A program made the position numbers and the translations under genes. Below the pieces are notes generated by a model. That model made no database searches. It was not told the origin of the DNA and saw nothing but the letters and a program-made list of their open reading frames with translations. Source: Verrucomicrobiaceae bacterium (GTDB lineage Bacteria > Verrucomicrobiota > Verrucomicrobiia > Verrucomicrobiales > Verrucomicrobiaceae). From it: a stretch of 64,000 nt of DNA. Below, piece by piece: positions 1-64,000 of this stretch (position 1 is its first letter; every line of letters begins with the position of its first letter). Location: contig JAEUHN010000051.1 in the NCBI GenBank assembly GCA_016795365.1, positions 1 through 64,000 of the forward strand. The letters run 5' to 3'.

Positions 1-1070
1 GCTTTGAAGCTCTTCGGCGGCGCGGCGGTGAGGATGTAGCTCATCATCGTCACCTGCCTGCCCGGATGCGACTTCTCCAAACGCCGCGCGACATCGCGGT
101 GGAAGATCCAGATCTTCTCCGACCAGTCTTTGCCCGTGCCGTAAAGCGCATCGCACTTCTCGCACTGACACTCGCGGAAACCATCCGGTTGGCCGAGATC
201 GACGCTGTCGTAGCCTTTGTCGAAGAAGCCCGCGAGATCGCGGTAGATGCGCTCCTGCACCTCGGGATTCGACAGGCAATACTGCCCGTTGCCCTCCGGC
301 TTCAAACGCGAGCCGCTGATCATCGCGAAGTATTCCGGGTGCTCCGCAAACAACTCCGCCGGCACCGCCCGCTCCCACGTGTGACCACCGAACTGCTCGT
401 CCACGCGCGGGAAGCGATGGTGCGCGAGATCGTAAAACGACGCACCCGCCGGATGCGCCGTGTTCACCCGCAGCAGCGGTGTGGTGGTCACGTTCAGCGA
501 CTCCGGCACCGTCATCGTCGGCATCGGCAGAAACTCGATCGCGGGCGACGCGAGCAGATCGATCTTCGCCGCGCCGCTCACCGGCGTGTAGCCCGGCAGA
601 TCGGGATACAAAAAGCGCACGCCCATGAACTGCCGCGCAAAGTCCACCGCCGCCTTTGCCGTGCCCACGCGATCCCAATTCGGCCGCCGCGCATTGTCCG
701 TCGGTGCCTTCGAGGGATGATCATGCCCCGCGATGATCACCTCCTTGCCCACCACCCGATGCACAAAGCTCCAATCCCGCAGCTTCGTCACGTCGAGGCC
801 GTTCTTCTGCGCAAACTGCGTGTTTCCGAGCATCAACGCCGGTTTCGCCGCATCCCGCTCCTTTTCCCGCACGACCGCGACCTCGGCCTTGTTCGCCAAA
901 AACGCCGTTTGGAGCAGTCGCGCCGTCTGCACGAGACTGTCGTCCAACGCTGGTGAAGGCAGCGCATCCGGCAAAACGATCTGGTAGTCCGATTTCCCCG
1001 CGTCGAGCAATGTCAGGTCCGCAGCGGCTGCGGCAGCGAGGGAGATAAAGAGCGCGAGGAGGGTTTTCAT
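1..1070 (-). CDS. DUF4838-type secreted protein, C-terminus cut by window start
   Basis: Reading the minus strand from an ATG at 1070 gives about 356 residues with no stop before the window edge, so the C-terminus is missing. The start MKTLLALFISLAAAAAA is a signal peptide. Around residues 155-175 there is VDFARQFMGVRFLYPDLPG, the segment that precedes DUF4838 domains, and later GQPDGFRECQCEKCDA, the CxCxxC motif of the family. The same motif occurs in the protein at 35946-39044. DUF4838 proteins are common in Verrucomicrobia and Planctomycetes beside polysaccharide-degradation genes and have a TIM-barrel-like, glycosidase-related fold; substrate unknown. The many plus-strand open frames here are its shadow. 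Family call good, function open. Confidence 0.85.
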   Translation of the reverse strand, partial: MKTLLALFISLAAAAAADLTLLDAGKSDYQIVLPDALPSPALDDSLVQTARLLQTAFLANKAEVAVVREKERDAAKPALMLGNTQFAQKNGLDVTKLRDWSFVHRVVGKEVIIAGHDHPSKAPTDNARRPNWDRVGTAKAAVDFARQFMGVRFLYPDLPGYTPVSGAAKIDLLASPAIEFLPMPTMTVPESLNVTTTPLLRVNTAHPAGASFYDLAHHRFPRVDEQFGGHTWERAVPAELFAEHPEYFAMISGSRLKPEGNGQYCLSNPEVQERIYRDLAGFFDKGYDSVDLGQPDGFRECQCEKCDALYGTGKDWSEKIWIFHRDVARRLEKSHPGRQVTMMSYILTAAPPKSFK

Positions 1071-1138
1071 GCGGGGACATGAAACGTGGGGAGTGGGGTG
1101 GGTCTTTGTGGCGGGAAGCGGCTAGTGAACTCCAGTGA

Positions 1139-2626
1139 CTAGATAAGCACTTGTGGTTCTCTGTTCTTGTCACGCAGTGGCTCGAGACGGCGATAGAAGT
1201 CCAAAATCATCTCATCAGCCTTTACGTCACCCATCGAAATTGGGCGATCAAGGCTGATTCCGTCAAGTGTGCGGCAACGTGAAAGCGCGACGTAAGTTTG
1301 GCCGGAGCAAAATGCTCCGCGACCAAGATCGATTCGCACCGAGTCTAATGTCATTCCTTGCGACTTGTGAATCGTGATGGCCCATCCGAGAGAAATTGGA
1401 AACTGTTTAAATGTGCCAACAACAGTGCTCTCAATCCGGCCCTCCTCTTGGTCATACTCGTATTGAATTTTTTCCCACACGGCTCGCTCGACATTCACAG
1501 TGTTGCCAGTGCCATTAATTTCGATCCGCAGACGATCTTCTTCGATCTGGACCACTTGCCCAAGCGTTCCATTCACCCAATAGGGTTTGTTGTTCTTAAC
1601 AAAGAGAATCTGAGCGCCTTCTTTGATTTCTAATCGATGGGGTGCCTGAAATCTGTCTCTCTGCACATCAAAGCGGCCTTCCACGATGGCGTCGAATGTC
1701 CTCAACGGTGTCTCCAAGGCGTCTAGATTGCGGGTGTTGATCGACTTCGCCGCAGCGTTGGTGGGCACGAGAAACAGAGCAGGCGATGCTGATGGCTGGC
1801 GGTCGCGGTAACAATCACGATTAATCCTCGCCACTGCTTCACGGTGGTTATCGTTCAATCGTATTCGATCAAGCATATCCACAAACTCACGTCCAGTCTG
1901 TCTAAAGACCTTGGTTAGTTCGATCGGAATCAATTCCGTCGTGTTGAATACGTCAGCAGAGAAGAAATACGGGGAGAGGTAGCGGTCAGTGTAAAACTGG
2001 GCCACCTCAGGATCGCTCACAACGGGAGGTAGCTGCAATAGATCGCCAACAAAGATCACTGGAACTCCGCCAAACGGGCGTGGATCGCGGCGAACTCTCT
2101 TTAGCGTGTTGCTGATGCAGTCAATCAAGTTGGGCGGAACCATTGAAACCTCGTCGATGACCAAAGCGCCCAGCACTTCAATGACAGGAACAATCTGACG
2201 TCGTGGCTCAAACGCCTCGTCCGGATTAACCGTCCGGGGTGGGATGCTGAAGAATGAATGGATCGTTGAACCTTGAACATTGATTGCCGCCAACGCAGTT
2301 GGAGCAACCACGGCGCAGTTTCGAATATTTTGGGTCAAAAATCGAATCAGCGTGGACTTTCCTGTGCCTGCACGACCAGTGACGAAGATTGCAGGGCATT
2401 GCTGCCGCACGGCTTCAAGAACAAACTCATACTCTGGAAGAACCTCTACTGGCTCGCTCTGCTGCGTGACGAGCCGAGACGCTTTGACTGGTGTCGGAGC
2501 TTTTTGTGACGTGACGCTCGAAACGGGAGCCAGCTCATTATTGATCTTGGATAGATTGACCGCCTCGGCGTCTGCGACACCCAGCAGTCGTCTTGCGAGG
2601 CTTCGGATTCCATTCCAGGCGTTCAT
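1139..2626 (-). CDS. Pif1-like ATP-dependent DNA helicase
   Basis: A 495-residue superfamily 1 helicase of the Pif1/RecD-like group. Walker A is GRAGTGKST (residues 84-92), the DEAD-type Walker B is VIDEVSM (about residue 155), followed by FVGDLLQLPPV (motif III type), and near the C-terminus TIHKSQGMTLDSVRIDLG and TYVALSRCRT, the usual motifs V-VI. Pif1 enzymes unwind DNA 5' to 3' and help resolve G-quadruplexes and replication obstacles. The first 65 residues show no recognised domain. The gene is visibly less GC-rich than its neighbours, which suggests transfer. It stands alone: its promoter would lie in 2627-2960, next to the repeat array. Motif set is complete, so it is probably active. 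Confidence 0.92.
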   Translation of the reverse strand: MNAWNGIRSLARRLLGVADAEAVNLSKINNELAPVSSVTSQKAPTPVKASRLVTQQSEPVEVLPEYEFVLEAVRQQCPAIFVTGRAGTGKSTLIRFLTQNIRNCAVVAPTALAAINVQGSTIHSFFSIPPRTVNPDEAFEPRRQIVPVIEVLGALVIDEVSMVPPNLIDCISNTLKRVRRDPRPFGGVPVIFVGDLLQLPPVVSDPEVAQFYTDRYLSPYFFSADVFNTTELIPIELTKVFRQTGREFVDMLDRIRLNDNHREAVARINRDCYRDRQPSASPALFLVPTNAAAKSINTRNLDALETPLRTFDAIVEGRFDVQRDRFQAPHRLEIKEGAQILFVKNNKPYWVNGTLGQVVQIEEDRLRIEINGTGNTVNVERAVWEKIQYEYDQEEGRIESTVVGTFKQFPISLGWAITIHKSQGMTLDSVRIDLGRGAFCSGQTYVALSRCRTLDGISLDRPISMGDVKADEMILDFYRRLEPLRDKNREPQVLI

Positions 2627-2959
2627 GTTCTCTTAATTCAATAGTGGTGGAGTGCTCTAACCTCTGGCTGACTCAAAATCATTCACTGTTTGTGCTTCGT
2701 TACGGAGCGAGCTTGAGGCGAAAAGGGCGAAATCACGAGCAGAAAGTAGGTTCAATGTCCCCAATACATTCGCGCTTCCCAAGCTGAGACCGAAGCCCTC
2801 CGAATATCCACCCTTGGCGTTCCAGCCGCTCGACGAGCCTCTGCGGCCCTTTCGCGGGCGGGGATGAGGAGAACCGCCAGAGATGAAGAAGGCGCGAGAG
2901 TTATGATTTCAGCGCTCTTACGCCTTCTTGATCTCTCGCGGGGCGCTTTCCCTCAACAC
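2627..2959. other. Non-coding spacer between helicase gene and repeat array
   Basis: No convincing gene is seen here. It must hold the minus-strand promoter of the helicase gene, though no clear -35/-10 pair was recognised. Its one structured part is an inverted repeat near 2880-2935, listed separately. Confidence 0.5.
2880..2935. repeat. Inverted repeat, 15-nt arms
   Basis: Arm 2880-2894 (gagatgaagaaggcg) pairs with 2921-2935 (cgccttcttgatctc) at 14 of 15 positions across a 26-nt loop. There is no T-run after it, so it does not look like a simple terminator. It lies just upstream of the repeat array and may be a degenerate relative of mobile palindromic DNA. Confidence 0.6.
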
Positions 2960-3463
2960 ATGGACTGCGGCAGCCTGCTGCCGCTTTCGGGAGGCCAGCC
3001 TGCTGGCCGTCGAGGGGGCCAAGATGGTGTCACGCCATGGCGCTTCCGCGTTGGCGACAGCGAAGGGTGTTCTTCGGGGGCCGCGAGACTTTGACGGCGG
3101 CAGGGCTGCCTTGGAAAAGCGGCAGCGGGCTGCCGCAGTCCATGTTTGGGAGGCCAGCCTGCTGGCCGTCGAATGGTCCAGGGTGATGTTTCGTTATGGC
3201 GCTTTCGCGTTGGTGGCAGCCGAGAGGCTTCTTCGGGGGCCGGGAGACTTTGGCGGCAGCAGGGCTGCCTTGGGAAAGCGGCAGCGGGCTGCCGCAGTCC
3301 ATGTGTTGGGAGGCCAGCCTGCTGGCCGTCGAAGGGTCCAGGATGGTGTCACGTCATGGCGCTCTTGCGTTGGCGGCAGCGGAGGGTGTTCTTCGGGGGC
3401 CGGGAGACTCCGGCGGCAGCAGGGCTGCCTGGGCAAAGCGGCAGCAGGCTGCCGCAGTCCATG
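2960..3463. repeat. Three tandem ~159-bp hairpin-rich REP/BIME-like units
   Basis: A half-unit (2960-2990) is followed by three near-identical units at about 2991-3143, 3150-3303 and 3310-3463 (period 159-160 bp). Each starts with GGAG next to gccagcctgctggc, a hairpin with a CCTG loop. Each ends with gcggcagcaggctgccgc then agtccatg, a second hairpin which is the exact inverse of the leading catggactgcggcagcctg arm. A third hairpin (ggcagcagggctgcc) lies inside. GGAG or GTAG next to a palindrome is the known signature of REP elements handled by RAYT transposases, and a RAYT gene starts 65 bp downstream. Short open frames on both strands here are repeat translations, not genes. Confidence 0.9.
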
Positions 3464-3528
3464 TTTTCCATGTTGTCGATGAAGTCTGGGGTTGACCGTT
3501 TCGCCACGTCACCGCCATTCTTCTCGCC

Positions 3529-4107
3529 ATGATGCCTGATGTTCCATCCGATGAGGAGTGCCTTCGCGGCACCCGGCATTGGCCTCATGCGCCGCCCCAT
3601 CGGCTCTCGGAGAGCGGGGTGTATTTCCTCACGGCACGCGCTCGTGAGAAAGCGCATCTCTTTGCCACAGCCGGACGTCGGGACTGGTTTGAGCAGATGC
3701 TTTTCGATGCCTTTGCGGAGCGTGGCTGGAAGTTGGAAGCGTGGGCGGTGCTCTCGAATCACTACCATGTCGTCGCGCATAGTCCGCCAGGAGGCGCGGA
3801 GACTCTAAGGGAGGTGGTGCAAAAACTGCATAGCTTGGCGACCAAGCGATTGAACACCGAGGACGGCACGCAGGGACGCACGCGGCTGTGGCAAAACTAC
3901 CGGGAGACGCATCTCACCTACCCGCAGAGCTATCTGGCACGACTGAACTATGTGCATCAAAACCCAAGGCATCACGGTTTGGTGCCGTTGGCCTCACAAT
4001 GGAAGTGGTGCAGTGCCGCCGCCTTCAAGCGTGAGGCGACGCCAGCCTGGGTGAAGACCATCGCCAGCTTCCCCTTCGATGAAATCGCCGCTGAAGATGG
4101 TGAGTGA
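3529..4107 (+). CDS. REP-associated tyrosine transposase (RAYT, Y1/IS200-like)
   Basis: A 192-residue Y1_Tnp-superfamily protein, normal length for a RAYT. The HUH metal-binding motif is visible as NHYHVVAH (His78-Tyr79-His80), and the typical C-terminal block NYVHQNPRHHGLV starts at residue 140. Tyr131, Tyr135 and Tyr141 are candidates for the catalytic tyrosine. These enzymes nick single-stranded DNA and bind or move REP palindromes; unlike IS elements they are usually single-copy domesticated genes. It is bracketed by palindromic units, three on the left and one 20 bp beyond its stop. The start is the first of two adjacent ATGs. The frame is intact, so it is likely functional. Confidence 0.9.
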   Translation: MMPDVPSDEECLRGTRHWPHAPPHRLSESGVYFLTARAREKAHLFATAGRRDWFEQMLFDAFAERGWKLEAWAVLSNHYHVVAHSPPGGAETLREVVQKLHSLATKRLNTEDGTQGRTRLWQNYRETHLTYPQSYLARLNYVHQNPRHHGLVPLASQWKWCSAAAFKREATPAWVKTIASFPFDEIAAEDGE

Positions 4108-4126
4108 TGTGAATGGTCAGGGACTC

Positions 4127-4311
4127 CATGGACTGCGGCAGCCTGCTGCCGCTTTCAGGAGGCCAGCCTGCTGGCCGTCGAATGGTCCATGGTGATGTTT
4201 CGTCGAGGCGCTCTCGCGTTGGCGTCAGCTGAGAGGCTTTTCGATGGCCTGGAGACTTTGGCGGCAGCAGGGCTGCCTCGGAAAAGCGGCAGCAGGCTGC
4301 CGCAGTCCATG
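4127..4311. repeat. Fourth copy of the hairpin-rich repeat, downstream of the RAYT gene
   Basis: A complete, same-orientation unit with both ends: it opens with catggactgcggcagcctg (4127) and closes with the exact inverse ending agtccatg (4311). The internal GGAG plus gccagcctgctggc hairpin is conserved. The middle is more diverged than the left-hand units. With the array at 2960-3463 it frames the transposase as a REPtron-like module. Confidence 0.9.
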
Positions 4312-4333
4312 TTCTTATCCGGGAACGACACCG

Positions 4334-5245
4334 CTACATCTTCCCCAAGCTCTCCAGCCACTCGACGAGCACTTTCGGCCACTGGGCGCCGGGGAAGTCG
4401 TGCTGCACCCGTGTGGGGATGAGGTTGCCGACGCCGTGGCCGCCTTCTTCGTGGAGGTCGAGGCGGGCGGGGACGCCGAGCTTTTTCAGGTCGGCGATGA
4501 TGTTGGTGGTGATCTCGACGGGCTTGTCGGTGGTGGCGTGGACGAGATACACGGGCGGTGAGTTCGGCTTGAAGACAAACGGGTTCTCCGGCTTGCGCCA
4601 ATGCCAGGTGCCGAGGCCCACGGCGAAGTCGGGACGGCTGCTGAGGCGCTCGATGGGATCGGTGGCCTGCGGATCGCCGAGATCGAAGTTCGCGGCGAGA
4701 TTCATCGCGAGGTTCGCACCGGCGGAATAGCCAGCGACACCGATTTTCGCCGGATTGAGGCCCCATTCAGTGGCGCGATGCCGCACGAGGCGCATGGCGC
4801 GTTTTGCATCGAGCAAGGTGAGCGCCTGGATGCCTTCGTTCGGCAGGATGTGCGGCGGACGCGTGCGGTATTTGAGGCCGATGACGGCCACGCCCATCGG
4901 ATTGAAGACCTGCGCGGCATACACGACGTGCGTCTTCCACGCGTGCCCGCCATAGCCGCCACCGGCACACACGACGATGGCCATGCCGTTGCGATTTTCC
5001 TTCGGCGGCAGATACGGCGTGATCGTGGGCACCGAGACGCTCTGGATGGTCTGGTTGTCCTTGATGACCTCCGGCGCGGCGTTTTCGAGAAACTGCGGCG
5101 GCTTCCCCGGCCAGAGCAAAATCGGCTCCGGCGTGCCGGGGCCGAGCTGCTGCATCAATCCTCTTTCTGCCAAGGTCAATTCACGGCTGAATGCCGACGT
5201 AACCAAGGTCAAAGTGAGTGAAAGAGTCAGCAGGAAACACTTCAT
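4334..5245 (-). CDS. Secreted alpha/beta hydrolase (BD-FAE/acetyl esterase-like)
   Basis: A 303-residue exported esterase. A signal peptide (about 1-20) is followed by an alpha/beta-hydrolase domain: VVCAGGGYGGHAW is the oxyanion-hole region, GYSAGANL the nucleophile elbow with the catalytic Ser, and EEGGHGVG near the end carries the likely catalytic His. Members near polysaccharide genes act as acetyl-xylan or related carbohydrate esterases; the exact substrate is not visible. Its start overlaps the stop of the SGNH hydrolase gene by 4 bp (ATGA), so the two are translationally coupled. The 3' end lies 23 bp from the repeat unit. Confidence 0.85.
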   Translation of the reverse strand: MKCFLLTLSLTLTLVTSAFSRELTLAERGLMQQLGPGTPEPILLWPGKPPQFLENAAPEVIKDNQTIQSVSVPTITPYLPPKENRNGMAIVVCAGGGYGGHAWKTHVVYAAQVFNPMGVAVIGLKYRTRPPHILPNEGIQALTLLDAKRAMRLVRHRATEWGLNPAKIGVAGYSAGANLAMNLAANFDLGDPQATDPIERLSSRPDFAVGLGTWHWRKPENPFVFKPNSPPVYLVHATTDKPVEITTNIIADLKKLGVPARLDLHEEGGHGVGNLIPTRVQHDFPGAQWPKVLVEWLESLGKM

Positions 5246-6093
5246 TGTTTGGCAGCCTTCCTGGCTTTCTCTGCGGCAGCTTTGGCACGTGCTTCAGCCT
5301 GCTTTTTGGCGAATTCCACCGCAGCGGCTTCGAGCGGAGCCCACGCGGCCTTCGCCTTGTCGAGTTCCGCGTCATTGAGGCCAAACGCCTTCAACACGCC
5401 CGTGGCCATGAGCTTGTTGCCCTCTGTATTCATATGCACGCCGTCGCTGGTGAGCACTTTCACGTTCGGCTTGTTTTCCGCCTTGATGCGCTCGGCAAAC
5501 ATCGCGAACAGATCGGCCATCGGCAGATTCTTTTCCTTCGCAAGCTGGCGAAGGAAGTCGTTGTAGGGCGCGAGCAGGCCGTTTTCTTTGCTGGCGAGAT
5601 TTTCCTGAATCACCGTCGCGGTGAGCATCGCCGGCTTCACGCCAGCGGCTGTCGCCTGGACGATGATCGCGGTGATGTTCTTCTTGTAGGTGCCACGCGT
5701 GCCCACTTTGTCATCGTAGGTGCCGCTCTTCGCCATCGCGTCATCCAGCGGCACGCCGCGCGCGCCGTGCCACACGTCATTCACGCCGCAGCTCAGCGTC
5801 ATCCACTGCGGTTTCTTGCTCAGCACGTCCTTGTCGAGTCGCGCGAGCATCTGATCCGATTTGTGACCGCTGATCCCGGCCGGCACCGGCTCCGCCTTGA
5901 TGCCGTTCGCCTCCAAGCCTGCAATCACGAGCCGCACATAGCCCGCCGGATTGCTCCAGCCGCCCTGCGTGATCGAATCACCGAGGAAGGCGATCTTCTC
6001 GCCGCTCTTAACGGCGATTTCAGCGTTCGCCAAAGCTGGCGCGAGGAGGGTGGCGGCGAGGACGGAGAGAAGGCGGAAAGCGCGTGTGTTCAT
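5242..6093 (-). CDS. Secreted SGNH/GDSL hydrolase
   Basis: A 283-residue exported SGNH-fold esterase. The ATG at 6093 gives a good signal peptide (MNTRAFRLLSVLAATLLAPALANA), preferred over an upstream ATG at 6144 that would put about 17 residues before it. Block I is FLGDSITQGGW (Ser nucleophile), block III CGVNDVWHGA, and SDGVHMNTEGNKLMA holds the Asp-His pair. Such enzymes often deacetylate plant polysaccharides such as rhamnogalacturonan. The C-terminus is Ala/Lys-rich (residues ~245-283, with EARAKAAAEKARKAAK), an unusual charged tail. Coupled by 4 bp to the next esterase gene, so both probably serve the same substrate. Confidence 0.88.
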   Translation of the reverse strand: MNTRAFRLLSVLAATLLAPALANAEIAVKSGEKIAFLGDSITQGGWSNPAGYVRLVIAGLEANGIKAEPVPAGISGHKSDQMLARLDKDVLSKKPQWMTLSCGVNDVWHGARGVPLDDAMAKSGTYDDKVGTRGTYKKNITAIIVQATAAGVKPAMLTATVIQENLASKENGLLAPYNDFLRQLAKEKNLPMADLFAMFAERIKAENKPNVKVLTSDGVHMNTEGNKLMATGVLKAFGLNDAELDKAKAAWAPLEAAAVEFAKKQAEARAKAAAEKARKAAKQ

Positions 6094-6164
6094 GGTGAGG
6101 TGAACGCAAACGACGCCCTTTGCTTGTCCTTTCCCGACACTCACCGGAGTTCACGCCAAGCCAT

Positions 6165-7013
6165 TCACTGCCGTGCACGCTCCAGCGCTGCAGCGATCTC
6201 TTTTTCGATTGCGGGCAGCGGATTGAGCAGATCGAGCGGCTTCTCCACCGGTGTGACCTCATTCGTGCGCGGGTCCCAGTTCACGGGGCCGAAACGGCAG
6301 GGCGCTGGATTGCCGGTGAGGATGTGCATGCCGGCGTCGTCCTTGTCGAAGTGCCAGAACTCGAACGGGAAGTGGATGAAGCCGTGTTTCTCCATCATCG
6401 CGCAGATGTCGAGACGCGTGGCGACATGCTCGGGAGCGACAAAAGGCGAGCGCATGGGCGTGTGCTCGCTCATTTCGAGATAGGGATAGCCGCGCCACAC
6501 TTCCGTGCCGTCATCGCGACGAAACACCGAGATGTCGATGGCGGAGCCGGACATGTGCGCGCCGATCTTTGGCATGTTCGCCGTGAGCACGATCGCGCGG
6601 CGAAACATCATCTCCGGCGTCGGAATCTGGCCCCCGAGCTCCCACATCGTCTTTTTGAGCACGTTGTCGAAGACCGACGGCTTCCGCACAAGCTGGCGCT
6701 GCATGTCGAGAGATCGGAAACCGTCCTCAATCTTCAGGATCCAGCCGCGCTCATTCATCTCGCGCCCAATGGTGATGACATCGCGCACCAGGCTCTCCCG
6801 CAGGAAGTAAACGCGGTCGAGATCGCCGGCGATCTTCGAGGTCGAAAACAGCATCTCCACGCCAGCATCGGCTGCGGCATCGGGAATCGAGGCAAAGCGT
6901 TCGCCGCATTCGTTGACCGGAAACGTTATCAGCTTTTGCACGATGGCATAGCCTGCTTCCATCTGCTCGGCCCAGTAGGCGCGGCGTGCTTGGTCGTCCG
7001 TGTTGGATGTCAT
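6165..7013 (-). CDS. D-alanyl-D-alanine dipeptidase-like M15 metallopeptidase
   Basis: 282 residues with the zinc site of peptidase family M15 (VanX/DdpX type): GAHMSGSAIDIS supplies His153 and Asp160, and FEFWHF supplies the catalytic Glu218 and zinc ligand His221. EDGFRSLDMQ (about 96-105) carries the conserved Arg that binds the substrate carboxylate. These enzymes cleave D-Ala-D-Ala from peptidoglycan turnover. No signal peptide is evident, so it is probably cytoplasmic, unlike its neighbours. It is longer than VanX (about 200 residues), with an extra N-terminal helical part. No vanH/vanA-like genes are adjacent, so recycling rather than resistance is the likelier role. Confidence 0.85.
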   Translation of the reverse strand: MTSNTDDQARRAYWAEQMEAGYAIVQKLITFPVNECGERFASIPDAAADAGVEMLFSTSKIAGDLDRVYFLRESLVRDVITIGREMNERGWILKIEDGFRSLDMQRQLVRKPSVFDNVLKKTMWELGGQIPTPEMMFRRAIVLTANMPKIGAHMSGSAIDISVFRRDDGTEVWRGYPYLEMSEHTPMRSPFVAPEHVATRLDICAMMEKHGFIHFPFEFWHFDKDDAGMHILTGNPAPCRFGPVNWDPRTNEVTPVEKPLDLLNPLPAIEKEIAAALERARQ

Positions 7014-7026
7014 GGCTATGATAAAG

Positions 7027-7088
7027 CCTGCAGGCCGGGTGATGTTTCGCCGACTTCACGGAGGTCGGCGAAACTCAGTCCTGCAGGA
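7027..7088. repeat. Composite palindrome between genes
   Basis: An 11-bp perfect inverted repeat (7044-7054 gtttcgccgac and 7064-7074 gtcggcgaaac, 9-nt loop) is flanked on both sides by the palindrome cctgcagg (near 7027 and 7080). There is no T-run in either direction, so it looks more like an extragenic palindromic repeat than an intrinsic terminator, though it could stabilise the 3' end of the long upstream mRNA. Confidence 0.65.
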
Positions 7089-10000
7089 CTAGAGACCCTT
7101 CAGGTAGGCGACGATGTCGGCGATGCTTTGAGGCGTAAGGCCGAGCATGGAGGGCTCATACATGAGGGAGGTTTTCAGTTTGCTGCGGCTGGCGATGCGG
7201 CTCTTCGGAATGGTCTGCACCACGCCGCCCATGCACTTGATGATGAGGGGATCGCTGTCGGAGAGAACCATGCCGGTGATGACGAGGCCGTCTGTAGTTT
7301 TGATCTCGCTGCCTTCGTAGCCGTGGGAGATGGTGTGGCTGGGCTGGGCGATGGCTTGGATGAGAATGTCAGCCGTTTGTTGCCTGCCGTAGGTGGTTAA
7401 GTCAGGACCGAAGTCCACGCCTATGGCTCCGATGTGGTGGCAAGTATAACAGGTGGCGACGGCGGTGGCTCCACGTTTGGCATCGCCTTTCAGCTTGGCG
7501 ATCTCGGCGAGGTCGAGCTTGGGGGCATTGGCAGGAGGAGGTGGCATCGGCGAGGCGACGAGCTTCACTTTGTCGGGATCATAAATGCCGAGAGCCTTCA
7601 TGCTGCCGTCGATGTCATAGGTCTTCCAGGTGTTGCCTTTGCGATTCATGAGCCACCATTTGGCGAGGTCCGGCATGGGGAAGCCTTTGGCGTGGGCGAG
7701 TTCGAGCATGGCACCAGCGGCTTCGCGTCCTGGAGCGAAAGCGATAGCGGTGACCATAAGCTTGCGTTGCTCGGGAGTGAGCTTGTCATTGAGTGCACGG
7801 GCTTTGAAGTCGCTCACGGCTTCGGCAGGATGCAAGCGCCAGGCGATTTTTGCAAAGGCGTCATCCCAGGTCGGCTTTAAGGCGCCATAGACCTGCGCTT
7901 CCTTGCCCTCGCTACCGAGGCCGAAGGCTTCGAGGTAGGTGCGGTCCTTGCCATCGAACTGCTGGGCGATCTTGACGAGGATCGGCACGCTCTGTTCGGC
8001 GGGGACATCGCGAAGAGTCACAGCCACTTCACGACGCACGGCTGCATCGGAATCCGAAGTCATCTTCGCAGCCATGGCTAGCACTTCATGGTTAGCCCGG
8101 CGCAAGGCACGATAGGCGACGAGGCGTTTGGTTGCATCTTTGGACTCCAGCAAAGGCTTCACCTTGGCGATGCCTTCATCACCCATCTGAGCGAGTAACC
8201 ACGCAGCACGCGCAGCGATGAAGGAGTCGCTGTCTTCGAGCAAGGCAGCCACGGCAGGCACAGCATTGGCACCGGCGGCTTTCAAGCGGGTGAAGCCGCT
8301 GTTCCGCACGTTGATGGACGGGCTCTTGAGCGCGGCGATCTGACCTTCGATGGTGTCGAGCTTGAGCGCTGGCACTTGCGATTTGAAACCCTTCGGAGCG
8401 ATGCGGTAGATGGCTCCGGTGTAGCCATCATCACGTGTGCCGTGACCGCCAACACCGGGGTCAAACCAGTCGGCGACATAGATTGCGCCATCGGGTCCGA
8501 CACACACATCGCTGGGGCGGAACTTGGTCTTCAGCTCGCCCGTGGGACGACCGCCGAGGAAGTCGCTGCCCGCCCATTCCTTCTCTTTGTTGGAGGTCAG
8601 GAAGTCCATGCGCTCCAGCTTGAAGCCTGCGCCATCGGGCACGGGGAGATAACCGAAGACGACGTTCTTGCCCGCTTCGCAAGCGAGCAACAAGCCGCGC
8701 CATTTTTCGCCGAGCGCCCCATTTTCATAAAAGGCCACGCCGGTGGGTGAGCCGCCGCCATAAACATCGCCTGCGGGCATGGTACCGGGGTCTTCCTGAC
8801 GCCATTCGGCGGTTGGTGTGTCCTGACCGGGACGTTTATCTGCACCCCAACTCCGCTGTCCATCGGCGCTGGCGAACCCGGCATTGCCGCCTTCCAGCAC
8901 ATGGCTCACGCGGCAGGCGGGTGGATCGTCGTTGTCGCTCTGGAACAGGTCGCCGTAGCTGGTGAGCGTCTGCTCGTAGCTGTTGCGGTAATTGTGCCCG
9001 ATGATGTTCACGTTTGTGCCATCAGGATTCATGCGCACGCTGAAGCCACCGATCCACACATGGCCGTCGTCGCTTTTCTGTCCGGCGATGTCTTGCAGCA
9101 TGTAAGGGCTTCCCATGCGGAAGGTCGTGCCGCTGCGGTCGGTGAACTTCGCTCCGGTGTTGCCTTGATTGAAATACCACTGGCCATCGGGTCCAGCGAT
9201 GAGGCTGTGCAGACTGTGGTCGTGCTGACGACCATTGAAGCCCGTCAGCAAAACCTCGCGCTTGTCGGGAATGCGGTCGCCGTTGGTGTCGGTGTAAACC
9301 AGCAAATCCGGCGGCTGCGACACGACCACTTTGTCATCGAGCACGGCGACGCCGAGCGGTGCGGCGAGTTCCTTTTCCTGCACGAACACGCTGCTCTTGT
9401 CGGCTTTGCCATCGTGATCAGTGTCTTCGAGAATCACGATGCGATCTCCTTCAGGACGGCGTCCACCTTTACCGCGATAGTTCACGCCTTCCGCGACATA
9501 CATCCGGCCCTGCGCATCGAAGTCGATGTTCGTCGGATTGTAGAGCATCGGCGAGGCCGCCCAGACAGTGACTTCCAGACCTTCCGGCACACTGAACATC
9601 TCCGCAGGCACCAGAGGTGGGCCTGCATTCATATCGCCCTGCTGAAGCTTCGATGGCAGAGCGGTATAAATATGGAAACGCATTCCGGCATCACTCGGCT
9701 TGCCAGCGCGCTCCATGCCGCCGTCATCAATCGCCACCTTCGCGGTGAAGCGCTCCACGCCAGCGGGCAGATCATACGCGATGGTCGATGACGCATGAGT
9801 GCCGATGCCATTCTCATAGACCTTGCCCTCTACTTTGATTGGGCCACCGGCGTTGTTCTTGCCGATCTGTGTGCGGCCATAGCCACGCTCTTCGCCTTTC
9901 CATTTCAATGAGGTGACGTCGATGGTTTTGCCATCGGCCATGATGAGCTTCGGCTCAATCCAAGTCGCCCAGTCGCAGGAGATGCTGCCCTGATCGGAAG

Positions 10001-11036
10001 CGACGAGATACAGCTCCTTCGCGTTCTTGATCGCCACATCAATGTCGAGGATGCGCGGCTTCGGATTCTTCGCCGTCATCATCTGCGTTTCAAAGACAGG
10101 CTTGGCATTGCCCACCGGCATCGCACCCGCACCGCGAGCTTCGGCCATCATGGCGTCCAGTTCCGCTTGAGTCGGTGTCTTGGTTGCGATCCCATTGGCC
10201 GGAATCTCGAATCCAGCGGCCCAAGCGACGCCATTCAGCATCGTCGTGCGGAAGCTATCGTTCGTCATGTTGGCGAAGAAGTGGAAGCCCGTGAAGCCGA
10301 AGCCTCGCCCACCTTTCGGCCGGTCGAAGGCCCACGCGAGATGCTGCGGCTTGCCCGCTTTCACATCCGCCAGCACGTCCGGATTGCCGCCGTGCGGACT
10401 CGGCTTGTCGCCTTCTTTGAACTTCACCGTGTTCAGCGGCGCAATGGCGCTGAGCACCGGCGTCACGCCCTTCATCTCCGGCACGAAGCGCATGTGATAA
10501 TACCATTCATCCTTCGCCGAGAAGGCCTTCACGCCATTCGCCACCGGATGCTGGCCCGGCTGCACGCTCGCCTCCCACGTCGGGTTCACCGAGTAAAACG
10601 TCTCAAAGAAGCCGCCCATCCAGTCGAGGTAGTTTTTGCCTTGCGAGCCGATCTTCGCCTCCACTCCATAATGAATCGCCGCGAAGCCCGCCCCGCGATC
10701 ACAGGCCGCCTTGATGTTCGCATCGTCCGCCGCGCGGCCGCCATGATTTAGCAGCACGATGATCGCATCCGCCTTGCTGAGATCCTTCGGCCAGTTGTTC
10801 TCGGGATACACGACCGCAAAAGCCTGGGGATAGGCCTCATTGATACGCCGCGCCAAATACGAAGCTCCCGCGAAGAACTCATGCTGACCGCCGCCTCCAT
10901 GGTTGCCTTTGGCTGCGATGAACACGAGCCGCTTCGTGCCAGCAGGCACGTTGTTCTGACCGGTGTAATCGAAGATGTCACGCGGCTGAGCGAAGGCAGC
11001 CGTGGTGAGCAAGGCGAGAGCGAGGAGGAATTTCAT
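7089..11036 (-). CDS. ThuA-NPCBM-PVC dehydrogenase-HEAT-cytochrome c fusion protein
   Basis: A 1315-residue secreted multidomain protein. After a signal peptide come: a ThuA-like domain (about 20-275); an NPCBM-type carbohydrate-binding region (about 315-470, with YENGIGTHASSTIAYDLPAG); a PVC membrane-bound-dehydrogenase beta-propeller (about 480-870, with NPTNIDFDAQGRMYVAEGVNY and VGPDGAIYVADWFDPGVGGHG); HEAT-like repeats (about 890-1080); and a C-terminal haem domain with CYTCHHIG (near 1195) and the family ending SIADIVAYLKGL. In PVC bacteria such proteins are thought to oxidise sugars or alcohols in the periplasm with electrons passing to the haem; this has little biochemical proof. Fusion of ThuA and NPCBM points to a carbohydrate substrate. 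Confidence 0.88.
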   Translation of the reverse strand: MKFLLALALLTTAAFAQPRDIFDYTGQNNVPAGTKRLVFIAAKGNHGGGGQHEFFAGASYLARRINEAYPQAFAVVYPENNWPKDLSKADAIIVLLNHGGRAADDANIKAACDRGAGFAAIHYGVEAKIGSQGKNYLDWMGGFFETFYSVNPTWEASVQPGQHPVANGVKAFSAKDEWYYHMRFVPEMKGVTPVLSAIAPLNTVKFKEGDKPSPHGGNPDVLADVKAGKPQHLAWAFDRPKGGRGFGFTGFHFFANMTNDSFRTTMLNGVAWAAGFEIPANGIATKTPTQAELDAMMAEARGAGAMPVGNAKPVFETQMMTAKNPKPRILDIDVAIKNAKELYLVASDQGSISCDWATWIEPKLIMADGKTIDVTSLKWKGEERGYGRTQIGKNNAGGPIKVEGKVYENGIGTHASSTIAYDLPAGVERFTAKVAIDDGGMERAGKPSDAGMRFHIYTALPSKLQQGDMNAGPPLVPAEMFSVPEGLEVTVWAASPMLYNPTNIDFDAQGRMYVAEGVNYRGKGGRRPEGDRIVILEDTDHDGKADKSSVFVQEKELAAPLGVAVLDDKVVVSQPPDLLVYTDTNGDRIPDKREVLLTGFNGRQHDHSLHSLIAGPDGQWYFNQGNTGAKFTDRSGTTFRMGSPYMLQDIAGQKSDDGHVWIGGFSVRMNPDGTNVNIIGHNYRNSYEQTLTSYGDLFQSDNDDPPACRVSHVLEGGNAGFASADGQRSWGADKRPGQDTPTAEWRQEDPGTMPAGDVYGGGSPTGVAFYENGALGEKWRGLLLACEAGKNVVFGYLPVPDGAGFKLERMDFLTSNKEKEWAGSDFLGGRPTGELKTKFRPSDVCVGPDGAIYVADWFDPGVGGHGTRDDGYTGAIYRIAPKGFKSQVPALKLDTIEGQIAALKSPSINVRNSGFTRLKAAGANAVPAVAALLEDSDSFIAARAAWLLAQMGDEGIAKVKPLLESKDATKRLVAYRALRRANHEVLAMAAKMTSDSDAAVRREVAVTLRDVPAEQSVPILVKIAQQFDGKDRTYLEAFGLGSEGKEAQVYGALKPTWDDAFAKIAWRLHPAEAVSDFKARALNDKLTPEQRKLMVTAIAFAPGREAAGAMLELAHAKGFPMPDLAKWWLMNRKGNTWKTYDIDGSMKALGIYDPDKVKLVASPMPPPPANAPKLDLAEIAKLKGDAKRGATAVATCYTCHHIGAIGVDFGPDLTTYGRQQTADILIQAIAQPSHTISHGYEGSEIKTTDGLVITGMVLSDSDPLIIKCMGGVVQTIPKSRIASRSKLKTSLMYEPSMLGLTPQSIADIVAYLKGL

Positions 11037-11223
11037 GCGTGAGGAAACAGGGGCGTATCAATACCGCAGCAAAAGTCGGGATTGGACAACTAATTGATGC
11101 GAAAACCAGAAGGCCCAATGTGCATCGATGTGCCATTGCGCGGACTGATCATGTGAGGCTCGTTCGCCAGAGTTCCTGCTTTGAGGGAGGAGCATTAGAC
11201 ATTGCAGAGGCAGAGCATTATGG

Positions 11224-12504
11224 ATGCCTCACATGACGATTCGGATCTTGCTCATTCTCTTCATCACCTCATGGCTCAGCGCCGACACGCCAGAAGCCGC
11301 TGTTGAAAGAGCCCATCGAGAGATATGGCAACGGTTCGTGGACGAACATAACCTCATCCTCGACTACGTAGGCCTCAAAGGTGAGATCGTGCGACCAAGG
11401 CCAGAGGATTGCCGGGAGATGAAACCGAGCGCACTGAGCTGGGGCGTGCCCAACGAGGATGGCCCAATGTTCAACGGTCTCTACCTCGATGCGTTATGCT
11501 CGCACTGGCGGATCACACGCGGCGATGATGTTCGCACCAAGGCCCGCCGCATGATCGAGGGACTGATCAAGGTGTCCACCATCGGCAGGACGCCCGGCTT
11601 CATCGCTCGCGGACTCGCCACGGACGGCAAGACAACCTACCCCATGGGCTCGAACGATCAGACAACGCCATGGCTCTATGGCATCTGGCGATATGTGACC
11701 GATGGCCTGTCCAAGAACGACACGGAACAGCAAGACCTCATAAAACGCTTTATCGAGCAGGTGAAGGTGCTCGAAAGCCACGCGTGGAAGGTGCCTACGG
11801 ATGGCCCGCCATCGAAGTATCGCGGTGACTTTGCCAAACCGACCTGGGAAGCTGTGCCGAGGCTGCTTTTCATCATGAAAGCCATGCACGCCTTCACTGG
11901 CGACGCGTCGTGGCACCAGCGCTACCTCGCCGCTGCTCATGAACAGGTTGGCAAAGGCCAACGCACGCGTTTGGAAGTCTGTCGCATCGGCATGGTATTC
12001 GATCCGGGTCAGGGCGAGCGCCACTCATGGACTGGCAGCGAGTGTGTCATCTGCCTGCGCGGCCTCTGGGAGATGGAGACAGATCCCGCTTTGAAAAGCG
12101 TGTATGCCGAGGGCTTGCGTCACAGCGCCGAGGTAGCTGCGCAAAGCTTGCCCCTCATTGATAAGTTCGACGTGAACGGCGCGGAGCCTTTCAACGTGGA
12201 CTGGCGCGTGATGAACGCCGCTTGGAAGCCACAACATAGCGAAGCGGAAGCCGTCGAGGTGGCCTTGGCGGGTCTGAAGCTCCAGCACGCTGCCTCACCG
12301 CGCATGACCATCGAGAAAGATTACCTTCGCGAGCCGTGCTTCGCCGCGTGGGTTATCACGCTGTGCCCAGATCGCGACTTTGCGATGTCCAATCGTGTCG
12401 CCATCGAAAAGGTCATCACTCACTATGATTTCAGCCGCGTGTATTTGAGCCAGTTCTTCCCCATCGAGTCCGCATGGTGGCGGATGCAGGAACTCGCGAA
12501 GTGA
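11224..12504 (+). CDS. Secreted protein, possible six-hairpin (alpha/alpha)6 glycosidase-like
   Basis: 426 residues with a signal peptide (MPHMTIRILLILFITSWLSA; the second ATG at 11233 may be the true start). The body is mainly helical with repeated Trp/Gly motifs such as DGPMFNGLYLDALC, GSNDQTTPWLYGIW and GERHSWTGSECVICLRGLWEM, a pattern reminiscent of six-hairpin toroid glycosidases. No catalytic residues can be assigned. It is the first plus-strand gene after a long minus-strand run, transcribed divergently from the 1315-residue protein across 187 bp, and converges with the next gene with a 9-bp gap. Export is clear, fold tentative, function unknown. Confidence 0.7.
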   Translation: MPHMTIRILLILFITSWLSADTPEAAVERAHREIWQRFVDEHNLILDYVGLKGEIVRPRPEDCREMKPSALSWGVPNEDGPMFNGLYLDALCSHWRITRGDDVRTKARRMIEGLIKVSTIGRTPGFIARGLATDGKTTYPMGSNDQTTPWLYGIWRYVTDGLSKNDTEQQDLIKRFIEQVKVLESHAWKVPTDGPPSKYRGDFAKPTWEAVPRLLFIMKAMHAFTGDASWHQRYLAAAHEQVGKGQRTRLEVCRIGMVFDPGQGERHSWTGSECVICLRGLWEMETDPALKSVYAEGLRHSAEVAAQSLPLIDKFDVNGAEPFNVDWRVMNAAWKPQHSEAEAVEVALAGLKLQHAASPRMTIEKDYLREPCFAAWVITLCPDRDFAMSNRVAIEKVITHYDFSRVYLSQFFPIESAWWRMQELAK

Positions 12505-12513
12505 ATCGTCGAT

Positions 12514-13176
12514 TCAAGGTGTGGTCGCAACCACCCGGATGTCATCAAGCTCGATACCGGCTTCGCCGCCGTTTTGCATCCACAGGATTTTGCGCTTCGC
12601 AGCGTTGAAGTTGGGCCGTGTGAGGTTCTTCGACCATGTCTGGCCATCCACGGTAATGATCACTTCTTCGCTGCGGAAGACGAGTTTCACCTCGTGCCAC
12701 GTGTTGGCGGTCAGATCGACTTTTTCGAGCGGAAGGTTCTCGTTCAGCCGGTGAGCGCCGCTCTTCTTGTCGGGTGGGCGGTTCTTTTGCAGCAGCGGAT
12801 GACTGGGGTCCTTCGAATGCGCATCGACCTCGAGTTGAATGCCCTCGCGCAACAGTTTGACGCGCAGCATGTGATCCTCGCTGCCGAAACCATCGTCGCC
12901 ATCGACGAAGAACCATAACCAGCCGCCCTGCGCGAGATGGCGATAGCGAAAGGAGATCGTGAGGTCCTTTCCTTCGACCGGCAGATAGACCATCGGCGGA
13001 TATTTGCCGCCGCTGGAGCCATGGGTCCACAGCACGCCATCGCGCACGCTGGTGTTCTTGTTCGGGATCGGCGTCAGGAAGCGCTTTGCATCAAAGTCGG
13101 TGCCGAAGGTTTCATGAATCGGCTCGGAAGCGTGGCTGATCGAGGCAACGAAAAGGGTGAATAGAAGTGCGCGCAT
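12514..13176 (-). CDS. Secreted concanavalin A-like (DUF1080-type) protein
   Basis: The ATG at 13176 gives 220 residues beginning with a signal peptide (MRALLFTLFVASISHASEP); the longer frame would start at a TTG. The rest is beta-rich and resembles LamG/DUF1080 jelly-roll modules: DGVLWTHGSSGGKYPPMVYL, TISFRYRHLAQGGWLWFFVDGDDGFG, ANTWHEVKLVFRSEEVIITVDGQTW and the closing GIELDDIRVV. DUF1080 domains bind or hydrolyse saccharides (some are 3-keto-disaccharide hydrolases). Length suits a single domain. Family assignment is by pattern only. Confidence 0.7.
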   Translation of the reverse strand: MRALLFTLFVASISHASEPIHETFGTDFDAKRFLTPIPNKNTSVRDGVLWTHGSSGGKYPPMVYLPVEGKDLTISFRYRHLAQGGWLWFFVDGDDGFGSEDHMLRVKLLREGIQLEVDAHSKDPSHPLLQKNRPPDKKSGAHRLNENLPLEKVDLTANTWHEVKLVFRSEEVIITVDGQTWSKNLTRPNFNAAKRKILWMQNGGEAGIELDDIRVVATTP

Positions 13177-13227
13177 CTGATATAAACGCACGATCGACAA
13201 GAATGTGGTCAGCGAAGAAGAGCCAAG

Positions 13228-14238
13228 TTAATCAACCAACGAGTTCCGATAGTGTCCCAGGTTCGTGTAGCCGTCGTTCTGCGTGGCGTTGTGGTCGGTG
13301 GGATCGTTCGCGTTGAGGAAGCTGGTCGTCACGTTCTGCGCCTCGGCATTCGGTGCGATGGGGAAGAAGTCGCGATTGAAGTCGGTGTTCGGTCCCGGAC
13401 CCCGTAGTTGGCGACGAGGTTGAAGCGACCGGTGGCGAGGTTGCGTGTGCCTTCCCTGTTGTAGGCGTGTGCCTTCCCTGTTGTAGATGACGTTGTTGCG
13501 GAAATCGAAGATCGAGTCCGCATCGCTCTCCGGCGGTAGGTGGCCGCCGAGAGTCGGATGGCGGTCACGGCTGCTGATGAGCATGTTGTGATGGATGCGG
13601 ATGTTGCCCCTGATCTTGCGGAAGGACATCAGCATCGCATGCGGCTGCTTTTTGTAATGCGTGCTGTCTTTGAGCGCCTCGCCGCAGAGGCACTAATGCA
13701 TCGTGAAACGATCCGCTGCACGCACGTCCATGATGCCATCGATTATCCACGTTGCCGTCACATGATCGAGGATGACATCCGTGCAGCCGACCTTCTCCGG
13801 TCCGAAGCCGATCATATCCTCCGAAGTCTTTGTTTCATCGCCAAGACGAAAGCGCATGAAGCGCACGACGACATCCGAGCACTTGTTGAACTGAATACCA
13901 TGATCCCGAACGGCGATCCCGCCGCCCGGAGCCGCCTATCCGGCCAACGTGAGCCCTTTCACGCCCTCAATGCGCAGTTCCTTCTTCAGCACGATCGTGC
14001 TGCCGACATCAAACACCACCGTGCGCGGCACTTTGGCCTTTTTCGTGTTGATCGCATCCCGCAGGCTGCCCTCGCCGCTGTCGTCGAGATTCGTGACGTG
14101 ATACACATCGCCACCGCGTCCACTCTTGGCGAAGCGACCATAACCTTCCGCACCCGGAAAGACGATCTGCGGCTCGGCCGCATTGGCGGTGGCCGCTGCA
14201 AGGGCGATGATAGCGACGAAAGATTTCACGGCAGACAT
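13228..14238 (-). pseudogene. Broken PL1 pectate lyase
   Basis: From ATG 14238 (MSAVKSFVAIIALAAATANA, a signal peptide) the frame reads FPGAEGYGRFAKSGRGGDVYHVTNLDDSGEG, the start of secreted PL1-type pectate lyases. It meets an in-frame TAG at 13936-13938 (LTLAG*AAPGGG, where a Gln is usual) and another at 13693-13695 (FTMH*CLCGEAL, where a Trp is usual). The same frame continues through HYKKQPHAMLMSF and SSRDRHPTLGG. A 22-bp tandem duplication (13442-13485) then shifts the frame, a second indel restores it, and the central part is missing before a normal-looking C-terminus (NDPTDHNATQNDGYTNL). It lies 8 bp after the PL10 gene, so it was once in the same operon. Confidence 0.88.
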
Positions 14239-14246
14239 TAGGCGGG

Positions 14247-15776
14247 CTATTTGGCCTTCGTGATGCGCTTTTGCCACCGCGTCACTTCTTTACCAATCAC
14301 GTCGCGTGCTTTGGTGGTGAGAAAGTCATAAGCAACTTTGTTCTTCGCCGCCATTTCGGTAAAGGTGCTGTATAGGATGCCATCGTCGGAGCCAGGGAAG
14401 ATGGCTTTGCCCGTGGTGACATCGTAGAACCTCGCCCAATACACCTCGCTGGAGCCAGCATCGGCCACGTAGTCGGTTTTGCCTTTCTCGTTCGTGGTCT
14501 TGCGCAAGCCAGTGATGCGATGGGCATCCAGCCAGGCAACCCCGGCCTCGATAGCAGTTTTGACTTCGGCAGTGAGTGGCCCGCTGCGCATCAGAAACTT
14601 CAGCAGTTCGGCACTTTCACCGCCGCTGAGCGAAGGCGGTTCTTTGCTGCGGGCGTGAGCTGGCGCGAGGGTCAATGGCTCGTGCTGAGCACCCCAGACA
14701 GTGAGCTTGCCATCCACATTGACCTGCATGGCAAGGATGCAGGCGATGCCTTTATCAAGTGCAGCCTGCGCTCGCTGACGCAAGGCATCATCGACAAAGG
14801 CAAAAGCAGGCTTCTCCGAACTGATGGCAGAGAGCACCTCCAGAACATGCACCATGGCGTTGTCGTTGAGTGTGATCGCTTCGTGATAGCCGGACTCCAC
14901 CGGGTAGTTCTGCGGCCAGCCACCGTTGGGATACTGCGCCTCCAGCAGATACTCGATGCCACGGATGGCACCTCCCTTGGCATCCTCGCGTTTCATCGCC
15001 GTGGCGACACCCGCGAGCAGCTTGATCTGCTCGGTCGTGCAGCGGTTGTCTATCGTCCCGCAGTAGTGCCAGGCGTCTCCCTTTTGCGAAGTCCAATGTG
15101 TGCCGGGCTCACGTGGGCCCGAGGAGTAGTCCACGGCCTTTGACCATCCTCCGCTGGGTGTTTGATAGCTCAGAACGGCATCCGCAGTTTTGATCGCCTC
15201 TGCGCTGGAGAACCATTCCAGGGGAATGTCGCTATCGAGTTCGAGTTCTGCGCGATTGCCAGGAGCGGGGCGGGCTTGTGCCAGCGAGAGCTTCCGGCAT
15301 TCCGATGCGAGGATTTCATATTCACGCTCGGAACGCTCCAGAGACCGCTTCATGTAAGCCTGCCATGCAGTTCGTTCCACTTCGGGCAGTGCCTCAATCC
15401 TCTCGGGCTTCAACCACTCAAAGTCATGGCTCACCTTTGAGTGCGTCTCCTTTCGCACCAGTTCTACAGTGCCGTTCAATGCCCGCACTTGCAGCTCCGA
15501 CCACCGGGCAGTCTCCAGTTTCACATCAAAGGCATAAGCACCGTCATCGTCCGGTTTGCCGTTCACTGGCAACCATGGGCTGTCATCGACGATCGCACCG
15601 GCAGCCACAAAACGATACTCCAGCGCCGTCGTCTCACGTGGAGCCGTGGCTTTGACATGTATCGCCACAAAGTCAGTCGTGGTGTTAAGCTTGATGGAGG
15701 GCTTAGGCTTGTCTTGGGCGGCGGCTGGCAGAACGCCGAGCATAAGAGCGAGAACGAAAGGTCTGAGAACGATCAT
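14247..15776 (-). CDS. Pectate lyase, polysaccharide lyase family 10
   Basis: 509 residues, exported (signal peptide ~1-20). The N-terminal 180 residues are beta-rich and include a helical segment ending in LARPAPG; the PL10 catalytic domain follows: SYQTPSGGWSKAVDY, GTIDNRCTTEQIKLLA, YPNGGWPQNYP, NDNAMVHVLEVL, VWGAQHEPLTLAPAHARSKEPPSLSG and SSEVYWARFYDVTTGKAIF. PL10 enzymes cleave polygalacturonate by beta-elimination; the DNRCTT and RSKEPP blocks are hallmark active-site regions. The ATG start at 15776 lies 105 bp from the divergent XylR-like regulator gene, which probably controls it. The PL1 gene that follows in the same operon is broken, so this is the only intact pectate lyase seen here. 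Confidence 0.93.
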   Translation of the reverse strand: MIVLRPFVLALMLGVLPAAAQDKPKPSIKLNTTTDFVAIHVKATAPRETTALEYRFVAAGAIVDDSPWLPVNGKPDDDGAYAFDVKLETARWSELQVRALNGTVELVRKETHSKVSHDFEWLKPERIEALPEVERTAWQAYMKRSLERSEREYEILASECRKLSLAQARPAPGNRAELELDSDIPLEWFSSAEAIKTADAVLSYQTPSGGWSKAVDYSSGPREPGTHWTSQKGDAWHYCGTIDNRCTTEQIKLLAGVATAMKREDAKGGAIRGIEYLLEAQYPNGGWPQNYPVESGYHEAITLNDNAMVHVLEVLSAISSEKPAFAFVDDALRQRAQAALDKGIACILAMQVNVDGKLTVWGAQHEPLTLAPAHARSKEPPSLSGGESAELLKFLMRSGPLTAEVKTAIEAGVAWLDAHRITGLRKTTNEKGKTDYVADAGSSEVYWARFYDVTTGKAIFPGSDDGILYSTFTEMAAKNKVAYDFLTTKARDVIGKEVTRWQKRITKAK

Positions 15777-15881
15777 GATACTTCATACCATCCGGGGACG
15801 AGTGTCCTCAATGCAAGATTCGGCACTTGTGGTTCAAAATACTGCAATCACCACCTGAAGGAGCTGCGTTCACCTTCCAGC

Positions 15882-17036
15882 ATGAGAAAGAAGCATCGAC
15901 ATGTGCTCGTGGCCCTCGGCTGGTATGATCACCGGCTGCTTCAGGGCATTGCCAGCTATGCCACGCAGCATTCGTGGCACATCGCAGCGCATAGCATCAT
16001 CCATGAGAAGACCATTCCCTGGGGATGGCAGGGAGATGGCGTGCTGGCCTGGCTGGCCGCCGATGATGAGCTGGCACAGTTCGTCCTCTCAGTGAAAAGG
16101 CCCACCGTGGATTTTTCTTTGCGGAGAGCCGAGTTGCCCTTCGCGCATGTGGTGCAAGATCATGCGCACACCGGCCGGCTGGTGGCCGATCATTTCCTTG
16201 AGCGCGGGATGCCAAACTTTGCCTTCTACTCCGATTCGACGAACTGGTCCCAAACCGAGCGCGGCAATTCATTTGAGCATCACCTGGGTCTTCGCGGCCG
16301 TGCCTGCCAGACATGGCGATGGAGTGACTCTTGCCCGCGTGGCTTCAAAAAACAGATCTGGTCTGCCCGGCGCCGCTGGCTCATGCAACGGCTCAAATCC
16401 GCACCGAAGCCGCTCGCTCTCTTTGCCGCAAACGGCAGTCTCGCAGTCGAGGCGCATGAACTTTGCGCGGATGCGCAGATCGGTGTGCCACATGAGGTCG
16501 CGATTGTTGGCATTGACGATTACCTGCTTTCCGTGGGCGCGCATAGCACGCACATCTCGGGCGTGGATACTCGTCTCGAAGAGCAGGGCTATCGCGGAGC
16601 CGAACTGCTGGACCGTATGATGCGCACGGGTCGAACGCCCATGCGTCCCTTGCGTATCCAGCCATCCCATGTCGTCACCCGCAAGAGCAGCGACGTGCTC
16701 GCCGTGCCTCATGAAGGTGTGTGCAAAGCGCTGCGCTTCATCCTGGCTCACTTTGCCGATCCCATCGTCATCCGCGACATCGCCGCAGCCGCCGGCATGT
16801 CCGAGCGCAGCCTGCATCTGGCCTTCACCACCCATCTCAGCATCACGCCCGGGATGAAGCTGATCGAAACTCGGCTTGAGAATGCATGTCGGCTGCTATC
16901 GACATCGGACGAGAAAATCGAGCACATCGCCAGCCACTGCGGCTACCCGAGCTTGAACGCCTTCTTCATCGCCTTCAAAAAGAGCACGGGACACACTCCG
17001 GCGGAGTTTCGACGGGGACAGAAGCTAGGAAGATAG
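15882..17036 (+). CDS. XylR-like AraC-family transcriptional regulator
   Basis: The ATG at 15882 gives 384 residues; frames starting further upstream run into the divergent lyase gene. Residues about 5-270 are a periplasmic-binding-protein-like sensor (HVLVALGWYDHRLLQGIASYA, PFAHVVQDHAHTGRLVADHFLERGMPNFAFYSD, VAIVGIDDYLLSVG), as in E. coli XylR. The last ~100 residues hold two HTH motifs of the AraC type: DIAAAAGMSERSLHLAFTTH and EHIASHCGYPSLNAFFIAFKKSTGHTPAEFRR. Such proteins activate sugar-catabolism genes on binding a pentose or related sugar. Its divergent placement makes the PL10/PL1 operon the obvious target. The operator itself was not identified. Confidence 0.9.
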   Translation: MRKKHRHVLVALGWYDHRLLQGIASYATQHSWHIAAHSIIHEKTIPWGWQGDGVLAWLAADDELAQFVLSVKRPTVDFSLRRAELPFAHVVQDHAHTGRLVADHFLERGMPNFAFYSDSTNWSQTERGNSFEHHLGLRGRACQTWRWSDSCPRGFKKQIWSARRRWLMQRLKSAPKPLALFAANGSLAVEAHELCADAQIGVPHEVAIVGIDDYLLSVGAHSTHISGVDTRLEEQGYRGAELLDRMMRTGRTPMRPLRIQPSHVVTRKSSDVLAVPHEGVCKALRFILAHFADPIVIRDIAAAAGMSERSLHLAFTTHLSITPGMKLIETRLENACRLLSTSDEKIEHIASHCGYPSLNAFFIAFKKSTGHTPAEFRRGQKLGR

Positions 17037-17071
17037 TCTCATCGTGGAAGGGAACCAGTTTTCGTAGCTCT

Positions 17072-19540
17072 TCACTTCCCCCACAGCTTCGCGAACTTCT
17101 CGGTGACGTGGAAGTCATCCTTGCCGGTTGGTGAGAAGGCGGTGCGTTCGGTTTTGCCATCGCGGAGGCGGGTGCGGCCGAGGTTGAAGTGCCAGGGGAA
17201 GAGGTCTTTGGGCTGCGCACCGTCGATGCCTTTGGTGGGATCGAGGGTGAAGGCTTCCGCGCCGACGATGGGGAGGCGCATTTCGATGCTCCAGCGGTCA
17301 GCGCCGCGATGCACGGCGACCTGCGCACCGCTGGTCCAGTTCACGCCTTTGCCACCGGGGGCGCGGTCGAGATCATAGACCGCTCCGGCTGGATTGATGG
17401 AGATCTCGTAGTAGCTGCGCGAGGGCGTCTCGATGAGCAGCGTGATGTGATCACCTTCCAGCAGCTTCGGATCGTCGTTCTTCGTCGTGGTGCTTTGCAG
17501 GCCCTTCATGTCCGGCTCCTGACAAACGATGCCGATGTGCAGCGTGCTGCCATCGCGCTGAATCTGGAAGCTGCTGCCGGCTTTCGGCTGCGGGTCTTGC
17601 GGACGCAGCTTGATGAGCGGCGCGGTGCGCACGGTGCCCCAGTAAGCCTTGTCCACATTGCCATCGAGCGGTTTGCTGCCGAGCGGTTTGGCACCGGTGT
17701 TGACGGTTTCGAGCACGCGGTAGTCGAGATCGGTCTCGCGCTTGCGGCTGAGTTGCACGCGCAGGGCCTCCAGTGGCTTCATGGTGTCGGCGATCTGCTG
17801 AATGCGACGACCGGGAAGGCTGGCGGGATCGGCGGCTGCTTTCGCTTTGGCGAGGAGATCGAGCGATTCGCCGATTTTGACCGCGTCGGTGCTCATGTGC
17901 ATCCAGTTGGCCTCCGCATGCGTGATGAAAGCCTTCATCGCCTCCGCAGCAGGGCCAAAGTAGCTCGTGCAATAGTCGGCGAGCATCGCATTCACGTCCT
18001 GATTCGCATCCCAATAGAGACGCGCGGTGACGTAGAGATTGAAGTGCTCGATGGCGAGGTCGTGGTAGCCAAAGGACTGCTCCTGGCCTGCGGGATGCGC
18101 GTAGATTTCGACCTGCTCGCCAAGACTGACGCCTTTGAGCTCGCGCAGATCGCGGCTGATCTGCTTCGTGTAGTAAACCGGGCGTCCGGCCTGCTCGGGA
18201 CGAGCATTCGTGCTGAAGTCCCAAGTGATGTAGTTGCCCGGCGATAGCTTTTTGAGCCAATCGGCCCGCCATTGTCTGCGCTCGTTCCAGTTGGCTTCAT
18301 CCCAGAACTCCCGCCGATGATGCACATCGATCAAAACCAGGTTGGGGCTCAGTTTCTCGATCTTCTCCGGCGCTTGGCGGTAGGAGCTGTAGGCGAGGGC
18401 GCTCACGAGCCGGTCGGGATGGCTGCGATGCACTTCCAGCGCCACGCGGTTCAAGTAGCTGAACACATGATCCGACATCGTGCCGCTCCATCCGCGCTGC
18501 GGCGTGAGCTGCGCCTTCCACGCAGGCTCATCGCCTTCAAGGCCGCCGTAGCCGTCCACGAGGTCGATGTTGTGCATCGGCTCTTGGAAGTGATCAAACA
18601 TCGCGCGGACATGCTTCACCTGTTTCTCAAACAGCATCGGCGAGAGCAGGTTCGGCACGCCGTCGCCTTTGTGCGTGGTGTCGCGCTTGCCGTCGATGCT
18701 CAGATACATCTCGGGATGCGCCTTCTTCATCTCCTCGCGCTTGACGACGAACTTCATCCCATGGCAAAGCTGCGGAAAGCCCGCGATCTCCGCGCCGAAG
18801 TTCACGCCGAGCCGCAGATTCCACAGCGCACGTTCGCCGATGCCCGTGTGCTGCGTGTAGTAAACGAAGCGCCGCAGCCCGAAGTCCGGCGTCACCGTGC
18901 GATCCACCTGCGGCAGCGCGATGGTCGCCACCTTTGGCACCACCTCGCCGATCTCCCCCGGCGCGAACCACCGGCAGCCGAGACCGCGCAGGAACTCGTT
19001 CACCGCATTGAAGGTGCCCGCATCGTCGGTCATCCACACATCGAGCTCGGGATGGTAGAGCTGATACAGCTCGCTCGCCGTGTTCCAAAACGTGTCGCCG
19101 GTGATCTTGTCCCATTCGGCGTTCACGCGGGCCGCTTCGTTCTTGTCCCGCTTTCGTCCCCAGGGCTCGATGGGCACAAAGTCCTTGTCCGCACCCAGCA
19201 ACGCCAGCCAGTCCTGGCCCGATGCCATGCGAAACGCGCCATGCTTCAGGTTTTGGGTCGAAAGGCCCAACTCCTCCGTGAAGCGGCTCATACCGACAAA
19301 GATGGCCGTTTTGCCCGCCGTGCGCTCCGTGACGACCGGCAGCGTCGTGCCCGACATCTTCGCGATGGTGCTTTGTAGCTCCTTGGCGGCCAGTTTGGTC
19401 ATCCGCGCCGATTTTTCAGTGATGAGGATCTCCGCGAGTGGCTGGCCGTTTTCGATGAGGAAGGTGTCTGCTGCCCTAACCGGGCAGGATAATAGTGGAA
19501 GCAGAAACAGAGCTGCCCGAGCGAAGCGTCGAAGTGTCAT
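17072..19540 (-). CDS. DUF4838 secreted protein with C-terminal CBM9-like domain
   Basis: 822 residues. After a signal peptide, residues ~24-140 resemble the N-terminal domain of alpha-glucuronidases (FLIENGQPLAEILITEK, KLAAKELQSTIAKMSGTTLPVV). The DUF4838 barrel follows (FNAVNEFLRGLGCRWFAPGEIGEVVP; HGMKFVVKREEMKKAHPEMY; NYITWDFSTNARPEQAG). Residues ~620-822 form a CBM9/DOMON-like domain (LDGNVDKAYWGTV, YEISINPAGAVYDLDRAPGG, FPWHFNLGRTRLRDG). Where other family members have a CxCxxC motif this one reads DGYGGLEGDEPAW, so any metal site has been lost or never existed. Probably acts on glucuronate-containing polymers; this is inference from context. Confidence 0.88.
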   Translation of the reverse strand: MTLRRFARAALFLLPLLSCPVRAADTFLIENGQPLAEILITEKSARMTKLAAKELQSTIAKMSGTTLPVVTERTAGKTAIFVGMSRFTEELGLSTQNLKHGAFRMASGQDWLALLGADKDFVPIEPWGRKRDKNEAARVNAEWDKITGDTFWNTASELYQLYHPELDVWMTDDAGTFNAVNEFLRGLGCRWFAPGEIGEVVPKVATIALPQVDRTVTPDFGLRRFVYYTQHTGIGERALWNLRLGVNFGAEIAGFPQLCHGMKFVVKREEMKKAHPEMYLSIDGKRDTTHKGDGVPNLLSPMLFEKQVKHVRAMFDHFQEPMHNIDLVDGYGGLEGDEPAWKAQLTPQRGWSGTMSDHVFSYLNRVALEVHRSHPDRLVSALAYSSYRQAPEKIEKLSPNLVLIDVHHRREFWDEANWNERRQWRADWLKKLSPGNYITWDFSTNARPEQAGRPVYYTKQISRDLRELKGVSLGEQVEIYAHPAGQEQSFGYHDLAIEHFNLYVTARLYWDANQDVNAMLADYCTSYFGPAAEAMKAFITHAEANWMHMSTDAVKIGESLDLLAKAKAAADPASLPGRRIQQIADTMKPLEALRVQLSRKRETDLDYRVLETVNTGAKPLGSKPLDGNVDKAYWGTVRTAPLIKLRPQDPQPKAGSSFQIQRDGSTLHIGIVCQEPDMKGLQSTTTKNDDPKLLEGDHITLLIETPSRSYYEISINPAGAVYDLDRAPGGKGVNWTSGAQVAVHRGADRWSIEMRLPIVGAEAFTLDPTKGIDGAQPKDLFPWHFNLGRTRLRDGKTERTAFSPTGKDDFHVTEKFAKLWGK

Positions 19541-19671
19541 TCAAGCATACCAACGCTGTGGGTTGTCGGACTCATTGACGACATTCACACCCCGCCACCC
19601 GCAGTGAGTTCCGCAGGGGAGGCACAAGAGATGCGGAGCACCGCGACGACATACCTTTCAAGAAGTGAAGC

Positions 19672-20751
19672 TCAGTCTTTTAGTGTGATCCGCGCCGAGT
19701 GAATGTCCCCATACAGCTCACCGGGCGAGCTTTTGATCTGCGCCCAAAGGGCGACGAGCGTGCCGTCGGGCAACTCGGTCAAACTGGGGTAGCAGGTGGA
19801 CCAGCCGCCGACTTTCTGGGGGCGATCCGCAAGCAAGGTGGGCTCGCTCCAGGTCTTCCCTTCGTCGCGTGACGTGCGCAGCAGCAATGGGAAGCGCAGC
19901 GGGACAGGGCCGGGATTGGAGGTGAGGACGAGGGTGCCATCGCGAGTGCAAAGCAGGTGACTGGCGCTCGATGTGGAAGTGAGTCCAGTCTTCTCGGTGG
20001 CGCTCCAGGTTTCGCCTTTGTCGTGACTGATGGAGCGCCAGAGCTGACCGTCCTTGGTGCGCAGGATCATGTGAACCGCGCCGGATTTTGTCTCCGCGAT
20101 GGTCGGCTCGCCGCCTTGACCTTCGGGATTCGCCACTGCGCCGAAGCGCTTCCATGTCTGGCCGCCATCCCTCGATTTCAAAACGCCTCCGGCCTTGGTC
20201 CCACGCAGGTGCAGCGGCACGAGGAGCTCCCCCGAGGACAGGCGGATGCCGTTCGAGCGGGTGGTGTGGTTCGACTGGTTCAGCTTCACCGGCTCGGTCC
20301 ACGTTTTCGCGGAGTCGCTGCTGCGACGAAAGTAGATGTCGATCTGCGGCGTGAAGGCGGAGAAGAAGAGAAACGTCTCGCTCCCGGCCACAAACAGCAC
20401 CGGATCGAAATCCGCCTGACCCGCGAAGTCCTGCAACACGCTCGCCGCGCCCCAGGTGCGGCCTTGATCCTCTGAAAACGCCTGCACGATGCGCTGCGAC
20501 TCCGCTCCCTCCGAAGGCGACGAAAACCACACCGCCATCAACCGCCCATCCGGCAGCAGCGCGATGCTCGGCCCCAGATTGTAGCCCGAAGTGTTCGCCG
20601 GGTTCTTCGGATCGGTGCTGGTGTGGGTGAAGACGATCGTGCGGTCGGTGATCTGGACAGCCAGTGTGTCAGCAGCGTGAAGCGCTGCCAACGGTGTGAC
20701 AAGACTAGCGATGAGAAAGCAAAGGCGAAGCATGCAGCCCATACGGCTCAT
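19672..20751 (-). CDS. Exported sialidase-fold (BNR/Asp-box) protein
   Basis: 359 residues with five Asp-boxes of the SxDxGxTW type: SEDQGRTW, SSDSAKTW (degenerate), SRDGGQTW, SHDKGETW and SRDEGKTW. This is a six-bladed propeller related to exo-alpha-sialidases. Three in-frame ATGs (20751, 20742, 20733) precede the signal peptide; the last gives the most compact one (MLRLCFLIASLVTPLAALHA). FLHLRGT-like catalytic details (here LHLRGTKAGGVLKSRDGG) and the arginines needed for sialic acid binding cannot be confirmed by eye, so the substrate may be another acidic sugar. Several Verrucomicrobia place such proteins among pectin or mucin genes. Confidence 0.85.
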   Translation of the reverse strand: MSRMGCMLRLCFLIASLVTPLAALHAADTLAVQITDRTIVFTHTSTDPKNPANTSGYNLGPSIALLPDGRLMAVWFSSPSEGAESQRIVQAFSEDQGRTWGAASVLQDFAGQADFDPVLFVAGSETFLFFSAFTPQIDIYFRRSSDSAKTWTEPVKLNQSNHTTRSNGIRLSSGELLVPLHLRGTKAGGVLKSRDGGQTWKRFGAVANPEGQGGEPTIAETKSGAVHMILRTKDGQLWRSISHDKGETWSATEKTGLTSTSSASHLLCTRDGTLVLTSNPGPVPLRFPLLLRTSRDEGKTWSEPTLLADRPQKVGGWSTCYPSLTELPDGTLVALWAQIKSSPGELYGDIHSARITLKD

Positions 20752-20825
20752 TGGAGACGATTTTGGAGATCACGTCAGCAGCTTGTAGGATACCGAAAGG
20801 CTCGGCTGAGTCTTGATGCGACGTT

Positions 20826-22712
20826 TCACTTGGTCTCGCTGGCCTCCACAAACTTCAGCAGCAGCGGACACGCAGGCTCGGGCATCTTGCCGTGGTCGAA
20901 GCCGTCGAGTTCGTGGAGTGTCGTGGCCTTGTGACCGGCGAGCTTCATCATGCGCCAGAAGTAGGCGCACTCCTCGTAGCGACCCATGAGTTCCTTTTCG
21001 CGGTCGCCGGTGACAAGGAGGATGGGCGGGGCGTTTTTGCGGACGTGAAACAGCGGCGCGAGGTCGTCGATGATGGGCTGCGTTTCTTCTATGCCGCGCT
21101 CGTCGCGGATGGTGAAGTGCGTGATCACCTGCGGGCTGAGCGGGATGAGTCCGGCGATTTGATCGGCATCGACGCCGTGCTTGCCAAGCCACTGTTTGTC
21201 GAGGCCGCACATGAGCGTGAGATAGGCTCCAGCGCTGTGACCGCTGACAAAGATGCGCTGCGGATCGCCACCGAAGTCCGCGATGTGCTTGAAGGTCCAC
21301 GCGATGGCTGCAGCGGCATCCTCGATGAAGGCCGGTGACTTCACGCCGGGGCTGAGGCGGTAGTTCGCACTGACCAAGGCGATGCCCTGATTGCGCAAAG
21401 GCAACGGGATGGAGCGCTCGCCCTGCGTCAAACCGCCGCCGTGAAACCAGATGACGGTGGAGAAAGGTTTCTTCGTGGCCGGAGCATACACATCGAGCCT
21501 GCAACGCTGGTTTTGAGCGGCGCTGATGCCTGGCTCCTCGCGATAAAGCAGCTCGGTGGTGAGATGGTAGCCGCCGTCGATGACTTGTTTGCCGAGTTCA
21601 CGGCTCACGCTGGCGAGGATGGCCTCGGCTTCGATGAACTTGGAAGCAAACATCAACGTGGATGCTTCATCGAGCTTCGCAGCATCGCCTCCGCGTTTGC
21701 GGAGATGGTAAAGCATCACCGGCAGGCGCAGATCGGCCGGATTGCCGCAGCGCGGAAGCTTTTCGAGATGGCGGAAGCCGTTGCTTCGCGTTGGCTCGAT
21801 CATCGTGCCTTCGCCGTAGTCGTTCCAGGTCGCGATCTGGATGATGGGCGCTTTGCTTTCGAGTGCTTGAGCGAGCGATTCACTGAAGGTAAGGCTTTTG
21901 CGTGACTCAATACTTCCGTAGCTGTCATGCACGCCAGCTTGTTGATAAATGTCTTTAAAGCCAGGGAACGCGGTGGCGATGAACGGCTGCGTTTGCGCGT
22001 AGATGAGGCCGAGTTCCTTCTTCCACTGCTCTGGCGAGAGCGATTTGCCACCCGTGACCGGCGGCCATGCGAAAGCACCATCGAGCCCGTTTTCCTTCAC
22101 GAGATGCGCGAGGCCGAAAACGAGCGGTTTGGAGCTCAGACCGAACTTCCACTTCAAATGCTGCGGTCCGAAGACCAGCAGCACCGGTTGGCCATCCTGC
22201 TTCACATAGCCCGGATCGGCGAAAAAGTGCTCCTCAGCCCATTTCAGGTCTTTTTCGGCCTGTTTGACGTCTTCGCCGTTTTTCAGCGACTTCACCGCCT
22301 GGTCCTCATAACACACCGCGAAGCTTAAACCGGCCTTTTTGAGCCACGGGATGAACTTCTGCGTGTTGCGATGATTCATCGCATGGTCATTGAGGTCGCT
22401 CGTGCCATACCAATCGATCACCACACCATCGAGCCCGGCGATCTTCATCAGCAGCGCATGGCATTCCAGCGCGTGATCATCGCCCGAGTCATACGGTCCG
22501 ATGAGGGGATAGTCGTGCGAAGCGATCTTCCGCTGGTCATCCCACTTCGTCTGCTCCGGGTCGAAGTGATTCATCGTCCAATGCCAGCCCCACTCGCCGC
22601 TGACATGCTTCGTGGCATACCAAGGCATGTAGTGGACCAAGAGCCGCGGCTCCGCCGAAAAAGCGGAGAGCAGAGCGCAAAGGGTGAAGAGGATCAGGAG
22701 GAGACGCGGCAT
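20826..22712 (-). CDS. GH99/GH71-like glycosidase fused to alpha/beta-hydrolase esterase
   Basis: 628 residues, exported (MPRLLLILFTLCALLSAFSA). Residues ~20-350 look like the GH71/GH99 barrel: LLVHYMPWYATKHVSGEWGWHW, the acidic stretch GPYDSGDDHALECHALLM, GVVIDWYG, and IIQIATWNDYGEGTMIEPT near the end. Residues ~385-628 are a separate esterase/lipase: VIWFHGGGLTQGE (oxyanion hole), SGHSAGAYLTL (nucleophile Ser near 490) and DGFDHGKM (probable catalytic His). GH99 enzymes cut alpha-mannosides; GH71 cut alpha-1,3-glucan. Fusing backbone cleavage to de-esterification suggests an acylated substrate. The join at ~360-390 reads straight through without a stop. Confidence 0.85.
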   Translation of the reverse strand: MPRLLLILFTLCALLSAFSAEPRLLVHYMPWYATKHVSGEWGWHWTMNHFDPEQTKWDDQRKIASHDYPLIGPYDSGDDHALECHALLMKIAGLDGVVIDWYGTSDLNDHAMNHRNTQKFIPWLKKAGLSFAVCYEDQAVKSLKNGEDVKQAEKDLKWAEEHFFADPGYVKQDGQPVLLVFGPQHLKWKFGLSSKPLVFGLAHLVKENGLDGAFAWPPVTGGKSLSPEQWKKELGLIYAQTQPFIATAFPGFKDIYQQAGVHDSYGSIESRKSLTFSESLAQALESKAPIIQIATWNDYGEGTMIEPTRSNGFRHLEKLPRCGNPADLRLPVMLYHLRKRGGDAAKLDEASTLMFASKFIEAEAILASVSRELGKQVIDGGYHLTTELLYREEPGISAAQNQRCRLDVYAPATKKPFSTVIWFHGGGLTQGERSIPLPLRNQGIALVSANYRLSPGVKSPAFIEDAAAAIAWTFKHIADFGGDPQRIFVSGHSAGAYLTLMCGLDKQWLGKHGVDADQIAGLIPLSPQVITHFTIRDERGIEETQPIIDDLAPLFHVRKNAPPILLVTGDREKELMGRYEECAYFWRMMKLAGHKATTLHELDGFDHGKMPEPACPLLLKFVEASETK

Positions 22713-22797
22713 GATGAGAAAGTGTCTGAGGCTTTAGTCGAATCAAGAGATGCTACGAGCCTTCTCAGATGCGGCTGAAGCCGCAGCCACTTTGCAC

Positions 22798-23700
22798 TCA
22801 ATCAAAGGCGAGCTTTTGCACGAACCAATACAACGCCTGCTTCCACTCGGGCGCGTCGTGGGCGTGGTCGGTGACGTGCCAGATGTGCGGCACGTTTTTG
22901 GCCGTCATTTCGGCGTGCAGCTCCTGGCTGACGTGAAGCAGGCCGTCGCGGCTGCCGCAGGAGAGCCAGAGGAGTTTGAGTGGTTTGGCCGCGGCGGGAT
23001 CGGGCAGGAGGTCTTCGATGCGTTTGGCGTTCGGGCCTGAGGAAAAGGCACCGAGCCATGCGAAACGATCGAGATGGGCGAAGCCGATGTTCATCGTCTG
23101 TCCGCCGCCCATGGAGAGTCCCGCGAGGGCGCGGTGCTCGCGGTCGCTTTGCACGCTGTAGCGTGATTCGATGGTGGGGATGATGTCATCGAGCAGATCG
23201 CGCTCAAAGACGAGGAAGGCGGGGATGTGCGCGAAGATGTCGCCGATGGGGCGGTCGTCTTTTTGGGCGCGACCGTTTGGCATGACGATTATCATCGGCC
23301 GCGCTTTGCCGTCGGCGATGAGGTTGTCGAGCAGGATCTCCGGCTGCGCGTAGCGTGCCCACTCGGTCTCATCGCCGCCAATGCCATGCAGCAGATAAAG
23401 CACCGGATACTTCTTCTCCGACGAGTAGCCCGGCGGTGTGTAAACATTCATCTTTCGCCGCGTGCCGACCGTTTTGGAGTCGTAGCTGATCATCTCCAGC
23501 TTTCCGTGCGGGATGTCGTCGCGTTTGACGTCCCAGCCTGCCGGGGGCTCGGGAAAGGCGGGCTTGTCGTCGGCCTTGAGCTTGATGGCACTCCACGACT
23601 CACGCGGCTGCGGCGGAATCTTGTTGGTGGGTGGTGCGGTGGGTTCCTGAGCCAGCGCGGTGGCCGTTGTGAGCAGGAGAAAAGAGAAGACGGCTTTCAT
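22798..23700 (-). CDS. Secreted esterase D-fold (feruloyl/acetyl esterase-like)
   Basis: ATG 23700 gives 300 residues with a signal peptide (MKAVFSFLLLTTATALA); the longer frame would use a TTG. The domain matches XynZ/XynY-type feruloyl esterases and enterochelin esterase-like proteins: YTPPGYSSEKKYPVLYLLHG, GGDETEW, MIIVMPNG, GLSMGGGQTMNIG (catalytic Ser), and HIWHVTDHAHDAPEWKQALY (His). These release ferulate or acetate from xylan and pectin. Its stop lies 85 bp from the start of the GH99-like fusion, so both are probably co-transcribed. Substrate inferred from family and neighbours. Confidence 0.87.
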   Translation of the reverse strand: MKAVFSFLLLTTATALAQEPTAPPTNKIPPQPRESWSAIKLKADDKPAFPEPPAGWDVKRDDIPHGKLEMISYDSKTVGTRRKMNVYTPPGYSSEKKYPVLYLLHGIGGDETEWARYAQPEILLDNLIADGKARPMIIVMPNGRAQKDDRPIGDIFAHIPAFLVFERDLLDDIIPTIESRYSVQSDREHRALAGLSMGGGQTMNIGFAHLDRFAWLGAFSSGPNAKRIEDLLPDPAAAKPLKLLWLSCGSRDGLLHVSQELHAEMTAKNVPHIWHVTDHAHDAPEWKQALYWFVQKLAFD

Positions 23701-23712
23701 GCAGTTCAAAGA

Positions 23713-25236
23713 TCACTTCTTGGCCGCTGGTGCCGCGATCTCCGAGACGACAACCGATGTGTCGGGTGCCTTGCCGGAGTAAAACGAGACGAAGTGCGTG
23801 TCGCCGATCACGGTGGCGTTCGCATTGCCCGCATCAAAGGTGACCTTGCTGCCAGTGGCGACGGCTTCGGAGCCGGGCCAGCTCAGCGGATGGTCAAAAA
23901 CGCGATTTGGATCGACGACTCGACGCCGGAGAAGGCCGCGACCGCGTTCATAGTAGTAGTTGCTCAGCAGCCCGGTTTTGGCGTCGAGGATCAGGCTCGG
24001 TGTGGAGGCAGCGACATCGCTGATGTTGGTGCGAGTGCGCTTCCAAGTGGTGCCGTTGTCCGTCGAGACGATCTGGAATTGCGCAGGCCCGGTCTCGGTC
24101 CGCGCGATGGCGAGGATCTTGCCATCGCCGAGGTAAACGGCGGCGGGTTCGGTCGGCCAGTCGGGTTTGAGCAAGCCGGTTTCGACCGGGGTTTGCGTCC
24201 ACGTTTTGCCATCGTCGATGCTCGTCATCGTGCCCCAGGATTGCGTGGGCTTGTCGCTGTAATCGCCGCCGAACCACAGGGCCATCAGGCCGACCTTCGG
24301 CACGCTGAAGACATCGGTGATCTGCATCGGGCGCACGGCGAGCGTTGGCGTGGCGATAAGCGTGAAGGTGACGCCATCGGTGCTGCGGTAGAGATCGTGA
24401 TGCCACTCGCCTTTTCCAATGCGGCGCACCCAGAGCAGCATCGCGCCGGTGGCACCGAGCCCTTTCCCGACCGCGACCTCGCCGAAGTCCTTCGCGTCGG
24501 CGACCACGGTTTCGGCGGTCCAAGTTTTGCCACCGTCGGTCGATGTGCGAGCATACACAGCGCGATCATCGCTGGCGATGGTGTGCCCTTTGCCGCGGCC
24601 ATAAACGCACACGAGTTTCCCGCCGATGGCCTGAAGCATCGGCCACGAATTGTAGCCGGGCACGTCTTGCACCACGTGGGGCTTCGGGAGGGCTCGCAAA
24701 GGCGTCACTTTCACCGCGGCTAGGCCCGTGGGCTTGATGAACGTGTCGCCAGGATCACCGGGTTCCCGCTGGATGCGCACGGTGAGCGGCGCATCGGGCA
24801 CGACTTCGTAACAGGACTCTAAAACAATGGTGCGCGAGTGAAACGGCGCAGAGGGCAACGCGGTGCGCACCGTTTTGCCGAGCGCATACCGCTCCGTGAA
24901 CGGCGCACCGTCCACCATCTGCGAAAGATGCACGCGATACACATCCGTAAACTCCGGGCTCGTCGTCTCATCCGTCGTCGTCACGACAATCTCGACCTTC
25001 ACCGCCGCGCAATCGCCCCGCAGCCCCGTCACCACGCCCGCCACCGATTGTCCCACCGTCCCACCCGACAACGACCACACCGGGACATGGGTGGAGCCAC
25101 TCGACATCAGCACCAACGAAGGCTGCCCCGTGGCGATGGACATCTGGTTGGCATTCAGGCCGATGGGGGGCGGCTCGGCGCTGAAGCTGCTGATGGAAAA
25201 GACGAGCAGCGCGAGGCAGGAAGGTTGAGTTCGCAT
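23713..25236 (-). CDS. Exported Asp-box (sialidase-fold) protein with N-terminal beta domain
   Basis: ATG 25236 gives 507 residues starting with a signal peptide (MRTQPSCLALLVFSISSFSA); the longer frame adds 21 unlikely residues. An Ig-like region (about 20-180) precedes a propeller with Asp-box motifs STDGGKTW, STDGVTFT, SIDDGKTW and STDNGTTW. It resembles BNR-repeat putative glycosidases of planctomycetes and verrucomicrobia. No catalytic triad can be assigned. The gene starts 12 bp before the esterase gene in the same direction, so they form an operon. Upstream is the insertion scar and the STAND gene. Confidence 0.8.
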   Translation of the reverse strand: MRTQPSCLALLVFSISSFSAEPPPIGLNANQMSIATGQPSLVLMSSGSTHVPVWSLSGGTVGQSVAGVVTGLRGDCAAVKVEIVVTTTDETTSPEFTDVYRVHLSQMVDGAPFTERYALGKTVRTALPSAPFHSRTIVLESCYEVVPDAPLTVRIQREPGDPGDTFIKPTGLAAVKVTPLRALPKPHVVQDVPGYNSWPMLQAIGGKLVCVYGRGKGHTIASDDRAVYARTSTDGGKTWTAETVVADAKDFGEVAVGKGLGATGAMLLWVRRIGKGEWHHDLYRSTDGVTFTLIATPTLAVRPMQITDVFSVPKVGLMALWFGGDYSDKPTQSWGTMTSIDDGKTWTQTPVETGLLKPDWPTEPAAVYLGDGKILAIARTETGPAQFQIVSTDNGTTWKRTRTNISDVAASTPSLILDAKTGLLSNYYYERGRGLLRRRVVDPNRVFDHPLSWPGSEAVATGSKVTFDAGNANATVIGDTHFVSFYSGKAPDTSVVVSEIAAPAAKK

Positions 25237-25403
25237 GTATGATCCAGATTGGCCCAGCACGGAGACCACCTCAAGCACCGCGAGAACCCATATTGGCATG
25301 TTTCAGTCTGTGCGTGAGCGCTTTCGTTCGCGGCGAGCCGAACTAGTCCAATAAAGTCGCCATCACATGGATTGAATGGCAGAAAAGACGCCTGTCGCGC
25401 TGC

Positions 25404-25512
25404 GACTCCTACGCCACCCACACAAACCCCGGCGCGGGGCCTTTCCAGGGCGGGACTTCGTTGGCTGGGAGGCTGTGGTTGGCACAGAGGCCAAGTTGGT
25501 CGATCTCGGACC
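25404..25512 (-). pseudogene. 3'-terminal remnant of a paralogous esterase gene
   Basis: On the minus strand these ~109 bp encode WSEIDQLGLCANHSLPANEV and then PPWKGPAPGFVWVA before a TAG. This matches the last ~36 residues of the protein at 29708-31567 (SWSEIDQLGLCANHGLPANEV...), with about 87% nucleotide identity by eye. The match stops sharply at about 25512, where the upstream flank of the STAND gene begins. It is therefore the tail of a former second copy of that esterase, left on the far side of the inserted gene. No start or catalytic part remains. Confidence 0.85.
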
Positions 25513-25573
25513 AAAAAGGACTGTTCAATAGGCGACAGGCGCTAAGATACAGCAACCTCTCGCCCGTTCATCC

Positions 25574-28500
25574 ATGCCATCTGCACATCCACAACCGATC
25601 CTTGGAGATCCAAGCCGTCAGGCGCATGGGGCCATCGCCGGATTCGATTACCAGTTGTGGCAGACACTGCTGACGTGGATTCGACTCAAGGACACCGAGC
25701 TATTGTATGTGGAAGGAGCTGAGGACTTTGATGTGGTTAGCGAAGGCGAAGCGCATGCCACACAAGTTAAGGCAGGTGGAACTGCGCTTTCTTTGGCTTC
25801 GCAGCGTGCCGCAAAAGCACTGAATGACTATTGGGATCTGGTGGAAAGGAACCCTGATCGCCAAGTTGGTTACTCGTTTGTCTCGCAGGCAGGCATCGCA
25901 TGCGAAAGGGCCAGACTCACAGCTGACGAGGAGCCTTTGATTCGAGTATGGAACCGAGGAGCGCATTCGCAGACGGATATTGATGCAATTATTGAGCAGC
26001 TTTGCGCAAACGAGAGCTGCGCTCCTTCTTTGGCTGCCTTTCTGCGAACGGCTTCGGAGGCAGATATTCGGAAAAAGCTGATCCATCGTGTTACTTGGCG
26101 GATGACCAGTCAGGACGCCGATGGCTGCAAACGAATGGTTGAAGAAGCCTTGGCGCTACTTGGTGAAGGCTATGGTGTATGGCCTCATGATGCGACAAAA
26201 GCTGCGGCGACGCTTTATCAGCATGTGATGCTCGCAGCAAAGAACACGGGTGCAGCTCCGCTATCCAGGGCGTCGCTCCTCAACGCTTTCCAGGAAGCAT
26301 CGTGCAGAGTTGTGCCAAACGCACAGTTCAACGCGATTCGCGGCAAAGCATACGGCCCTAGCTCATTGGGAAGCGATGGAGGTCCACAGAGTGACTTTCG
26401 AGAAAGCTCCCGTCTTTGGAGGCGCGGTCCACCGCCCTCAAGAACGGTTCTGGCTCAACGAGAGTCGCTGGTCTCTGACTATCTTGGTAAACTGCAAAAG
26501 CATTCTGTGTTCTTTATGCATGGCTCAACGGGGATGGGAAAGACCACGATGGCCAACTTACTGGTGCGAAAGTCGGGAGGCGACTGGGCCTGGTGGTCTG
26601 CGCGAGGGATGTCCCCCAGCGAAACACGCATCGCACTGCACCAGCTCCGTGTGGCACTCCTCGACTTCGATTCACCAAGCGGAATCGTTTTGGACGATCT
26701 GGACACATCATCAGTCTCAGTTCGTGGATTCGAGACAGAACTCTGTGATCTGATACTTGAGGCAGCTAGGCTGAGATTATTGGTCGTCGTGACCTGTCAA
26801 AAGCCTCCACCCAGCATCCTCACAGCCCAACTGGGAGAAGATGCTTTAGTGGTTGAGTGCGGCCCATTCAGCGAGGGTGATGTGCTCGAAACCGCAAATG
26901 CACTCGGATGCACCGATGTCGGGAAGCTTGGCAACTTGGCCATGATATTGATTGGCTCCACACGCGGACATCCTCAGCTCGTTCATGCAAAGCTCATGGC
27001 ATTGAAGCACGAGTCATGGAATGACCTGAGTTTGCAACGCTTGCTAATGCTTGGTGCTAGTCCAGGTGACCCTGAGAAAGAGGCTTCGGCCTTGATTGCA
27101 GCGTTGCCTGATTCACAACGCACACTGCTCTGGCGACTGAGTGTTGTGCATTGTCCGTTCACACGGGCTCATGCTCTGCGCCTAGCAGAACTACCACCTC
27201 CTGCGACAGAGCCTGGTATGCATTTTGACAGTCTTTGTGGGCCTTGGATTGAGTCCTTACATGATGGCTATTTCCGAGTCTCTCCGCTTCTGGAGCAGGC
27301 CGGAAGCCAAGTGTTGTCGCCTAAAGACCTGCGGCGCCTGCACCATTCTATCTCTGTGGCTCTGTGGCAAAGAAACTTGAGGGACTTCGAGGCGACAGCA
27401 GCGTTTCGCCATGCTTGGATCGCCAAGGACCAGCAAGGACTTCTGACCATCTGCGCCGGGCTGTCTTTCCAGAAGCCTGAGAATCTAAAGCTGCTCGCAT
27501 GGGGAATGAGCTGGTTCGTATCGGAGGCTCTTCAACCCAAAGATTTGTTATTTGAGCTGAATTCATTCGTGAGCATCACGCTTCGAGTTCTTCAGTTCCG
27601 GGTCGCTAGTGAGATAGCGCCGGGGATAGCCAGTAAGGCTTTTGAGCGCTTGGAGTATGAGTTGGAACAGCTTCCAGATGGTGGATCGCAGAAGGACCTG
27701 GCAGATGAATTAAAGACAAACCTCAAAGGTGTGGTTGCGGCACTTCCTTGGATTACACCATCTGTCACTGTTGGCCCACATGTAATGCTTCGTTGTCTCT
27801 CCAAACTCAAGGAGTGCGAGCAAGATGGGGTTTTTGATTTCGAGCAGAATAGAGTGCTCAGGGCAATGAAACCCGTTGAAGCCATTCGACAGATGGTGCC
27901 GATGACCATGCAGTGGTGCAAGGGCATTGATGACCTCGCTGCGTGGGTTGCCGCGCTAGACGAAGCTGATACAGTATCCAGAACCCTATGGATCGAAGTG
28001 ATGTCTTCTCAGACTCAGGCGCTTCATGGAATGGTCGAAAAGGCTTGGCTTGCGGAGACTGAAAACGAACATCCTGACTGGCAGCGAGCCATTGAGGTGT
28101 TGAAGCGCTTAGATCAGCTCGGCGAACGCCACCAAGCTCTCGCGCTTCGAGTCGCTTCAGCCTCAAGCCAAGCCATGGTGTATTTTGATTACATGGGCGA
28201 TCCTGACAAAGCTTTTGCGGTTCTGTCTCAGCCACATCTGGTCAACGACCTGAATCCCTTTGTCCTTGATCGGCTTGGACGGCTGGACGCTGCTCAGGGG
28301 CGGCATGAGCGAGCCATCGAGACGCTTGAACGCGCAATGGTCTCGATGGGTAATAATGATCCGCTCACTGCATCGCGGAAGGCTTTCATGGCCGTTCAAG
28401 CCGCACATTCGGCCGGGAAACTCGGCAGACTTCTCGAAGCAAAGCGCCATCTCGAACTTGCTGCCGATCTGTTTAAGAGCAGTGGCTTGTTGGATGCCTT

Positions 28501-29611
28501 GGTCGGAGTCCATGCGGATCTTGGTTTCGTGAACTATGAGCTTGGCGACTATCAGGTAGCGATTAGTCAATGGACAGCGTGTCTGACGCTCATTCAGATG
28601 AGGCTACCTGAAACCAAAGAGCTTCAAGCGTTTGCTACTCGAAAGGCTGCTGGACACATCATAGCATGGGTCTCGGGTGAAGTTTCGCATCCCAGTAACG
28701 GCAATCTATTCAAGCCGTCTGTAGCTTTCGCGACGAGCGTCAGTCCCAAGACCGAAATTACAAAACTGCAAGAGAGTGATTGGGAAGGACTTTGGATACA
28801 ATTGATCATTATCGGCCTGGAACTCGGGGTTCCTGTCGAGTTTGCGGACTCTCTAATGCCCCGGCTTCTGGAGCATCCGAATCCCGGTTTTCGCTCATTG
28901 GCTTGGATCGCAGAGGTAAATCGTCGGCTTGAATCTGGTAAGACGGAGGGCCTCCCAGAGTTTCTTCAACGCGGCTTGGGTTGCTTCGCTGACTTTCGGC
29001 AAGAGCAAGTGGGGCAACTACCAATCGAGGCATTCGACGGTAGTCACGATGCTTTTGGATATGCCCCTTACTTGGTGGCGATTCTTCGATCACTGGCACT
29101 GAATCATCAGACGGAGGTGATGCTAGCTCACTGGCGAGACAGTGCTGCACGAACTTCATGGTCTGCTGGTCTAGCGTCTTGGTTCGATGACATTGAGTTC
29201 ATTCTCCATTCCGATCCGAGAGAACTATACTCCGAGATCCAAGCCGGAGAACCTCCTTGGTGGCGACGTGCGATAATCGCTGCTCGCTGCTGTCGAGCTG
29301 ACGACCTGCTTCCTTTCCAGTATGCGACAGCTTGCTACCAACTCACAATCGCTTACGCAGGCCAATCGATCTGGCGACGTAGGGCGCGAAAAGGCGTCAT
29401 TGAGTTGCTCTCGCTAACGGCTCGTAGAATTATCAGGGTGGCCTTCAGGCTGCACAATCCGCGCATAACCCTCCCTCGTCTCGAAGAGACGTTGAATAGT
29501 CATAGTAAGGGGTTCAAGAAAGCAGGAGAGATCGTTCTTGCTCTGTTGGATGTTTGTGGCTCCGCCGTGCCGAGTCAGATGATCGAACAATTGCGCGGAC
29601 TCGATGAGTGA
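25574..29611 (+). CDS. Cap4/DUF4297-like nuclease-STAND ATPase-TPR protein (candidate antiphage Avs-like)
   Basis: 1345 residues, no export signal. Residues ~19-240 match the Cap4/DUF4297 dsDNA-nuclease family: GAIAGFDYQLWQTLL (19-33), Glu47, GAEDFDVV (48-55) and ATQVKAG (62-68), giving an E...D...QxK site. Residues ~300-480 are a P-loop STAND module: MHGSTGMGKTTMANLL (Walker A, ~312) and GIVLDDLD (Walker B, ~370), then a winged-helix region (LLWRLSVVHCPFTRAHAL). The remainder is helical, with TPR-like pairs at ~850-1010 (DRLGRLDAAQGRHERAIETL; VHADLGFVNYELGDYQVAI). This order equals that of antiviral Avs proteins, in which a C-terminal sensor binds a phage protein and triggers the N-terminal nuclease. 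Its base composition is lower in GC than its neighbours. Alternative: another signal-transduction STAND ATPase. Confidence 0.85.
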   Translation: MPSAHPQPILGDPSRQAHGAIAGFDYQLWQTLLTWIRLKDTELLYVEGAEDFDVVSEGEAHATQVKAGGTALSLASQRAAKALNDYWDLVERNPDRQVGYSFVSQAGIACERARLTADEEPLIRVWNRGAHSQTDIDAIIEQLCANESCAPSLAAFLRTASEADIRKKLIHRVTWRMTSQDADGCKRMVEEALALLGEGYGVWPHDATKAAATLYQHVMLAAKNTGAAPLSRASLLNAFQEASCRVVPNAQFNAIRGKAYGPSSLGSDGGPQSDFRESSRLWRRGPPPSRTVLAQRESLVSDYLGKLQKHSVFFMHGSTGMGKTTMANLLVRKSGGDWAWWSARGMSPSETRIALHQLRVALLDFDSPSGIVLDDLDTSSVSVRGFETELCDLILEAARLRLLVVVTCQKPPPSILTAQLGEDALVVECGPFSEGDVLETANALGCTDVGKLGNLAMILIGSTRGHPQLVHAKLMALKHESWNDLSLQRLLMLGASPGDPEKEASALIAALPDSQRTLLWRLSVVHCPFTRAHALRLAELPPPATEPGMHFDSLCGPWIESLHDGYFRVSPLLEQAGSQVLSPKDLRRLHHSISVALWQRNLRDFEATAAFRHAWIAKDQQGLLTICAGLSFQKPENLKLLAWGMSWFVSEALQPKDLLFELNSFVSITLRVLQFRVASEIAPGIASKAFERLEYELEQLPDGGSQKDLADELKTNLKGVVAALPWITPSVTVGPHVMLRCLSKLKECEQDGVFDFEQNRVLRAMKPVEAIRQMVPMTMQWCKGIDDLAAWVAALDEADTVSRTLWIEVMSSQTQALHGMVEKAWLAETENEHPDWQRAIEVLKRLDQLGERHQALALRVASASSQAMVYFDYMGDPDKAFAVLSQPHLVNDLNPFVLDRLGRLDAAQGRHERAIETLERAMVSMGNNDPLTASRKAFMAVQAAHSAGKLGRLLEAKRHLELAADLFKSSGLLDALVGVHADLGFVNYELGDYQVAISQWTACLTLIQMRLPETKELQAFATRKAAGHIIAWVSGEVSHPSNGNLFKPSVAFATSVSPKTEITKLQESDWEGLWIQLIIIGLELGVPVEFADSLMPRLLEHPNPGFRSLAWIAEVNRRLESGKTEGLPEFLQRGLGCFADFRQEQVGQLPIEAFDGSHDAFGYAPYLVAILRSLALNHQTEVMLAHWRDSAARTSWSAGLASWFDDIEFILHSDPRELYSEIQAGEPPWWRRAIIAARCCRADDLLPFQYATACYQLTIAYAGQSIWRRRARKGVIELLSLTARRIIRVAFRLHNPRITLPRLEETLNSHSKGFKKAGEIVLALLDVCGSAVPSQMIEQLRGLDE

Positions 29612-29707
29612 AAAAGAGACTATAAGCCGCTAGGATGAGCAAACTGTGGGCTTTGCCTTGGAGCGCTTTGGCTTTAGAGCATGCGCAGGATCATCTTGGA
29701 TGGCGAT

Positions 29708-31567
29708 TCACTCCCACGCCACCCGCAAAAACTCCGGCGCGGGGCCTTTCCAGAGTGGGACTTCGTTGGCGGGGAGGCCGTGGTTGGCGCAGAGGCCGAG
29801 TTGATCGATCTCAGACCAGCTTGTCGGTGAGCCTTGATCGGAGGTGAAGTCGCTCAGAGCGAGCGTGAGGGTTTGTGGAGCATCGGAGCCCTTGATCTCG
29901 CGCTGGCAGACGAAGGTGCGGCGCGGGCCGCGGTAGCTGCGCCATTCGTTTTGCTGGAGGACGATGCTGAGGCGGTTGGTCCGCGGGAGTTTGAGCGTGA
30001 GGGCGAGTTTGGAGCCATCAGGGCCGCGCCAGAGCGGATCGGTGACTTTGCGCGTCCAGAGCTGCTGATGGGTGGCGTTTCCCGCGTTGAGCATATACCA
30101 GTCGCGAGTGCCGTGGGTGAAGTCGTCGATGAGCGTGGACGGTTTCGCGGTGAGTTTGGGGTTCGCTTGCTTCACCTCGGCGGCGCTGTGCGAGTGGAGG
30201 AGGCTGCTGAGGCAAACTTCGGTGATCGGTTTGGCGTTGCCGGGCATCTGCGCGAGCGATTCGGGCTTCGGAAGCGTGTAATAAACGTTCGCGAAGGCGA
30301 AGAGTGGCAGGTCGTGCGTTTGGATGGGCAAGTGGGCGATGTAGCCTTCGGATTCGTGATGCACCTCGGCGCTGCGCCAGAAGCGGGCACGCGGATCGGG
30401 GTCGATGCTGTAGTAAATCTCCACGCGGGCCACGGGCAGCGATTTCGCATCCGGCCGCACGCGCAGCATGGGCACGTCGTCGTTCGACTTGAGGCGAAGC
30501 TCGCTCTGCGGCGTCTCGGGCAAGGCGGGACCGCCTTTGAGATGCTGATCAAACCACAGCGGCATCGTGATGGCGACCTCAGGGATCGTGCGATGATTCA
30601 GATGCGGCGACCAACTGTAGCGCGTGGGTTGCTTCGCGATGAGCGCGTTCGTGCGATACACATCGTCCATCCAGCCGTGGAAGTCGTTCGTGGCGCTGCG
30701 ATGCAACACCGGGCACTGGATGAGCGGCGCATAGCTTTCAAAGCTCAGCGTGTGCTTGAAGACCTCGACATCGCCTTTGATCCGGTCCTGCTGGTCCGTC
30801 CCGCCGATGAACGCATGCTCCTGCCAGCGCCAGCCCTGACCGCCGACGCCGGGAACAGCGGCCTTCACCCGGCGATCCGTGCCTGCGACATACATCGTGA
30901 GATTGCCGCCCATGGAGTAGCCATGCACACCGAGCCGCTGCGGATCGACCTGCGGCTGCTGTTCGAGAAACGTGAGCCCGCGACGGCAACCCAGCGTGAG
31001 CAGATACCAGTTGTTGTTCTTCGGATGCTCGCGGTCCTCGAAGACTTGCTTCGGACCGGGCAGCATCGTGCTGTAGCCCTGCACGTTGAGCTGCGAGGGA
31101 TCCACCGCACCCCAGTCGGTGTTTGGATCGCCGGGCTCGGACTTCTCGCAGGTGTTGAACGGCGCCTTGCCCGTGCCGCTGCCGCCCCAGTTTACCGACA
31201 GCGCCGCGTAACCACGCGCCACGAGCAGCTTCACCTCGCTCACCGAGCCGCGCTGGCCTCCGCCATGGATGTGCATCACGGCGGGCAGCTTTTCCTTCAT
31301 GCCCTCGGGAAAGCCATAGATCGCAGCCATGCGAGCCGGCTTGCCTTTAAACGTGCCGATGAAATACCGCACATGACGAAACACGCTGCTGTCTTCCTTC
31401 CACTCGCGAATCACCTCGACTTCCAGCGGGTCCTTTCGCGGATCAAAATCCGCCCATAACTCCACCACCGACTGCGGCACGCCCTCGGCGGCAAAGAGCG
31501 AGTTCAGATCCAAAAGGGAAAGCGAAGCGACAGCTCCAGTTTGAAGAAGGGTGCGGCGGTTGGTCAT
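29708..31567 (-). CDS. Tat-type exported acetyl-xylan-esterase-like alpha/beta hydrolase with C-terminal beta domain
   Basis: 619 residues. The start MTNRRTLLQTGAVASLSLL is a likely twin-arginine signal. Residues ~60-360 are an alpha/beta hydrolase of the AXE1/dienelactone type: VMHIHGGGQRGS (oxyanion region), LSVNWGGSGTGK, GVHGYSMGGNLTMYVAGTD (catalytic Ser), and HLNHRTIPEVAI (candidate His). The last ~160 residues are a beta-rich module (RDWYMLNAGNATHQQLW; SEIDQLGLCANHGLPANEVP). It would remove acyl groups from polysaccharides. Its start overlaps the stop of the next esterase gene by 4 bp. A truncated copy of its 3' end is found at 25404-25512. Confidence 0.85.
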   Translation of the reverse strand: MTNRRTLLQTGAVASLSLLDLNSLFAAEGVPQSVVELWADFDPRKDPLEVEVIREWKEDSSVFRHVRYFIGTFKGKPARMAAIYGFPEGMKEKLPAVMHIHGGGQRGSVSEVKLLVARGYAALSVNWGGSGTGKAPFNTCEKSEPGDPNTDWGAVDPSQLNVQGYSTMLPGPKQVFEDREHPKNNNWYLLTLGCRRGLTFLEQQPQVDPQRLGVHGYSMGGNLTMYVAGTDRRVKAAVPGVGGQGWRWQEHAFIGGTDQQDRIKGDVEVFKHTLSFESYAPLIQCPVLHRSATNDFHGWMDDVYRTNALIAKQPTRYSWSPHLNHRTIPEVAITMPLWFDQHLKGGPALPETPQSELRLKSNDDVPMLRVRPDAKSLPVARVEIYYSIDPDPRARFWRSAEVHHESEGYIAHLPIQTHDLPLFAFANVYYTLPKPESLAQMPGNAKPITEVCLSSLLHSHSAAEVKQANPKLTAKPSTLIDDFTHGTRDWYMLNAGNATHQQLWTRKVTDPLWRGPDGSKLALTLKLPRTNRLSIVLQQNEWRSYRGPRRTFVCQREIKGSDAPQTLTLALSDFTSDQGSPTSWSEIDQLGLCANHGLPANEVPLWKGPAPEFLRVAWE

Positions 31568-32526
31568 CGTGTGGTTGAGTTGGGAACGCGATCCAGCTGC
31601 CGTTTCATGAACGCAGCCGTTTTGGTCATGATCTCTTCGAGCGATGGACGCAACGCACCACCGACCTCGCGCCAGTTGTGGCCGGAGTTTTCGACGATGA
31701 AGACCTCTACGGGCGCTTTCACCGAATCGCCGCGTTCCTTCATGTAATGAGCGTGATGCACGGGAATCGTCGGATCCTTGTCGCCCTGCATCATGAGCAG
31801 CGGCGGGCTGGTGGAACTCAAATAAGTCACCGGACTCACCTCGCGATACGCCGCGAGCTTCGCCTTCTCATCCGCGCCGGCTTGGATGATGCGCGTGGCG
31901 AAGCGATCTCCCACACCCTTGCCTCCCGGCGGCGTGAAGAGCTCGATCTTCTCGAAATCGCACGGCCCATACCACGACACACCCGCGATGAGGTGATACT
32001 TCGCGTCCGCGAGCGCTGGATCGCCTGGGAACAACTCTGGCGGCGACAGCAGCAGCATCTGCGCAAGGTGTCCGCCTGCGGAATCGCCCCAGGTGAACAC
32101 ACGCTCGGCATCCAGCGAGAACTGCGCGGCGTTCTTCGCGAGAAACCGCAGCGCGTCCTTCGCATCCGTCACGCAATCGCGCACCGTGATGCTCCCTTCT
32201 TTCGTGCACAGCCGGTAGTCCACCGACGCCACGCAAAAGCCCTGTGCATTCAGCGCCTGCACACCCATGAAACGAACACCACGATCGCCAATGGTCTTGT
32301 TTCCCGCTGCCCAGCCTCCGCCATGCGTGAAAAGCACGAGCGGAACCTTCGCACCCGTCTTTGGAGCGCCCGGATAATGCAAGTCGAGCTTCAGCGGGCC
32401 TTGGTCCGTCGTCTTGTAAACGACATCGAGCTTCGTCGCGGCTGTGGCGGGTGTTTCCGCCTGCAAAACGGCAAGGGGTGCCAGTAACAGAAACGCAATG
32501 GAAATAAGCGTGAGCTTGGCGTGCAT
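31564..32526 (-). CDS. Secreted alpha/beta hydrolase, BD-FAE/esterase-lipase type
   Basis: 320 residues with a signal peptide. Core motifs: LVLFTHGGGWAAGNK (HGGG oxyanion hole), GFCVASVDYRLC, VFTWGDSAGGHLAQMLLL (GDSAG nucleophile), MMQGDKDPTIPVHHA (catalytic Asp region) and ENSGHNWREVGG (catalytic His). This is a complete hormone-sensitive-lipase/BD-FAE-like enzyme, acting on acetylated or feruloylated oligosaccharides in related clusters. Coupled by a 4-bp overlap with the downstream AXE-like gene, so the two act together. Upstream lies only the PL10 remnant. Confidence 0.88.
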   Translation of the reverse strand: MHAKLTLISIAFLLLAPLAVLQAETPATAATKLDVVYKTTDQGPLKLDLHYPGAPKTGAKVPLVLFTHGGGWAAGNKTIGDRGVRFMGVQALNAQGFCVASVDYRLCTKEGSITVRDCVTDAKDALRFLAKNAAQFSLDAERVFTWGDSAGGHLAQMLLLSPPELFPGDPALADAKYHLIAGVSWYGPCDFEKIELFTPPGGKGVGDRFATRIIQAGADEKAKLAAYREVSPVTYLSSTSPPLLMMQGDKDPTIPVHHAHYMKERGDSVKAPVEVFIVENSGHNWREVGGALRPSLEEIMTKTAAFMKRQLDRVPNSTTR

Positions 32527-32629
32527 GGCGAAGGAGGAGAGGAGGTTCTAACCTTAAACACTTGCCGAAATCGAAACTTACCAACGACAGCACTCTCAGA
32601 AACACAGACATTCACGTCCGCCGAGTCCG

Positions 32630-33245
32630 CTGTCAGCAGCGGGCTGCCATAACGCCTCACAACGCACTTCCCGTTGTCCAAGCGCTTCTTCCACCACACA
32701 ACCTCCTTGGGGACGAGTCTGCAGGCTTGGTCGTGAAGAAGTCGTAGGCCACTTTGTTCTTCGCGGCCATTTTCCCGAAGGTCGCGTAAACGATTCCGTC
32801 CTGCGCTCCCGCGAACATGGGCTTCCCTGTCTGCACGTCGTAGAAGCGAGCCCAATACGCTTCCTTTGAGCTGGCGTCGGGGACGTAGTCAGTCTTGCCT
32901 TCCGAGTTCTTCGTCTTGCGGAGTCCAGTGATGCGATAAGCATCAAACCATTCGAGCGCGGGCTCGATCATCCCCTTTGCCCGCACAGTTAGCGGTGCTT
33001 TGCGCATGAGGAATCGAATGACTTCCGCACTCTCGGCACCGCTAAGCGTTGGCGGCTCTTTCGCCCGGGCATCAACAGTCTCGAGGCTCAGTGGATGGTG
33101 CTGCGCGCCCCAGGACGGTCGGCTTGCCATTGACCTTCACCTGGGCGGCAGCGAAACAGGCGAGTCCTTTCTCAAAGGACTTCCGGGCGCGTGCACTCAG
33201 ATCGTCGTCGGCAAAGGCACGAAGTCTCTTCGCGGCGTCCCTTGA
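32630..33245 (-). pseudogene. C-terminal remnant of a PL10 pectate lyase with two frameshifts
   Basis: The minus strand encodes the last ~190 residues of a PL10 lyase homologous to the intact one at 14247: SFEKGLACFAAAQVKVNGKPTV, then after a one-base insertion near 33110 SWGAQHHPLSLE, AKEPPTLSGAESAEVIRFLM, KEAYWARFYDVQTGKPMF and NKVAYDFFTTKPA. A second frameshift near 32725 moves the expected ending VPKEVVWWKKRLDNGK to another frame. The N-terminal ~320 residues and the signal peptide are gone. It shows that this region once held a second PL10 enzyme. Confidence 0.88.
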
Positions 33246-33262
33246 ATGGGAGCTACAGCCAA

Positions 33263-34750
33263 TTAACCAAACAAGGCCTTGACGGCAGGCTTCGTGACCT
33301 TGCCCATCGCGTTCCTCGGCAGCTCACTCACGACCTTGAGTCGCTGTGGGACTTTGTAAACGGAGAGGCGGTCCTTGCACCACTCGCGCAGTGTTTTGAG
33401 GTCGAGTGTAGCATTGTCCGCGAGCACGCAGACAGCGGTCACCGCCTCGCCCCAGGTATCATCGGGCAGGCCAATGACAGCGCACTCGCGAATGAGCGGA
33501 TGCTCGAGCAGTGAGGCTTCGATCTCGAGCGCGCTGAGTTTGTAGCCGCCGCTCTTGATGATGTCCACGCTCAGGCGACCCATGATGCGGTAGTAGCCGC
33601 GTTCGAGCACCGCCATGTCACCCGTGCGGAACCAACCGTCGTCAAAGGACTCCGCCGTTGCTTCGGGCCGATTCCAGTAGGCCGCGAAAACACCTGGCCC
33701 ACGCACCTGGATCTCACCGGGCACATCTTCAGCCGTGACAATCTCACCACCTTCGTTTTTCAATCTCACCTCCACACCAGGCAGCGGAGCACCGACGGCA
33801 CCAGGGCGGCGCTCGCCATGATAAAGGTTCGAAATCGCCATGCCAATCTCGGTCATTCCATAGCGTTCGAGCAAGCGCTGCCCTGTGATCGCCGTCCATT
33901 GCTCATGCACGCTCGCGGGCAAGGCGGCGCTGCCGGAGACCATGAGACGCATCGTTTTGAAACCTGCAACGATCGCCGCACGATCAGTCTCTGGGGCGGA
34001 TTCGAGTGCCTGGATGAGCTTCACATAGATCGTCGGCACCGCCATGAAGAGCGTGTAGGCATGACTGCGGACGCGGTCGAGGATGGCGTTCAACTCAAAG
34101 CGCGAGAAGGCCTCGACGCAGGCACCGCTCCACAAGGCGCAACCGATGATGTTGATGATGCCGTGGACGTGATGCAGCGGAAGAAACATGGGGATGTGAT
34201 CACTCGCGGACCATTCCCAGGCCTGCACGAGGCACTCGATCTGCGCCTGGATGTTTGCGTGAGTTGTCACGACGCCCTTGGGTTTGCTCGTCGTGCCGCT
34301 GGTGTAGAGAATCATGGCGCGTCGGCTCACGTCGATCTCAGGCAGCGACTTTGCAGACGCACTGATGCAACTCAAATCCATCAGCCTCACGCCCAAGCGC
34401 TCACAAAGCGACGCGATCTTGCCTGCGTTTGCCGCATCGGCCAGGACGACGGTCGCCTGCGAGTCGGTCAGCGCATACTCCCACTCTGGTTCGGTGGCGG
34501 AGAGGCAGATCGGCACCTTGATCCCACCCGCTCGCCAGATGCCCCACTGCGCGGCCACGTAGTCCGCGCCTGGAGTAACAAGCAGGGCAACACGCGCCTC
34601 GTTGAGATCATCTGCATGCCCAAGCAAAGCGGCGGCAACGCGAGCCGATTCATCCAGGAGATGCTGGTAGGTCTGCGTGCACGAAGGTGATTCAAAAGCA
34701 ACATGGCTGCTGTGCGATCGAGCGCGGGCAATGATGGGGAGTTCAGGCAT
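33263..34750 (-). CDS. matB: Malonyl-CoA synthetase-like acyl-CoA ligase (MatB type)
   Basis: ATG 34750 gives 495 residues (MPELPIIARAR); the longer frame adds an unconvincing leader. It is an ANL-superfamily ligase: LYTSGTTSKPKGVVTTHANI (P-loop), YGMTEIGMAISNLYHGERRPGAVG (A5 region typical of MatB), WFRTGDMAVLERGYYRIMGR, KSGGYKLSALEIE and PRNAMGKVTKPAV with the catalytic Lys. MatB enzymes form malonyl-CoA from malonate, CoA and ATP. The two malonate-carrier genes directly upstream on the same strand make malonate or methylmalonate the likely substrate. Product could feed fatty-acid synthesis or, after decarboxylation, acetyl-CoA; no decarboxylase gene is seen here. Confidence 0.85.
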   Translation of the reverse strand: MPELPIIARARSHSSHVAFESPSCTQTYQHLLDESARVAAALLGHADDLNEARVALLVTPGADYVAAQWGIWRAGGIKVPICLSATEPEWEYALTDSQATVVLADAANAGKIASLCERLGVRLMDLSCISASAKSLPEIDVSRRAMILYTSGTTSKPKGVVTTHANIQAQIECLVQAWEWSASDHIPMFLPLHHVHGIINIIGCALWSGACVEAFSRFELNAILDRVRSHAYTLFMAVPTIYVKLIQALESAPETDRAAIVAGFKTMRLMVSGSAALPASVHEQWTAITGQRLLERYGMTEIGMAISNLYHGERRPGAVGAPLPGVEVRLKNEGGEIVTAEDVPGEIQVRGPGVFAAYWNRPEATAESFDDGWFRTGDMAVLERGYYRIMGRLSVDIIKSGGYKLSALEIEASLLEHPLIRECAVIGLPDDTWGEAVTAVCVLADNATLDLKTLREWCKDRLSVYKVPQRLKVVSELPRNAMGKVTKPAVKALFG

Positions 34751-34797
34751 GACGATGGAAACTTGAGAGATGAAAAAGAGTCGATGATCCGTCGAGG

Positions 34798-35547
34798 CTA
34801 CACCAGAGCCCGCACGATGATGAAAACCACCGAAGGTCCGAGCAAGCACCCGAGGCCGGTGTAAAAGGTGGCGGTCATCGCGCCATACGGAACGAGCTTG
34901 GGATCAGTGGCGGCTAGTCCGGCCATGACGCCGCTGTTGGTGCCCATGAGTCCGCCGAAGATCATGGCGGAGCGCGGGTTGTTGAGGCCTATCGACTTGG
35001 CCAGGAACGGCGTCGCAATCATCACGAGGATCGCTTTGACCAGTCCAGCGGCAACACTGAGCGCGATGACCTCGCTGCTGGCTTCGAGTGCGCTGCCGGT
35101 GACCGGTCCGACGATGTAAGTCGCAGCGCCCGCACCGATGGTGGTGATACTCACAGCATCGCGATAACCGAAGGCATACGCGACAGCTCCGCCCACGAAG
35201 AACGAGACGAAGAGTCCCGTGAACAGCGATACCACGCCGATGACGCCGCTCTTGGTGAACTCCTCCATGCGCACACCGAAGGCCGTGGCGACGATGGCCA
35301 GGTCGCGCAGCATCGCGCCTCCCATCAAACCCATGCCAGAAAGCATCGGAATGTCTGCCACGCCTTGTTTACCACCCGCAAGGGCCGCCATCAGCAGCCC
35401 CAGCAGGATAGCAATGGCACTGCCGTGCAATCGACCACGCGTGAGCTTCTCCGAAGCCCAATACGAGATCAGCATGGTCAGCCCCACAACCGCGAAGGCA
35501 GTGAGCAATCCGTTCTTGGTCAACACGATGTCCAGTAACTGCATCAT
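34798..35547 (-). CDS. madM: Malonate carrier subunit MadM
   Basis: 249 residues, strongly hydrophobic with about seven to eight membrane segments. It carries the recognisable MadM sequence features GMGLMGGAMLRDLAIVATAF, GAGAATYIVGPVTGSALEAS and SAMIFGGLMGTNSGVMAGL, and ends in a transmembrane helix. MadL and MadM together form a sodium-dependent malonate importer, described in Malonomonas. The start overlaps the madL stop by 4 bp. It is followed after 47 bp by the MatB-like gene. Confidence 0.9.
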   Translation of the reverse strand: MMQLLDIVLTKNGLLTAFAVVGLTMLISYWASEKLTRGRLHGSAIAILLGLLMAALAGGKQGVADIPMLSGMGLMGGAMLRDLAIVATAFGVRMEEFTKSGVIGVVSLFTGLFVSFFVGGAVAYAFGYRDAVSITTIGAGAATYIVGPVTGSALEASSEVIALSVAAGLVKAILVMIATPFLAKSIGLNNPRSAMIFGGLMGTNSGVMAGLAATDPKLVPYGAMTATFYTGLGCLLGPSVVFIIVRALV

Positions 35548-35912
35548 GGCTCCTTCCCTCCCTGACCGAACCGGGCAAACACACCCACCAAGACAAAACA
35601 GACCGCCACACCCAACGCGCCAGCCAGAATGGCCATCACACCGCCGCTGAGAGCACCAAGCACGTTTTGACTCGCCGCCATCGCGACCACGATGGGCACA
35701 TAGATTTGCCCCCAGAACGTGATGCCGCTCTCCGTGGGCGGCTTCATGAGTCCGCGACGCTGCAAGGCATCACAGCCAAGGATGAGCAGGATCATTGCGA
35801 TACCCACCCCACCGACGTCCGCATCCACTCCGAGCAAAAAACCAACGAAACGCCCCAGCGACAGGCCGATGAGTAGGCAGGCAGATAGAAGAGCAGTTCC
35901 GTAAATGGGCAT
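35544..35912 (-). CDS. madL: Malonate carrier subunit MadL
   Basis: 122 residues, four predicted membrane helices, of the MadL family: GTALLSACLLIGLSLGRFVG, the loop LGVDADVGGVGIAMILL, RGLMKPPTESGITFWGQIYVPIVVAMAASQNV. It is the first gene of a madL-madM-matB run, reading in one direction with overlaps. It is the small partner of MadM. No malonate decarboxylase (Mdc/Mad) subunits are seen on either side, so uptake appears paired with activation by the ligase instead. Confidence 0.9.
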   Translation of the reverse strand: MPIYGTALLSACLLIGLSLGRFVGFLLGVDADVGGVGIAMILLILGCDALQRRGLMKPPTESGITFWGQIYVPIVVAMAASQNVLGALSGGVMAILAGALGVAVCFVLVGVFARFGQGGKEP

Positions 35913-35945
35913 GGGCCGCGATAAGAGCGGTAATCATTGAAGCCG

Positions 35946-38900
35946 TCAATGCTGCCGCGCTTTTTGCACTTCTTCGATGGACCTGGCGATGTTCGTCTTC
36001 CACACGCCTTGGAGCTTGTCGGGCTCGGTGCGATTCAGAGTCTTCAAAGCTTCGTCAAACTGGCCGCGACGCGTCTGGATGCGGGCGATTCCTTGCAACG
36101 CGGAATACTCGTCGGCACCACCGATGCGGATCTTTCCTTCAAGGATGGCCTCGTAAGCCTCGAGAGCCTTGGCGTCATCTTTGAGGTTGGTCTCGCGGTT
36201 TTGCGCGAGAACGAGCAGGACAGACTCACGAGTGCGCTGATCGCCGATCCACTCAGAAGCCATGCGAAGATCGCTCTCAGCCATGTCGCCGTTTTTGATA
36301 ATCGAGTAGGCGCGGCCTCTGGCATGCAAACCATCGCCACGCTTCCAGAACGGCCACTTGGAGAAGTCTTCGGCACCGAACTGCTTCACGACTTCAGCCG
36401 CCTGAAAGTTGGCGAGCAGGTTTTGCATCTGCGCAGTCTTCTTCACCGAGTCGATGGGGATCTGATCGATGAAGCTGGCCTTACGATCTTGCAGGGCCGC
36501 TTGTTCGAGGGCAGCGGACTTTTGGAAGTCGGTAACCTTGCCAGCTGCGAGGGCGAGGAAGGGCTCGGCTTTGCGCTTCTGTGCTGCGTCACGAAAACCG
36601 ATGGCAAAGTCAGTGACGCTTGGGTCCGCATCGAACTGATGAGAGCGACCATCGTAGAAGTGAGCGAACTTCATCGGCTCGTGGTAGTTATCCACGCCAG
36701 TGGGCGAGAAGGCGCCGTGCTCCTGACCGTCTTCGCGGATGCGCTGCCGGCAGAGATTGATGTGCCAGGGCAAACTCTGCGTGGGCTTGCGTCCGATGAT
36801 CTGATGCAGCGGATCGTTCTCATCAGTCGTGACGGGAAGTCGGATCTCCACTGTCCAATGATCATCTTCAATGCGCGTGGCGACCTCTGCCTTTGAATCC
36901 CACGTGAACCACTGTCCTCGGGCTGTCCCACGATCAAGATCAACGACGTGGCCAGAGGGACTGATGGCAATGGCGTAGTAGGAATGCGTCTCGGTGGCGA
37001 TCTGAAGTTCGATGGCGTCACCGAGCCAGATCGCCTGATCGTCATCGCGTGTGGAGGTGATGTTGGGCTTCTCGCCACGATGTTCATCACAGCGAATGGC
37101 GAAGACGACACTGCTGCCCTGCCATCCGGCCTTAAAGGAAGTGCCAAAGGTGGGCACGCGTCCGGTTTGCAATTCGCGGAACTTGCCCGTGGCGGCCACA
37201 GGGCAGTTTTGCCAGTAGTCGTCGTCCAGCTTGCCGTCGATGACGATGTCTTTCGCATCGCCCACAAGACGAAGCGTGGGCACGGGACCGCGCTTCTGAC
37301 CAAGTTGATGCGACTTCATGCGCAGGCCTTTGAGGAAGTCATCGATCAGGGCAAGCCGTTTGCCGAACACGCTCACAGCATCGGCTTTGGCCTTCGCCTT
37401 GTCGAAGAGTGCGAGAGCTTCATCGGCTGTCGTCTTGTCCTCATCCATGGTTTTCCAGTTGCTCTCGCAGAAGGTGAAGAAGTTCAGCATCTCAGCCTCA
37501 GCGGGGCCGTAGAAAAGGCGGCAATACTCTTGGAGTGCTGCCACAGGCTCGTAACCAGGCCAGTAGGCGCGGGCAGTGAAGTAAACGAGGAAGTGATTGA
37601 AGCCGATGCCGACCTTGTCGAAGTCCTGCCGCACGGTGAGCCAGATGTCTTCGCCACGTGACATGCCCTTCGTGGCCGCCACCGTTTCTCCCATCGACTG
37701 CTCTGCAAACGCGGGCAGATACCAGCCGCGATCCGTGAAGGGATAGTTCTCGAAGTTGATGATCGGGTTGCTGGTCTTCGCGGCCCATGCAGCACGCAGC
37801 GCTTCAGGTGCGGCCTCGCCCTCGGCTTTGTTGCCCGCTTTGTTCATGGGGCGACGGCCACCGACGATGCCGACGAGCACGTTGGGCTCCAGTTGTTTGA
37901 TCTTCAGCGGCGGCAGAGTGTAAACACCGTAGGCACAGTTCAGAACCTTCGCGTGCGGATGAGTCTTGCCGACTTCCTTCGCCACCCGATTGACGAAGTC
38001 CCACACATAGTCGCTGAGGAGGCCGCGCTCGTTGCGCTCGGGCGAGTCTTTGCCTTTGCACTTCTCGCATTGGCAAATGGAGGTGTAGCCATCGGGCGGC
38101 ATCATGGAAACGCTTTCCAACTGGAAGGTGTCGAGCAGCGCCCGCGCATAGCGCACGGTCTCGCGGAAGAGTTCGTCGTTCGAGTAGCACAGCTGACACT
38201 TGGAGTCGCCGGGCTTGAAGTCGGGCTTGCCACCGTAGATGGCGAACCAGTCGGGGTGCTTCGCGAACACTTCTTCACGGTTCGTCATGTTCGCCATGCC
38301 ATGGGCGATTTGCAGACGCTCATCATTGCGAATGCCGAGTCGCATCGCCCAAAGCGAGGTATCAGGCCCGCAGGTGGCGAAACGGAAGTTGAACTGTCGC
38401 AGTGCAAAGTCGGGCTTCACTGTCTCATCCAGTTTTGGCAACTCGATAGTCTTCATCGTGGGCAGCACTTCGCCGAGTTCACCGGGCAAATACCAGCGAG
38501 CGCCGAGGCGATGCAGAAACGCCGTTACGGCATTGAAGCTCCCGCGTTCGTCGAGACCCCAGACATCGAGCGTTTCGCCATCGAGAGTGACTTTGCTTCG
38601 GTGCTTATACAAACCGGGAGCCGGCAGCCCATACGGCGCGGCGACGATCTTTTCCCACTCCGCCTGCGCTCGCTGGATGTCGCCGTTGTGGCGTGCAAAG
38701 GGACCCACCGGCGCGAAGTCCGCGTCATCGCCGATCAGCGCCAGCCAGTCCGCTCCGCTAGCCATGCGATACGCACCGTCCGCAAGTCCGTCGGCTTTCA
38801 CCGGCGATTGAGCGCTGGCTCCGATGAATACCTTGAGTGCCGTGCCTGAAGGCTGTGTGACAATGGGCAGCCTGGCACCACTGATCTTTTCGATCTGCTG

Positions 38901-39044
38901 CCGAAACTCATGCGCTGCAACGCGTGCCATGCGCGTGGGTTTGTCGCTGATGACAATCTCCGCACGAGGCTGCCCGTCTTCGACGAGGAGAGGCTGAGCG
39001 AATGCCGCTGAGGTGAAGAGAACAACAAGGAAAGTTCTTAGCAT
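35946..39044 (-). CDS. DUF4838 secreted protein with CBM9-like and TPR-like C-terminal parts
   Basis: ATG 39044 gives 1032 residues with a signal peptide (MLRTFLVVLFTSAAFAQ). An alpha-glucuronidase-like N-terminal domain (LLVEDGQPRAEIVISDKP) is followed by DUF4838 (HRLGARWYLPGELGEVLPT; AHGMANMTNREEVFAKHPDWF; MMPPDGYTSICQCEKCKGKD, the CxCxxC site). Next is a CBM9-like domain (DGKLDDDYWQNCPV; YYAIAISPSGHVVDLDRG; LPWHINLCRQRIRED), and about 220 residues of helical, TPR-like repeats (EALKTLNRTEPDKLQGVW). It is the longest of the three DUF4838 proteins here and has the extra C-terminus. Likely a glycosidase-like enzyme of the periplasm or cell surface. Confidence 0.88.
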   Translation of the reverse strand: MLRTFLVVLFTSAAFAQPLLVEDGQPRAEIVISDKPTRMARVAAHEFRQQIEKISGARLPIVTQPSGTALKVFIGASAQSPVKADGLADGAYRMASGADWLALIGDDADFAPVGPFARHNGDIQRAQAEWEKIVAAPYGLPAPGLYKHRSKVTLDGETLDVWGLDERGSFNAVTAFLHRLGARWYLPGELGEVLPTMKTIELPKLDETVKPDFALRQFNFRFATCGPDTSLWAMRLGIRNDERLQIAHGMANMTNREEVFAKHPDWFAIYGGKPDFKPGDSKCQLCYSNDELFRETVRYARALLDTFQLESVSMMPPDGYTSICQCEKCKGKDSPERNERGLLSDYVWDFVNRVAKEVGKTHPHAKVLNCAYGVYTLPPLKIKQLEPNVLVGIVGGRRPMNKAGNKAEGEAAPEALRAAWAAKTSNPIINFENYPFTDRGWYLPAFAEQSMGETVAATKGMSRGEDIWLTVRQDFDKVGIGFNHFLVYFTARAYWPGYEPVAALQEYCRLFYGPAEAEMLNFFTFCESNWKTMDEDKTTADEALALFDKAKAKADAVSVFGKRLALIDDFLKGLRMKSHQLGQKRGPVPTLRLVGDAKDIVIDGKLDDDYWQNCPVAATGKFRELQTGRVPTFGTSFKAGWQGSSVVFAIRCDEHRGEKPNITSTRDDDQAIWLGDAIELQIATETHSYYAIAISPSGHVVDLDRGTARGQWFTWDSKAEVATRIEDDHWTVEIRLPVTTDENDPLHQIIGRKPTQSLPWHINLCRQRIREDGQEHGAFSPTGVDNYHEPMKFAHFYDGRSHQFDADPSVTDFAIGFRDAAQKRKAEPFLALAAGKVTDFQKSAALEQAALQDRKASFIDQIPIDSVKKTAQMQNLLANFQAAEVVKQFGAEDFSKWPFWKRGDGLHARGRAYSIIKNGDMAESDLRMASEWIGDQRTRESVLLVLAQNRETNLKDDAKALEAYEAILEGKIRIGGADEYSALQGIARIQTRRGQFDEALKTLNRTEPDKLQGVWKTNIARSIEEVQKARQH

Positions 39045-39172
39045 AGCGAGGCCAGAAACGGAGGTGCCAGGCATCAATTGACAAGTTTCTGTCGTGGGCG
39101 CATCGGCAATTCACGTCCTCGCCGACCGTGATCAGAAGTCAGGCATCAAAGACTTCCGTGAGCACTCGCGAA

Positions 39173-40405
39173 CTACTCCACGAGTCCCCTGCCCTCTGTA
39201 TCTGGCGCCCACCAAATGACCACCAAACCCAACGCATAGATCATGGCGCACAGAGTTCCCACTCGGGAATAATCGCCGCCGAGCGCAGCGAAGAGAAAGC
39301 CGGCTCCAAGCACGCCAAAGGCCGTGGCGAAGCGCCCTGAATTGTAGGCAAGACCACTGCCAGTGGCACGGACGCGAGTGGGGAAGAGTTCGGGCAGATA
39401 CAAGGCAAGCCAGCCAAAAAAGAGCGTTGCCACCAGTCCCTGAGTGAACACCACAGCATGGAAGCCTGGGCGCAACGGAGCCGTGAGTTGAAACATGCCG
39501 ATCGTGATCACCACCGTGGCTGCGCTGATCAGCGCGTAGCTCCATCGGCGTCCCATCCAACTGGCGAATTGCGCCCCGGCAAAACTGCCAAGGGTGGCCC
39601 CGAGCGCCCACCATCCCTGCGTGGCTGCTTTGTAGCCGACGTTCGAAGCACCCGCGACCTTGTCAGCCCAGGGGATCATCCACTTGCTAGCCGACCACGC
39701 GCCGACCATCGGGATCGCGCTGAGGAGGATGCCCACGAGCGTGAAACGAATCAGCTGCGGCTGAAACAACTCGCGCAGGGGTGCCGCGTGCCCCTTCGAA
39801 AGTCCTCGGCTAGCCAGCCACTTCGGCGACTCCGGCAAGGCAACGAGCACGAAGAGACCAAGCAGCGCTGGAACACCTGCAAACTGAAACACCCAACGCC
39901 ATGAGTCGGGCGTGATCGACCACTGACGTGCCAGCTGAGAGAGCAATAGGATACCTGCATTGAGCCCGGCCATCATCGCACCCGAAACGAGTGGCCGCGA
40001 GGCACTCGACCAGCACTCGGAGACCAAGGCGATGCCATTGGGCCACAAACCACCCACGCCGAGACCCACGAGAAAACGCAGCACCAGCATTTGCTCCTGA
40101 GTGTGTGCGTAGGCACCGAGTGCGGCGAAGACGGAGTAGAACAAGATGCACACACCCATCGCCCTCGTGCGTCCCACTCGATCACCAAGCGCTCCCAGAG
40201 CAATCCCACCGATCGCAGCCCCAAGCATCAGCGCTGCCGTGAAACGCGCGAACCATTCGCCTCCAAGCTCAGGCGTGAAACTGCTGCCGAGCAGGCTCTT
40301 CGACACGGAGAGCGATGCGATGGGCATGAGCCCCAACTCCACCCCATCGAAGACAAGGGCCAGGAAACAGGTGACGAGCACGAGGTATCGTTGAGTGCGG
40401 TTCAT
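39173..40405 (-). CDS. MFS transporter (organic acid/sugar type)
   Basis: 410 residues, about 12 membrane helices. The signature GALGDRVGRTRAMG between helices 2 and 3, FLVGLGVGGLWPNG in helix 4 and LPELFPTRVRATGSGLAYNSGR in the second half are typical of the aromatic-acid/sugar:H+ symporter branch. It overlaps the upstream dehydrogenase gene by 4 bp, so transport and oxidation of one compound may be linked. Substrate cannot be read from sequence; a hydroxyacid is the reasonable guess. Confidence 0.88.
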   Translation of the reverse strand: MNRTQRYLVLVTCFLALVFDGVELGLMPIASLSVSKSLLGSSFTPELGGEWFARFTAALMLGAAIGGIALGALGDRVGRTRAMGVCILFYSVFAALGAYAHTQEQMLVLRFLVGLGVGGLWPNGIALVSECWSSASRPLVSGAMMAGLNAGILLLSQLARQWSITPDSWRWVFQFAGVPALLGLFVLVALPESPKWLASRGLSKGHAAPLRELFQPQLIRFTLVGILLSAIPMVGAWSASKWMIPWADKVAGASNVGYKAATQGWWALGATLGSFAGAQFASWMGRRWSYALISAATVVITIGMFQLTAPLRPGFHAVVFTQGLVATLFFGWLALYLPELFPTRVRATGSGLAYNSGRFATAFGVLGAGFLFAALGGDYSRVGTLCAMIYALGLVVIWWAPDTEGRGLVE

Positions 40406-41223
40406 GGTTCGATGATGGCTTTGATGACCGCGCTGTTATCCGCATCGCCCAGACCCATGGCCTCAGCCTTTTCGAGCAAGGCACGATGAGTCTCCGTCAG
40501 CGGCAGGGGAATGGGGCTCGCCGCCAGCATGAGGCGCACATCTTTGAGGTGCTGGGAGAGCTTCGCCTGCGTGGAGAAATCCTGAGCTATCATCTTCTCA
40601 CCCTTGGTGTCCATGATGCGGGAGTAGGCCATGCTGCGCCGCATCACATCGAGCGTGTCGGCAAGATTCAGATCGAGCTGCTGAGCAAGGACAAGCCCCT
40701 CCGCCAGAGCTGCGCGATTGAGGCCGAGCACGAGATTGGTCACCAGTTTCATCTTCGCCCCGCTTCCCCAAGGACCCACATGAACCACATCTCGAGCAAA
40801 TCGGAGAAGGAGAGCACGGCAGCGCTCAAAGACCGTAGCTTCACCTCCGACCATGACGAGGACATCGTGCTTCAACAGCTGCGCGCTGCTACCCGAGATC
40901 GTCGCATCCAGATAGTGAACGCCTTGCCTCGCGAGATCAACGCCGAGGGCCGCCATCTCGCGAGGGTCGCCTGTGCTGGCATCAATGACGATAAGCCCAG
41001 GCCTGAGTGCGACCGACCCAAGCACTTCGCGCACGGTGCCGGTGTGCGGCAGGCAAAGAAACACTACCTCGCACTGATCAAACACTTCTGCGGAAGTTCT
41101 GGCATTCACGCACCGTGCGGCGTCCAGGTCCCAGCCATGCACCGCCCCCGTCATTTGCATCAAAGCCGAGCCCATCAGGCCCATGCCAATGATGCCGATG
41201 GAGGTAATGTGGGGTTCGATCAT
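40402..41223 (-). CDS. Beta-hydroxyacid dehydrogenase (3-hydroxyisobutyrate/tartronate-semialdehyde reductase family)
   Basis: ATG 41223 (MIEPHITSIGIIGMG) gives 273 residues; frames that start further upstream cross a promoter region. The Rossmann motif is GIIGMGLMGSALM, followed by FLCLPHTGTVREVLG, the HIBADH segment DATISGSSAQLLKHDVLVMVGG and GSGAKMKLVTNLVLGLNRAALAEGLVLAQ with the catalytic Lys. Members reduce or oxidise beta-hydroxyacids with NAD(P). It is slightly short (typical 290-300) at the N-terminus, but the fold is complete. It is coupled to the MFS transporter by a 4-bp overlap. Confidence 0.88.
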   Translation of the reverse strand: MIEPHITSIGIIGMGLMGSALMQMTGAVHGWDLDAARCVNARTSAEVFDQCEVVFLCLPHTGTVREVLGSVALRPGLIVIDASTGDPREMAALGVDLARQGVHYLDATISGSSAQLLKHDVLVMVGGEATVFERCRALLLRFARDVVHVGPWGSGAKMKLVTNLVLGLNRAALAEGLVLAQQLDLNLADTLDVMRRSMAYSRIMDTKGEKMIAQDFSTQAKLSQHLKDVRLMLAASPIPLPLTETHRALLEKAEAMGLGDADNSAVIKAIIEP

Positions 41224-41331
41224 GATGAGGAGAGCTATGGTGCAGCCGACAGCAACCAGTTGATCGGATTTGCAGTCGCTTGTCGAGCGATTGCTGGTTG
41301 TAGGCACCCCAGGTTGCAGCGATGAAAACCC

Positions 41332-42552
41332 ATGGATGCCTATTTCAAACGACTCGGGGATGAAGTGCTGCGTGAGTGGAAAGGAGCGAATTTTTCGCTC
41401 GAGAAGTTCCCCGCGATCGCACAAGCGCTCGTCGATGCGCGTCCGCCGCAGAAGCATGTAAAGTTGCCCCGCCTGATGCGCGAATTCCTGACCAACGATG
41501 ACCAGCCCTTGCAGTCGCAATCAGGCTTCGGCCAGCCCGAGATCATCGCCTACGACCACCCGCGTTTTTACATTCAGCTGCTCTTCTGGATGGAGGGCAC
41601 CACTGACATTCATCAGCACGAGTTTTCCGGCGTCTTCCATGTGCTGCATGGCTCCAGCATCCATGCACACTACGACTTCGAGAACTCGCGGTCCATCACG
41701 CCCCACCTTCGCGTGGGAGATGTGCGGATGAAGAACATCGAGCTGCTTGAAACCGGACGCACCGTTCCCATCATCTCGGGCAAAAGCTGCATCCATTCGC
41801 TGTTCCATCTGGACACACCTTCGGTGACAATGGTGGTCCGCACACAGCACGACCCAGGCACGGGACCCCAGTTCAACTACCTGCCCCCGCATGTCGCGAT
41901 GGACCCCATGCACAGCGACACACTGACGATGCGCAGGAAGCAACTGCTCGACGTGATGGAGCAAACCGGCGATCCCGACTACGCCACCATCGTGAGCAAG
42001 ATGATCGCGGACCTCGACTTCGAGCGCGGCTTCTTCATCCTCCAGAGTGCGATGGCCCACCTTCGCGATCTCGACGAATGGAGTAGCGTGCTCAAGATCT
42101 TCGAGCAAAAACACGGCAAGCTCGCCACAGGCATCGGTGCCACGCTCGACGAAGGCATTCGCCGTGATTTGATCAAAGAACTGCGCGGCCCCATCAATGA
42201 TCCCGAGCATCGGTTTTTCCTCGCCCTGCTCATGAATGTCACTACCCGCAAGGACCTTCTGCGTCTGGTGAAGCAGCGCTTCCCTGACGACCCTCCCACC
42301 GATGTCATTCTTCGTTGGTGCGAGGAGTTGAGTGGTGAGTCTGACTTCGGCATCGAGATCCTAGATGCGCAGTTTCCCCATGAGATCCTACCAGAAACAG
42401 ACGACCCCGTTGATCTATTCCTCCAAGCCTTCAGGCATTTCGCATCCGGCAACAAAAAGGTGCCCTCGTTCCTTCGTCCGCTCACTATCCGACAACTGGA
42501 GGCGATCCGCCACGCCTTTGCCAACTCGGCCCTTCGAGTCTTGGTGAACTGA
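41332..42552 (+). CDS. Cupin-fold protein of unknown function
   Basis: 406 residues, no signal peptide. Residues ~80-180 contain a cupin-like metal site: GTTDIHQHEFSGVFHVLHG (HxH...) and later PIISGKSCIHSLFHLD (PxGxxH-like), as in cysteine-dioxygenase-type cupins. The following ~200 residues are helical, without recognised motifs (DPDYATIVSKMIADLDFERG; WCEELSGESDFGIEIL). It is transcribed alone, divergent from the dehydrogenase/MFS operon across about 108 bp. Metal binding is plausible, the reaction unknown. Confidence 0.7.
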   Translation: MDAYFKRLGDEVLREWKGANFSLEKFPAIAQALVDARPPQKHVKLPRLMREFLTNDDQPLQSQSGFGQPEIIAYDHPRFYIQLLFWMEGTTDIHQHEFSGVFHVLHGSSIHAHYDFENSRSITPHLRVGDVRMKNIELLETGRTVPIISGKSCIHSLFHLDTPSVTMVVRTQHDPGTGPQFNYLPPHVAMDPMHSDTLTMRRKQLLDVMEQTGDPDYATIVSKMIADLDFERGFFILQSAMAHLRDLDEWSSVLKIFEQKHGKLATGIGATLDEGIRRDLIKELRGPINDPEHRFFLALLMNVTTRKDLLRLVKQRFPDDPPTDVILRWCEELSGESDFGIEILDAQFPHEILPETDDPVDLFLQAFRHFASGNKKVPSFLRPLTIRQLEAIRHAFANSALRVLVN

Positions 42553-42723
42553 TCAGGGGGCTTGTCATCGCAAGCATCCGCCTGCGTGACACCGGACAAA
42601 TGAGGGCATCGCAGTTACTGTGGGCCATCGCGCACAGCGCAATCACCTTGTGCGATAGAAGCCTGTTGTCGCACCCATGGTCATGAAACGATCAGACACC
42701 AACTCTGTAGGTGCCAACGACGG

Positions 42724-45700
42724 TCACTTCAGCTCCTCAATGAACGTTACCAAGTCCGCCATCTCCTGGACGGTCATCCCTTGCTCCAAGCCCTCCGGCA
42801 TCAGGCTCTGGCCGCTGGAAGATGAACCTTTGATGTTGCTGCGCTGAATCGTCTGCGACACGCCGGCCATCATCTTCAAGGTGAGACTCGTGGCGTTGTC
42901 TTCCGCGACCACGCCGGTCAAGGTCTGGCCGTCCTTCGTGTTCACGATGTAGGCGATGTATTGCGCGGCGACTTCTTTGTTTGGCTCCAGGATCGCGGTC
43001 AGGATGCCGTCGCGGCCCTTCGTCTTCACAGTGATCAAGTCGGGGCCGACCTGGAGTCCCATCGTGCCCGCACGATGACAGGCCATGCAGCGCGAGATGA
43101 ACTGGTTCTGGCCACGCGTCGCGTCACCCTTGAGGTTGAGCGCGGGCTTGAATTTGGCGACGACCTCTTCACGCGATGGCGGGATCACGGAGGCGAGCAC
43201 CTTCTTCGCCACATCGGCGACTTTGACGCTCTTGTGATGCACGAGCGACTGCACTTGCGAGGCGCTGAGATCCGAGGGCTTGATGGCATCGGATTCCAGC
43301 AAGGCGATCGCACGATCCTCACGCGAGAACATCACGTCCATCGCAGTGGCTTTCGTCTTCGGGCCGTAGTTGGACCAACCGCTCAGCAAGGTCTTCGTCG
43401 TCGCGGCGGACGAACTCTGCGCAAGCTGCTTCAGCCCAGCGAGTTGAACATGATCGGGCTGGCCTTTGGCGAGGCACTGCTGCAAGGCGGCGGTCGCTTC
43501 CTTGGACGACGTGAGGCCGAGTAACTCGATAGCTTCGAGGCGTGCGGATTCGGAGGCCTTGGCGTCGGTGCTGGTGCTCGCAGCTTTGGTGAAGACGGCG
43601 GCGAGCTTGCGGCTGGTGTCAGCTTTCTCGATGCTGGTGCCAGCGCGCTTGAAGCCCGTAGCGACGGCGCGAATGGCATCGATCAAGGCAGAGCCCGACA
43701 GGCTGCTGACCTTGCTGACCACGGTAGAAGTGCTGTCGCCGTGCATGGGCATGGAGGCGAGGACTTCGATCAATGCCACGGGGGTCTCGGCGGTGTTCTC
43801 ATTCAGCAGCTTGAAGACGACATCGTGAACCACCGTGGTGCGCGCACTCGCCACCGCAGCGATCAAACCTTTGCTGCCGGAAGAGGTGCGGACGACATCG
43901 GCCAGGGCATTGACGATCTTCTCGTCGATGGCGTCGGGATTGGAGCCATACTTCTGATCGCCCAGGGTGCCGAGCGTCAGTGCTGCTTGATAGCGTGTGC
44001 GAGGCAGTTGCTCCTTTGCCGTAAGCTTGACGATCAGCGGCACCAGCTTGTCGGCAGCCTTCGATGAGGCTGCGATGACATCTTCCGAGAGACTGCACGC
44101 GCGCTCTGAGACCTTCGCGTCGGAGTCGCTCAAGGCTTTCGCCAGCGACTCTGTGCTCAAAGCCCCGGCTCCTTTCAGTGCACCGAGCGCATAGATCTTG
44201 GCCAACGCATTGTCCCCACCGAGCAGCTTCTCCAGCAGCGGGATCGCGGCTTTGTCGTTGCGCTCATAAAGCAAACGTTGCGCGGTGTCGCGGTGCCAGC
44301 CGTTGGGGTGAGCAAGTGTCTCCACAAGGTCTTCGGTGCTGGCGTCCGCCAGGTTGACGCGAGTCCCTCGCCATTTGTCGTGAGCGTCGGGCACAATGCG
44401 ATACACGCGACCACGGTCGTTGCCGTTGTTGAGGTCGATGTATTTCTTGATCTCGTCGGGGATACTCCAGGGGTGCTCGATCACCTCGCGATACATGTCG
44501 ATGATGTTGAGGCAGCCGTCGGGCGCGTTGGCGAAGTTCACCACGCGCACCCAGGTGTCCTTCGACGCAGCGAACTCAAAGCCTCGTTCATCGGCGGGAC
44601 GTTCGCCTTCAAGCGAGATGCCGTCCGCCGTGGGGCGGATGATCTTGCGATGCACGAGCTGACCGCCCGCATCGCCGCTGAAGCTGTTATTCACGAAGTC
44701 GGGGCCATACGCATCGCCGCGATAGATCGTCGTGCCCGTCGCACCGGTGAAGTAGCCACTCACGCGACCGCCCCCCTCGACTGCGCCCTTCACCACACCG
44801 GCGATGCGCCAGCGGGTGCGGATGATGCGCCAGGGTTCGTCCGGGCTGATGCGGAAGACTTCCGCCGCGCCGCCATCCACGGCGATGCTCTGGCGCGCGC
44901 TCGGCATCTGGAAGTAGGGATTGCGACCCGCATACTTGTCGTCGTAAACCCAGTATTGCAGGTGGTCCGAGTTCGAGCAGCCGAACTTGCGACCGTAGTT
45001 GTCAAAGCTCTGACCATACTGCGCGCCGCCGCCTTCCAGGCCGAAGTCAAAGGTGCGTGGATCGAACCAGAAGTCCTTGCCGCCGAGTTCGATGCCCTTC
45101 AGCTCGGGACGCTTGAGACAAGTCATCACGCCGCGATTGCCACCGCCAGCGAGGATGTGAATGCGATTGTCCTGACCCCACTGCGGGCTGTTGGCCAGGC
45201 CTTGCACGTTGAGCAGTTTCAAGCCGGTGCCGAAGCCCGTGAAGACCTTCTCGCGCACGTCGGCCTTGCCATCGCCGGTCGTGTCCTTGAAGAACCAAAG
45301 GTCCGGCGTGGCGATGACGAAGACGCCGCCGTTCGCGCAGATCAATCCCGTGGGCCAGGGAAGGTCGTCTGCGAAGACGGTGCTCGTCTCGAAGTGTCCA
45401 TCGCCGTCCTTGTCCTCCAGCATCGACACGCGACCGAGGTGCGGCGTCACATCGCGCATCTCCGAGTAGTCGATCATCTCGCACGCGAACATGCGGCCGC
45501 GCTCGTCGTAGCTGATCGCGATGGGCGAGCGCACCTGCGGTTCGTTGGCGGCGAGTTCGAGATGGAAGCCCTTCTTCACGTTCCAAGTCGCGATCGCATC
45601 CTTCAGCTCGACAGCGGGATAACGCGGCAGGTCCTTGGCGGGATCGACAGCGACGGCGTTCTTGGTTTCACCATAGGCCTTGGCGTAGGTGGTCTTGGAC

Positions 45701-45771
45701 TTGAGGGCGTCGGCAGCTTCGGAGGGAAGGACGAGGAGGGCACCAAGGACGGAAAGGAAGGCGGGCTTCAT
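42724..45771 (-). CDS. PVC-type membrane-bound dehydrogenase/HEAT/cytochrome c protein
   Basis: 1015 residues, exported. Residues ~45-470 form the PVC dehydrogenase beta-propeller (GFHLELAANEPQVRSPIAIS, DERGRMFACEMIDYSE, GFEFAASKDTWVRVVNFANAPDG, YREVIEHPW, NDRGRVYRIVPD). HEAT-like repeats fill ~480-860. The C-terminal haem domain carries CMACHRAGTMG (near residue 895) and VQEMADLVTFIEELK. Compared with the protein at 7089-11036 it lacks ThuA and NPCBM. Such proteins are expanded in Verrucomicrobia and Planctomycetes and are thought to be periplasmic sugar or alcohol dehydrogenases. It diverges from the ABC transporter operon. Confidence 0.88.
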   Translation of the reverse strand: MKPAFLSVLGALLVLPSEAADALKSKTTYAKAYGETKNAVAVDPAKDLPRYPAVELKDAIATWNVKKGFHLELAANEPQVRSPIAISYDERGRMFACEMIDYSEMRDVTPHLGRVSMLEDKDGDGHFETSTVFADDLPWPTGLICANGGVFVIATPDLWFFKDTTGDGKADVREKVFTGFGTGLKLLNVQGLANSPQWGQDNRIHILAGGGNRGVMTCLKRPELKGIELGGKDFWFDPRTFDFGLEGGGAQYGQSFDNYGRKFGCSNSDHLQYWVYDDKYAGRNPYFQMPSARQSIAVDGGAAEVFRISPDEPWRIIRTRWRIAGVVKGAVEGGGRVSGYFTGATGTTIYRGDAYGPDFVNNSFSGDAGGQLVHRKIIRPTADGISLEGERPADERGFEFAASKDTWVRVVNFANAPDGCLNIIDMYREVIEHPWSIPDEIKKYIDLNNGNDRGRVYRIVPDAHDKWRGTRVNLADASTEDLVETLAHPNGWHRDTAQRLLYERNDKAAIPLLEKLLGGDNALAKIYALGALKGAGALSTESLAKALSDSDAKVSERACSLSEDVIAASSKAADKLVPLIVKLTAKEQLPRTRYQAALTLGTLGDQKYGSNPDAIDEKIVNALADVVRTSSGSKGLIAAVASARTTVVHDVVFKLLNENTAETPVALIEVLASMPMHGDSTSTVVSKVSSLSGSALIDAIRAVATGFKRAGTSIEKADTSRKLAAVFTKAASTSTDAKASESARLEAIELLGLTSSKEATAALQQCLAKGQPDHVQLAGLKQLAQSSSAATTKTLLSGWSNYGPKTKATAMDVMFSREDRAIALLESDAIKPSDLSASQVQSLVHHKSVKVADVAKKVLASVIPPSREEVVAKFKPALNLKGDATRGQNQFISRCMACHRAGTMGLQVGPDLITVKTKGRDGILTAILEPNKEVAAQYIAYIVNTKDGQTLTGVVAEDNATSLTLKMMAGVSQTIQRSNIKGSSSSGQSLMPEGLEQGMTVQEMADLVTFIEELK

Positions 45772-46007
45772 GAGGGAGCACTACGATCAGTGCATCGGGG
45801 ACTCATCACCGGACGTGACGGGTTCAGATACTTTTGTGAAGGCAGCTCCCAGTGCGGATCAGCAACAGGCTATCGCTCGATACCGATGCGAAGCCAGACA
45901 GAGACACGGCGCGTCCCAGGCTTCCGCCGAGGTCTCCATGCGACACCACCCCAAAACTTGAAGGATAAATTGATGTGTCGTGAGCCCGGGCTTAGCATCA
46001 CGGGCTT
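45772..46007. promoter_or_regulatory. Divergent promoter region (cytochrome protein / ABC operon)
   Basis: A 236-bp spacer between two divergent genes with no open frame supported on either strand, so it must carry both promoters. No clear -35/-10 pair was recognised. A short inverted repeat (agcccg ... cgggct) ends at the GTG start of the downstream gene and could affect its translation. Confidence 0.4.
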
Positions 46008-48014
46008 GTGACTACCCTGATGCGCAGTCTTGTCTTCGGCCTGCCGCTTGCCTTCGTCGGGCTGACGTGGTGGGCGGCGGATCAGGTGCGTGTGAGCCGG
46101 TCGTTGCGGCAGGGAGATCTGGTGGCGCTGATGTCGCAGCCGACGATGCCCGCCTTGAACCCTTACCTGCCTGCGAGCGAGGCGGAGAGGCAGTTGATCG
46201 ACCTTATTCATGCACCGCTCATCAAGGTGGGACCCGATGGGCGACTGGCTCCGGGACTGGCCTCCGACTGGCGGTGGATGAAGCGAGTCACGGTCTGGTT
46301 CGCGGAACTCAAGTCGGCTGCGGACGCTGCGAAACGTCTGGAGGCCAGACGAGGTGAGGCCTGGAATCAGTGGAAACTGGAATCCGCAACAGCTCAGGGA
46401 CGCACCTTGTCGCTGACGTTCACAGATCCACTGTTCGGAGCGGTGCGCAGCGTGCTGGAAGCAGCGGCAGCAAAGGTGCAGCGCGTGAGCATTCTGCGCA
46501 TCGAGTTGCCTGGCAAGGCAAGGACGGCGCAGACCGCGATGATGAACCGCATGGACTTCGCAGTTCCCGTGCAGCGGGTGTGGTTCGATGGCGAGGACGC
46601 ATTCGAGATTGCCATCGTCGGGGTGCCTGCCGAGTTCGAATACGAGCGGGAGCTGCGTCGGCATCTGAGCCAGGCAATGGGGCGTGAGCCAGTCATCAGC
46701 ACGCAGATCGAGCTGCCCATGGTCGAGGAACCAGCGCTCGAATTCACGCTGCGCGATGCTCGCTGGCACGATGGCAGTCCGGTGACGGCCCAGGATGTGC
46801 GCGCGACTTACGAGGCTCTAATTCGCAAGCCCTGGCAGCTGCCCAATCGCGAAGGCCTGCGTGTGATTCGAGGCGTGGAAGTGGTCGCTCCAAATCGTGC
46901 CCACGTGCTGCTCTGGCGGCACTATGGCCCTGCGTTGGCTGCATGGATTGGGCTGCCGATTCTGCCTGCCAGCTGGCTGCAACACCATGCGCTAGACGAT
47001 GCGGGCCACCTCTTTCAACGGGAGCTGCCACCGGGAGCGGGTCCGTGGCGCGTGGAGCAGCGCGATTACAGTTCAATGGTGATCCAGCCAGCGACAGACA
47101 AGCCGGCTGCCATCCAGCGGCTGACGCTGGTGACCAGCCTTTCGGCATTCACCATGCAACTCGGTTACAGCACCAATTCTCTGGATTTGTTCTGGCCTAG
47201 CGCGCCTGCCTTGCCTGCCCCGACGATCAGCAGCGAGGCACTGCAACCTCGTTCCTCGCCACCGCAGCGGGCGGTGCAAGTGCTTTGGAATCTCCGCCGA
47301 GAGCCGCTGCATCAGCCGCTTGTTCGCGAAGCCTTGAGTGTGTCCGTTGATCGACGTGCAGTGATCGCGAAGGCGCTCCAGGGCAAGGGACGTCCTCAGG
47401 GCTCGTTATTTGCACCCGGCTTGTGGCTGTCGTCGGCTTCGGTCATCGAAACCGGAGACGCAGTGCGGGCCGAGCACTTGCTGGCCTCCGCCGGATGGCT
47501 GCGCAATGTCCAGGGGCACGCGTCCAGCCCGAACGGAACACTACTGCTAACACTTCTGGTGCCGGAGGACTTGCCTGTGCTGGCGCGAATCGCTGCGGAG
47601 CTTCGCCTGCAATGGGCGCGGCCCGGAGTCCAGATTATCGTCAAGCCCCAACCACGAGCACTGGTGATGAGTGCGATGAAGTCCGGGGCCTTCGATGGAG
47701 TGGTGATCGATGTGCCGCTGGAGACATCCTGGGATCTCTGGCCACAGTGGCATTCGAACGAGGCAGGCAATTTCACCGGCTTCTCGGACCGTCAGGTGGA
47801 CCTTCTACTGGAGGCCTTGAAGCATGAGTTTCATCCCGGCGAAGCAGCGCCCCGCGCCCAGCGCGCGGAGTCCCTGATCCTGGCCAGCCATGCGGTGCTA
47901 CCCCTGGTCACGGTGCACGAAGAAGCGATGATTCGAACAAGCCTGGGCGATGGCTCCGCACCCCCATCTCCGTGGACTTTGAGCGACCTGCTCACACGAC
48001 CTGCACGCCCCTGA
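46008..48014 (+). CDS. ABC transporter substrate-binding protein, family 5 (peptide/nickel type)
   Basis: 668 residues from GTG 46008, or 664 from ATG 46020 (MRSLVFGLPLAFVGLTWWAA, a better signal or anchor). SBP_bac_5 features: LNPYLPASEAERQLIDLIHAPLIKVGPDGRLAPGLASDW, FTLRDARWHDGSPVTAQDVRATYEAL and QPLVREALSVSVDRRAVIAKALQGKG. An extra ~140-residue stretch between the first two motifs is not usual. The protein begins a tight SBP-permease-ATPase operon. The missing lipobox Cys suggests a membrane anchor or free periplasmic protein. Likely substrate: oligopeptides or another short-chain solute. Confidence 0.82.
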   Translation: MTTLMRSLVFGLPLAFVGLTWWAADQVRVSRSLRQGDLVALMSQPTMPALNPYLPASEAERQLIDLIHAPLIKVGPDGRLAPGLASDWRWMKRVTVWFAELKSAADAAKRLEARRGEAWNQWKLESATAQGRTLSLTFTDPLFGAVRSVLEAAAAKVQRVSILRIELPGKARTAQTAMMNRMDFAVPVQRVWFDGEDAFEIAIVGVPAEFEYERELRRHLSQAMGREPVISTQIELPMVEEPALEFTLRDARWHDGSPVTAQDVRATYEALIRKPWQLPNREGLRVIRGVEVVAPNRAHVLLWRHYGPALAAWIGLPILPASWLQHHALDDAGHLFQRELPPGAGPWRVEQRDYSSMVIQPATDKPAAIQRLTLVTSLSAFTMQLGYSTNSLDLFWPSAPALPAPTISSEALQPRSSPPQRAVQVLWNLRREPLHQPLVREALSVSVDRRAVIAKALQGKGRPQGSLFAPGLWLSSASVIETGDAVRAEHLLASAGWLRNVQGHASSPNGTLLLTLLVPEDLPVLARIAAELRLQWARPGVQIIVKPQPRALVMSAMKSGAFDGVVIDVPLETSWDLWPQWHSNEAGNFTGFSDRQVDLLLEALKHEFHPGEAAPRAQRAESLILASHAVLPLVTVHEEAMIRTSLGDGSAPPSPWTLSDLLTRPARP

Positions 48015-48025
48015 AGATCGAACCC

Positions 48026-49669
48026 ATGCCGGCGCTCCGACAATCCTCACATCTAGCCCTTCGCCTTCTCCTGGTGGGACTGGTGCTGACGGCGTGGTGG
48101 TGGTCGCGCTTCGGCCCGGCGGAGGGTGAAACCACGAGCCTGCTCGCTGGCGATGCCGCGACCGCTCTTGGCAGCGAGCATGCCTGGTCTGAGTTGCTGC
48201 CTCGCGCGGCCCGCACTTTGGGCTTGGTCTTGGGTGCCTCGGCCCTCGCCACCACACTGGGGCTGGCCTTGGGCTTGATCATTTCAAGGTGCGGCCTCAT
48301 CGCCATTCATGCCACGGCCTGGATCGCTCGCGCCTTGAGCTTCGTGCCGGTGGTCGGCATCGGGTGGCTCATCATTGCCTGGCTGGTGAACGACGCGAAG
48401 CTCCCCATCGAGTCCCTCATCCCTTACACGCCACCTCCGCATCGCGACGCCACATCGCTCGAGCTCGGTCGCACGCTCTGGGCTTGGCTGGTGCCGCTCT
48501 GGGTGCTGGCAGCGCCGATGCTGGGCCAATGGTTGGCCGCAGTGGTTCGTTCGCTTGCTCTGGCGAAACCTGCACGCGAAGCACTCGCCTCGCGCGCTGC
48601 CGGACTTCCATCCGCAGCGCTCGCCCGCCAGGGCTTCGCCTTTGCGTGGACCGAACTCCGCCGCCACTGGCTGGCCACCACGCTCCACGGTCTTGCTTTG
48701 ACTCTGTGGGTGGAAGACCTCTTCGGCCTGCCGGGATGGGGCGCCTTCACGGCGAATGCCATCCGCTCACACCTGCCCGACAATATCACGGAGGCATTGC
48801 TCACCGGCTCGATCTTGGTCGCTGTGCTTGCCTGGATCGGCCGCCGCCTGCGCGGTTCCGATGCACCAGATGCCAGCGCGGCGGAGGTTGCGGTGCAAGC
48901 GCCACCACGGAGTCTATTTGGCAGCGGGACAGTGCTTGGCTCACTGACGCTCGCGCTGCTCGCGGTGCTGTGTCTTCAGCCTGATCCTCCACCTTGGATG
49001 ACAACGTGGCTTTTGCCCTGGCTGACCAGCCTCCTGCCCGACGCTTGGCAACGGCCCGTGCTAGATCACACTCCGTCTCTGCTCGACGATCTACACCATG
49101 CCGGCATCGCAGGGAGCTGGGCGGCATTGACCACGATCATCCTCGGCACCGGAGCTGCCTTGATCGCTCAAGTCCGGGCTCTGCCGCGCCTTCGACTGCT
49201 GGACACCCTGGCGTGGTGGCCTGCCTTGATTCTCGCGACGATCCTCGGCTCGCCCGCATGGATGGGTATTTGCCTTGGATTCGCGATGGCATGCCAGTGG
49301 CGCGATCTCCTCATCGCCCATCACCGGTGCGGCTACGCTCAGGCTGCCAAGGCACTCGGCCTGCCAAGACGGCTCCGTTGGCTGCGCCACATTGTTATGC
49401 CTGCGCTTCAGGCTCTCGCCTCGTGGACACTGCGGGCCACAGCCACCGCTTTGATCTGGACCGTGCTCAGCCACTACCTCCACGGCTCGCCCTCCGGCCT
49501 CGGCCATCATCTGGCGAGTGCGCGGTCCACCGTGCTGGCCGATCCCGGTTCCGCCTTCTGGCCAGCTATCCTCTCGATGGCCGCCGCACTCGTCCTCCAA
49601 GCGCTCGCGCAACTCGTGCGCAGCGAGAGCCTGGATTCGAGTTTGAAGTTTCCCCCACCCCGACTCTGA
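48026..49669 (+). CDS. Fused ABC permease (DppB-like plus DppC-like halves)
   Basis: ATG 48026 gives 547 residues with about 11-12 membrane helices. The first half reads like a peptide-type permease (ARAGLPSAALARQGFAFAWTE is close to the EAA loop; VEDLFGLPGWGAF is the DppB-type GLG-region). A linker at ~290-310 leads into a second permease with its own EAA-type loop (YAQAAKALGLPRRLRWLRHIVMPALQA). Usual systems encode two separate ~300-residue permeases; here both are in one frame with no stop between them. It follows the binding protein by 11 bp and the ATPase starts 9 bp after it. Confidence 0.78.
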   Translation: MPALRQSSHLALRLLLVGLVLTAWWWSRFGPAEGETTSLLAGDAATALGSEHAWSELLPRAARTLGLVLGASALATTLGLALGLIISRCGLIAIHATAWIARALSFVPVVGIGWLIIAWLVNDAKLPIESLIPYTPPPHRDATSLELGRTLWAWLVPLWVLAAPMLGQWLAAVVRSLALAKPAREALASRAAGLPSAALARQGFAFAWTELRRHWLATTLHGLALTLWVEDLFGLPGWGAFTANAIRSHLPDNITEALLTGSILVAVLAWIGRRLRGSDAPDASAAEVAVQAPPRSLFGSGTVLGSLTLALLAVLCLQPDPPPWMTTWLLPWLTSLLPDAWQRPVLDHTPSLLDDLHHAGIAGSWAALTTIILGTGAALIAQVRALPRLRLLDTLAWWPALILATILGSPAWMGICLGFAMACQWRDLLIAHHRCGYAQAAKALGLPRRLRWLRHIVMPALQALASWTLRATATALIWTVLSHYLHGSPSGLGHHLASARSTVLADPGSAFWPAILSMAAALVLQALAQLVRSESLDSSLKFPPPRL

Positions 49670-49678
49670 TCACCGTCC

Positions 49679-50518
49679 ATGGAAACCGCCCCCCTGCTTC
49701 ACATTCGCGATCTCGAGATCGAGTTCCGCCGCTACGGTGCCGAGCCCACAAAGGCAGTGCAGCAGCTCTCGCTCGATCTCATGCCCGGCGAAAGCATGGC
49801 CATCGTGGGCGAGAGCGGCAGCGGCAAAAGCGCCACCGCCCTGGCGCTCGCCCGGTTGCTGCCGGAACCTCCTGCCACAGTTCGTGCGACCAAGCTGGAA
49901 CTCCACGGCAAGGACATCCTCCGCCTCAGCCCCGCTGAACTCCGCCAGGTGCGCGGCAAAGATATTGCCTATGTTTTCCAGGAACCGAGCACCTCGCTCA
50001 ATCCCGTGCTCACCGTGCGCACGCAGATGGCCGAGTCCCTGCAACTGCATCGCCCAGATGTGAAGGATATCGATGCCGAGATCATCACCTGGCTGGACAA
50101 GGTGGGCATCGTCGATCCCGCCAAGCGTCTGCGCGCCTACCCGCATGAACTCAGCGGCGGTATGCAGCAGCGCGTCATGATCGCTATGGCGCTCTGCACT
50201 CAGCCAAGGCTGCTCATTGCCGACGAACCGACCACGGCCCTTGATGTCACCATCCAGAAACAAATCATCGATCTCCTCGCTCAACTGCGCCGCGATCTGG
50301 GCATGAGCATCATCCTGATCACGCACAACTTCGGCATCATCCGCGACATCGTGGACAAGGTGGTCGTCATGTTCCGCGGCAAGGTGGTGGAGACCGGCCC
50401 CGTCGATGAAGTGCTGAAGAATCCGCAGCACCCCTACACGCAGGCACTGCTCGCCTGCGTGCCTCGCATGGGAGCCAAGAAAGCCCGCCTGCCTGCGATT
50501 GATCACGCGACGCTGTGA
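49679..50518 (+). CDS. ABC transporter ATP-binding protein (DppD/OppD-like)
   Basis: 279 residues with all nucleotide-binding motifs: GESGSGKSATAL (Walker A), EPSTSLNPVL (Q-loop region), ELSGGMQQRVMIAMAL (signature), LLIADEPTTALDV (Walker B) and ILITHNFGII (H-loop). The end HPYTQALLACVPRMG belongs to the peptide/nickel subfamily. Peptide importers usually have two ATPases (D and F); here only one is present and it would act as a homodimer, or a partner is elsewhere. Its stop codon directly abuts the stop of the convergent lipoprotein gene (tgatca). Confidence 0.92.
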   Translation: METAPLLHIRDLEIEFRRYGAEPTKAVQQLSLDLMPGESMAIVGESGSGKSATALALARLLPEPPATVRATKLELHGKDILRLSPAELRQVRGKDIAYVFQEPSTSLNPVLTVRTQMAESLQLHRPDVKDIDAEIITWLDKVGIVDPAKRLRAYPHELSGGMQQRVMIAMALCTQPRLLIADEPTTALDVTIQKQIIDLLAQLRRDLGMSIILITHNFGIIRDIVDKVVVMFRGKVVETGPVDEVLKNPQHPYTQALLACVPRMGAKKARLPAIDHATL

Positions 50519-51916
50519 TCAGAATGGCGTCACGATCCGTGGCAAGGTGATCCCTCCCGTAGGGGCGGTGGTCTTGTTGCTGTGATCGCGAGGCGACAGA
50601 GGGACTCGTGAAGCATCCTGTTTGACAGCTCCCGTGGCCCCGATGATGCCCGCCATCAGATCTCCCATGGCGTTGTTAAAGATGCCATTCTCCGAAGCGA
50701 TGCCGCCATGACCACTGAGGATATCCTTGTCCAAGGGGATGACCCAGTAGGCATTGCTTTCGATCTGATGGGCTGCGTCGGTTTCACTCAACTCTTGCAC
50801 CCAGCACCGAGTCGCGGTGTTCTCTGGCTCCCCACGAAGGCGAACCCAGAACGAGCGGTCACGCGATGCGTTCTTGAGGTTCGACGTGATCACTTGGTCC
50901 TCGTTCATGGTCACCTTTTGCGGCGCAGCCCCCTTGTCCGGCGCACGCAACACTTGGTGCGTCCACTGCCGCTGGTCATTACCCACCGTCGATGTGACAT
51001 AGGACTTCTGCGACTCTTTGAAGTCCTTGTTGTCACCAACTGGAAAGGCATACTCGCGATCACGAGTGCCTCGGTTAATGCGCAGCGCCAGAGGCCAGGC
51101 ACCGCCCGTGGCCGAATCGTTCTTCGCCGCGAGCACGACAATCGCAGGCTGCGAGTCCTTCCCCCACTTGCGCAGCGCCAGCTTCAACTGCCGTGCGTAG
51201 AGCGATTCGGTCGCTGGATTGATGAGGAAAGTCAGGTTGTATGGCATCGCCTTGTTGTTGTGCATTTGCGCGACCGCAGCGGGCCCCAAGGTGCGTTCCA
51301 CGATGCGACCTCCGAACGAATGCCCGATGAGAATGCTGTGCCCATGCCGGTCTCCAGCCGTCGCTGCCAGACGCCAGAGGGTATTATTGAACGGCACGCC
51401 GGCCATTTGATCCGTGATCTTTTTTCGTCCCCAAAACGAGAGCAAGGCGGCTGGCTGTGAGAAGATGGAGCCGATGCCCTTCTCCTGCACGGAGGCTCCA
51501 CGCCAGCCAATGAACACGCCACAGACCGGCTGCTTCACGCCGTCCTGGAGGCTGCGTATAAACGTCCTGAAGGCCACGAGATCGGTGTCATCGCGTCGAG
51601 CATCATGCCGCCAGCCATGCACGTAGGTCACCAGAATGGGTGCGGACTTGTCCCTGATCATCTTGTCCGCACGCGTCACCTGCGTCGCGTCCCAGTAGTC
51701 CCCGCGCTCGTCAAATTCGATGACCGAGATCGCACCCAGCCGCACCTCGCCTTGCTTCTGCTTTACCACTTCCTCGGGCAAACTGCTGTCAGCACCTTGA
51801 TAGTGGGACTGATGCTGAGTGGAGCACGAAACCAGGATGCAAGCGAGCAGGCTCGCTGCCAGGTTGGAACAGAGGATGCGATGCGAAAGGTGCCTCTGGG
51901 AGAGAAAGGTCTTCAT
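50519..51916 (-). CDS. Lipoprotein alpha/beta hydrolase of unknown function
   Basis: 465 residues. The N-terminal segment ends in a lipobox (LACILVSC, Cys ~32), so it is probably a membrane-anchored lipoprotein. PILVTYVHGWRHDARRDDTDL and the nucleophile elbow ILIGHSFGGRIVERTL define an alpha/beta hydrolase resembling DUF900-type proteins. The C-terminal ~120 residues contain no known motif (ASENGIFNNAMGDLMAGIIG). Convergent with the ABC ATPase gene with no gap. Substrate unknown. Confidence 0.78.
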   Translation of the reverse strand: MKTFLSQRHLSHRILCSNLAASLLACILVSCSTQHQSHYQGADSSLPEEVVKQKQGEVRLGAISVIEFDERGDYWDATQVTRADKMIRDKSAPILVTYVHGWRHDARRDDTDLVAFRTFIRSLQDGVKQPVCGVFIGWRGASVQEKGIGSIFSQPAALLSFWGRKKITDQMAGVPFNNTLWRLAATAGDRHGHSILIGHSFGGRIVERTLGPAAVAQMHNNKAMPYNLTFLINPATESLYARQLKLALRKWGKDSQPAIVVLAAKNDSATGGAWPLALRINRGTRDREYAFPVGDNKDFKESQKSYVTSTVGNDQRQWTHQVLRAPDKGAAPQKVTMNEDQVITSNLKNASRDRSFWVRLRGEPENTATRCWVQELSETDAAHQIESNAYWVIPLDKDILSGHGGIASENGIFNNAMGDLMAGIIGATGAVKQDASRVPLSPRDHSNKTTAPTGGITLPRIVTPF

Positions 51917-51964
51917 CTGCCCAGCCTGCCACGTGCACGAGCAGCAACAACTTCTTTGCTGAGG

Positions 51965-53275
51965 TTACCGACCCTGAATAAAACTCTCGAGATCAAAGGT
52001 CTTGCCATGCACCTTGGGCACTCGATGGCGCAGCTGCCGCGCGGTCAGCCTGCGCCATAGTCCCTCGACCTCCTCGAAGCTCTGCTGCAAGGCCTTGCCG
52101 GTGACTTCGCGGGCAAAGTGTTGCTCCGCGTGCCGCAATCCAGCACGGCCCATCGCCTCGCACTTCACGGGATCGGCGAGCAACGTGGCCAAGTGAGCTG
52201 CGAAGGTCTGCGGATCACGCTCACCGCAAAGCAAACCGGTCACCCCATCGACCACCATCTCCGGCACACCTGCTAGCTTGGTTGAAACACAGGGCAACGA
52301 GGCCGCCATCGCCTCCATCAAGACCGTGGGCAGGTTGTCTTTGCCGCCGTCCGATTCGGTGGCACAGGCCAGGGCGAAGACTTGCGTCTCCTCCACCAGC
52401 AATCGCCTGATCTCATCAATGCCGAGCGGCCCTGTGAGCTGCACGCTGGAGTCCAACTGGAGATCGGCGATCCGACTTTTGAGCTTCGCTTCCAAGGGCC
52501 CCTCGCCCACGATGCGACAGCGAAACGCGATCCCCTGATCGCGCAAGAGGGCGCAGGCTTGAATCAGGTCCTCGTAACCTTTCTTTTCGATCAAACGCCC
52601 AACGCTGAGAATGCCGCCCGGAGCCGCATCGCGCCGCGCTTCGGCACGCGCCACCTTAAAGGGCTCCAGGTCCATGCCGTTGTAAACTCGTCGCACTCGT
52701 GGGGCCGCTTGCGGGAACCGTTCACGCAGTTGGTTCGCCGTGTAGTCGCTGACGGTCACGACCAGCGCAGCTTCATCGAACAAGGACGCGAAGGGCACGG
52801 TCTCGTCCTCAGGCTTGCAGAAGATGTCGTTGGCGTGGGCGGTGAACGAGTAAGTGATGCCGGTGAACTTGCGCAGCCACCAGCAAGCGCGGGCACCAAT
52901 GCCAGCGAAGTGCGAGTGGATGTGCGTCGGCGCTTCACGACCCAAGTCGCGCATGATCTTGGCCACGTAGGCCGCCTCATAGACTCGCGCCTTGTCCCCA
53001 CGCTCGCCCCAGTGACGCAGCGTGAGCGCCGCTGCCCGCGACAGCTCGCGCTCGTCCTTCCACGACTTCACCAGCGACACGAGCTGCTCGCGCGGAGGCA
53101 GGAAATGGACGCGCTCGATGAGTTCCGGCGGGAAGTGCTTGATCCCCTCGTCGCGTGTGTCGCGAATGCTGAAGATCAGGGTCCTCACACCCATGCGCTC
53201 CAATTGCTCGATCTCACGCACACAAAAGGTCTGCGTGAACGAAGGGAAGCGCTCAAAGATGTAGGCAAGATTCAT
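51965..53275 (-). CDS. Glycosyltransferase family 4 protein
   Basis: 436 residues, no export signal. The N-domain (YIFERFPSFTQTFCVREIEQL; HIHSHFAGIGARACWWLRKFTG; SFTAHANDIFCK) and the C-domain (GGILSVGRLIEKKGYEDLIQACALL; VFALACATESDGGKDNLPTVLMEAMAASLPCVSTKLAGVPEMV) match GT-B retaining transferases of family GT4, with the E(x7)E nucleotide-sugar motif in the second part. It would transfer an activated sugar in exopolysaccharide or cell-surface glycan assembly. It stands alone between two unrelated genes. Confidence 0.9.
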   Translation of the reverse strand: MNLAYIFERFPSFTQTFCVREIEQLERMGVRTLIFSIRDTRDEGIKHFPPELIERVHFLPPREQLVSLVKSWKDERELSRAAALTLRHWGERGDKARVYEAAYVAKIMRDLGREAPTHIHSHFAGIGARACWWLRKFTGITYSFTAHANDIFCKPEDETVPFASLFDEAALVVTVSDYTANQLRERFPQAAPRVRRVYNGMDLEPFKVARAEARRDAAPGGILSVGRLIEKKGYEDLIQACALLRDQGIAFRCRIVGEGPLEAKLKSRIADLQLDSSVQLTGPLGIDEIRRLLVEETQVFALACATESDGGKDNLPTVLMEAMAASLPCVSTKLAGVPEMVVDGVTGLLCGERDPQTFAAHLATLLADPVKCEAMGRAGLRHAEQHFAREVTGKALQQSFEEVEGLWRRLTARQLRHRVPKVHGKTFDLESFIQGR

Positions 53276-53400
53276 GCTGGTAACTGGATACTGGATGAGG
53301 GCGGCTGGTCACTGGATGCTGAGCCGCAACACCCTTGATCATCTGGTATCCAGCATCGGGCATCTAGCATCCAGTATCTAGTAGCATCCAGACGCCCGCG
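53276..53400. repeat. Intergenic degenerate palindromic repeat
   Basis: The spacer contains actggatactggatg (53283-53297) opposite its near-inverse catccagtatctagt (53368-53382, 14 of 15), plus shorter matching pairs (actggatgct... and ...agcatccag). A related unit (tccagcatcaagtatctagc) lies at 63601. So this is a dispersed family. Confidence 0.6.
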
Positions 53401-54606
53401 TCACTTCTGGTAGATCGGCAGGAAGTGATGATAAACGCTCAGGCTCAGCAGCGAGAGCGCTGTGGCATAGACCGAGCCCGCGCTCTTCTCATTGCCATTG
53501 CGCGGATACCAGGCGCCTTCGGGGCTCTGGGCCTTGATGAGCGTGTCTTCGGTCTTGCGCCGGGCTGTCGCCGCGAAGTCACCGCCACGCTGATACATGC
53601 CCTGAGCGTAGTAGTAGTTGCCGTAGTAGAACCAGGGCTCGTTGATCTCTGGCGGGTTCTTCATGAGATAGTTCGCGCTGCCAATCACTTCCGCAGCCTC
53701 GTATTGACCGCACACCTGGAGGCTGAGCAAACCAGCAGCCGTGGTCGAGAAGGTCTGCCGTCCGCCATAGGGCTCGTAGCTGAATGCCGCCGCGAGGTCC
53801 TTCGGGCGCCCCATGGAATCACGCTCGCTGCGATAGCTGCGCTTGATGTAGGCCACGGCTTCTTTGATCGCTTCATCAGGCACATCGAGCCCTGCGTTCT
53901 TGGCCGCGCGCAAGGCCAGCAATTGCCACACGGTCACACTGATGTCGGCATCGCTGCTCTGAGGCTCGTAGCGCCAGCCACCCTTGTTGCTGTCGCTCTT
54001 GGGCACACGCTGAGATTTGACGATCAGCTTCACCGCGCCTTCGAGCCGCTCGCGAATCTGGCGATCCATCTCCTCGTCCTTCGACATCCCGAGCATTTCC
54101 GCATACATGAGCGACATGATGCCGTGGCCATACATGCGAGAGCGGTCGCCGCGACCGAGGTAGCCCTCCGTCTCCTTGTTGTCCTTGTCAGGCTCCACGA
54201 ACTCGATCATGAACTTGAGCGCCTTCGCCACTGCCTGACCTTCCGGCGTGGGATCAGAGGGCATGTGCCCCACACTGCTCAGCCCCATGATCGCGAGCGC
54301 CGTCATGGCCCCCGCATAACCCTGGATGTCGCCTTTCTTCGCACGTTGATCGTTCTTTGAATCGAGGAAATATCCATCCGACTTCTGCTGCTGCATCAGC
54401 CACTTTACCGCCCGGTCAACGGACAGCTTCACCATGGGAGGGATCGGTTGTGGAGGCTCGGCAGCCCGGCTGCTCACCAAGGGCATGAAGCACAAAGCCA
54501 GCGCCATGCTAAACAGGCATCGTGCGGCGGGAACTCGTGCGATGAATAAATCGGGCATGGGCTTCACAATGATCACGCTTCGGGGCATCTCCAGTCTGGG
54601 ATTCAC
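53401..54606 (-). CDS. Exported prenyltransferase/squalene-oxidase repeat protein
   Basis: 401 residues from GTG 54606, which overlaps the stop of the upstream 1538-residue gene (GTGA). Alpha-toroid repeats are clear: AVKWLMQQQKSDGYF, GYAGAMTALAIMGLSS, NKGGWRYEPQSSDADISVTVWQLLALRAAKNAG and GGRQTFSTTAAGLLSLQVCG. An apparent signal or anchor precedes residue ~50. Similar proteins occur in planctomycetes and verrucomicrobia next to MoxR/DUF4175-type gene sets; they are not cyclases as the DxDD/DCTAE catalytic motifs are not seen. Co-transcribed with the upstream coiled-coil protein; role unknown. Confidence 0.82.
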   Translation of the reverse strand: MNPRLEMPRSVIIVKPMPDLFIARVPAARCLFSMALALCFMPLVSSRAAEPPQPIPPMVKLSVDRAVKWLMQQQKSDGYFLDSKNDQRAKKGDIQGYAGAMTALAIMGLSSVGHMPSDPTPEGQAVAKALKFMIEFVEPDKDNKETEGYLGRGDRSRMYGHGIMSLMYAEMLGMSKDEEMDRQIRERLEGAVKLIVKSQRVPKSDSNKGGWRYEPQSSDADISVTVWQLLALRAAKNAGLDVPDEAIKEAVAYIKRSYRSERDSMGRPKDLAAAFSYEPYGGRQTFSTTAAGLLSLQVCGQYEAAEVIGSANYLMKNPPEINEPWFYYGNYYYAQGMYQRGGDFAATARRKTEDTLIKAQSPEGAWYPRNGNEKSAGSVYATALSLLSLSVYHHFLPIYQK

Positions 54607-57600
54607 TTCTTCGCCTTCTGCGCGATCGCCTTGTAGTAGTTTTCAATCGCAGCCCGATACTCAGGCGCGGCTTCCTGGCGGGTGGCCTCGGTGAGGTCCT
54701 CGGCCATGCGGCTGGGCAGCTTGCCCCAGTCAGCCACGCTGATGTCGCCGATGGGCACAAGGACCATCTTCCCGTCCTTGCTTACCTGGGTGAAATTGCC
54801 CCCCTCCTTCGACTGCTGCCCCTGCGCGTCCTGCTGGCTCTGCTGCTTGTTTTGCGCGGTCTGCTGATTGCTCTGCGAATGGCCTGGCACCTTCCCTTGG
54901 GCACGAGCCTGCGCCATCGACTGCTGCTGGCTCTGCTGTGCCTGGGAAAGACTCTGCTGGGCATTCTGCTGCTGGCCTTGCTGAGCCTGTTGCTGTTGCT
55001 GACCTTGCTGGGAGCTCTGCTGCTGTTGGCCACCGTTCATCGGATGCAGTTGCGCATCCAGTTGGTCGAGCGCCTGAGCCAGCGCCGTGGCCTGAGTTTG
55101 ATCAAAGGCTGAGATGTTCGGCTGGCCTGGAGTCTGCGCGGCGGCTTGCTCGGCTGACTTCGCCGCTGCTTGAGCCGCTTGCTTGGTTTGCTCGGCCACC
55201 TGAGGTGTGGCATTGCCGGGCTCCGTCTTGGTTGCCTTGGCCGTGGCTTGCAGCTGCTTGGCGGCCTCGGTGTTTGCTTTCGCAGCGTCCTGTTTGCCCA
55301 GTCGTTGTTCGTGACGAGCCACCCGATCAATGTGATGCCCGGCCTCTTCGGCAGCGCTGCCCAGCATCGCCGGCTGGTTCGCCTTCTCGGCCAAGGACTT
55401 CTCCGCGCCCTGGGCGGTGTCCTTCGCGATCTCGGCCAGCGCCTTCTGCATCGCGGGGCTTTTCTTGAGCTGAGCTTCGAGTTCAGCGAGCGCCTTCTGC
55501 GGATCGTTCTTCGCGTCCTGCGCCACATCGGCCAGCTCCTTCGCCTTGTCGTAGGCTTCGTTGAGAGGCTCCTGCACACCGAGGTCCTTCTCCATCTGCT
55601 CCAGCTGAGCGAGAGCCTCCTGCGGCACCTCCTGACCCAGCTCCATCTTGGCGAAGTTCTGGGCCAGTTGTTGCAAGGCGTCCGCTGTTTGTTGCTGCGC
55701 CTGTGCCGCCTTCTGCAGGGCCTGCGACTGCGGCTGCGATTGTTCCGCCTGCGCAGCCTGCTTCAGATTCTCTTTAATCTGCGGCGTCTTCTGGCGCATC
55801 GCTTCCAGAGCCACATCGGCAGTGCGTGCGAGCTGGCGTTGGTCCGCTTTAGCTAGTTCGGCTGCATTGGCTTCCTGGCGAAGCGCGGCCTGCAATCCCT
55901 CCATCTTTTCCGCATTCTTCGCAGCCTCGGGTTGAATCGCCTGCGCTTTGTCACCGACCTCGGCCACGGGCTTCTGAACATCGGCATCCTGCTTGGCGGC
56001 TTCCGTTTTCTTCTGCGTCTCGCGAAGCTCCGCCGCCACCTTGTTCATCATCTCGCTGACCTTCGGTGCCATCGCGAGCAACTGCTGCCGGGCACCCTCG
56101 GCCTCCGTCGCGAGTGCTGCCGCCACCTGCTCAGCCTTCGCCTTGGCCTCGGCAAGCTGGGCCGACTTCGGGAACGTGGGGGCTGGCTGGTTCGGCTGTT
56201 GCTGCGCCGCCTGCCGGGCTTGATCGTTCAATTGCTGAGCAGCGTTGCGCGCCTGCTCAGCAGCCTGCTGCGCCGTGTTGGCCAGCTCTTGCTTGGCTTC
56301 AGCGCGACGTGCGGCCTGGGGCAATTGCTTCAACTGCTCGGCAGCTTGCTGAGCCGCAGCGGCGGTAGCCTGCGCGGCTTCTGAATTCTGCTGACGCTCC
56401 AAGGCGGCCTCGTTCAATGCTTCGACGGCATCCTTGGCAATGTTGTCCGCATCCAGGAGTCGGGCCACATGAGCTAGATCCTTCACCTGATCGCGTGCAG
56501 CTTCCAGGGCGGCCGCATCTTCCTTCGTCGCCGCCTTCGCCGCATCCGCGAGCTTCGCGGCGGCACGGCTGGCGCGGTTCTCATCGAGCGCGGCCTGAGA
56601 ATTCGTCAGAGGATTTTGCTCGCGAAGCTCCGCCTGATCCTGAAGCTGCTGACTAGCCTGGGCGAGCTGTTTCTCGGCCTTCTCCTTCGGCAGCAATCCC
56701 TCGCGATCGGGCTTCTGACGTTGTGCCAGTTTCGGATTCTTCGCCGCTTCGGTTGCTTCATGGAGAGCGGCCTTGGCTTCTTCAATCGCGACCAGCGCGG
56801 GGTTGTCCTGGGACTGCAAACGCTGACGTGCATCAGCCGCGCGACGAGCCGCTTCACTAGCGATGCCACGAAGCTGCTCCGCATTGCGCTGCAAGCGCTG
56901 ACGAAGGTTGTCACTGGCCCCGTAAAGATGCTCGGGGCTCTTCGGTTGCGCCTGATCCTTGGCATTGGGATCAAGTGGCTTGTCGAGCGACTCACGAAGA
57001 TCGTTCGCGGCCTCGCCGATCTCTTTCTTCATCCGCTCGAGATTGCCCTGCTGGTTCTGCTGCACATCCTTCAGGTCATCCAATTCCTGCCCCAGATCCT
57101 GATGCGCGAGCAAAGCCGCGCGCTGCTGCTCCTGCCACTTCGGACGCTGTGCCTGATCGCGATTGCCATTGAGTGAAGTCTCAGTAAGCAAAGCCTGCTG
57201 ACGCGAGAGCAATTGCGTCGCCTGCGCCGTGATCTTCGCTGTCGTCTCCGCTGCGAACGCACGTGCGGCGTCCTCAATCCGACTCGCGGTGCCATGCGCT
57301 TCCGCGGCTGCGCGTTTCACCATCTCCGGCTCGTTCACACCGTCCTGCGTGTGAGTCTCCAGGCGAGCCAGTTCATCACGACGAAGGTCCGTGAGGCTCT
57401 CGCCGAGAAGCTTGAGCGATTCGGCATCGAGCTTGGTAGGAGCAATCTGGGCCGCCTTCTTCAATTCCTGCCACAGATCATCGGCCTGCTCGCGCGTGCG
57501 CTGCGCGGCCTGCTGGAGGCGGGCGAGCTTCGTCTCGGCATCCGAGGGCGGCTCCTTCCCTTTCTTCTTCAACTGCGCGACCTTCTGCACCTGGCTGGCA

Positions 57601-59219
57601 TCCTTGACCAGATCGCGAGTCTTCTCGGCCAGCGTCTTGGCCATCTCAACAAGGCGGCGTTGCTCGGCGGCCAGGTCGCGCTGACGGGGATCGACCGTCT
57701 GCTCCTGAATGAGGATGCGGAGCAAGGTGGAGTCCGCCTTCTGCCCGTGAAGATCCGCGGCAACGATCTTGAGCACCACGGTATCGCCAGCATGAAGCTG
57801 CAGCGGCGAGAGCATGAAGAGATGCTGCACTTCGGTCTGCTTGCCCGGCTTGGTCGCGAGGTCGATGTTGCGAAAGCTCATGCCGTTGATCGAGTGAGCG
57901 AGGACTACGGAAGCGAGCCCGACATCGTCCGATGCCGCGCCCGTGATCCGAATGGACTCATCCGCCATCAGACTGATCTGCGTTTCCTTCGGCTCCACCA
58001 TCTGAGCGATGGGCGGCAGGTCCGCCACGCTGGTGATCCGCCAGCTCGCAGACTCGTCATTGGTGAAGCCCGTCTCCGCGCTCTTGAGCTGCACTGTCCA
58101 TGCTTCCGCTTCACGACCGACGACGAGTTCCGCAGACACCTTGGTCTGCTCCTGCACGGTCGCGATGGGCGCCTTCGGATGCGTAGGCATATCGGGGTTC
58201 AACACGATGCCAGCGCTCGTGATCGGCTGATTGCATTGCAACGAGAGCTTCACCACCGACCCATCGAGCGCCTCGATGTCACCGTGCTCTTCGGTCAAGG
58301 TCACTGCCTCTCCACCCACGTAAGAAGGTGGCACTATGGTCTTCACGAACTGCTCGATGCGAGGGCGCGCACGTGCATCAAGCAAATGCCACGCAGTCAT
58401 GCCATCAGCCGCACGCACCCGATAGCGCACATCACTCTGGCCCACCGGCAGTCGTGCCTCGAAGTGCTCAGGCCCCACCTTGCCCAACTCCATCCGCCGC
58501 GTGCTGCCACCGACTTCGCCAAACTCAATGAACGCCTGGTCCACAGGTTCGCCCGTGATCTTCACCGCCACATCCACCTCGCTCGCCATCGGTGCCAGCG
58601 ACTCCACGGTTTGCGGCTTCTCCACCGTGATGCGCACGCTCGATGGCCGCTCCAGGTTGGCAAAGGGAAGAGCAGCACGCGCCATGAATCCGGGCAGATG
58701 CAGACGAGGCACAAAGCTCAGCGCCGCGATCACCACGAGGGTCACCAGGATCAGCTTCACCCAGGGCACGAGCGCGGACGCGGGCTGCCGTTTTTTCCAG
58801 TCGATGCCTCGAACCGCTGAGCCGACTTCGCTTTGCAACCGCGCACGAAACTCGGGCGAGTCCTTCACCTTCGCGGCATCGCCCTCGGCGAGTTCCACCG
58901 CAGCCAGCAGCTTCTCGCGCACTTCGGGAGCGACTTGCTCGGCCATGCGCGCAGCTCCCAGATTGGTCCGGCTTTCACGCATGAACTGCCAGCCAATGCG
59001 CCACGCCGCCAGACCACAAGCCACATACGCAGCAATGGAAAACCACGGCCTGATCGCATCCGGCAGCAACCAGCCACGATCTAGCAGAGCAATGATGCCG
59101 AAGAGCGAGAGAGCAAAGGCGAGCGCCGCGAGCACGCCACGCCTCAAGAGCAGACTGCGGTGCCGTGCGCGAAAGGCAGCAATGGCGGCGAGAGTTTCAG
59201 GGCGGAGAGACAGGTCCAT
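54603..59219 (-). CDS. Giant coiled-coil membrane protein, DUF4175-like, Gln-rich C-terminus
   Basis: 1538 residues. Membrane helices lie near residues 28-48, 57-77 and 150-170, then an Ig-like periplasmic part (SYVGGEAVTLTEEHGD, RITGAASDDVGLASVVLAHS). Residues ~480-1480 are a very long alanine/glutamine/lysine coiled coil; the last part is Gln-rich (around 1430-1490 with runs of QQ). The ending DISVADWGKLPSRMAEDL is a conserved block of the DUF4175/planctomycetal family. It may act as a stalk or scaffold anchored in the inner membrane. It couples to the prenyltransferase-repeat gene by a 4-bp overlap. Enzymatic motifs are absent. Confidence 0.8.
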   Translation of the reverse strand: MDLSLRPETLAAIAAFRARHRSLLLRRGVLAALAFALSLFGIIALLDRGWLLPDAIRPWFSIAAYVACGLAAWRIGWQFMRESRTNLGAARMAEQVAPEVREKLLAAVELAEGDAAKVKDSPEFRARLQSEVGSAVRGIDWKKRQPASALVPWVKLILVTLVVIAALSFVPRLHLPGFMARAALPFANLERPSSVRITVEKPQTVESLAPMASEVDVAVKITGEPVDQAFIEFGEVGGSTRRMELGKVGPEHFEARLPVGQSDVRYRVRAADGMTAWHLLDARARPRIEQFVKTIVPPSYVGGEAVTLTEEHGDIEALDGSVVKLSLQCNQPITSAGIVLNPDMPTHPKAPIATVQEQTKVSAELVVGREAEAWTVQLKSAETGFTNDESASWRITSVADLPPIAQMVEPKETQISLMADESIRITGAASDDVGLASVVLAHSINGMSFRNIDLATKPGKQTEVQHLFMLSPLQLHAGDTVVLKIVAADLHGQKADSTLLRILIQEQTVDPRQRDLAAEQRRLVEMAKTLAEKTRDLVKDASQVQKVAQLKKKGKEPPSDAETKLARLQQAAQRTREQADDLWQELKKAAQIAPTKLDAESLKLLGESLTDLRRDELARLETHTQDGVNEPEMVKRAAAEAHGTASRIEDAARAFAAETTAKITAQATQLLSRQQALLTETSLNGNRDQAQRPKWQEQQRAALLAHQDLGQELDDLKDVQQNQQGNLERMKKEIGEAANDLRESLDKPLDPNAKDQAQPKSPEHLYGASDNLRQRLQRNAEQLRGIASEAARRAADARQRLQSQDNPALVAIEEAKAALHEATEAAKNPKLAQRQKPDREGLLPKEKAEKQLAQASQQLQDQAELREQNPLTNSQAALDENRASRAAAKLADAAKAATKEDAAALEAARDQVKDLAHVARLLDADNIAKDAVEALNEAALERQQNSEAAQATAAAAQQAAEQLKQLPQAARRAEAKQELANTAQQAAEQARNAAQQLNDQARQAAQQQPNQPAPTFPKSAQLAEAKAKAEQVAAALATEAEGARQQLLAMAPKVSEMMNKVAAELRETQKKTEAAKQDADVQKPVAEVGDKAQAIQPEAAKNAEKMEGLQAALRQEANAAELAKADQRQLARTADVALEAMRQKTPQIKENLKQAAQAEQSQPQSQALQKAAQAQQQTADALQQLAQNFAKMELGQEVPQEALAQLEQMEKDLGVQEPLNEAYDKAKELADVAQDAKNDPQKALAELEAQLKKSPAMQKALAEIAKDTAQGAEKSLAEKANQPAMLGSAAEEAGHHIDRVARHEQRLGKQDAAKANTEAAKQLQATAKATKTEPGNATPQVAEQTKQAAQAAAKSAEQAAAQTPGQPNISAFDQTQATALAQALDQLDAQLHPMNGGQQQQSSQQGQQQQQAQQGQQQNAQQSLSQAQQSQQQSMAQARAQGKVPGHSQSNQQTAQNKQQSQQDAQGQQSKEGGNFTQVSKDGKMVLVPIGDISVADWGKLPSRMAEDLTEATRQEAAPEYRAAIENYYKAIAQKAKK

Positions 59220-59367
59220 GGGCGGCGATAGAACGAAGCGGGTGAGGATGAGCTAGCACTCAAGCTGCCAGTGGTGGCCTCATTTTGCGAACTGTGAATT
59301 CCGTGTGCAACTTCCCCCGGAGGTGCGTGTTTCACCGCGCCGTTCACATCGAACGAACTCACCCAAC

Positions 59368-60276
59368 ATGAAAACGAGCAAGACTCTTCTCTTTGTCGCC
59401 TGCTGCACGGCCGCAGGCCTGACCTACGCCCAGGACGGCGAGAAACGCCCCGGCGGCGACGGCGGCAACCGCATGGCCGAATTCCTCAAGCGCATCGACG
59501 GCAATGGCGATGGCAAGGTCTCCAAAGACGAGTTCCTCGCCTTCTCGAAGAAGGAGGGCGAAGACCGCTTCTCCAAGATCGATGCCAATGCCGACGGTGT
59601 GGCCGATGAGAATGAATTGAAGTCCGCCGCTGAAAAGATGCGCAGTGGTGGTCGTCCTGAAGGGCGCGGAGCCAGCGAAGGCGGCGGCTTCCGTCGTCCA
59701 CCTGAAGGCCAGGGTCGCCCCGAAGGTGGTCCTCCCGGCGCTCAGGGTGGCCCCGAAGGTCGTCGTCCCGAAGGTGGCCCTCCCGGTGGTCCCGAAGGTC
59801 GTCGCCCTGAAGGCGGACCTCCTGGCGGTCAAGGCGGCCCTGAAGGACGTCGTCCAGAAGGTGGCCCTCCCGGCGGAGCCCCTGGCTTTGGCGGTGGCAT
59901 GAGAGGCATGATGCAAGCCATGGGCAATCCTGAAGAGGCTTTCAAGAAGCTCGACAAGAATGCCGACGGCAGCGTGGACCTTGCCGAATACAAGGAATCG
60001 ACCAGCGCCGAAGTGGAAGGCCGCTTCAAGATGATTGACCAGAACACCGATGGCAAAGTGACCACGGAGGAGTTCAAAGGTGCCATGGAACGTATGCGCG
60101 GCATGATGAGCCGTGGCATGCAAGGCGGCCCTGGAGGCCAGGGAGGCCCGGGCAGCTTCCGTCGCCCCGGTGGCGAAGGCGGAGCACCTGGTGGTGAAGG
60201 CAGCGGCTTCCGTCGTCCTCCGAGCCAGGAAGGCGACGCTCCCAAGTCGGAGCCCAAGAAGGAAGGTGGCGTGTAG
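59368..60276 (+). CDS. Secreted EF-hand protein with Pro/Gly/Arg/Glu repeats
   Basis: ATG 59368 gives 302 residues with a signal peptide (MKTSKTLLFVACCTAAGLTYA). Four EF-hand loops of the DxNxDGxVxxxE type are visible: RIDGNGDGKVSKDE, KIDANADGVADENE, KLDKNADGSVDLAE and MIDQNTDGKVTTEE. Between the second and third sits a low-complexity zone (~105-195) made of repeats like RPEGGPPGG, and the C-terminus is also Gly/Pro-rich. The protein should bind calcium outside the cytoplasm; EF-hand proteins are abundant in Verrucomicrobia. Divergent from the DUF4175-like gene and followed by a strong terminator. Confidence 0.9.
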   Translation: MKTSKTLLFVACCTAAGLTYAQDGEKRPGGDGGNRMAEFLKRIDGNGDGKVSKDEFLAFSKKEGEDRFSKIDANADGVADENELKSAAEKMRSGGRPEGRGASEGGGFRRPPEGQGRPEGGPPGAQGGPEGRRPEGGPPGGPEGRRPEGGPPGGQGGPEGRRPEGGPPGGAPGFGGGMRGMMQAMGNPEEAFKKLDKNADGSVDLAEYKESTSAEVEGRFKMIDQNTDGKVTTEEFKGAMERMRGMMSRGMQGGPGGQGGPGSFRRPGGEGGAPGGEGSGFRRPPSQEGDAPKSEPKKEGGV

Positions 60277-60305
60277 TCATCTTTCGATCTGAATCATCGT
60301 TCGCG

Positions 60306-60337
60306 AGGGCGGAGCATGGAAGTGCTCCGCCCTTTTT
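60306..60337 (+). terminator. Intrinsic terminator after the EF-hand gene
   Basis: A perfect 11-bp stem (agggcggagca / tgctccgccct) with a 6-nt loop (tggaag) is followed by five T residues at 60333-60337. It lies 29 bp after the EF-hand stop codon and ends that transcript. Confidence 0.93.
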
Positions 60338-60428
60338 GCTGCATGAGTTCCTTGGTCTGCCTCTTGCTTTCAGTCTGCTTGACTACCCTCGTCAATTCGC
60401 CACTCATCACGCCCGCTTTTCCCTCCTC

Positions 60429-61034
60429 ATGGCCAAACCCAAGTCTGCTGCTGCAACCCCTGTCGTCTGGCATGTTGTTCGTCGTTCCTCCATCCACTCG
60501 CAGGGCGTCTTCGCTCTGAGGGACATTCCTCCTGGCACTCGCATCCTCGAATACACGGGAGAAAAGATCGGCAAGCGTGAGAGCGAGCGCCGCGCCAACG
60601 AGCGACTGGCCAGAGCCAAGGTCACGGGCGAGGCCGCCGTTTACATCTTCAACCTGAACAAGCGTCAGGATCTCGATGGCAGCATGAAGAGCAACATTGC
60701 CCGCCTGCTGAACCATTCGTGTGATCCCAACTGCGAGGCCATCCAGTCGCGCGGACGCATTTGGATGACCGCCTTGCGCGACATCAAGAAGGGCGAGGAG
60801 CTGACCTTTAACTACGGCTTCGATCTCGAGAACTGGAGCGAGCACCCATGTCGCTGCGGCACTGATCGCTGCATCGGATTCATCGCAGGCGAGGAATACT
60901 GGGGTGAACTCAAGACCATCCTCGAGGACCGGGCTGCCATTGTTCGCGCCAAGAAGAAAACCGAGGCATCTGCTGCGAAGAAGACGTCAGCGAAAAAGAA
61001 GTCTGCTGCGCCTGCGAAAAAGAAGAAGCGCTAG
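60429..61034 (+). CDS. SET-domain protein methyltransferase with lysine-rich tail
   Basis: ATG 60429 gives 201 residues (MAKPKSAAATP); the longer frame would begin inside the terminator T-run. Residues ~15-140 are a SET domain: SSIHSQGVFALRDIPPGTRILEYTGE, IARLLNHSCDPNCEA (NHSCxPN core) and GEELTFNYGFD (ELTFNYxF, SAM/lysine site). A post-SET Cys cluster follows (CRCGTDRCIGF). The last ~30 residues are Lys/Ala repeats (KKTSAKKKSAAPAKKKKR), like bacterial histone-H1-type tails. Bacterial SET enzymes, for instance chlamydial NUE, methylate histone-like proteins. It may also methylate its own tail. No operon partner; it converges with the amidase gene (4-bp overlap). Confidence 0.9.
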   Translation: MAKPKSAAATPVVWHVVRRSSIHSQGVFALRDIPPGTRILEYTGEKIGKRESERRANERLARAKVTGEAAVYIFNLNKRQDLDGSMKSNIARLLNHSCDPNCEAIQSRGRIWMTALRDIKKGEELTFNYGFDLENWSEHPCRCGTDRCIGFIAGEEYWGELKTILEDRAAIVRAKKKTEASAAKKTSAKKKSAAPAKKKKR

Positions 61035-61633
61035 AGCGTGCCCTTCACTGCCGCGATGCCCGAGGCAATCGCGTCCGCGATCATCTGGCGATGCTTCCAA
61101 CTGCCGCAGTCCGAGGACTCCGTGCGGCTGCTGATGAATCCGCACTCGACCAGCACCGCAGGCCCTTTGGTTTCACGCAGCACTTTGAGATCTTCCCAGT
61201 CAACCCCGCGACTGCGGCTGGGCACGCTCTTCTTCATCGACTCCTGAATGCTCTCGGCGAGCACCTTGCCCTTGTCGCTCCGGTAGTGGGTCTCAAACCC
61301 ACGCACCGTGCGATCACGATTGGCATTGAAATGAATGCTCACAAAGATCGCCCCCGGATGCTTGTTGGCGATCACCGCACGTTCGGAAAGTTCCACATAG
61401 GTATCGTCCGTGCGCGTCATCACCGTCTTGAATCCCCGCGCCTTCAGCGCCGTGTTGAGGCGCTTGGCCACGTCAAGGCACAGGGTCTTTTCATAGTGTG
61501 GCTTCCAGACCGAGCCAGGGTCCTTGCCTCCATGACCGGCATCAATCACTACCGTGTCGAAAGCTGGCAAAAGCCCCGCCAGCCAGCACAGGACCATCAC
61601 AAGCATCGAGGTCCTGGCTGAAGGCGAGTTCAT
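61031..61633 (-). CDS. N-acetylmuramoyl-L-alanine amidase (Amidase_3)
   Basis: 200 residues with an N-terminal signal or anchor (MNSPSARTSMLVMVLCWLAGLLPAF). The zinc site is that of AmiC/CwlM enzymes: VVIDAGHGGKDPG (His), YEKTLCLDVAKRL (Glu), IFVSIHFNANRD (His) and ILVECGF-like LVECGFISSRTES (catalytic Glu). It cleaves the peptide side chain from peptidoglycan. It is short (bare catalytic domain) with no binding modules. The gene lies 27 bp from the LysM lipoprotein in the same direction and they may be co-transcribed. Confidence 0.93.
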   Translation of the reverse strand: MNSPSARTSMLVMVLCWLAGLLPAFDTVVIDAGHGGKDPGSVWKPHYEKTLCLDVAKRLNTALKARGFKTVMTRTDDTYVELSERAVIANKHPGAIFVSIHFNANRDRTVRGFETHYRSDKGKVLAESIQESMKKSVPSRSRGVDWEDLKVLRETKGPAVLVECGFISSRTESSDCGSWKHRQMIADAIASGIAAVKGTL

Positions 61634-61660
61634 AGCTGACGCGGTAACGAGATCCGCTGG

Positions 61661-62221
61661 CTAGCGAGGAATCACCAAGGTCTTGCCATTGCGAATCACG
61701 TCGCTCTTCAGACCGTTGGCAGATTTGATCTTCTCCACCGAGGTGCCGTATTTCCGCGCCAGGCCCCAGAGCGTATCGCTGCCCTTCACCGTGACCTTCA
61801 CGCTGCCTCCTGAACTGGAAGACTTCTTTTTGGAGGATGAAGATGAGGACGACGAGACCTTCTTCACGGGCGTCGAATTCACGCGACGTGTGCTGCTGGA
61901 CGACGATGAACGCCTGGCCGGTGGGTCATCACGATCAGGCTGCTGGCGGCGCTGGTAGTCGGAGGGACCGGCCGAGGAACCACCTTCCGCAGCCCAGGCC
62001 GTGACGTAGTTGCCATTCGCGTCGAACGGATAGTCCTCACGCGACATGTTGTGCGAAGGCGTCCGCGCCGAGCCATACAATCCAATGCTGGGCAAATCGC
62101 TGGGCAATCCATCGATCTTTGGACTGGTCGATTTGCACGAGCTGAGAACGAGCGCAAGAACGGCCGCAGCCAGGAGGTCAAAACGGACCAGGGAGGTGAA
62201 GCGGGAAAGAGTGGGCTGCAT
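61661..62221 (-). CDS. LysM lipoprotein with serine-rich linker
   Basis: 186 residues. A lipobox (LVLSSCKS, Cys ~29) marks an anchored lipoprotein. A Ser/Lys-rich low-complexity linker (around 105-137) leads into a single LysM domain (TVKGSDTLWGLARKYGTSVEKIKSANGL, then KTLVIPR) that binds peptidoglycan. It sits immediately upstream of the amidase on the same strand, which suggests it helps localise or regulate that enzyme. Confidence 0.9.
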   Translation of the reverse strand: MQPTLSRFTSLVRFDLLAAAVLALVLSSCKSTSPKIDGLPSDLPSIGLYGSARTPSHNMSREDYPFDANGNYVTAWAAEGGSSAGPSDYQRRQQPDRDDPPARRSSSSSSTRRVNSTPVKKVSSSSSSSSKKKSSSSGGSVKVTVKGSDTLWGLARKYGTSVEKIKSANGLKSDVIRNGKTLVIPR

Positions 62222-62261
62222 GGGAGTCAGGCCAGGATGGTGGGAAAGCTGCGGTCGTGAA

Positions 62262-62648
62262 TCACTTTGATTCGGGCGTGTGGAAGCGGCAGATCACCTG
62301 CGTGACCTTGCCTCCCTCCATCATAATCGCACGCTCGTGGAAAAACTTCGCGCCGCTCATGGGCTGGGAGTAAACCCACTTCGTGTCATTGTCATGCCGC
62401 TCTAGGGGAACGCCAAGGAGTTCGAAGACGTCGCGTCCCGTCATGCCGGGCTCGATCTTGCGGAAGTTGCTCTCCGTGAACTTCAAGGCCTGGAACTTGG
62501 TGCTCTCCTGGCCGAAGGCTTTGAAGCAGGCAATCGATTCATCGAGGTTGTAGCCATAGCTGACCGAGATGAAGAGAATCATGATCACCGGCAAGGCCAG
62601 CAAGCCGACGGGGATGACGTAATACCAGTTCTTTTTCAGGAAGTTCAT
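62262..62648 (-). CDS. Membrane-anchored BamE/SmpA-like small protein
   Basis: ATG 62648 gives 128 residues (MNFLKKNWYYVIPVGLLAL...), a single N-terminal membrane helix and a periplasmic domain. KIEPGMTGRDVFELLGVPLERHDNDTKWVYSQP is the SmpA/OmlA (BamE) pattern, where xxGMTxxxVxxLLGxP and xxWxY recur. It has no lipobox, so it is not a classical BamE. Could take part in outer-membrane protein or envelope assembly; family call moderately sure. Confidence 0.72.
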   Translation of the reverse strand: MNFLKKNWYYVIPVGLLALPVIMILFISVSYGYNLDESIACFKAFGQESTKFQALKFTESNFRKIEPGMTGRDVFELLGVPLERHDNDTKWVYSQPMSGAKFFHERAIMMEGGKVTQVICRFHTPESK

Positions 62649-62707
62649 GCGCGGCGACGCTGGCAGGCTCCGGCGTTTTTTCAAACGGCAATCGAGGGAG
62701 TGTTCCG

Positions 62708-63601
62708 CTAGCGCCCGAGCAAGCCACGCACCCAGTAAGTGCCCAGAATCATCGCCTTCCTGACCGAACTCAGCCGCTCGCGTCGCTCAAACACGCGATA
62801 GCCGCCAAGCCGAAGCTTCTCCAAGATCTCGCGATAGATCTGCCCCATCATCCGGGCCGCCACCATGCTCCGGCGATCCGAAGCAGGCAACACCTCCGCC
62901 GCCTCCTGGTAGTAGCGCTTGGCCCGTGCATACTGCTCTTCCATCAGATTGAGAAAGCCGGGGCTGAATCGTCCCGCGAGAACATCTTCCTCGCTGACCC
63001 CATGCTTGCGCATCTCATCCTGGGGCAAATAGATGCGCCCGGACTCACGAGCATCTTCACCCACATCGCGCATGATGTTGGTCAACTGCAAGGCGTAGCC
63101 CAGAGCCACCGCATACTCATCAGATCGAGCGTCCTGAGCCCCGAAGATTCGCGCGCTCACAATGCCCACCACACATGCCACCTTGTAACAGTAGGCCAGC
63201 AGTTCATCGATCGTCGCGTAGCGCACCTTGTCTTGATCACTGGCGACTCCGTCGATGATCTCAGCCAGCAGCTGTGGGCTGAACTGATACTTCGCAGGCA
63301 AAGGCAAAATCTCGCTCAAGATACAATCACTCAAGCCTTCGCCATCGTGCAGCACCGCGAAACGCCAGCGCGCGAGTTGCTCGCGCTTCTGGTCCACGGG
63401 CACTTCAGTGTCGTCCGCGATATCATCCACGATTCGGCAGAAGGCATAGAACGAAATCATGTCACGCCTGCGCTCGGCTGGCAGACAGGCGAGAGCGATG
63501 GCGAGGTTCGATTTGCTCTTCTTCGCGATCTGGGCGCTGGAGGCCGAGTGCGGGACGCCGGGTTCGGCCTTCGCTCGCGAGTCCTCAGGGGCGGCATTCA
63601 T
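62708..63601 (-). CDS. Squalene/phytoene synthase family (HpnC/HpnD-like)
   Basis: 297 residues, no signal. The two Asp-rich motifs that bind the diphosphates are present: FCRIVDDIADDTE (DxxxD) and TNIMRDVGEDARESGRIYLPQDEM (DVGED). YKVACVVGIVSARIFGA and KRYYQEAAEVLP are also typical. Members condense two farnesyl diphosphates, or the two-step presqualene diphosphate route (HpnC/HpnD) used by hopanoid makers. Its partner genes (HpnE, squalene-hopene cyclase) are not in the window. The short repeat at 63601 abuts its start codon. Confidence 0.9.
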   Translation of the reverse strand: MNAAPEDSRAKAEPGVPHSASSAQIAKKSKSNLAIALACLPAERRRDMISFYAFCRIVDDIADDTEVPVDQKREQLARWRFAVLHDGEGLSDCILSEILPLPAKYQFSPQLLAEIIDGVASDQDKVRYATIDELLAYCYKVACVVGIVSARIFGAQDARSDEYAVALGYALQLTNIMRDVGEDARESGRIYLPQDEMRKHGVSEEDVLAGRFSPGFLNLMEEQYARAKRYYQEAAEVLPASDRRSMVAARMMGQIYREILEKLRLGGYRVFERRERLSSVRKAMILGTYWVRGLLGR

Positions 63602-63634
63602 CCAGCATCAAGTATCTAGCATCCCATCGCCAGG
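63601..63634. repeat. Short dispersed repeat, second copy
   Basis: tccagcatcaagtatctagc (63601) is related to tctagcatccagtatctagt at 53364. It lies between the HpnC/D-like gene start and the signal peptidase gene. Half-length copy without the inverted partner. Confidence 0.5.
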
Positions 63635-64000
63635 CTACCGAATCACACCCCAGTGCGAGGTGAACGGCAGGTAACAGAACAACGCCGGCCCCACGACATT
63701 TCGCTGCGGCACAGACCCCCAGTAGCGGCTGTCAGAGCTGTTGTAGCTGTTGTCCCCCATCGCCCAGTATTCGTCGTCACCGAGATGCACTTCGCGACCT
63801 GAATCGAGGAACCCAATGTTGCCGTAGCCCTTGTAGGGTGCCTCCATCGACGCCACGCGCTTCATGCCAAACTCGGCGGCAACGCTGCCATTCACCCACA
63901 ACTCAGGCGACTTCACCTGAAGCCGGTCCCCTGGCACACCGACGAGGCGCTTGATGTAGTGCTGGGAGCCCTGCTCTTTCGGCACATTCATGTAGGGGCT
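63635..64000 (-). CDS. lepB: Signal peptidase I, C-terminal part (N-terminus beyond window)
   Basis: The minus-strand frame ends at 63635 and runs off the window edge at 64000, so the N-terminal half with the membrane helices and catalytic Ser is missing. The visible part has KRLVGVPGDRLQVKSPELWVNG (box D, with the catalytic Lys upstream in IKRLVGVPGD) and EYWAMGDNSYNSSDSRYWGSVPQ (box E). Ends at VGPALFCYLPFTSHWGVIR. It cleaves export signals, which are abundant in this window. Confidence 0.93.
   Translation of the reverse strand, partial: SPYMNVPKEQGSQHYIKRLVGVPGDRLQVKSPELWVNGSVAAEFGMKRVASMEAPYKGYGNIGFLDSGREVHLGDDEYWAMGDNSYNSSDSRYWGSVPQRNVVGPALFCYLPFTSHWGVIR

Follow-up and report, generated by a model that had tools for sequence, protein, structure and literature searches.

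Does a long gene lying alone among the sugar-degradation genes of a Verrucomicrobiaceae bacterium encode an antiviral receptor, and how did it come to be there? The gene occupies positions 25574-29611 (+ strand) of the 64,000-nucleotide stretch of DNA analysed here (the window), and its neighbours code for sialidase-like BNR proteins, esterases and a GH99-like protein, in line with the sugar-degradation setting that the first-pass annotation had described. That annotation had proposed an Avs-like fusion of a Cap4/DUF4297-like nuclease, a STAND ATPase and a TPR-rich C-terminus. Comparison with related genes and genomes indicates that the gene is real, intact and horizontally acquired, and its product is, with good probability, a stand-alone antiviral STAND receptor.

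Domain architecture and conservation of the protein

The open reading frame starts with ATG and remains intact over 1345 codons. Scanning profile libraries with the single protein gave matches that are individually weak and mutually consistent along the chain: PADLOC DUF4297 (1.1e-5) and LmuA (1.3e-5) and NCBIfam DUF4297_antiphage (4.6e-6) at the N-terminus, nSTAND3 (0.0047) in the middle, and TPR_2 (6.7e-7, with a second match at 1.2e-6) near residues 896-998. The Pfam family PF14130 (Cap4_nuclease) matched 14 of 52 members of the family (best 3.3e-5), whereas the window protein itself gave no match at E 1. Scans of the window protein and of seven relatives turned up no Pfam, NCBIfam or PADLOC model that spans the whole protein. 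Because the architecture is conserved over its full length in more than 60 relatives, this is no chance reading frame.

To each of these three parts a fold could be assigned by comparing AlphaFold models with the PDB, and on these models the three-part architecture holds. Residues 1-610 were modelled with a pLDDT of 86.3 and a pTM of 0.85. The nuclease fold was looked for in this model and is present: residues 18-247 (25625-26314, + strand; model m111e0581839c) match the DUF4297 domain of HerA-DUF (9c1m_G, Z 16.9), LmuA (9nxx_D, Z 15.9) and Cap4 (6vm6_A, Z 13.3), and Avs3 was matched as well. In addition, a profile of this domain found 8xav, a DUF4297 protein of solved structure (2.8e-5), and aligned the PD-(D/E)xK nuclease residues E47, D51, Q64 and K66 with it; these residues, Q64-V-K66 included, and the GFDYQ motif (residues 23-27) lie exactly where the first-pass annotation had placed them. 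A search of PDB sequences with a 610-residue profile was set aside, swamped as it was by Cdc48/p97 AAA ATPases.

The second part, residues 283-605 (26420-27388, + strand), is predicted from the model comparison to be a STAND NTPase with helical and winged-helix domains. Residues 283-610 align with Apaf-1 (Z 22.2, 305 residues aligned, rmsd 4.0), with the STAND-TPR protein 6mfv (Z 21.9) and with chain C of a maltose-system regulator structure, 8bob (Z 21.6). The Walker A motif, GSTGMGKT, had been correctly recognised and slightly misplaced (around residues 312-320); it lies at residues 317-324 (26522-26545, + strand). Walker B, expected near residue 370, is the IVLDD of residues 371-375 (26684-26698, + strand), and residues 465-469, GHPQL (26966-26980, + strand), form what we take to be the GxP motif of NB-ARC/STAND proteins. 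Model and motifs together contain features of the STAND NTPase superfamily, namely P-loop, Walker B, GxP motif and winged helix. The chain Avs3 8dgc_A aligns across model residues 19-492, that is, over both domains in the same order (Z 14.8), with an rmsd of 16.9 A over the pair because the two domains are placed differently.

Residues 606-1345 (27389-29608, + strand) make up the putative sensor. The model of residues 585-1345 (mb27d24a63cbc, pLDDT 81.7) is an all-helical superhelix, and TPR_12 (4.8e-8) and TPR_2 (9.6e-8) match this region. The C-terminus, which had been described as unlike anything recognisable, has a familiar form, a TPR/helical superhelix common to the whole family. Its fold search returned generic TPR proteins only (Z about 13-15), and such matches carry no information on the ligand.

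Residue conservation was counted over 67 full-length members. All of them have E47 and D51; Q64 is present in 64 (glutamate in the other 3) and K66 in 58 (arginine in 9; lysine in the window protein). Walker A G322 and K323 are likewise invariant, as are E111, W126, G465 and W558, while Walker B D375 is found in 66 members and P467 in 65. Conservation is highest in the first 175 residues, which fall in the nuclease, and in parts of the STAND core, and a TPR stretch at about 926-1060 is also well kept. Mean column entropy rises to 2.65-3.06 bits over residues 1101-1275, compared with 1.35-1.98 over the first 175 residues. This longest highly variable stretch of the sensor (residues ~1101-1275; 28874-29398, + strand) is a candidate recognition surface; a sensor would be expected to pair a conserved scaffold with a variable distal part. 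A pattern search from an 11-row alignment was dropped, its rows being too diverse.

Relatives and relation to known defence systems

A profile built from four relatives detected 78 loci in reference genomes, of which 54 encode full-length proteins (1300-1380 aa) with 19-24% identity to the window protein. The relatives belong mainly to Pseudomonadota and also to Gemmatimonadota, Acidobacteriota, Nitrospinota, Binatota and KSB1 bins. Within the phylum of the window a profile search found a relative in 3 of 388 genomes, and within its order a single-protein search, which is less sensitive, found the gene in 1 of 289 genomes and in none of the 288 others. With a single copy here and such counts among relatives, the gene is distributed as accessory genes are and is not the conserved single-copy housekeeping gene that had been named as the alternative. 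By tblastn, relatives turned up in 16 plasmid records; most of these are rhizobial or burkholderial, and one match covers residues 9-1083. No relatives were found in phages by tblastn. Single-protein scans of genome contigs and viral contigs yielded no relatives, and a profile of closer relatives matched in genomes and not in viral contigs. In a FastTree phylogeny the window protein sits on a long branch (1.59). An assignment of the donor was abandoned: the tree groups the window protein with other long branches at a join that the program flagged as doubtful.

Eight further loci (L073, at 9980-16360, L075, L081, L083, L084, L085, L087 and L093) encode proteins of 1250-2127 aa that begin with this nuclease domain too (E 1e-67 to 1e-99). 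Neither the STAND core nor the C-terminus of the window type was matched in these eight proteins, even at E 10, and no Pfam family matches the 2127-aa protein at 0.001. The nuclease module is found joined to C-termini of other, unrelated kinds.

How does this family relate to the defence systems that have been named? Avs3 (SeAvs3, PDB 8dgc, AVAST type 3) has the same order of Cap4-like nuclease, STAND NTPase and helical-repeat sensor. The Avs3a model, however, spans 2083 positions compared with about 1345 aa in the window family, and the likeness is seen in the nuclease and STAND parts. The NCBIfam Avs3a model gave nothing at the window gene, its sole match in the genome lying elsewhere (E 0.44). 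Avs2 (AVAST type 2, NF041813, 1317 positions) is similar in length and has a STAND-type P-loop core; its model did not match at the window gene, and a profile comparison with Avs2 relatives aligned 98 columns around the P-loop but not the N- and C-terminal parts. Among 388 genomes of the phylum, 8 carry relatives of Avs2 themselves (L129-L136), most of which score under the model cut-off. Avs5 shares the STAND core and the repeat sensor, whereas its effector is a SIR2 NADase (PMC12931631) in place of the Cap4-type nuclease of the window protein, and its model (NF041814) matched nothing at the window gene and once elsewhere in the genome (E 0.11). For Avs1 and Avs4 there was no match at E 1 among NCBIfam and PADLOC models, whichever Avs1/Avs4 models those libraries contain. 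PADLOC 'mad8' matches, which cover the ATPase region only, were rejected. By these profile comparisons, the label 'Avs-like' fits the construction of the protein and does not extend to membership of Avs2, Avs3a or Avs5.

The nuclease fold is also shared with Lamassu LmuA and CBASS Cap4, from which the window protein differs in its fused STAND-TPR module. LmuA acts with an SMC-like partner, and Cap4 with a cyclic-nucleotide-binding domain. The closest structural match, the DUF4297 domain of the DUF4297-HerA complex, has its catalytic residues aligned with those of the window protein, and in the known complex it is encoded by one of two genes, the other encoding the HerA ATPase. HerA-linked DUF4297 is a double-stranded DNA nuclease that needs this catalytic motif and whose dimer resembles the Avs3 nuclease dimer; mutation of the motif in DUF4297-HerA lowers double-stranded DNA cleavage, and phage defence is lost altogether when the nuclease site is mutated (PMC11291478). 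A title and abstract search of the DUF4297 literature found no nuclease-STAND-TPR architecture. The kind of protein is already known; the family is best read, on the profile evidence, as an unnamed AVAST-like one, where unnamed means absent from the libraries and openly readable papers searched.

Insertion beside an esterase gene

The composition of the gene sets it apart from its surroundings. Its GC content is 53.5% compared with 60.5% in the rest of the window, as the first-pass annotation had noticed, and its GC3 is 52.5% compared with 71-80% in four neighbours. In a genome of the same family (G097, locus L104) the BNR and esterase genes are adjacent and the site is empty. Window positions 23929-25513 and 29708-31495 align to positions 1-1608 and 1498-3285 of that locus, with overlapping ends, and this alignment therefore delimits an insert of 4196 bp (25514-29709, GC 53.4%). 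The comparison shows that an insertion beside the esterase gene brought in 4.2 kb of DNA of low GC content, hardly longer than the nuclease-STAND-TPR gene itself. The insert has room for the nuclease-STAND-TPR gene only and so brings no integrase.

The insert is flanked by direct repeats of 109 bp that are 89% identical. The right copy (29710-29818) is the working 3' end of an acetyl-xylan-esterase-like gene with an AXE1 domain (29708-31567, - strand) and is 90-95% identical to the esterase ends of relatives. The left copy (25405-25513), a drifted copy of that 3' end, is 85-90% identical to them; its lower identity is as expected if the left copy were free to drift. Recombination between the two copies could excise the gene.

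The same BNR-esterase junction is occupied by other genes in two further genomes. One (G083, L145, 3303-5996) carries there an Eco57I/TaqI-like methylase gene and a second reading frame without a Pfam match, and the other (G154, L142, 299-2389) a PIN-domain gene, a SUFU-domain gene and other reading frames. The idea that every insertion at the junction came about in one way was dropped: neither of these two genomes has the duplicated 109-bp repeat. From these comparisons, the junction is a small insertion hotspot within the Verrucomicrobiaceae.

Elsewhere, one homologue (G492) adjoins an hsdR gene and has a RES-domain gene nearby, and homologues on plasmids have CBASS cyclase, SIR2, HEPN and toxin-antitoxin genes close by; PADLOC matches also occur among the genomic neighbours. 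No recurrent partner gene was found in about 50 loci, where the few repeated neighbours, an ABC-type protein, resolvases, integrases and a CoiA-like protein, each occur in 4-5. On a Rhizobium etli plasmid (L002, 4982-9939) a DUF4145 gene and the start of the homologue share 4 bp, and in that lineage the two genes may form an operon.

Proposed function and competing explanations

In the mechanism that we propose, the TPR superhelix would bind a protein that an invading phage, or another mobile element, produces. The STAND module would then bind ATP and open, allowing the receptor to oligomerise, which would pair the N-terminal Cap4/DUF4297 nuclease domains, and the paired domains would cut double-stranded DNA, killing the phage and probably the host too. 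We consider this antiviral receptor, taken as a whole, the probable reading. The models support it through the nuclease fold with its active-site residues, the STAND fold and the TPR sensor, and the genomic comparisons do so through patchy spread, plasmid carriage, defence-gene and recombinase neighbours, the empty site, the hotspot and the modularity of the nuclease. What counts against it in the sequences is the low identity to relatives (only 19-24%) and the replacement of K66 by arginine in 9 of 67 members.

The same machine might instead be directed at another enemy, that is, at plasmids, integrative elements, gene-transfer agents or host damage and not at phage proteins. The relatives on large plasmids and near recombinases would fit this, and the sequence names no trigger; against it, Avs1-4, the nuclease-STAND proteins that have been studied best, respond to phage packaging proteins, and terminase, portal or Ksap1 are what they sense (PMC12931631); we regard it as unlikely while giving it the most weight among the alternatives. 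That the gene has decayed or become inactive since its acquisition is improbable: the long branch, the low identity to all relatives and the drifted left repeat would suit such a history, but the frame is intact and E47, D51, Q64, K66 and both Walker motifs are all kept.

The sugar-degrading neighbours, together with a STAND core resembling that of a maltose-system regulator, bring to mind a MalT-type STAND protein acting in signalling or transcription on the surrounding polysaccharide-degradation genes. We give this very little credence, since a nuclease domain stands in place of a DNA-binding output, the gene is missing from relatives that keep these sugar genes, and its composition is foreign. 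Equally slight is the chance that the protein works as part of a system of several genes, for instance Lamassu or DUF4297-HerA, whose nucleases are the closest to its own; no partner recurs in about 50 loci, the insert is one gene, the STAND core is fused instead, and no HerA gene was present among the scanned neighbours, which comprise sugar-degradation and other metabolic genes.

Beyond the antiviral receptor itself, we entertain a bolder proposal only tentatively: that these proteins form a distinct, unnamed family of immune receptors encoded by one gene each and present in several bacterial phyla, that their conserved TPR sensor sees a phage protein not known as the trigger of an Avs system, and that the nuclease is an exchangeable module which other large proteins of uncharacterised function also carry. 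The earlier statement that the trigger would be new went too far in this respect, as the sequence cannot tell.

If active, the protein would add to the known systems a widespread AVAST-like family for which the libraries searched have no full-length model, and one compact enough to be tested as a single gene. With over 60 relatives that combine a conserved core with a variable sensor stretch, it would be directly testable what phage protein these receptors detect and through which surface. The insertion site offers a clean example of one-gene acquisition at a small hotspot, and the family may reveal yet another means of virus recognition in bacteria.
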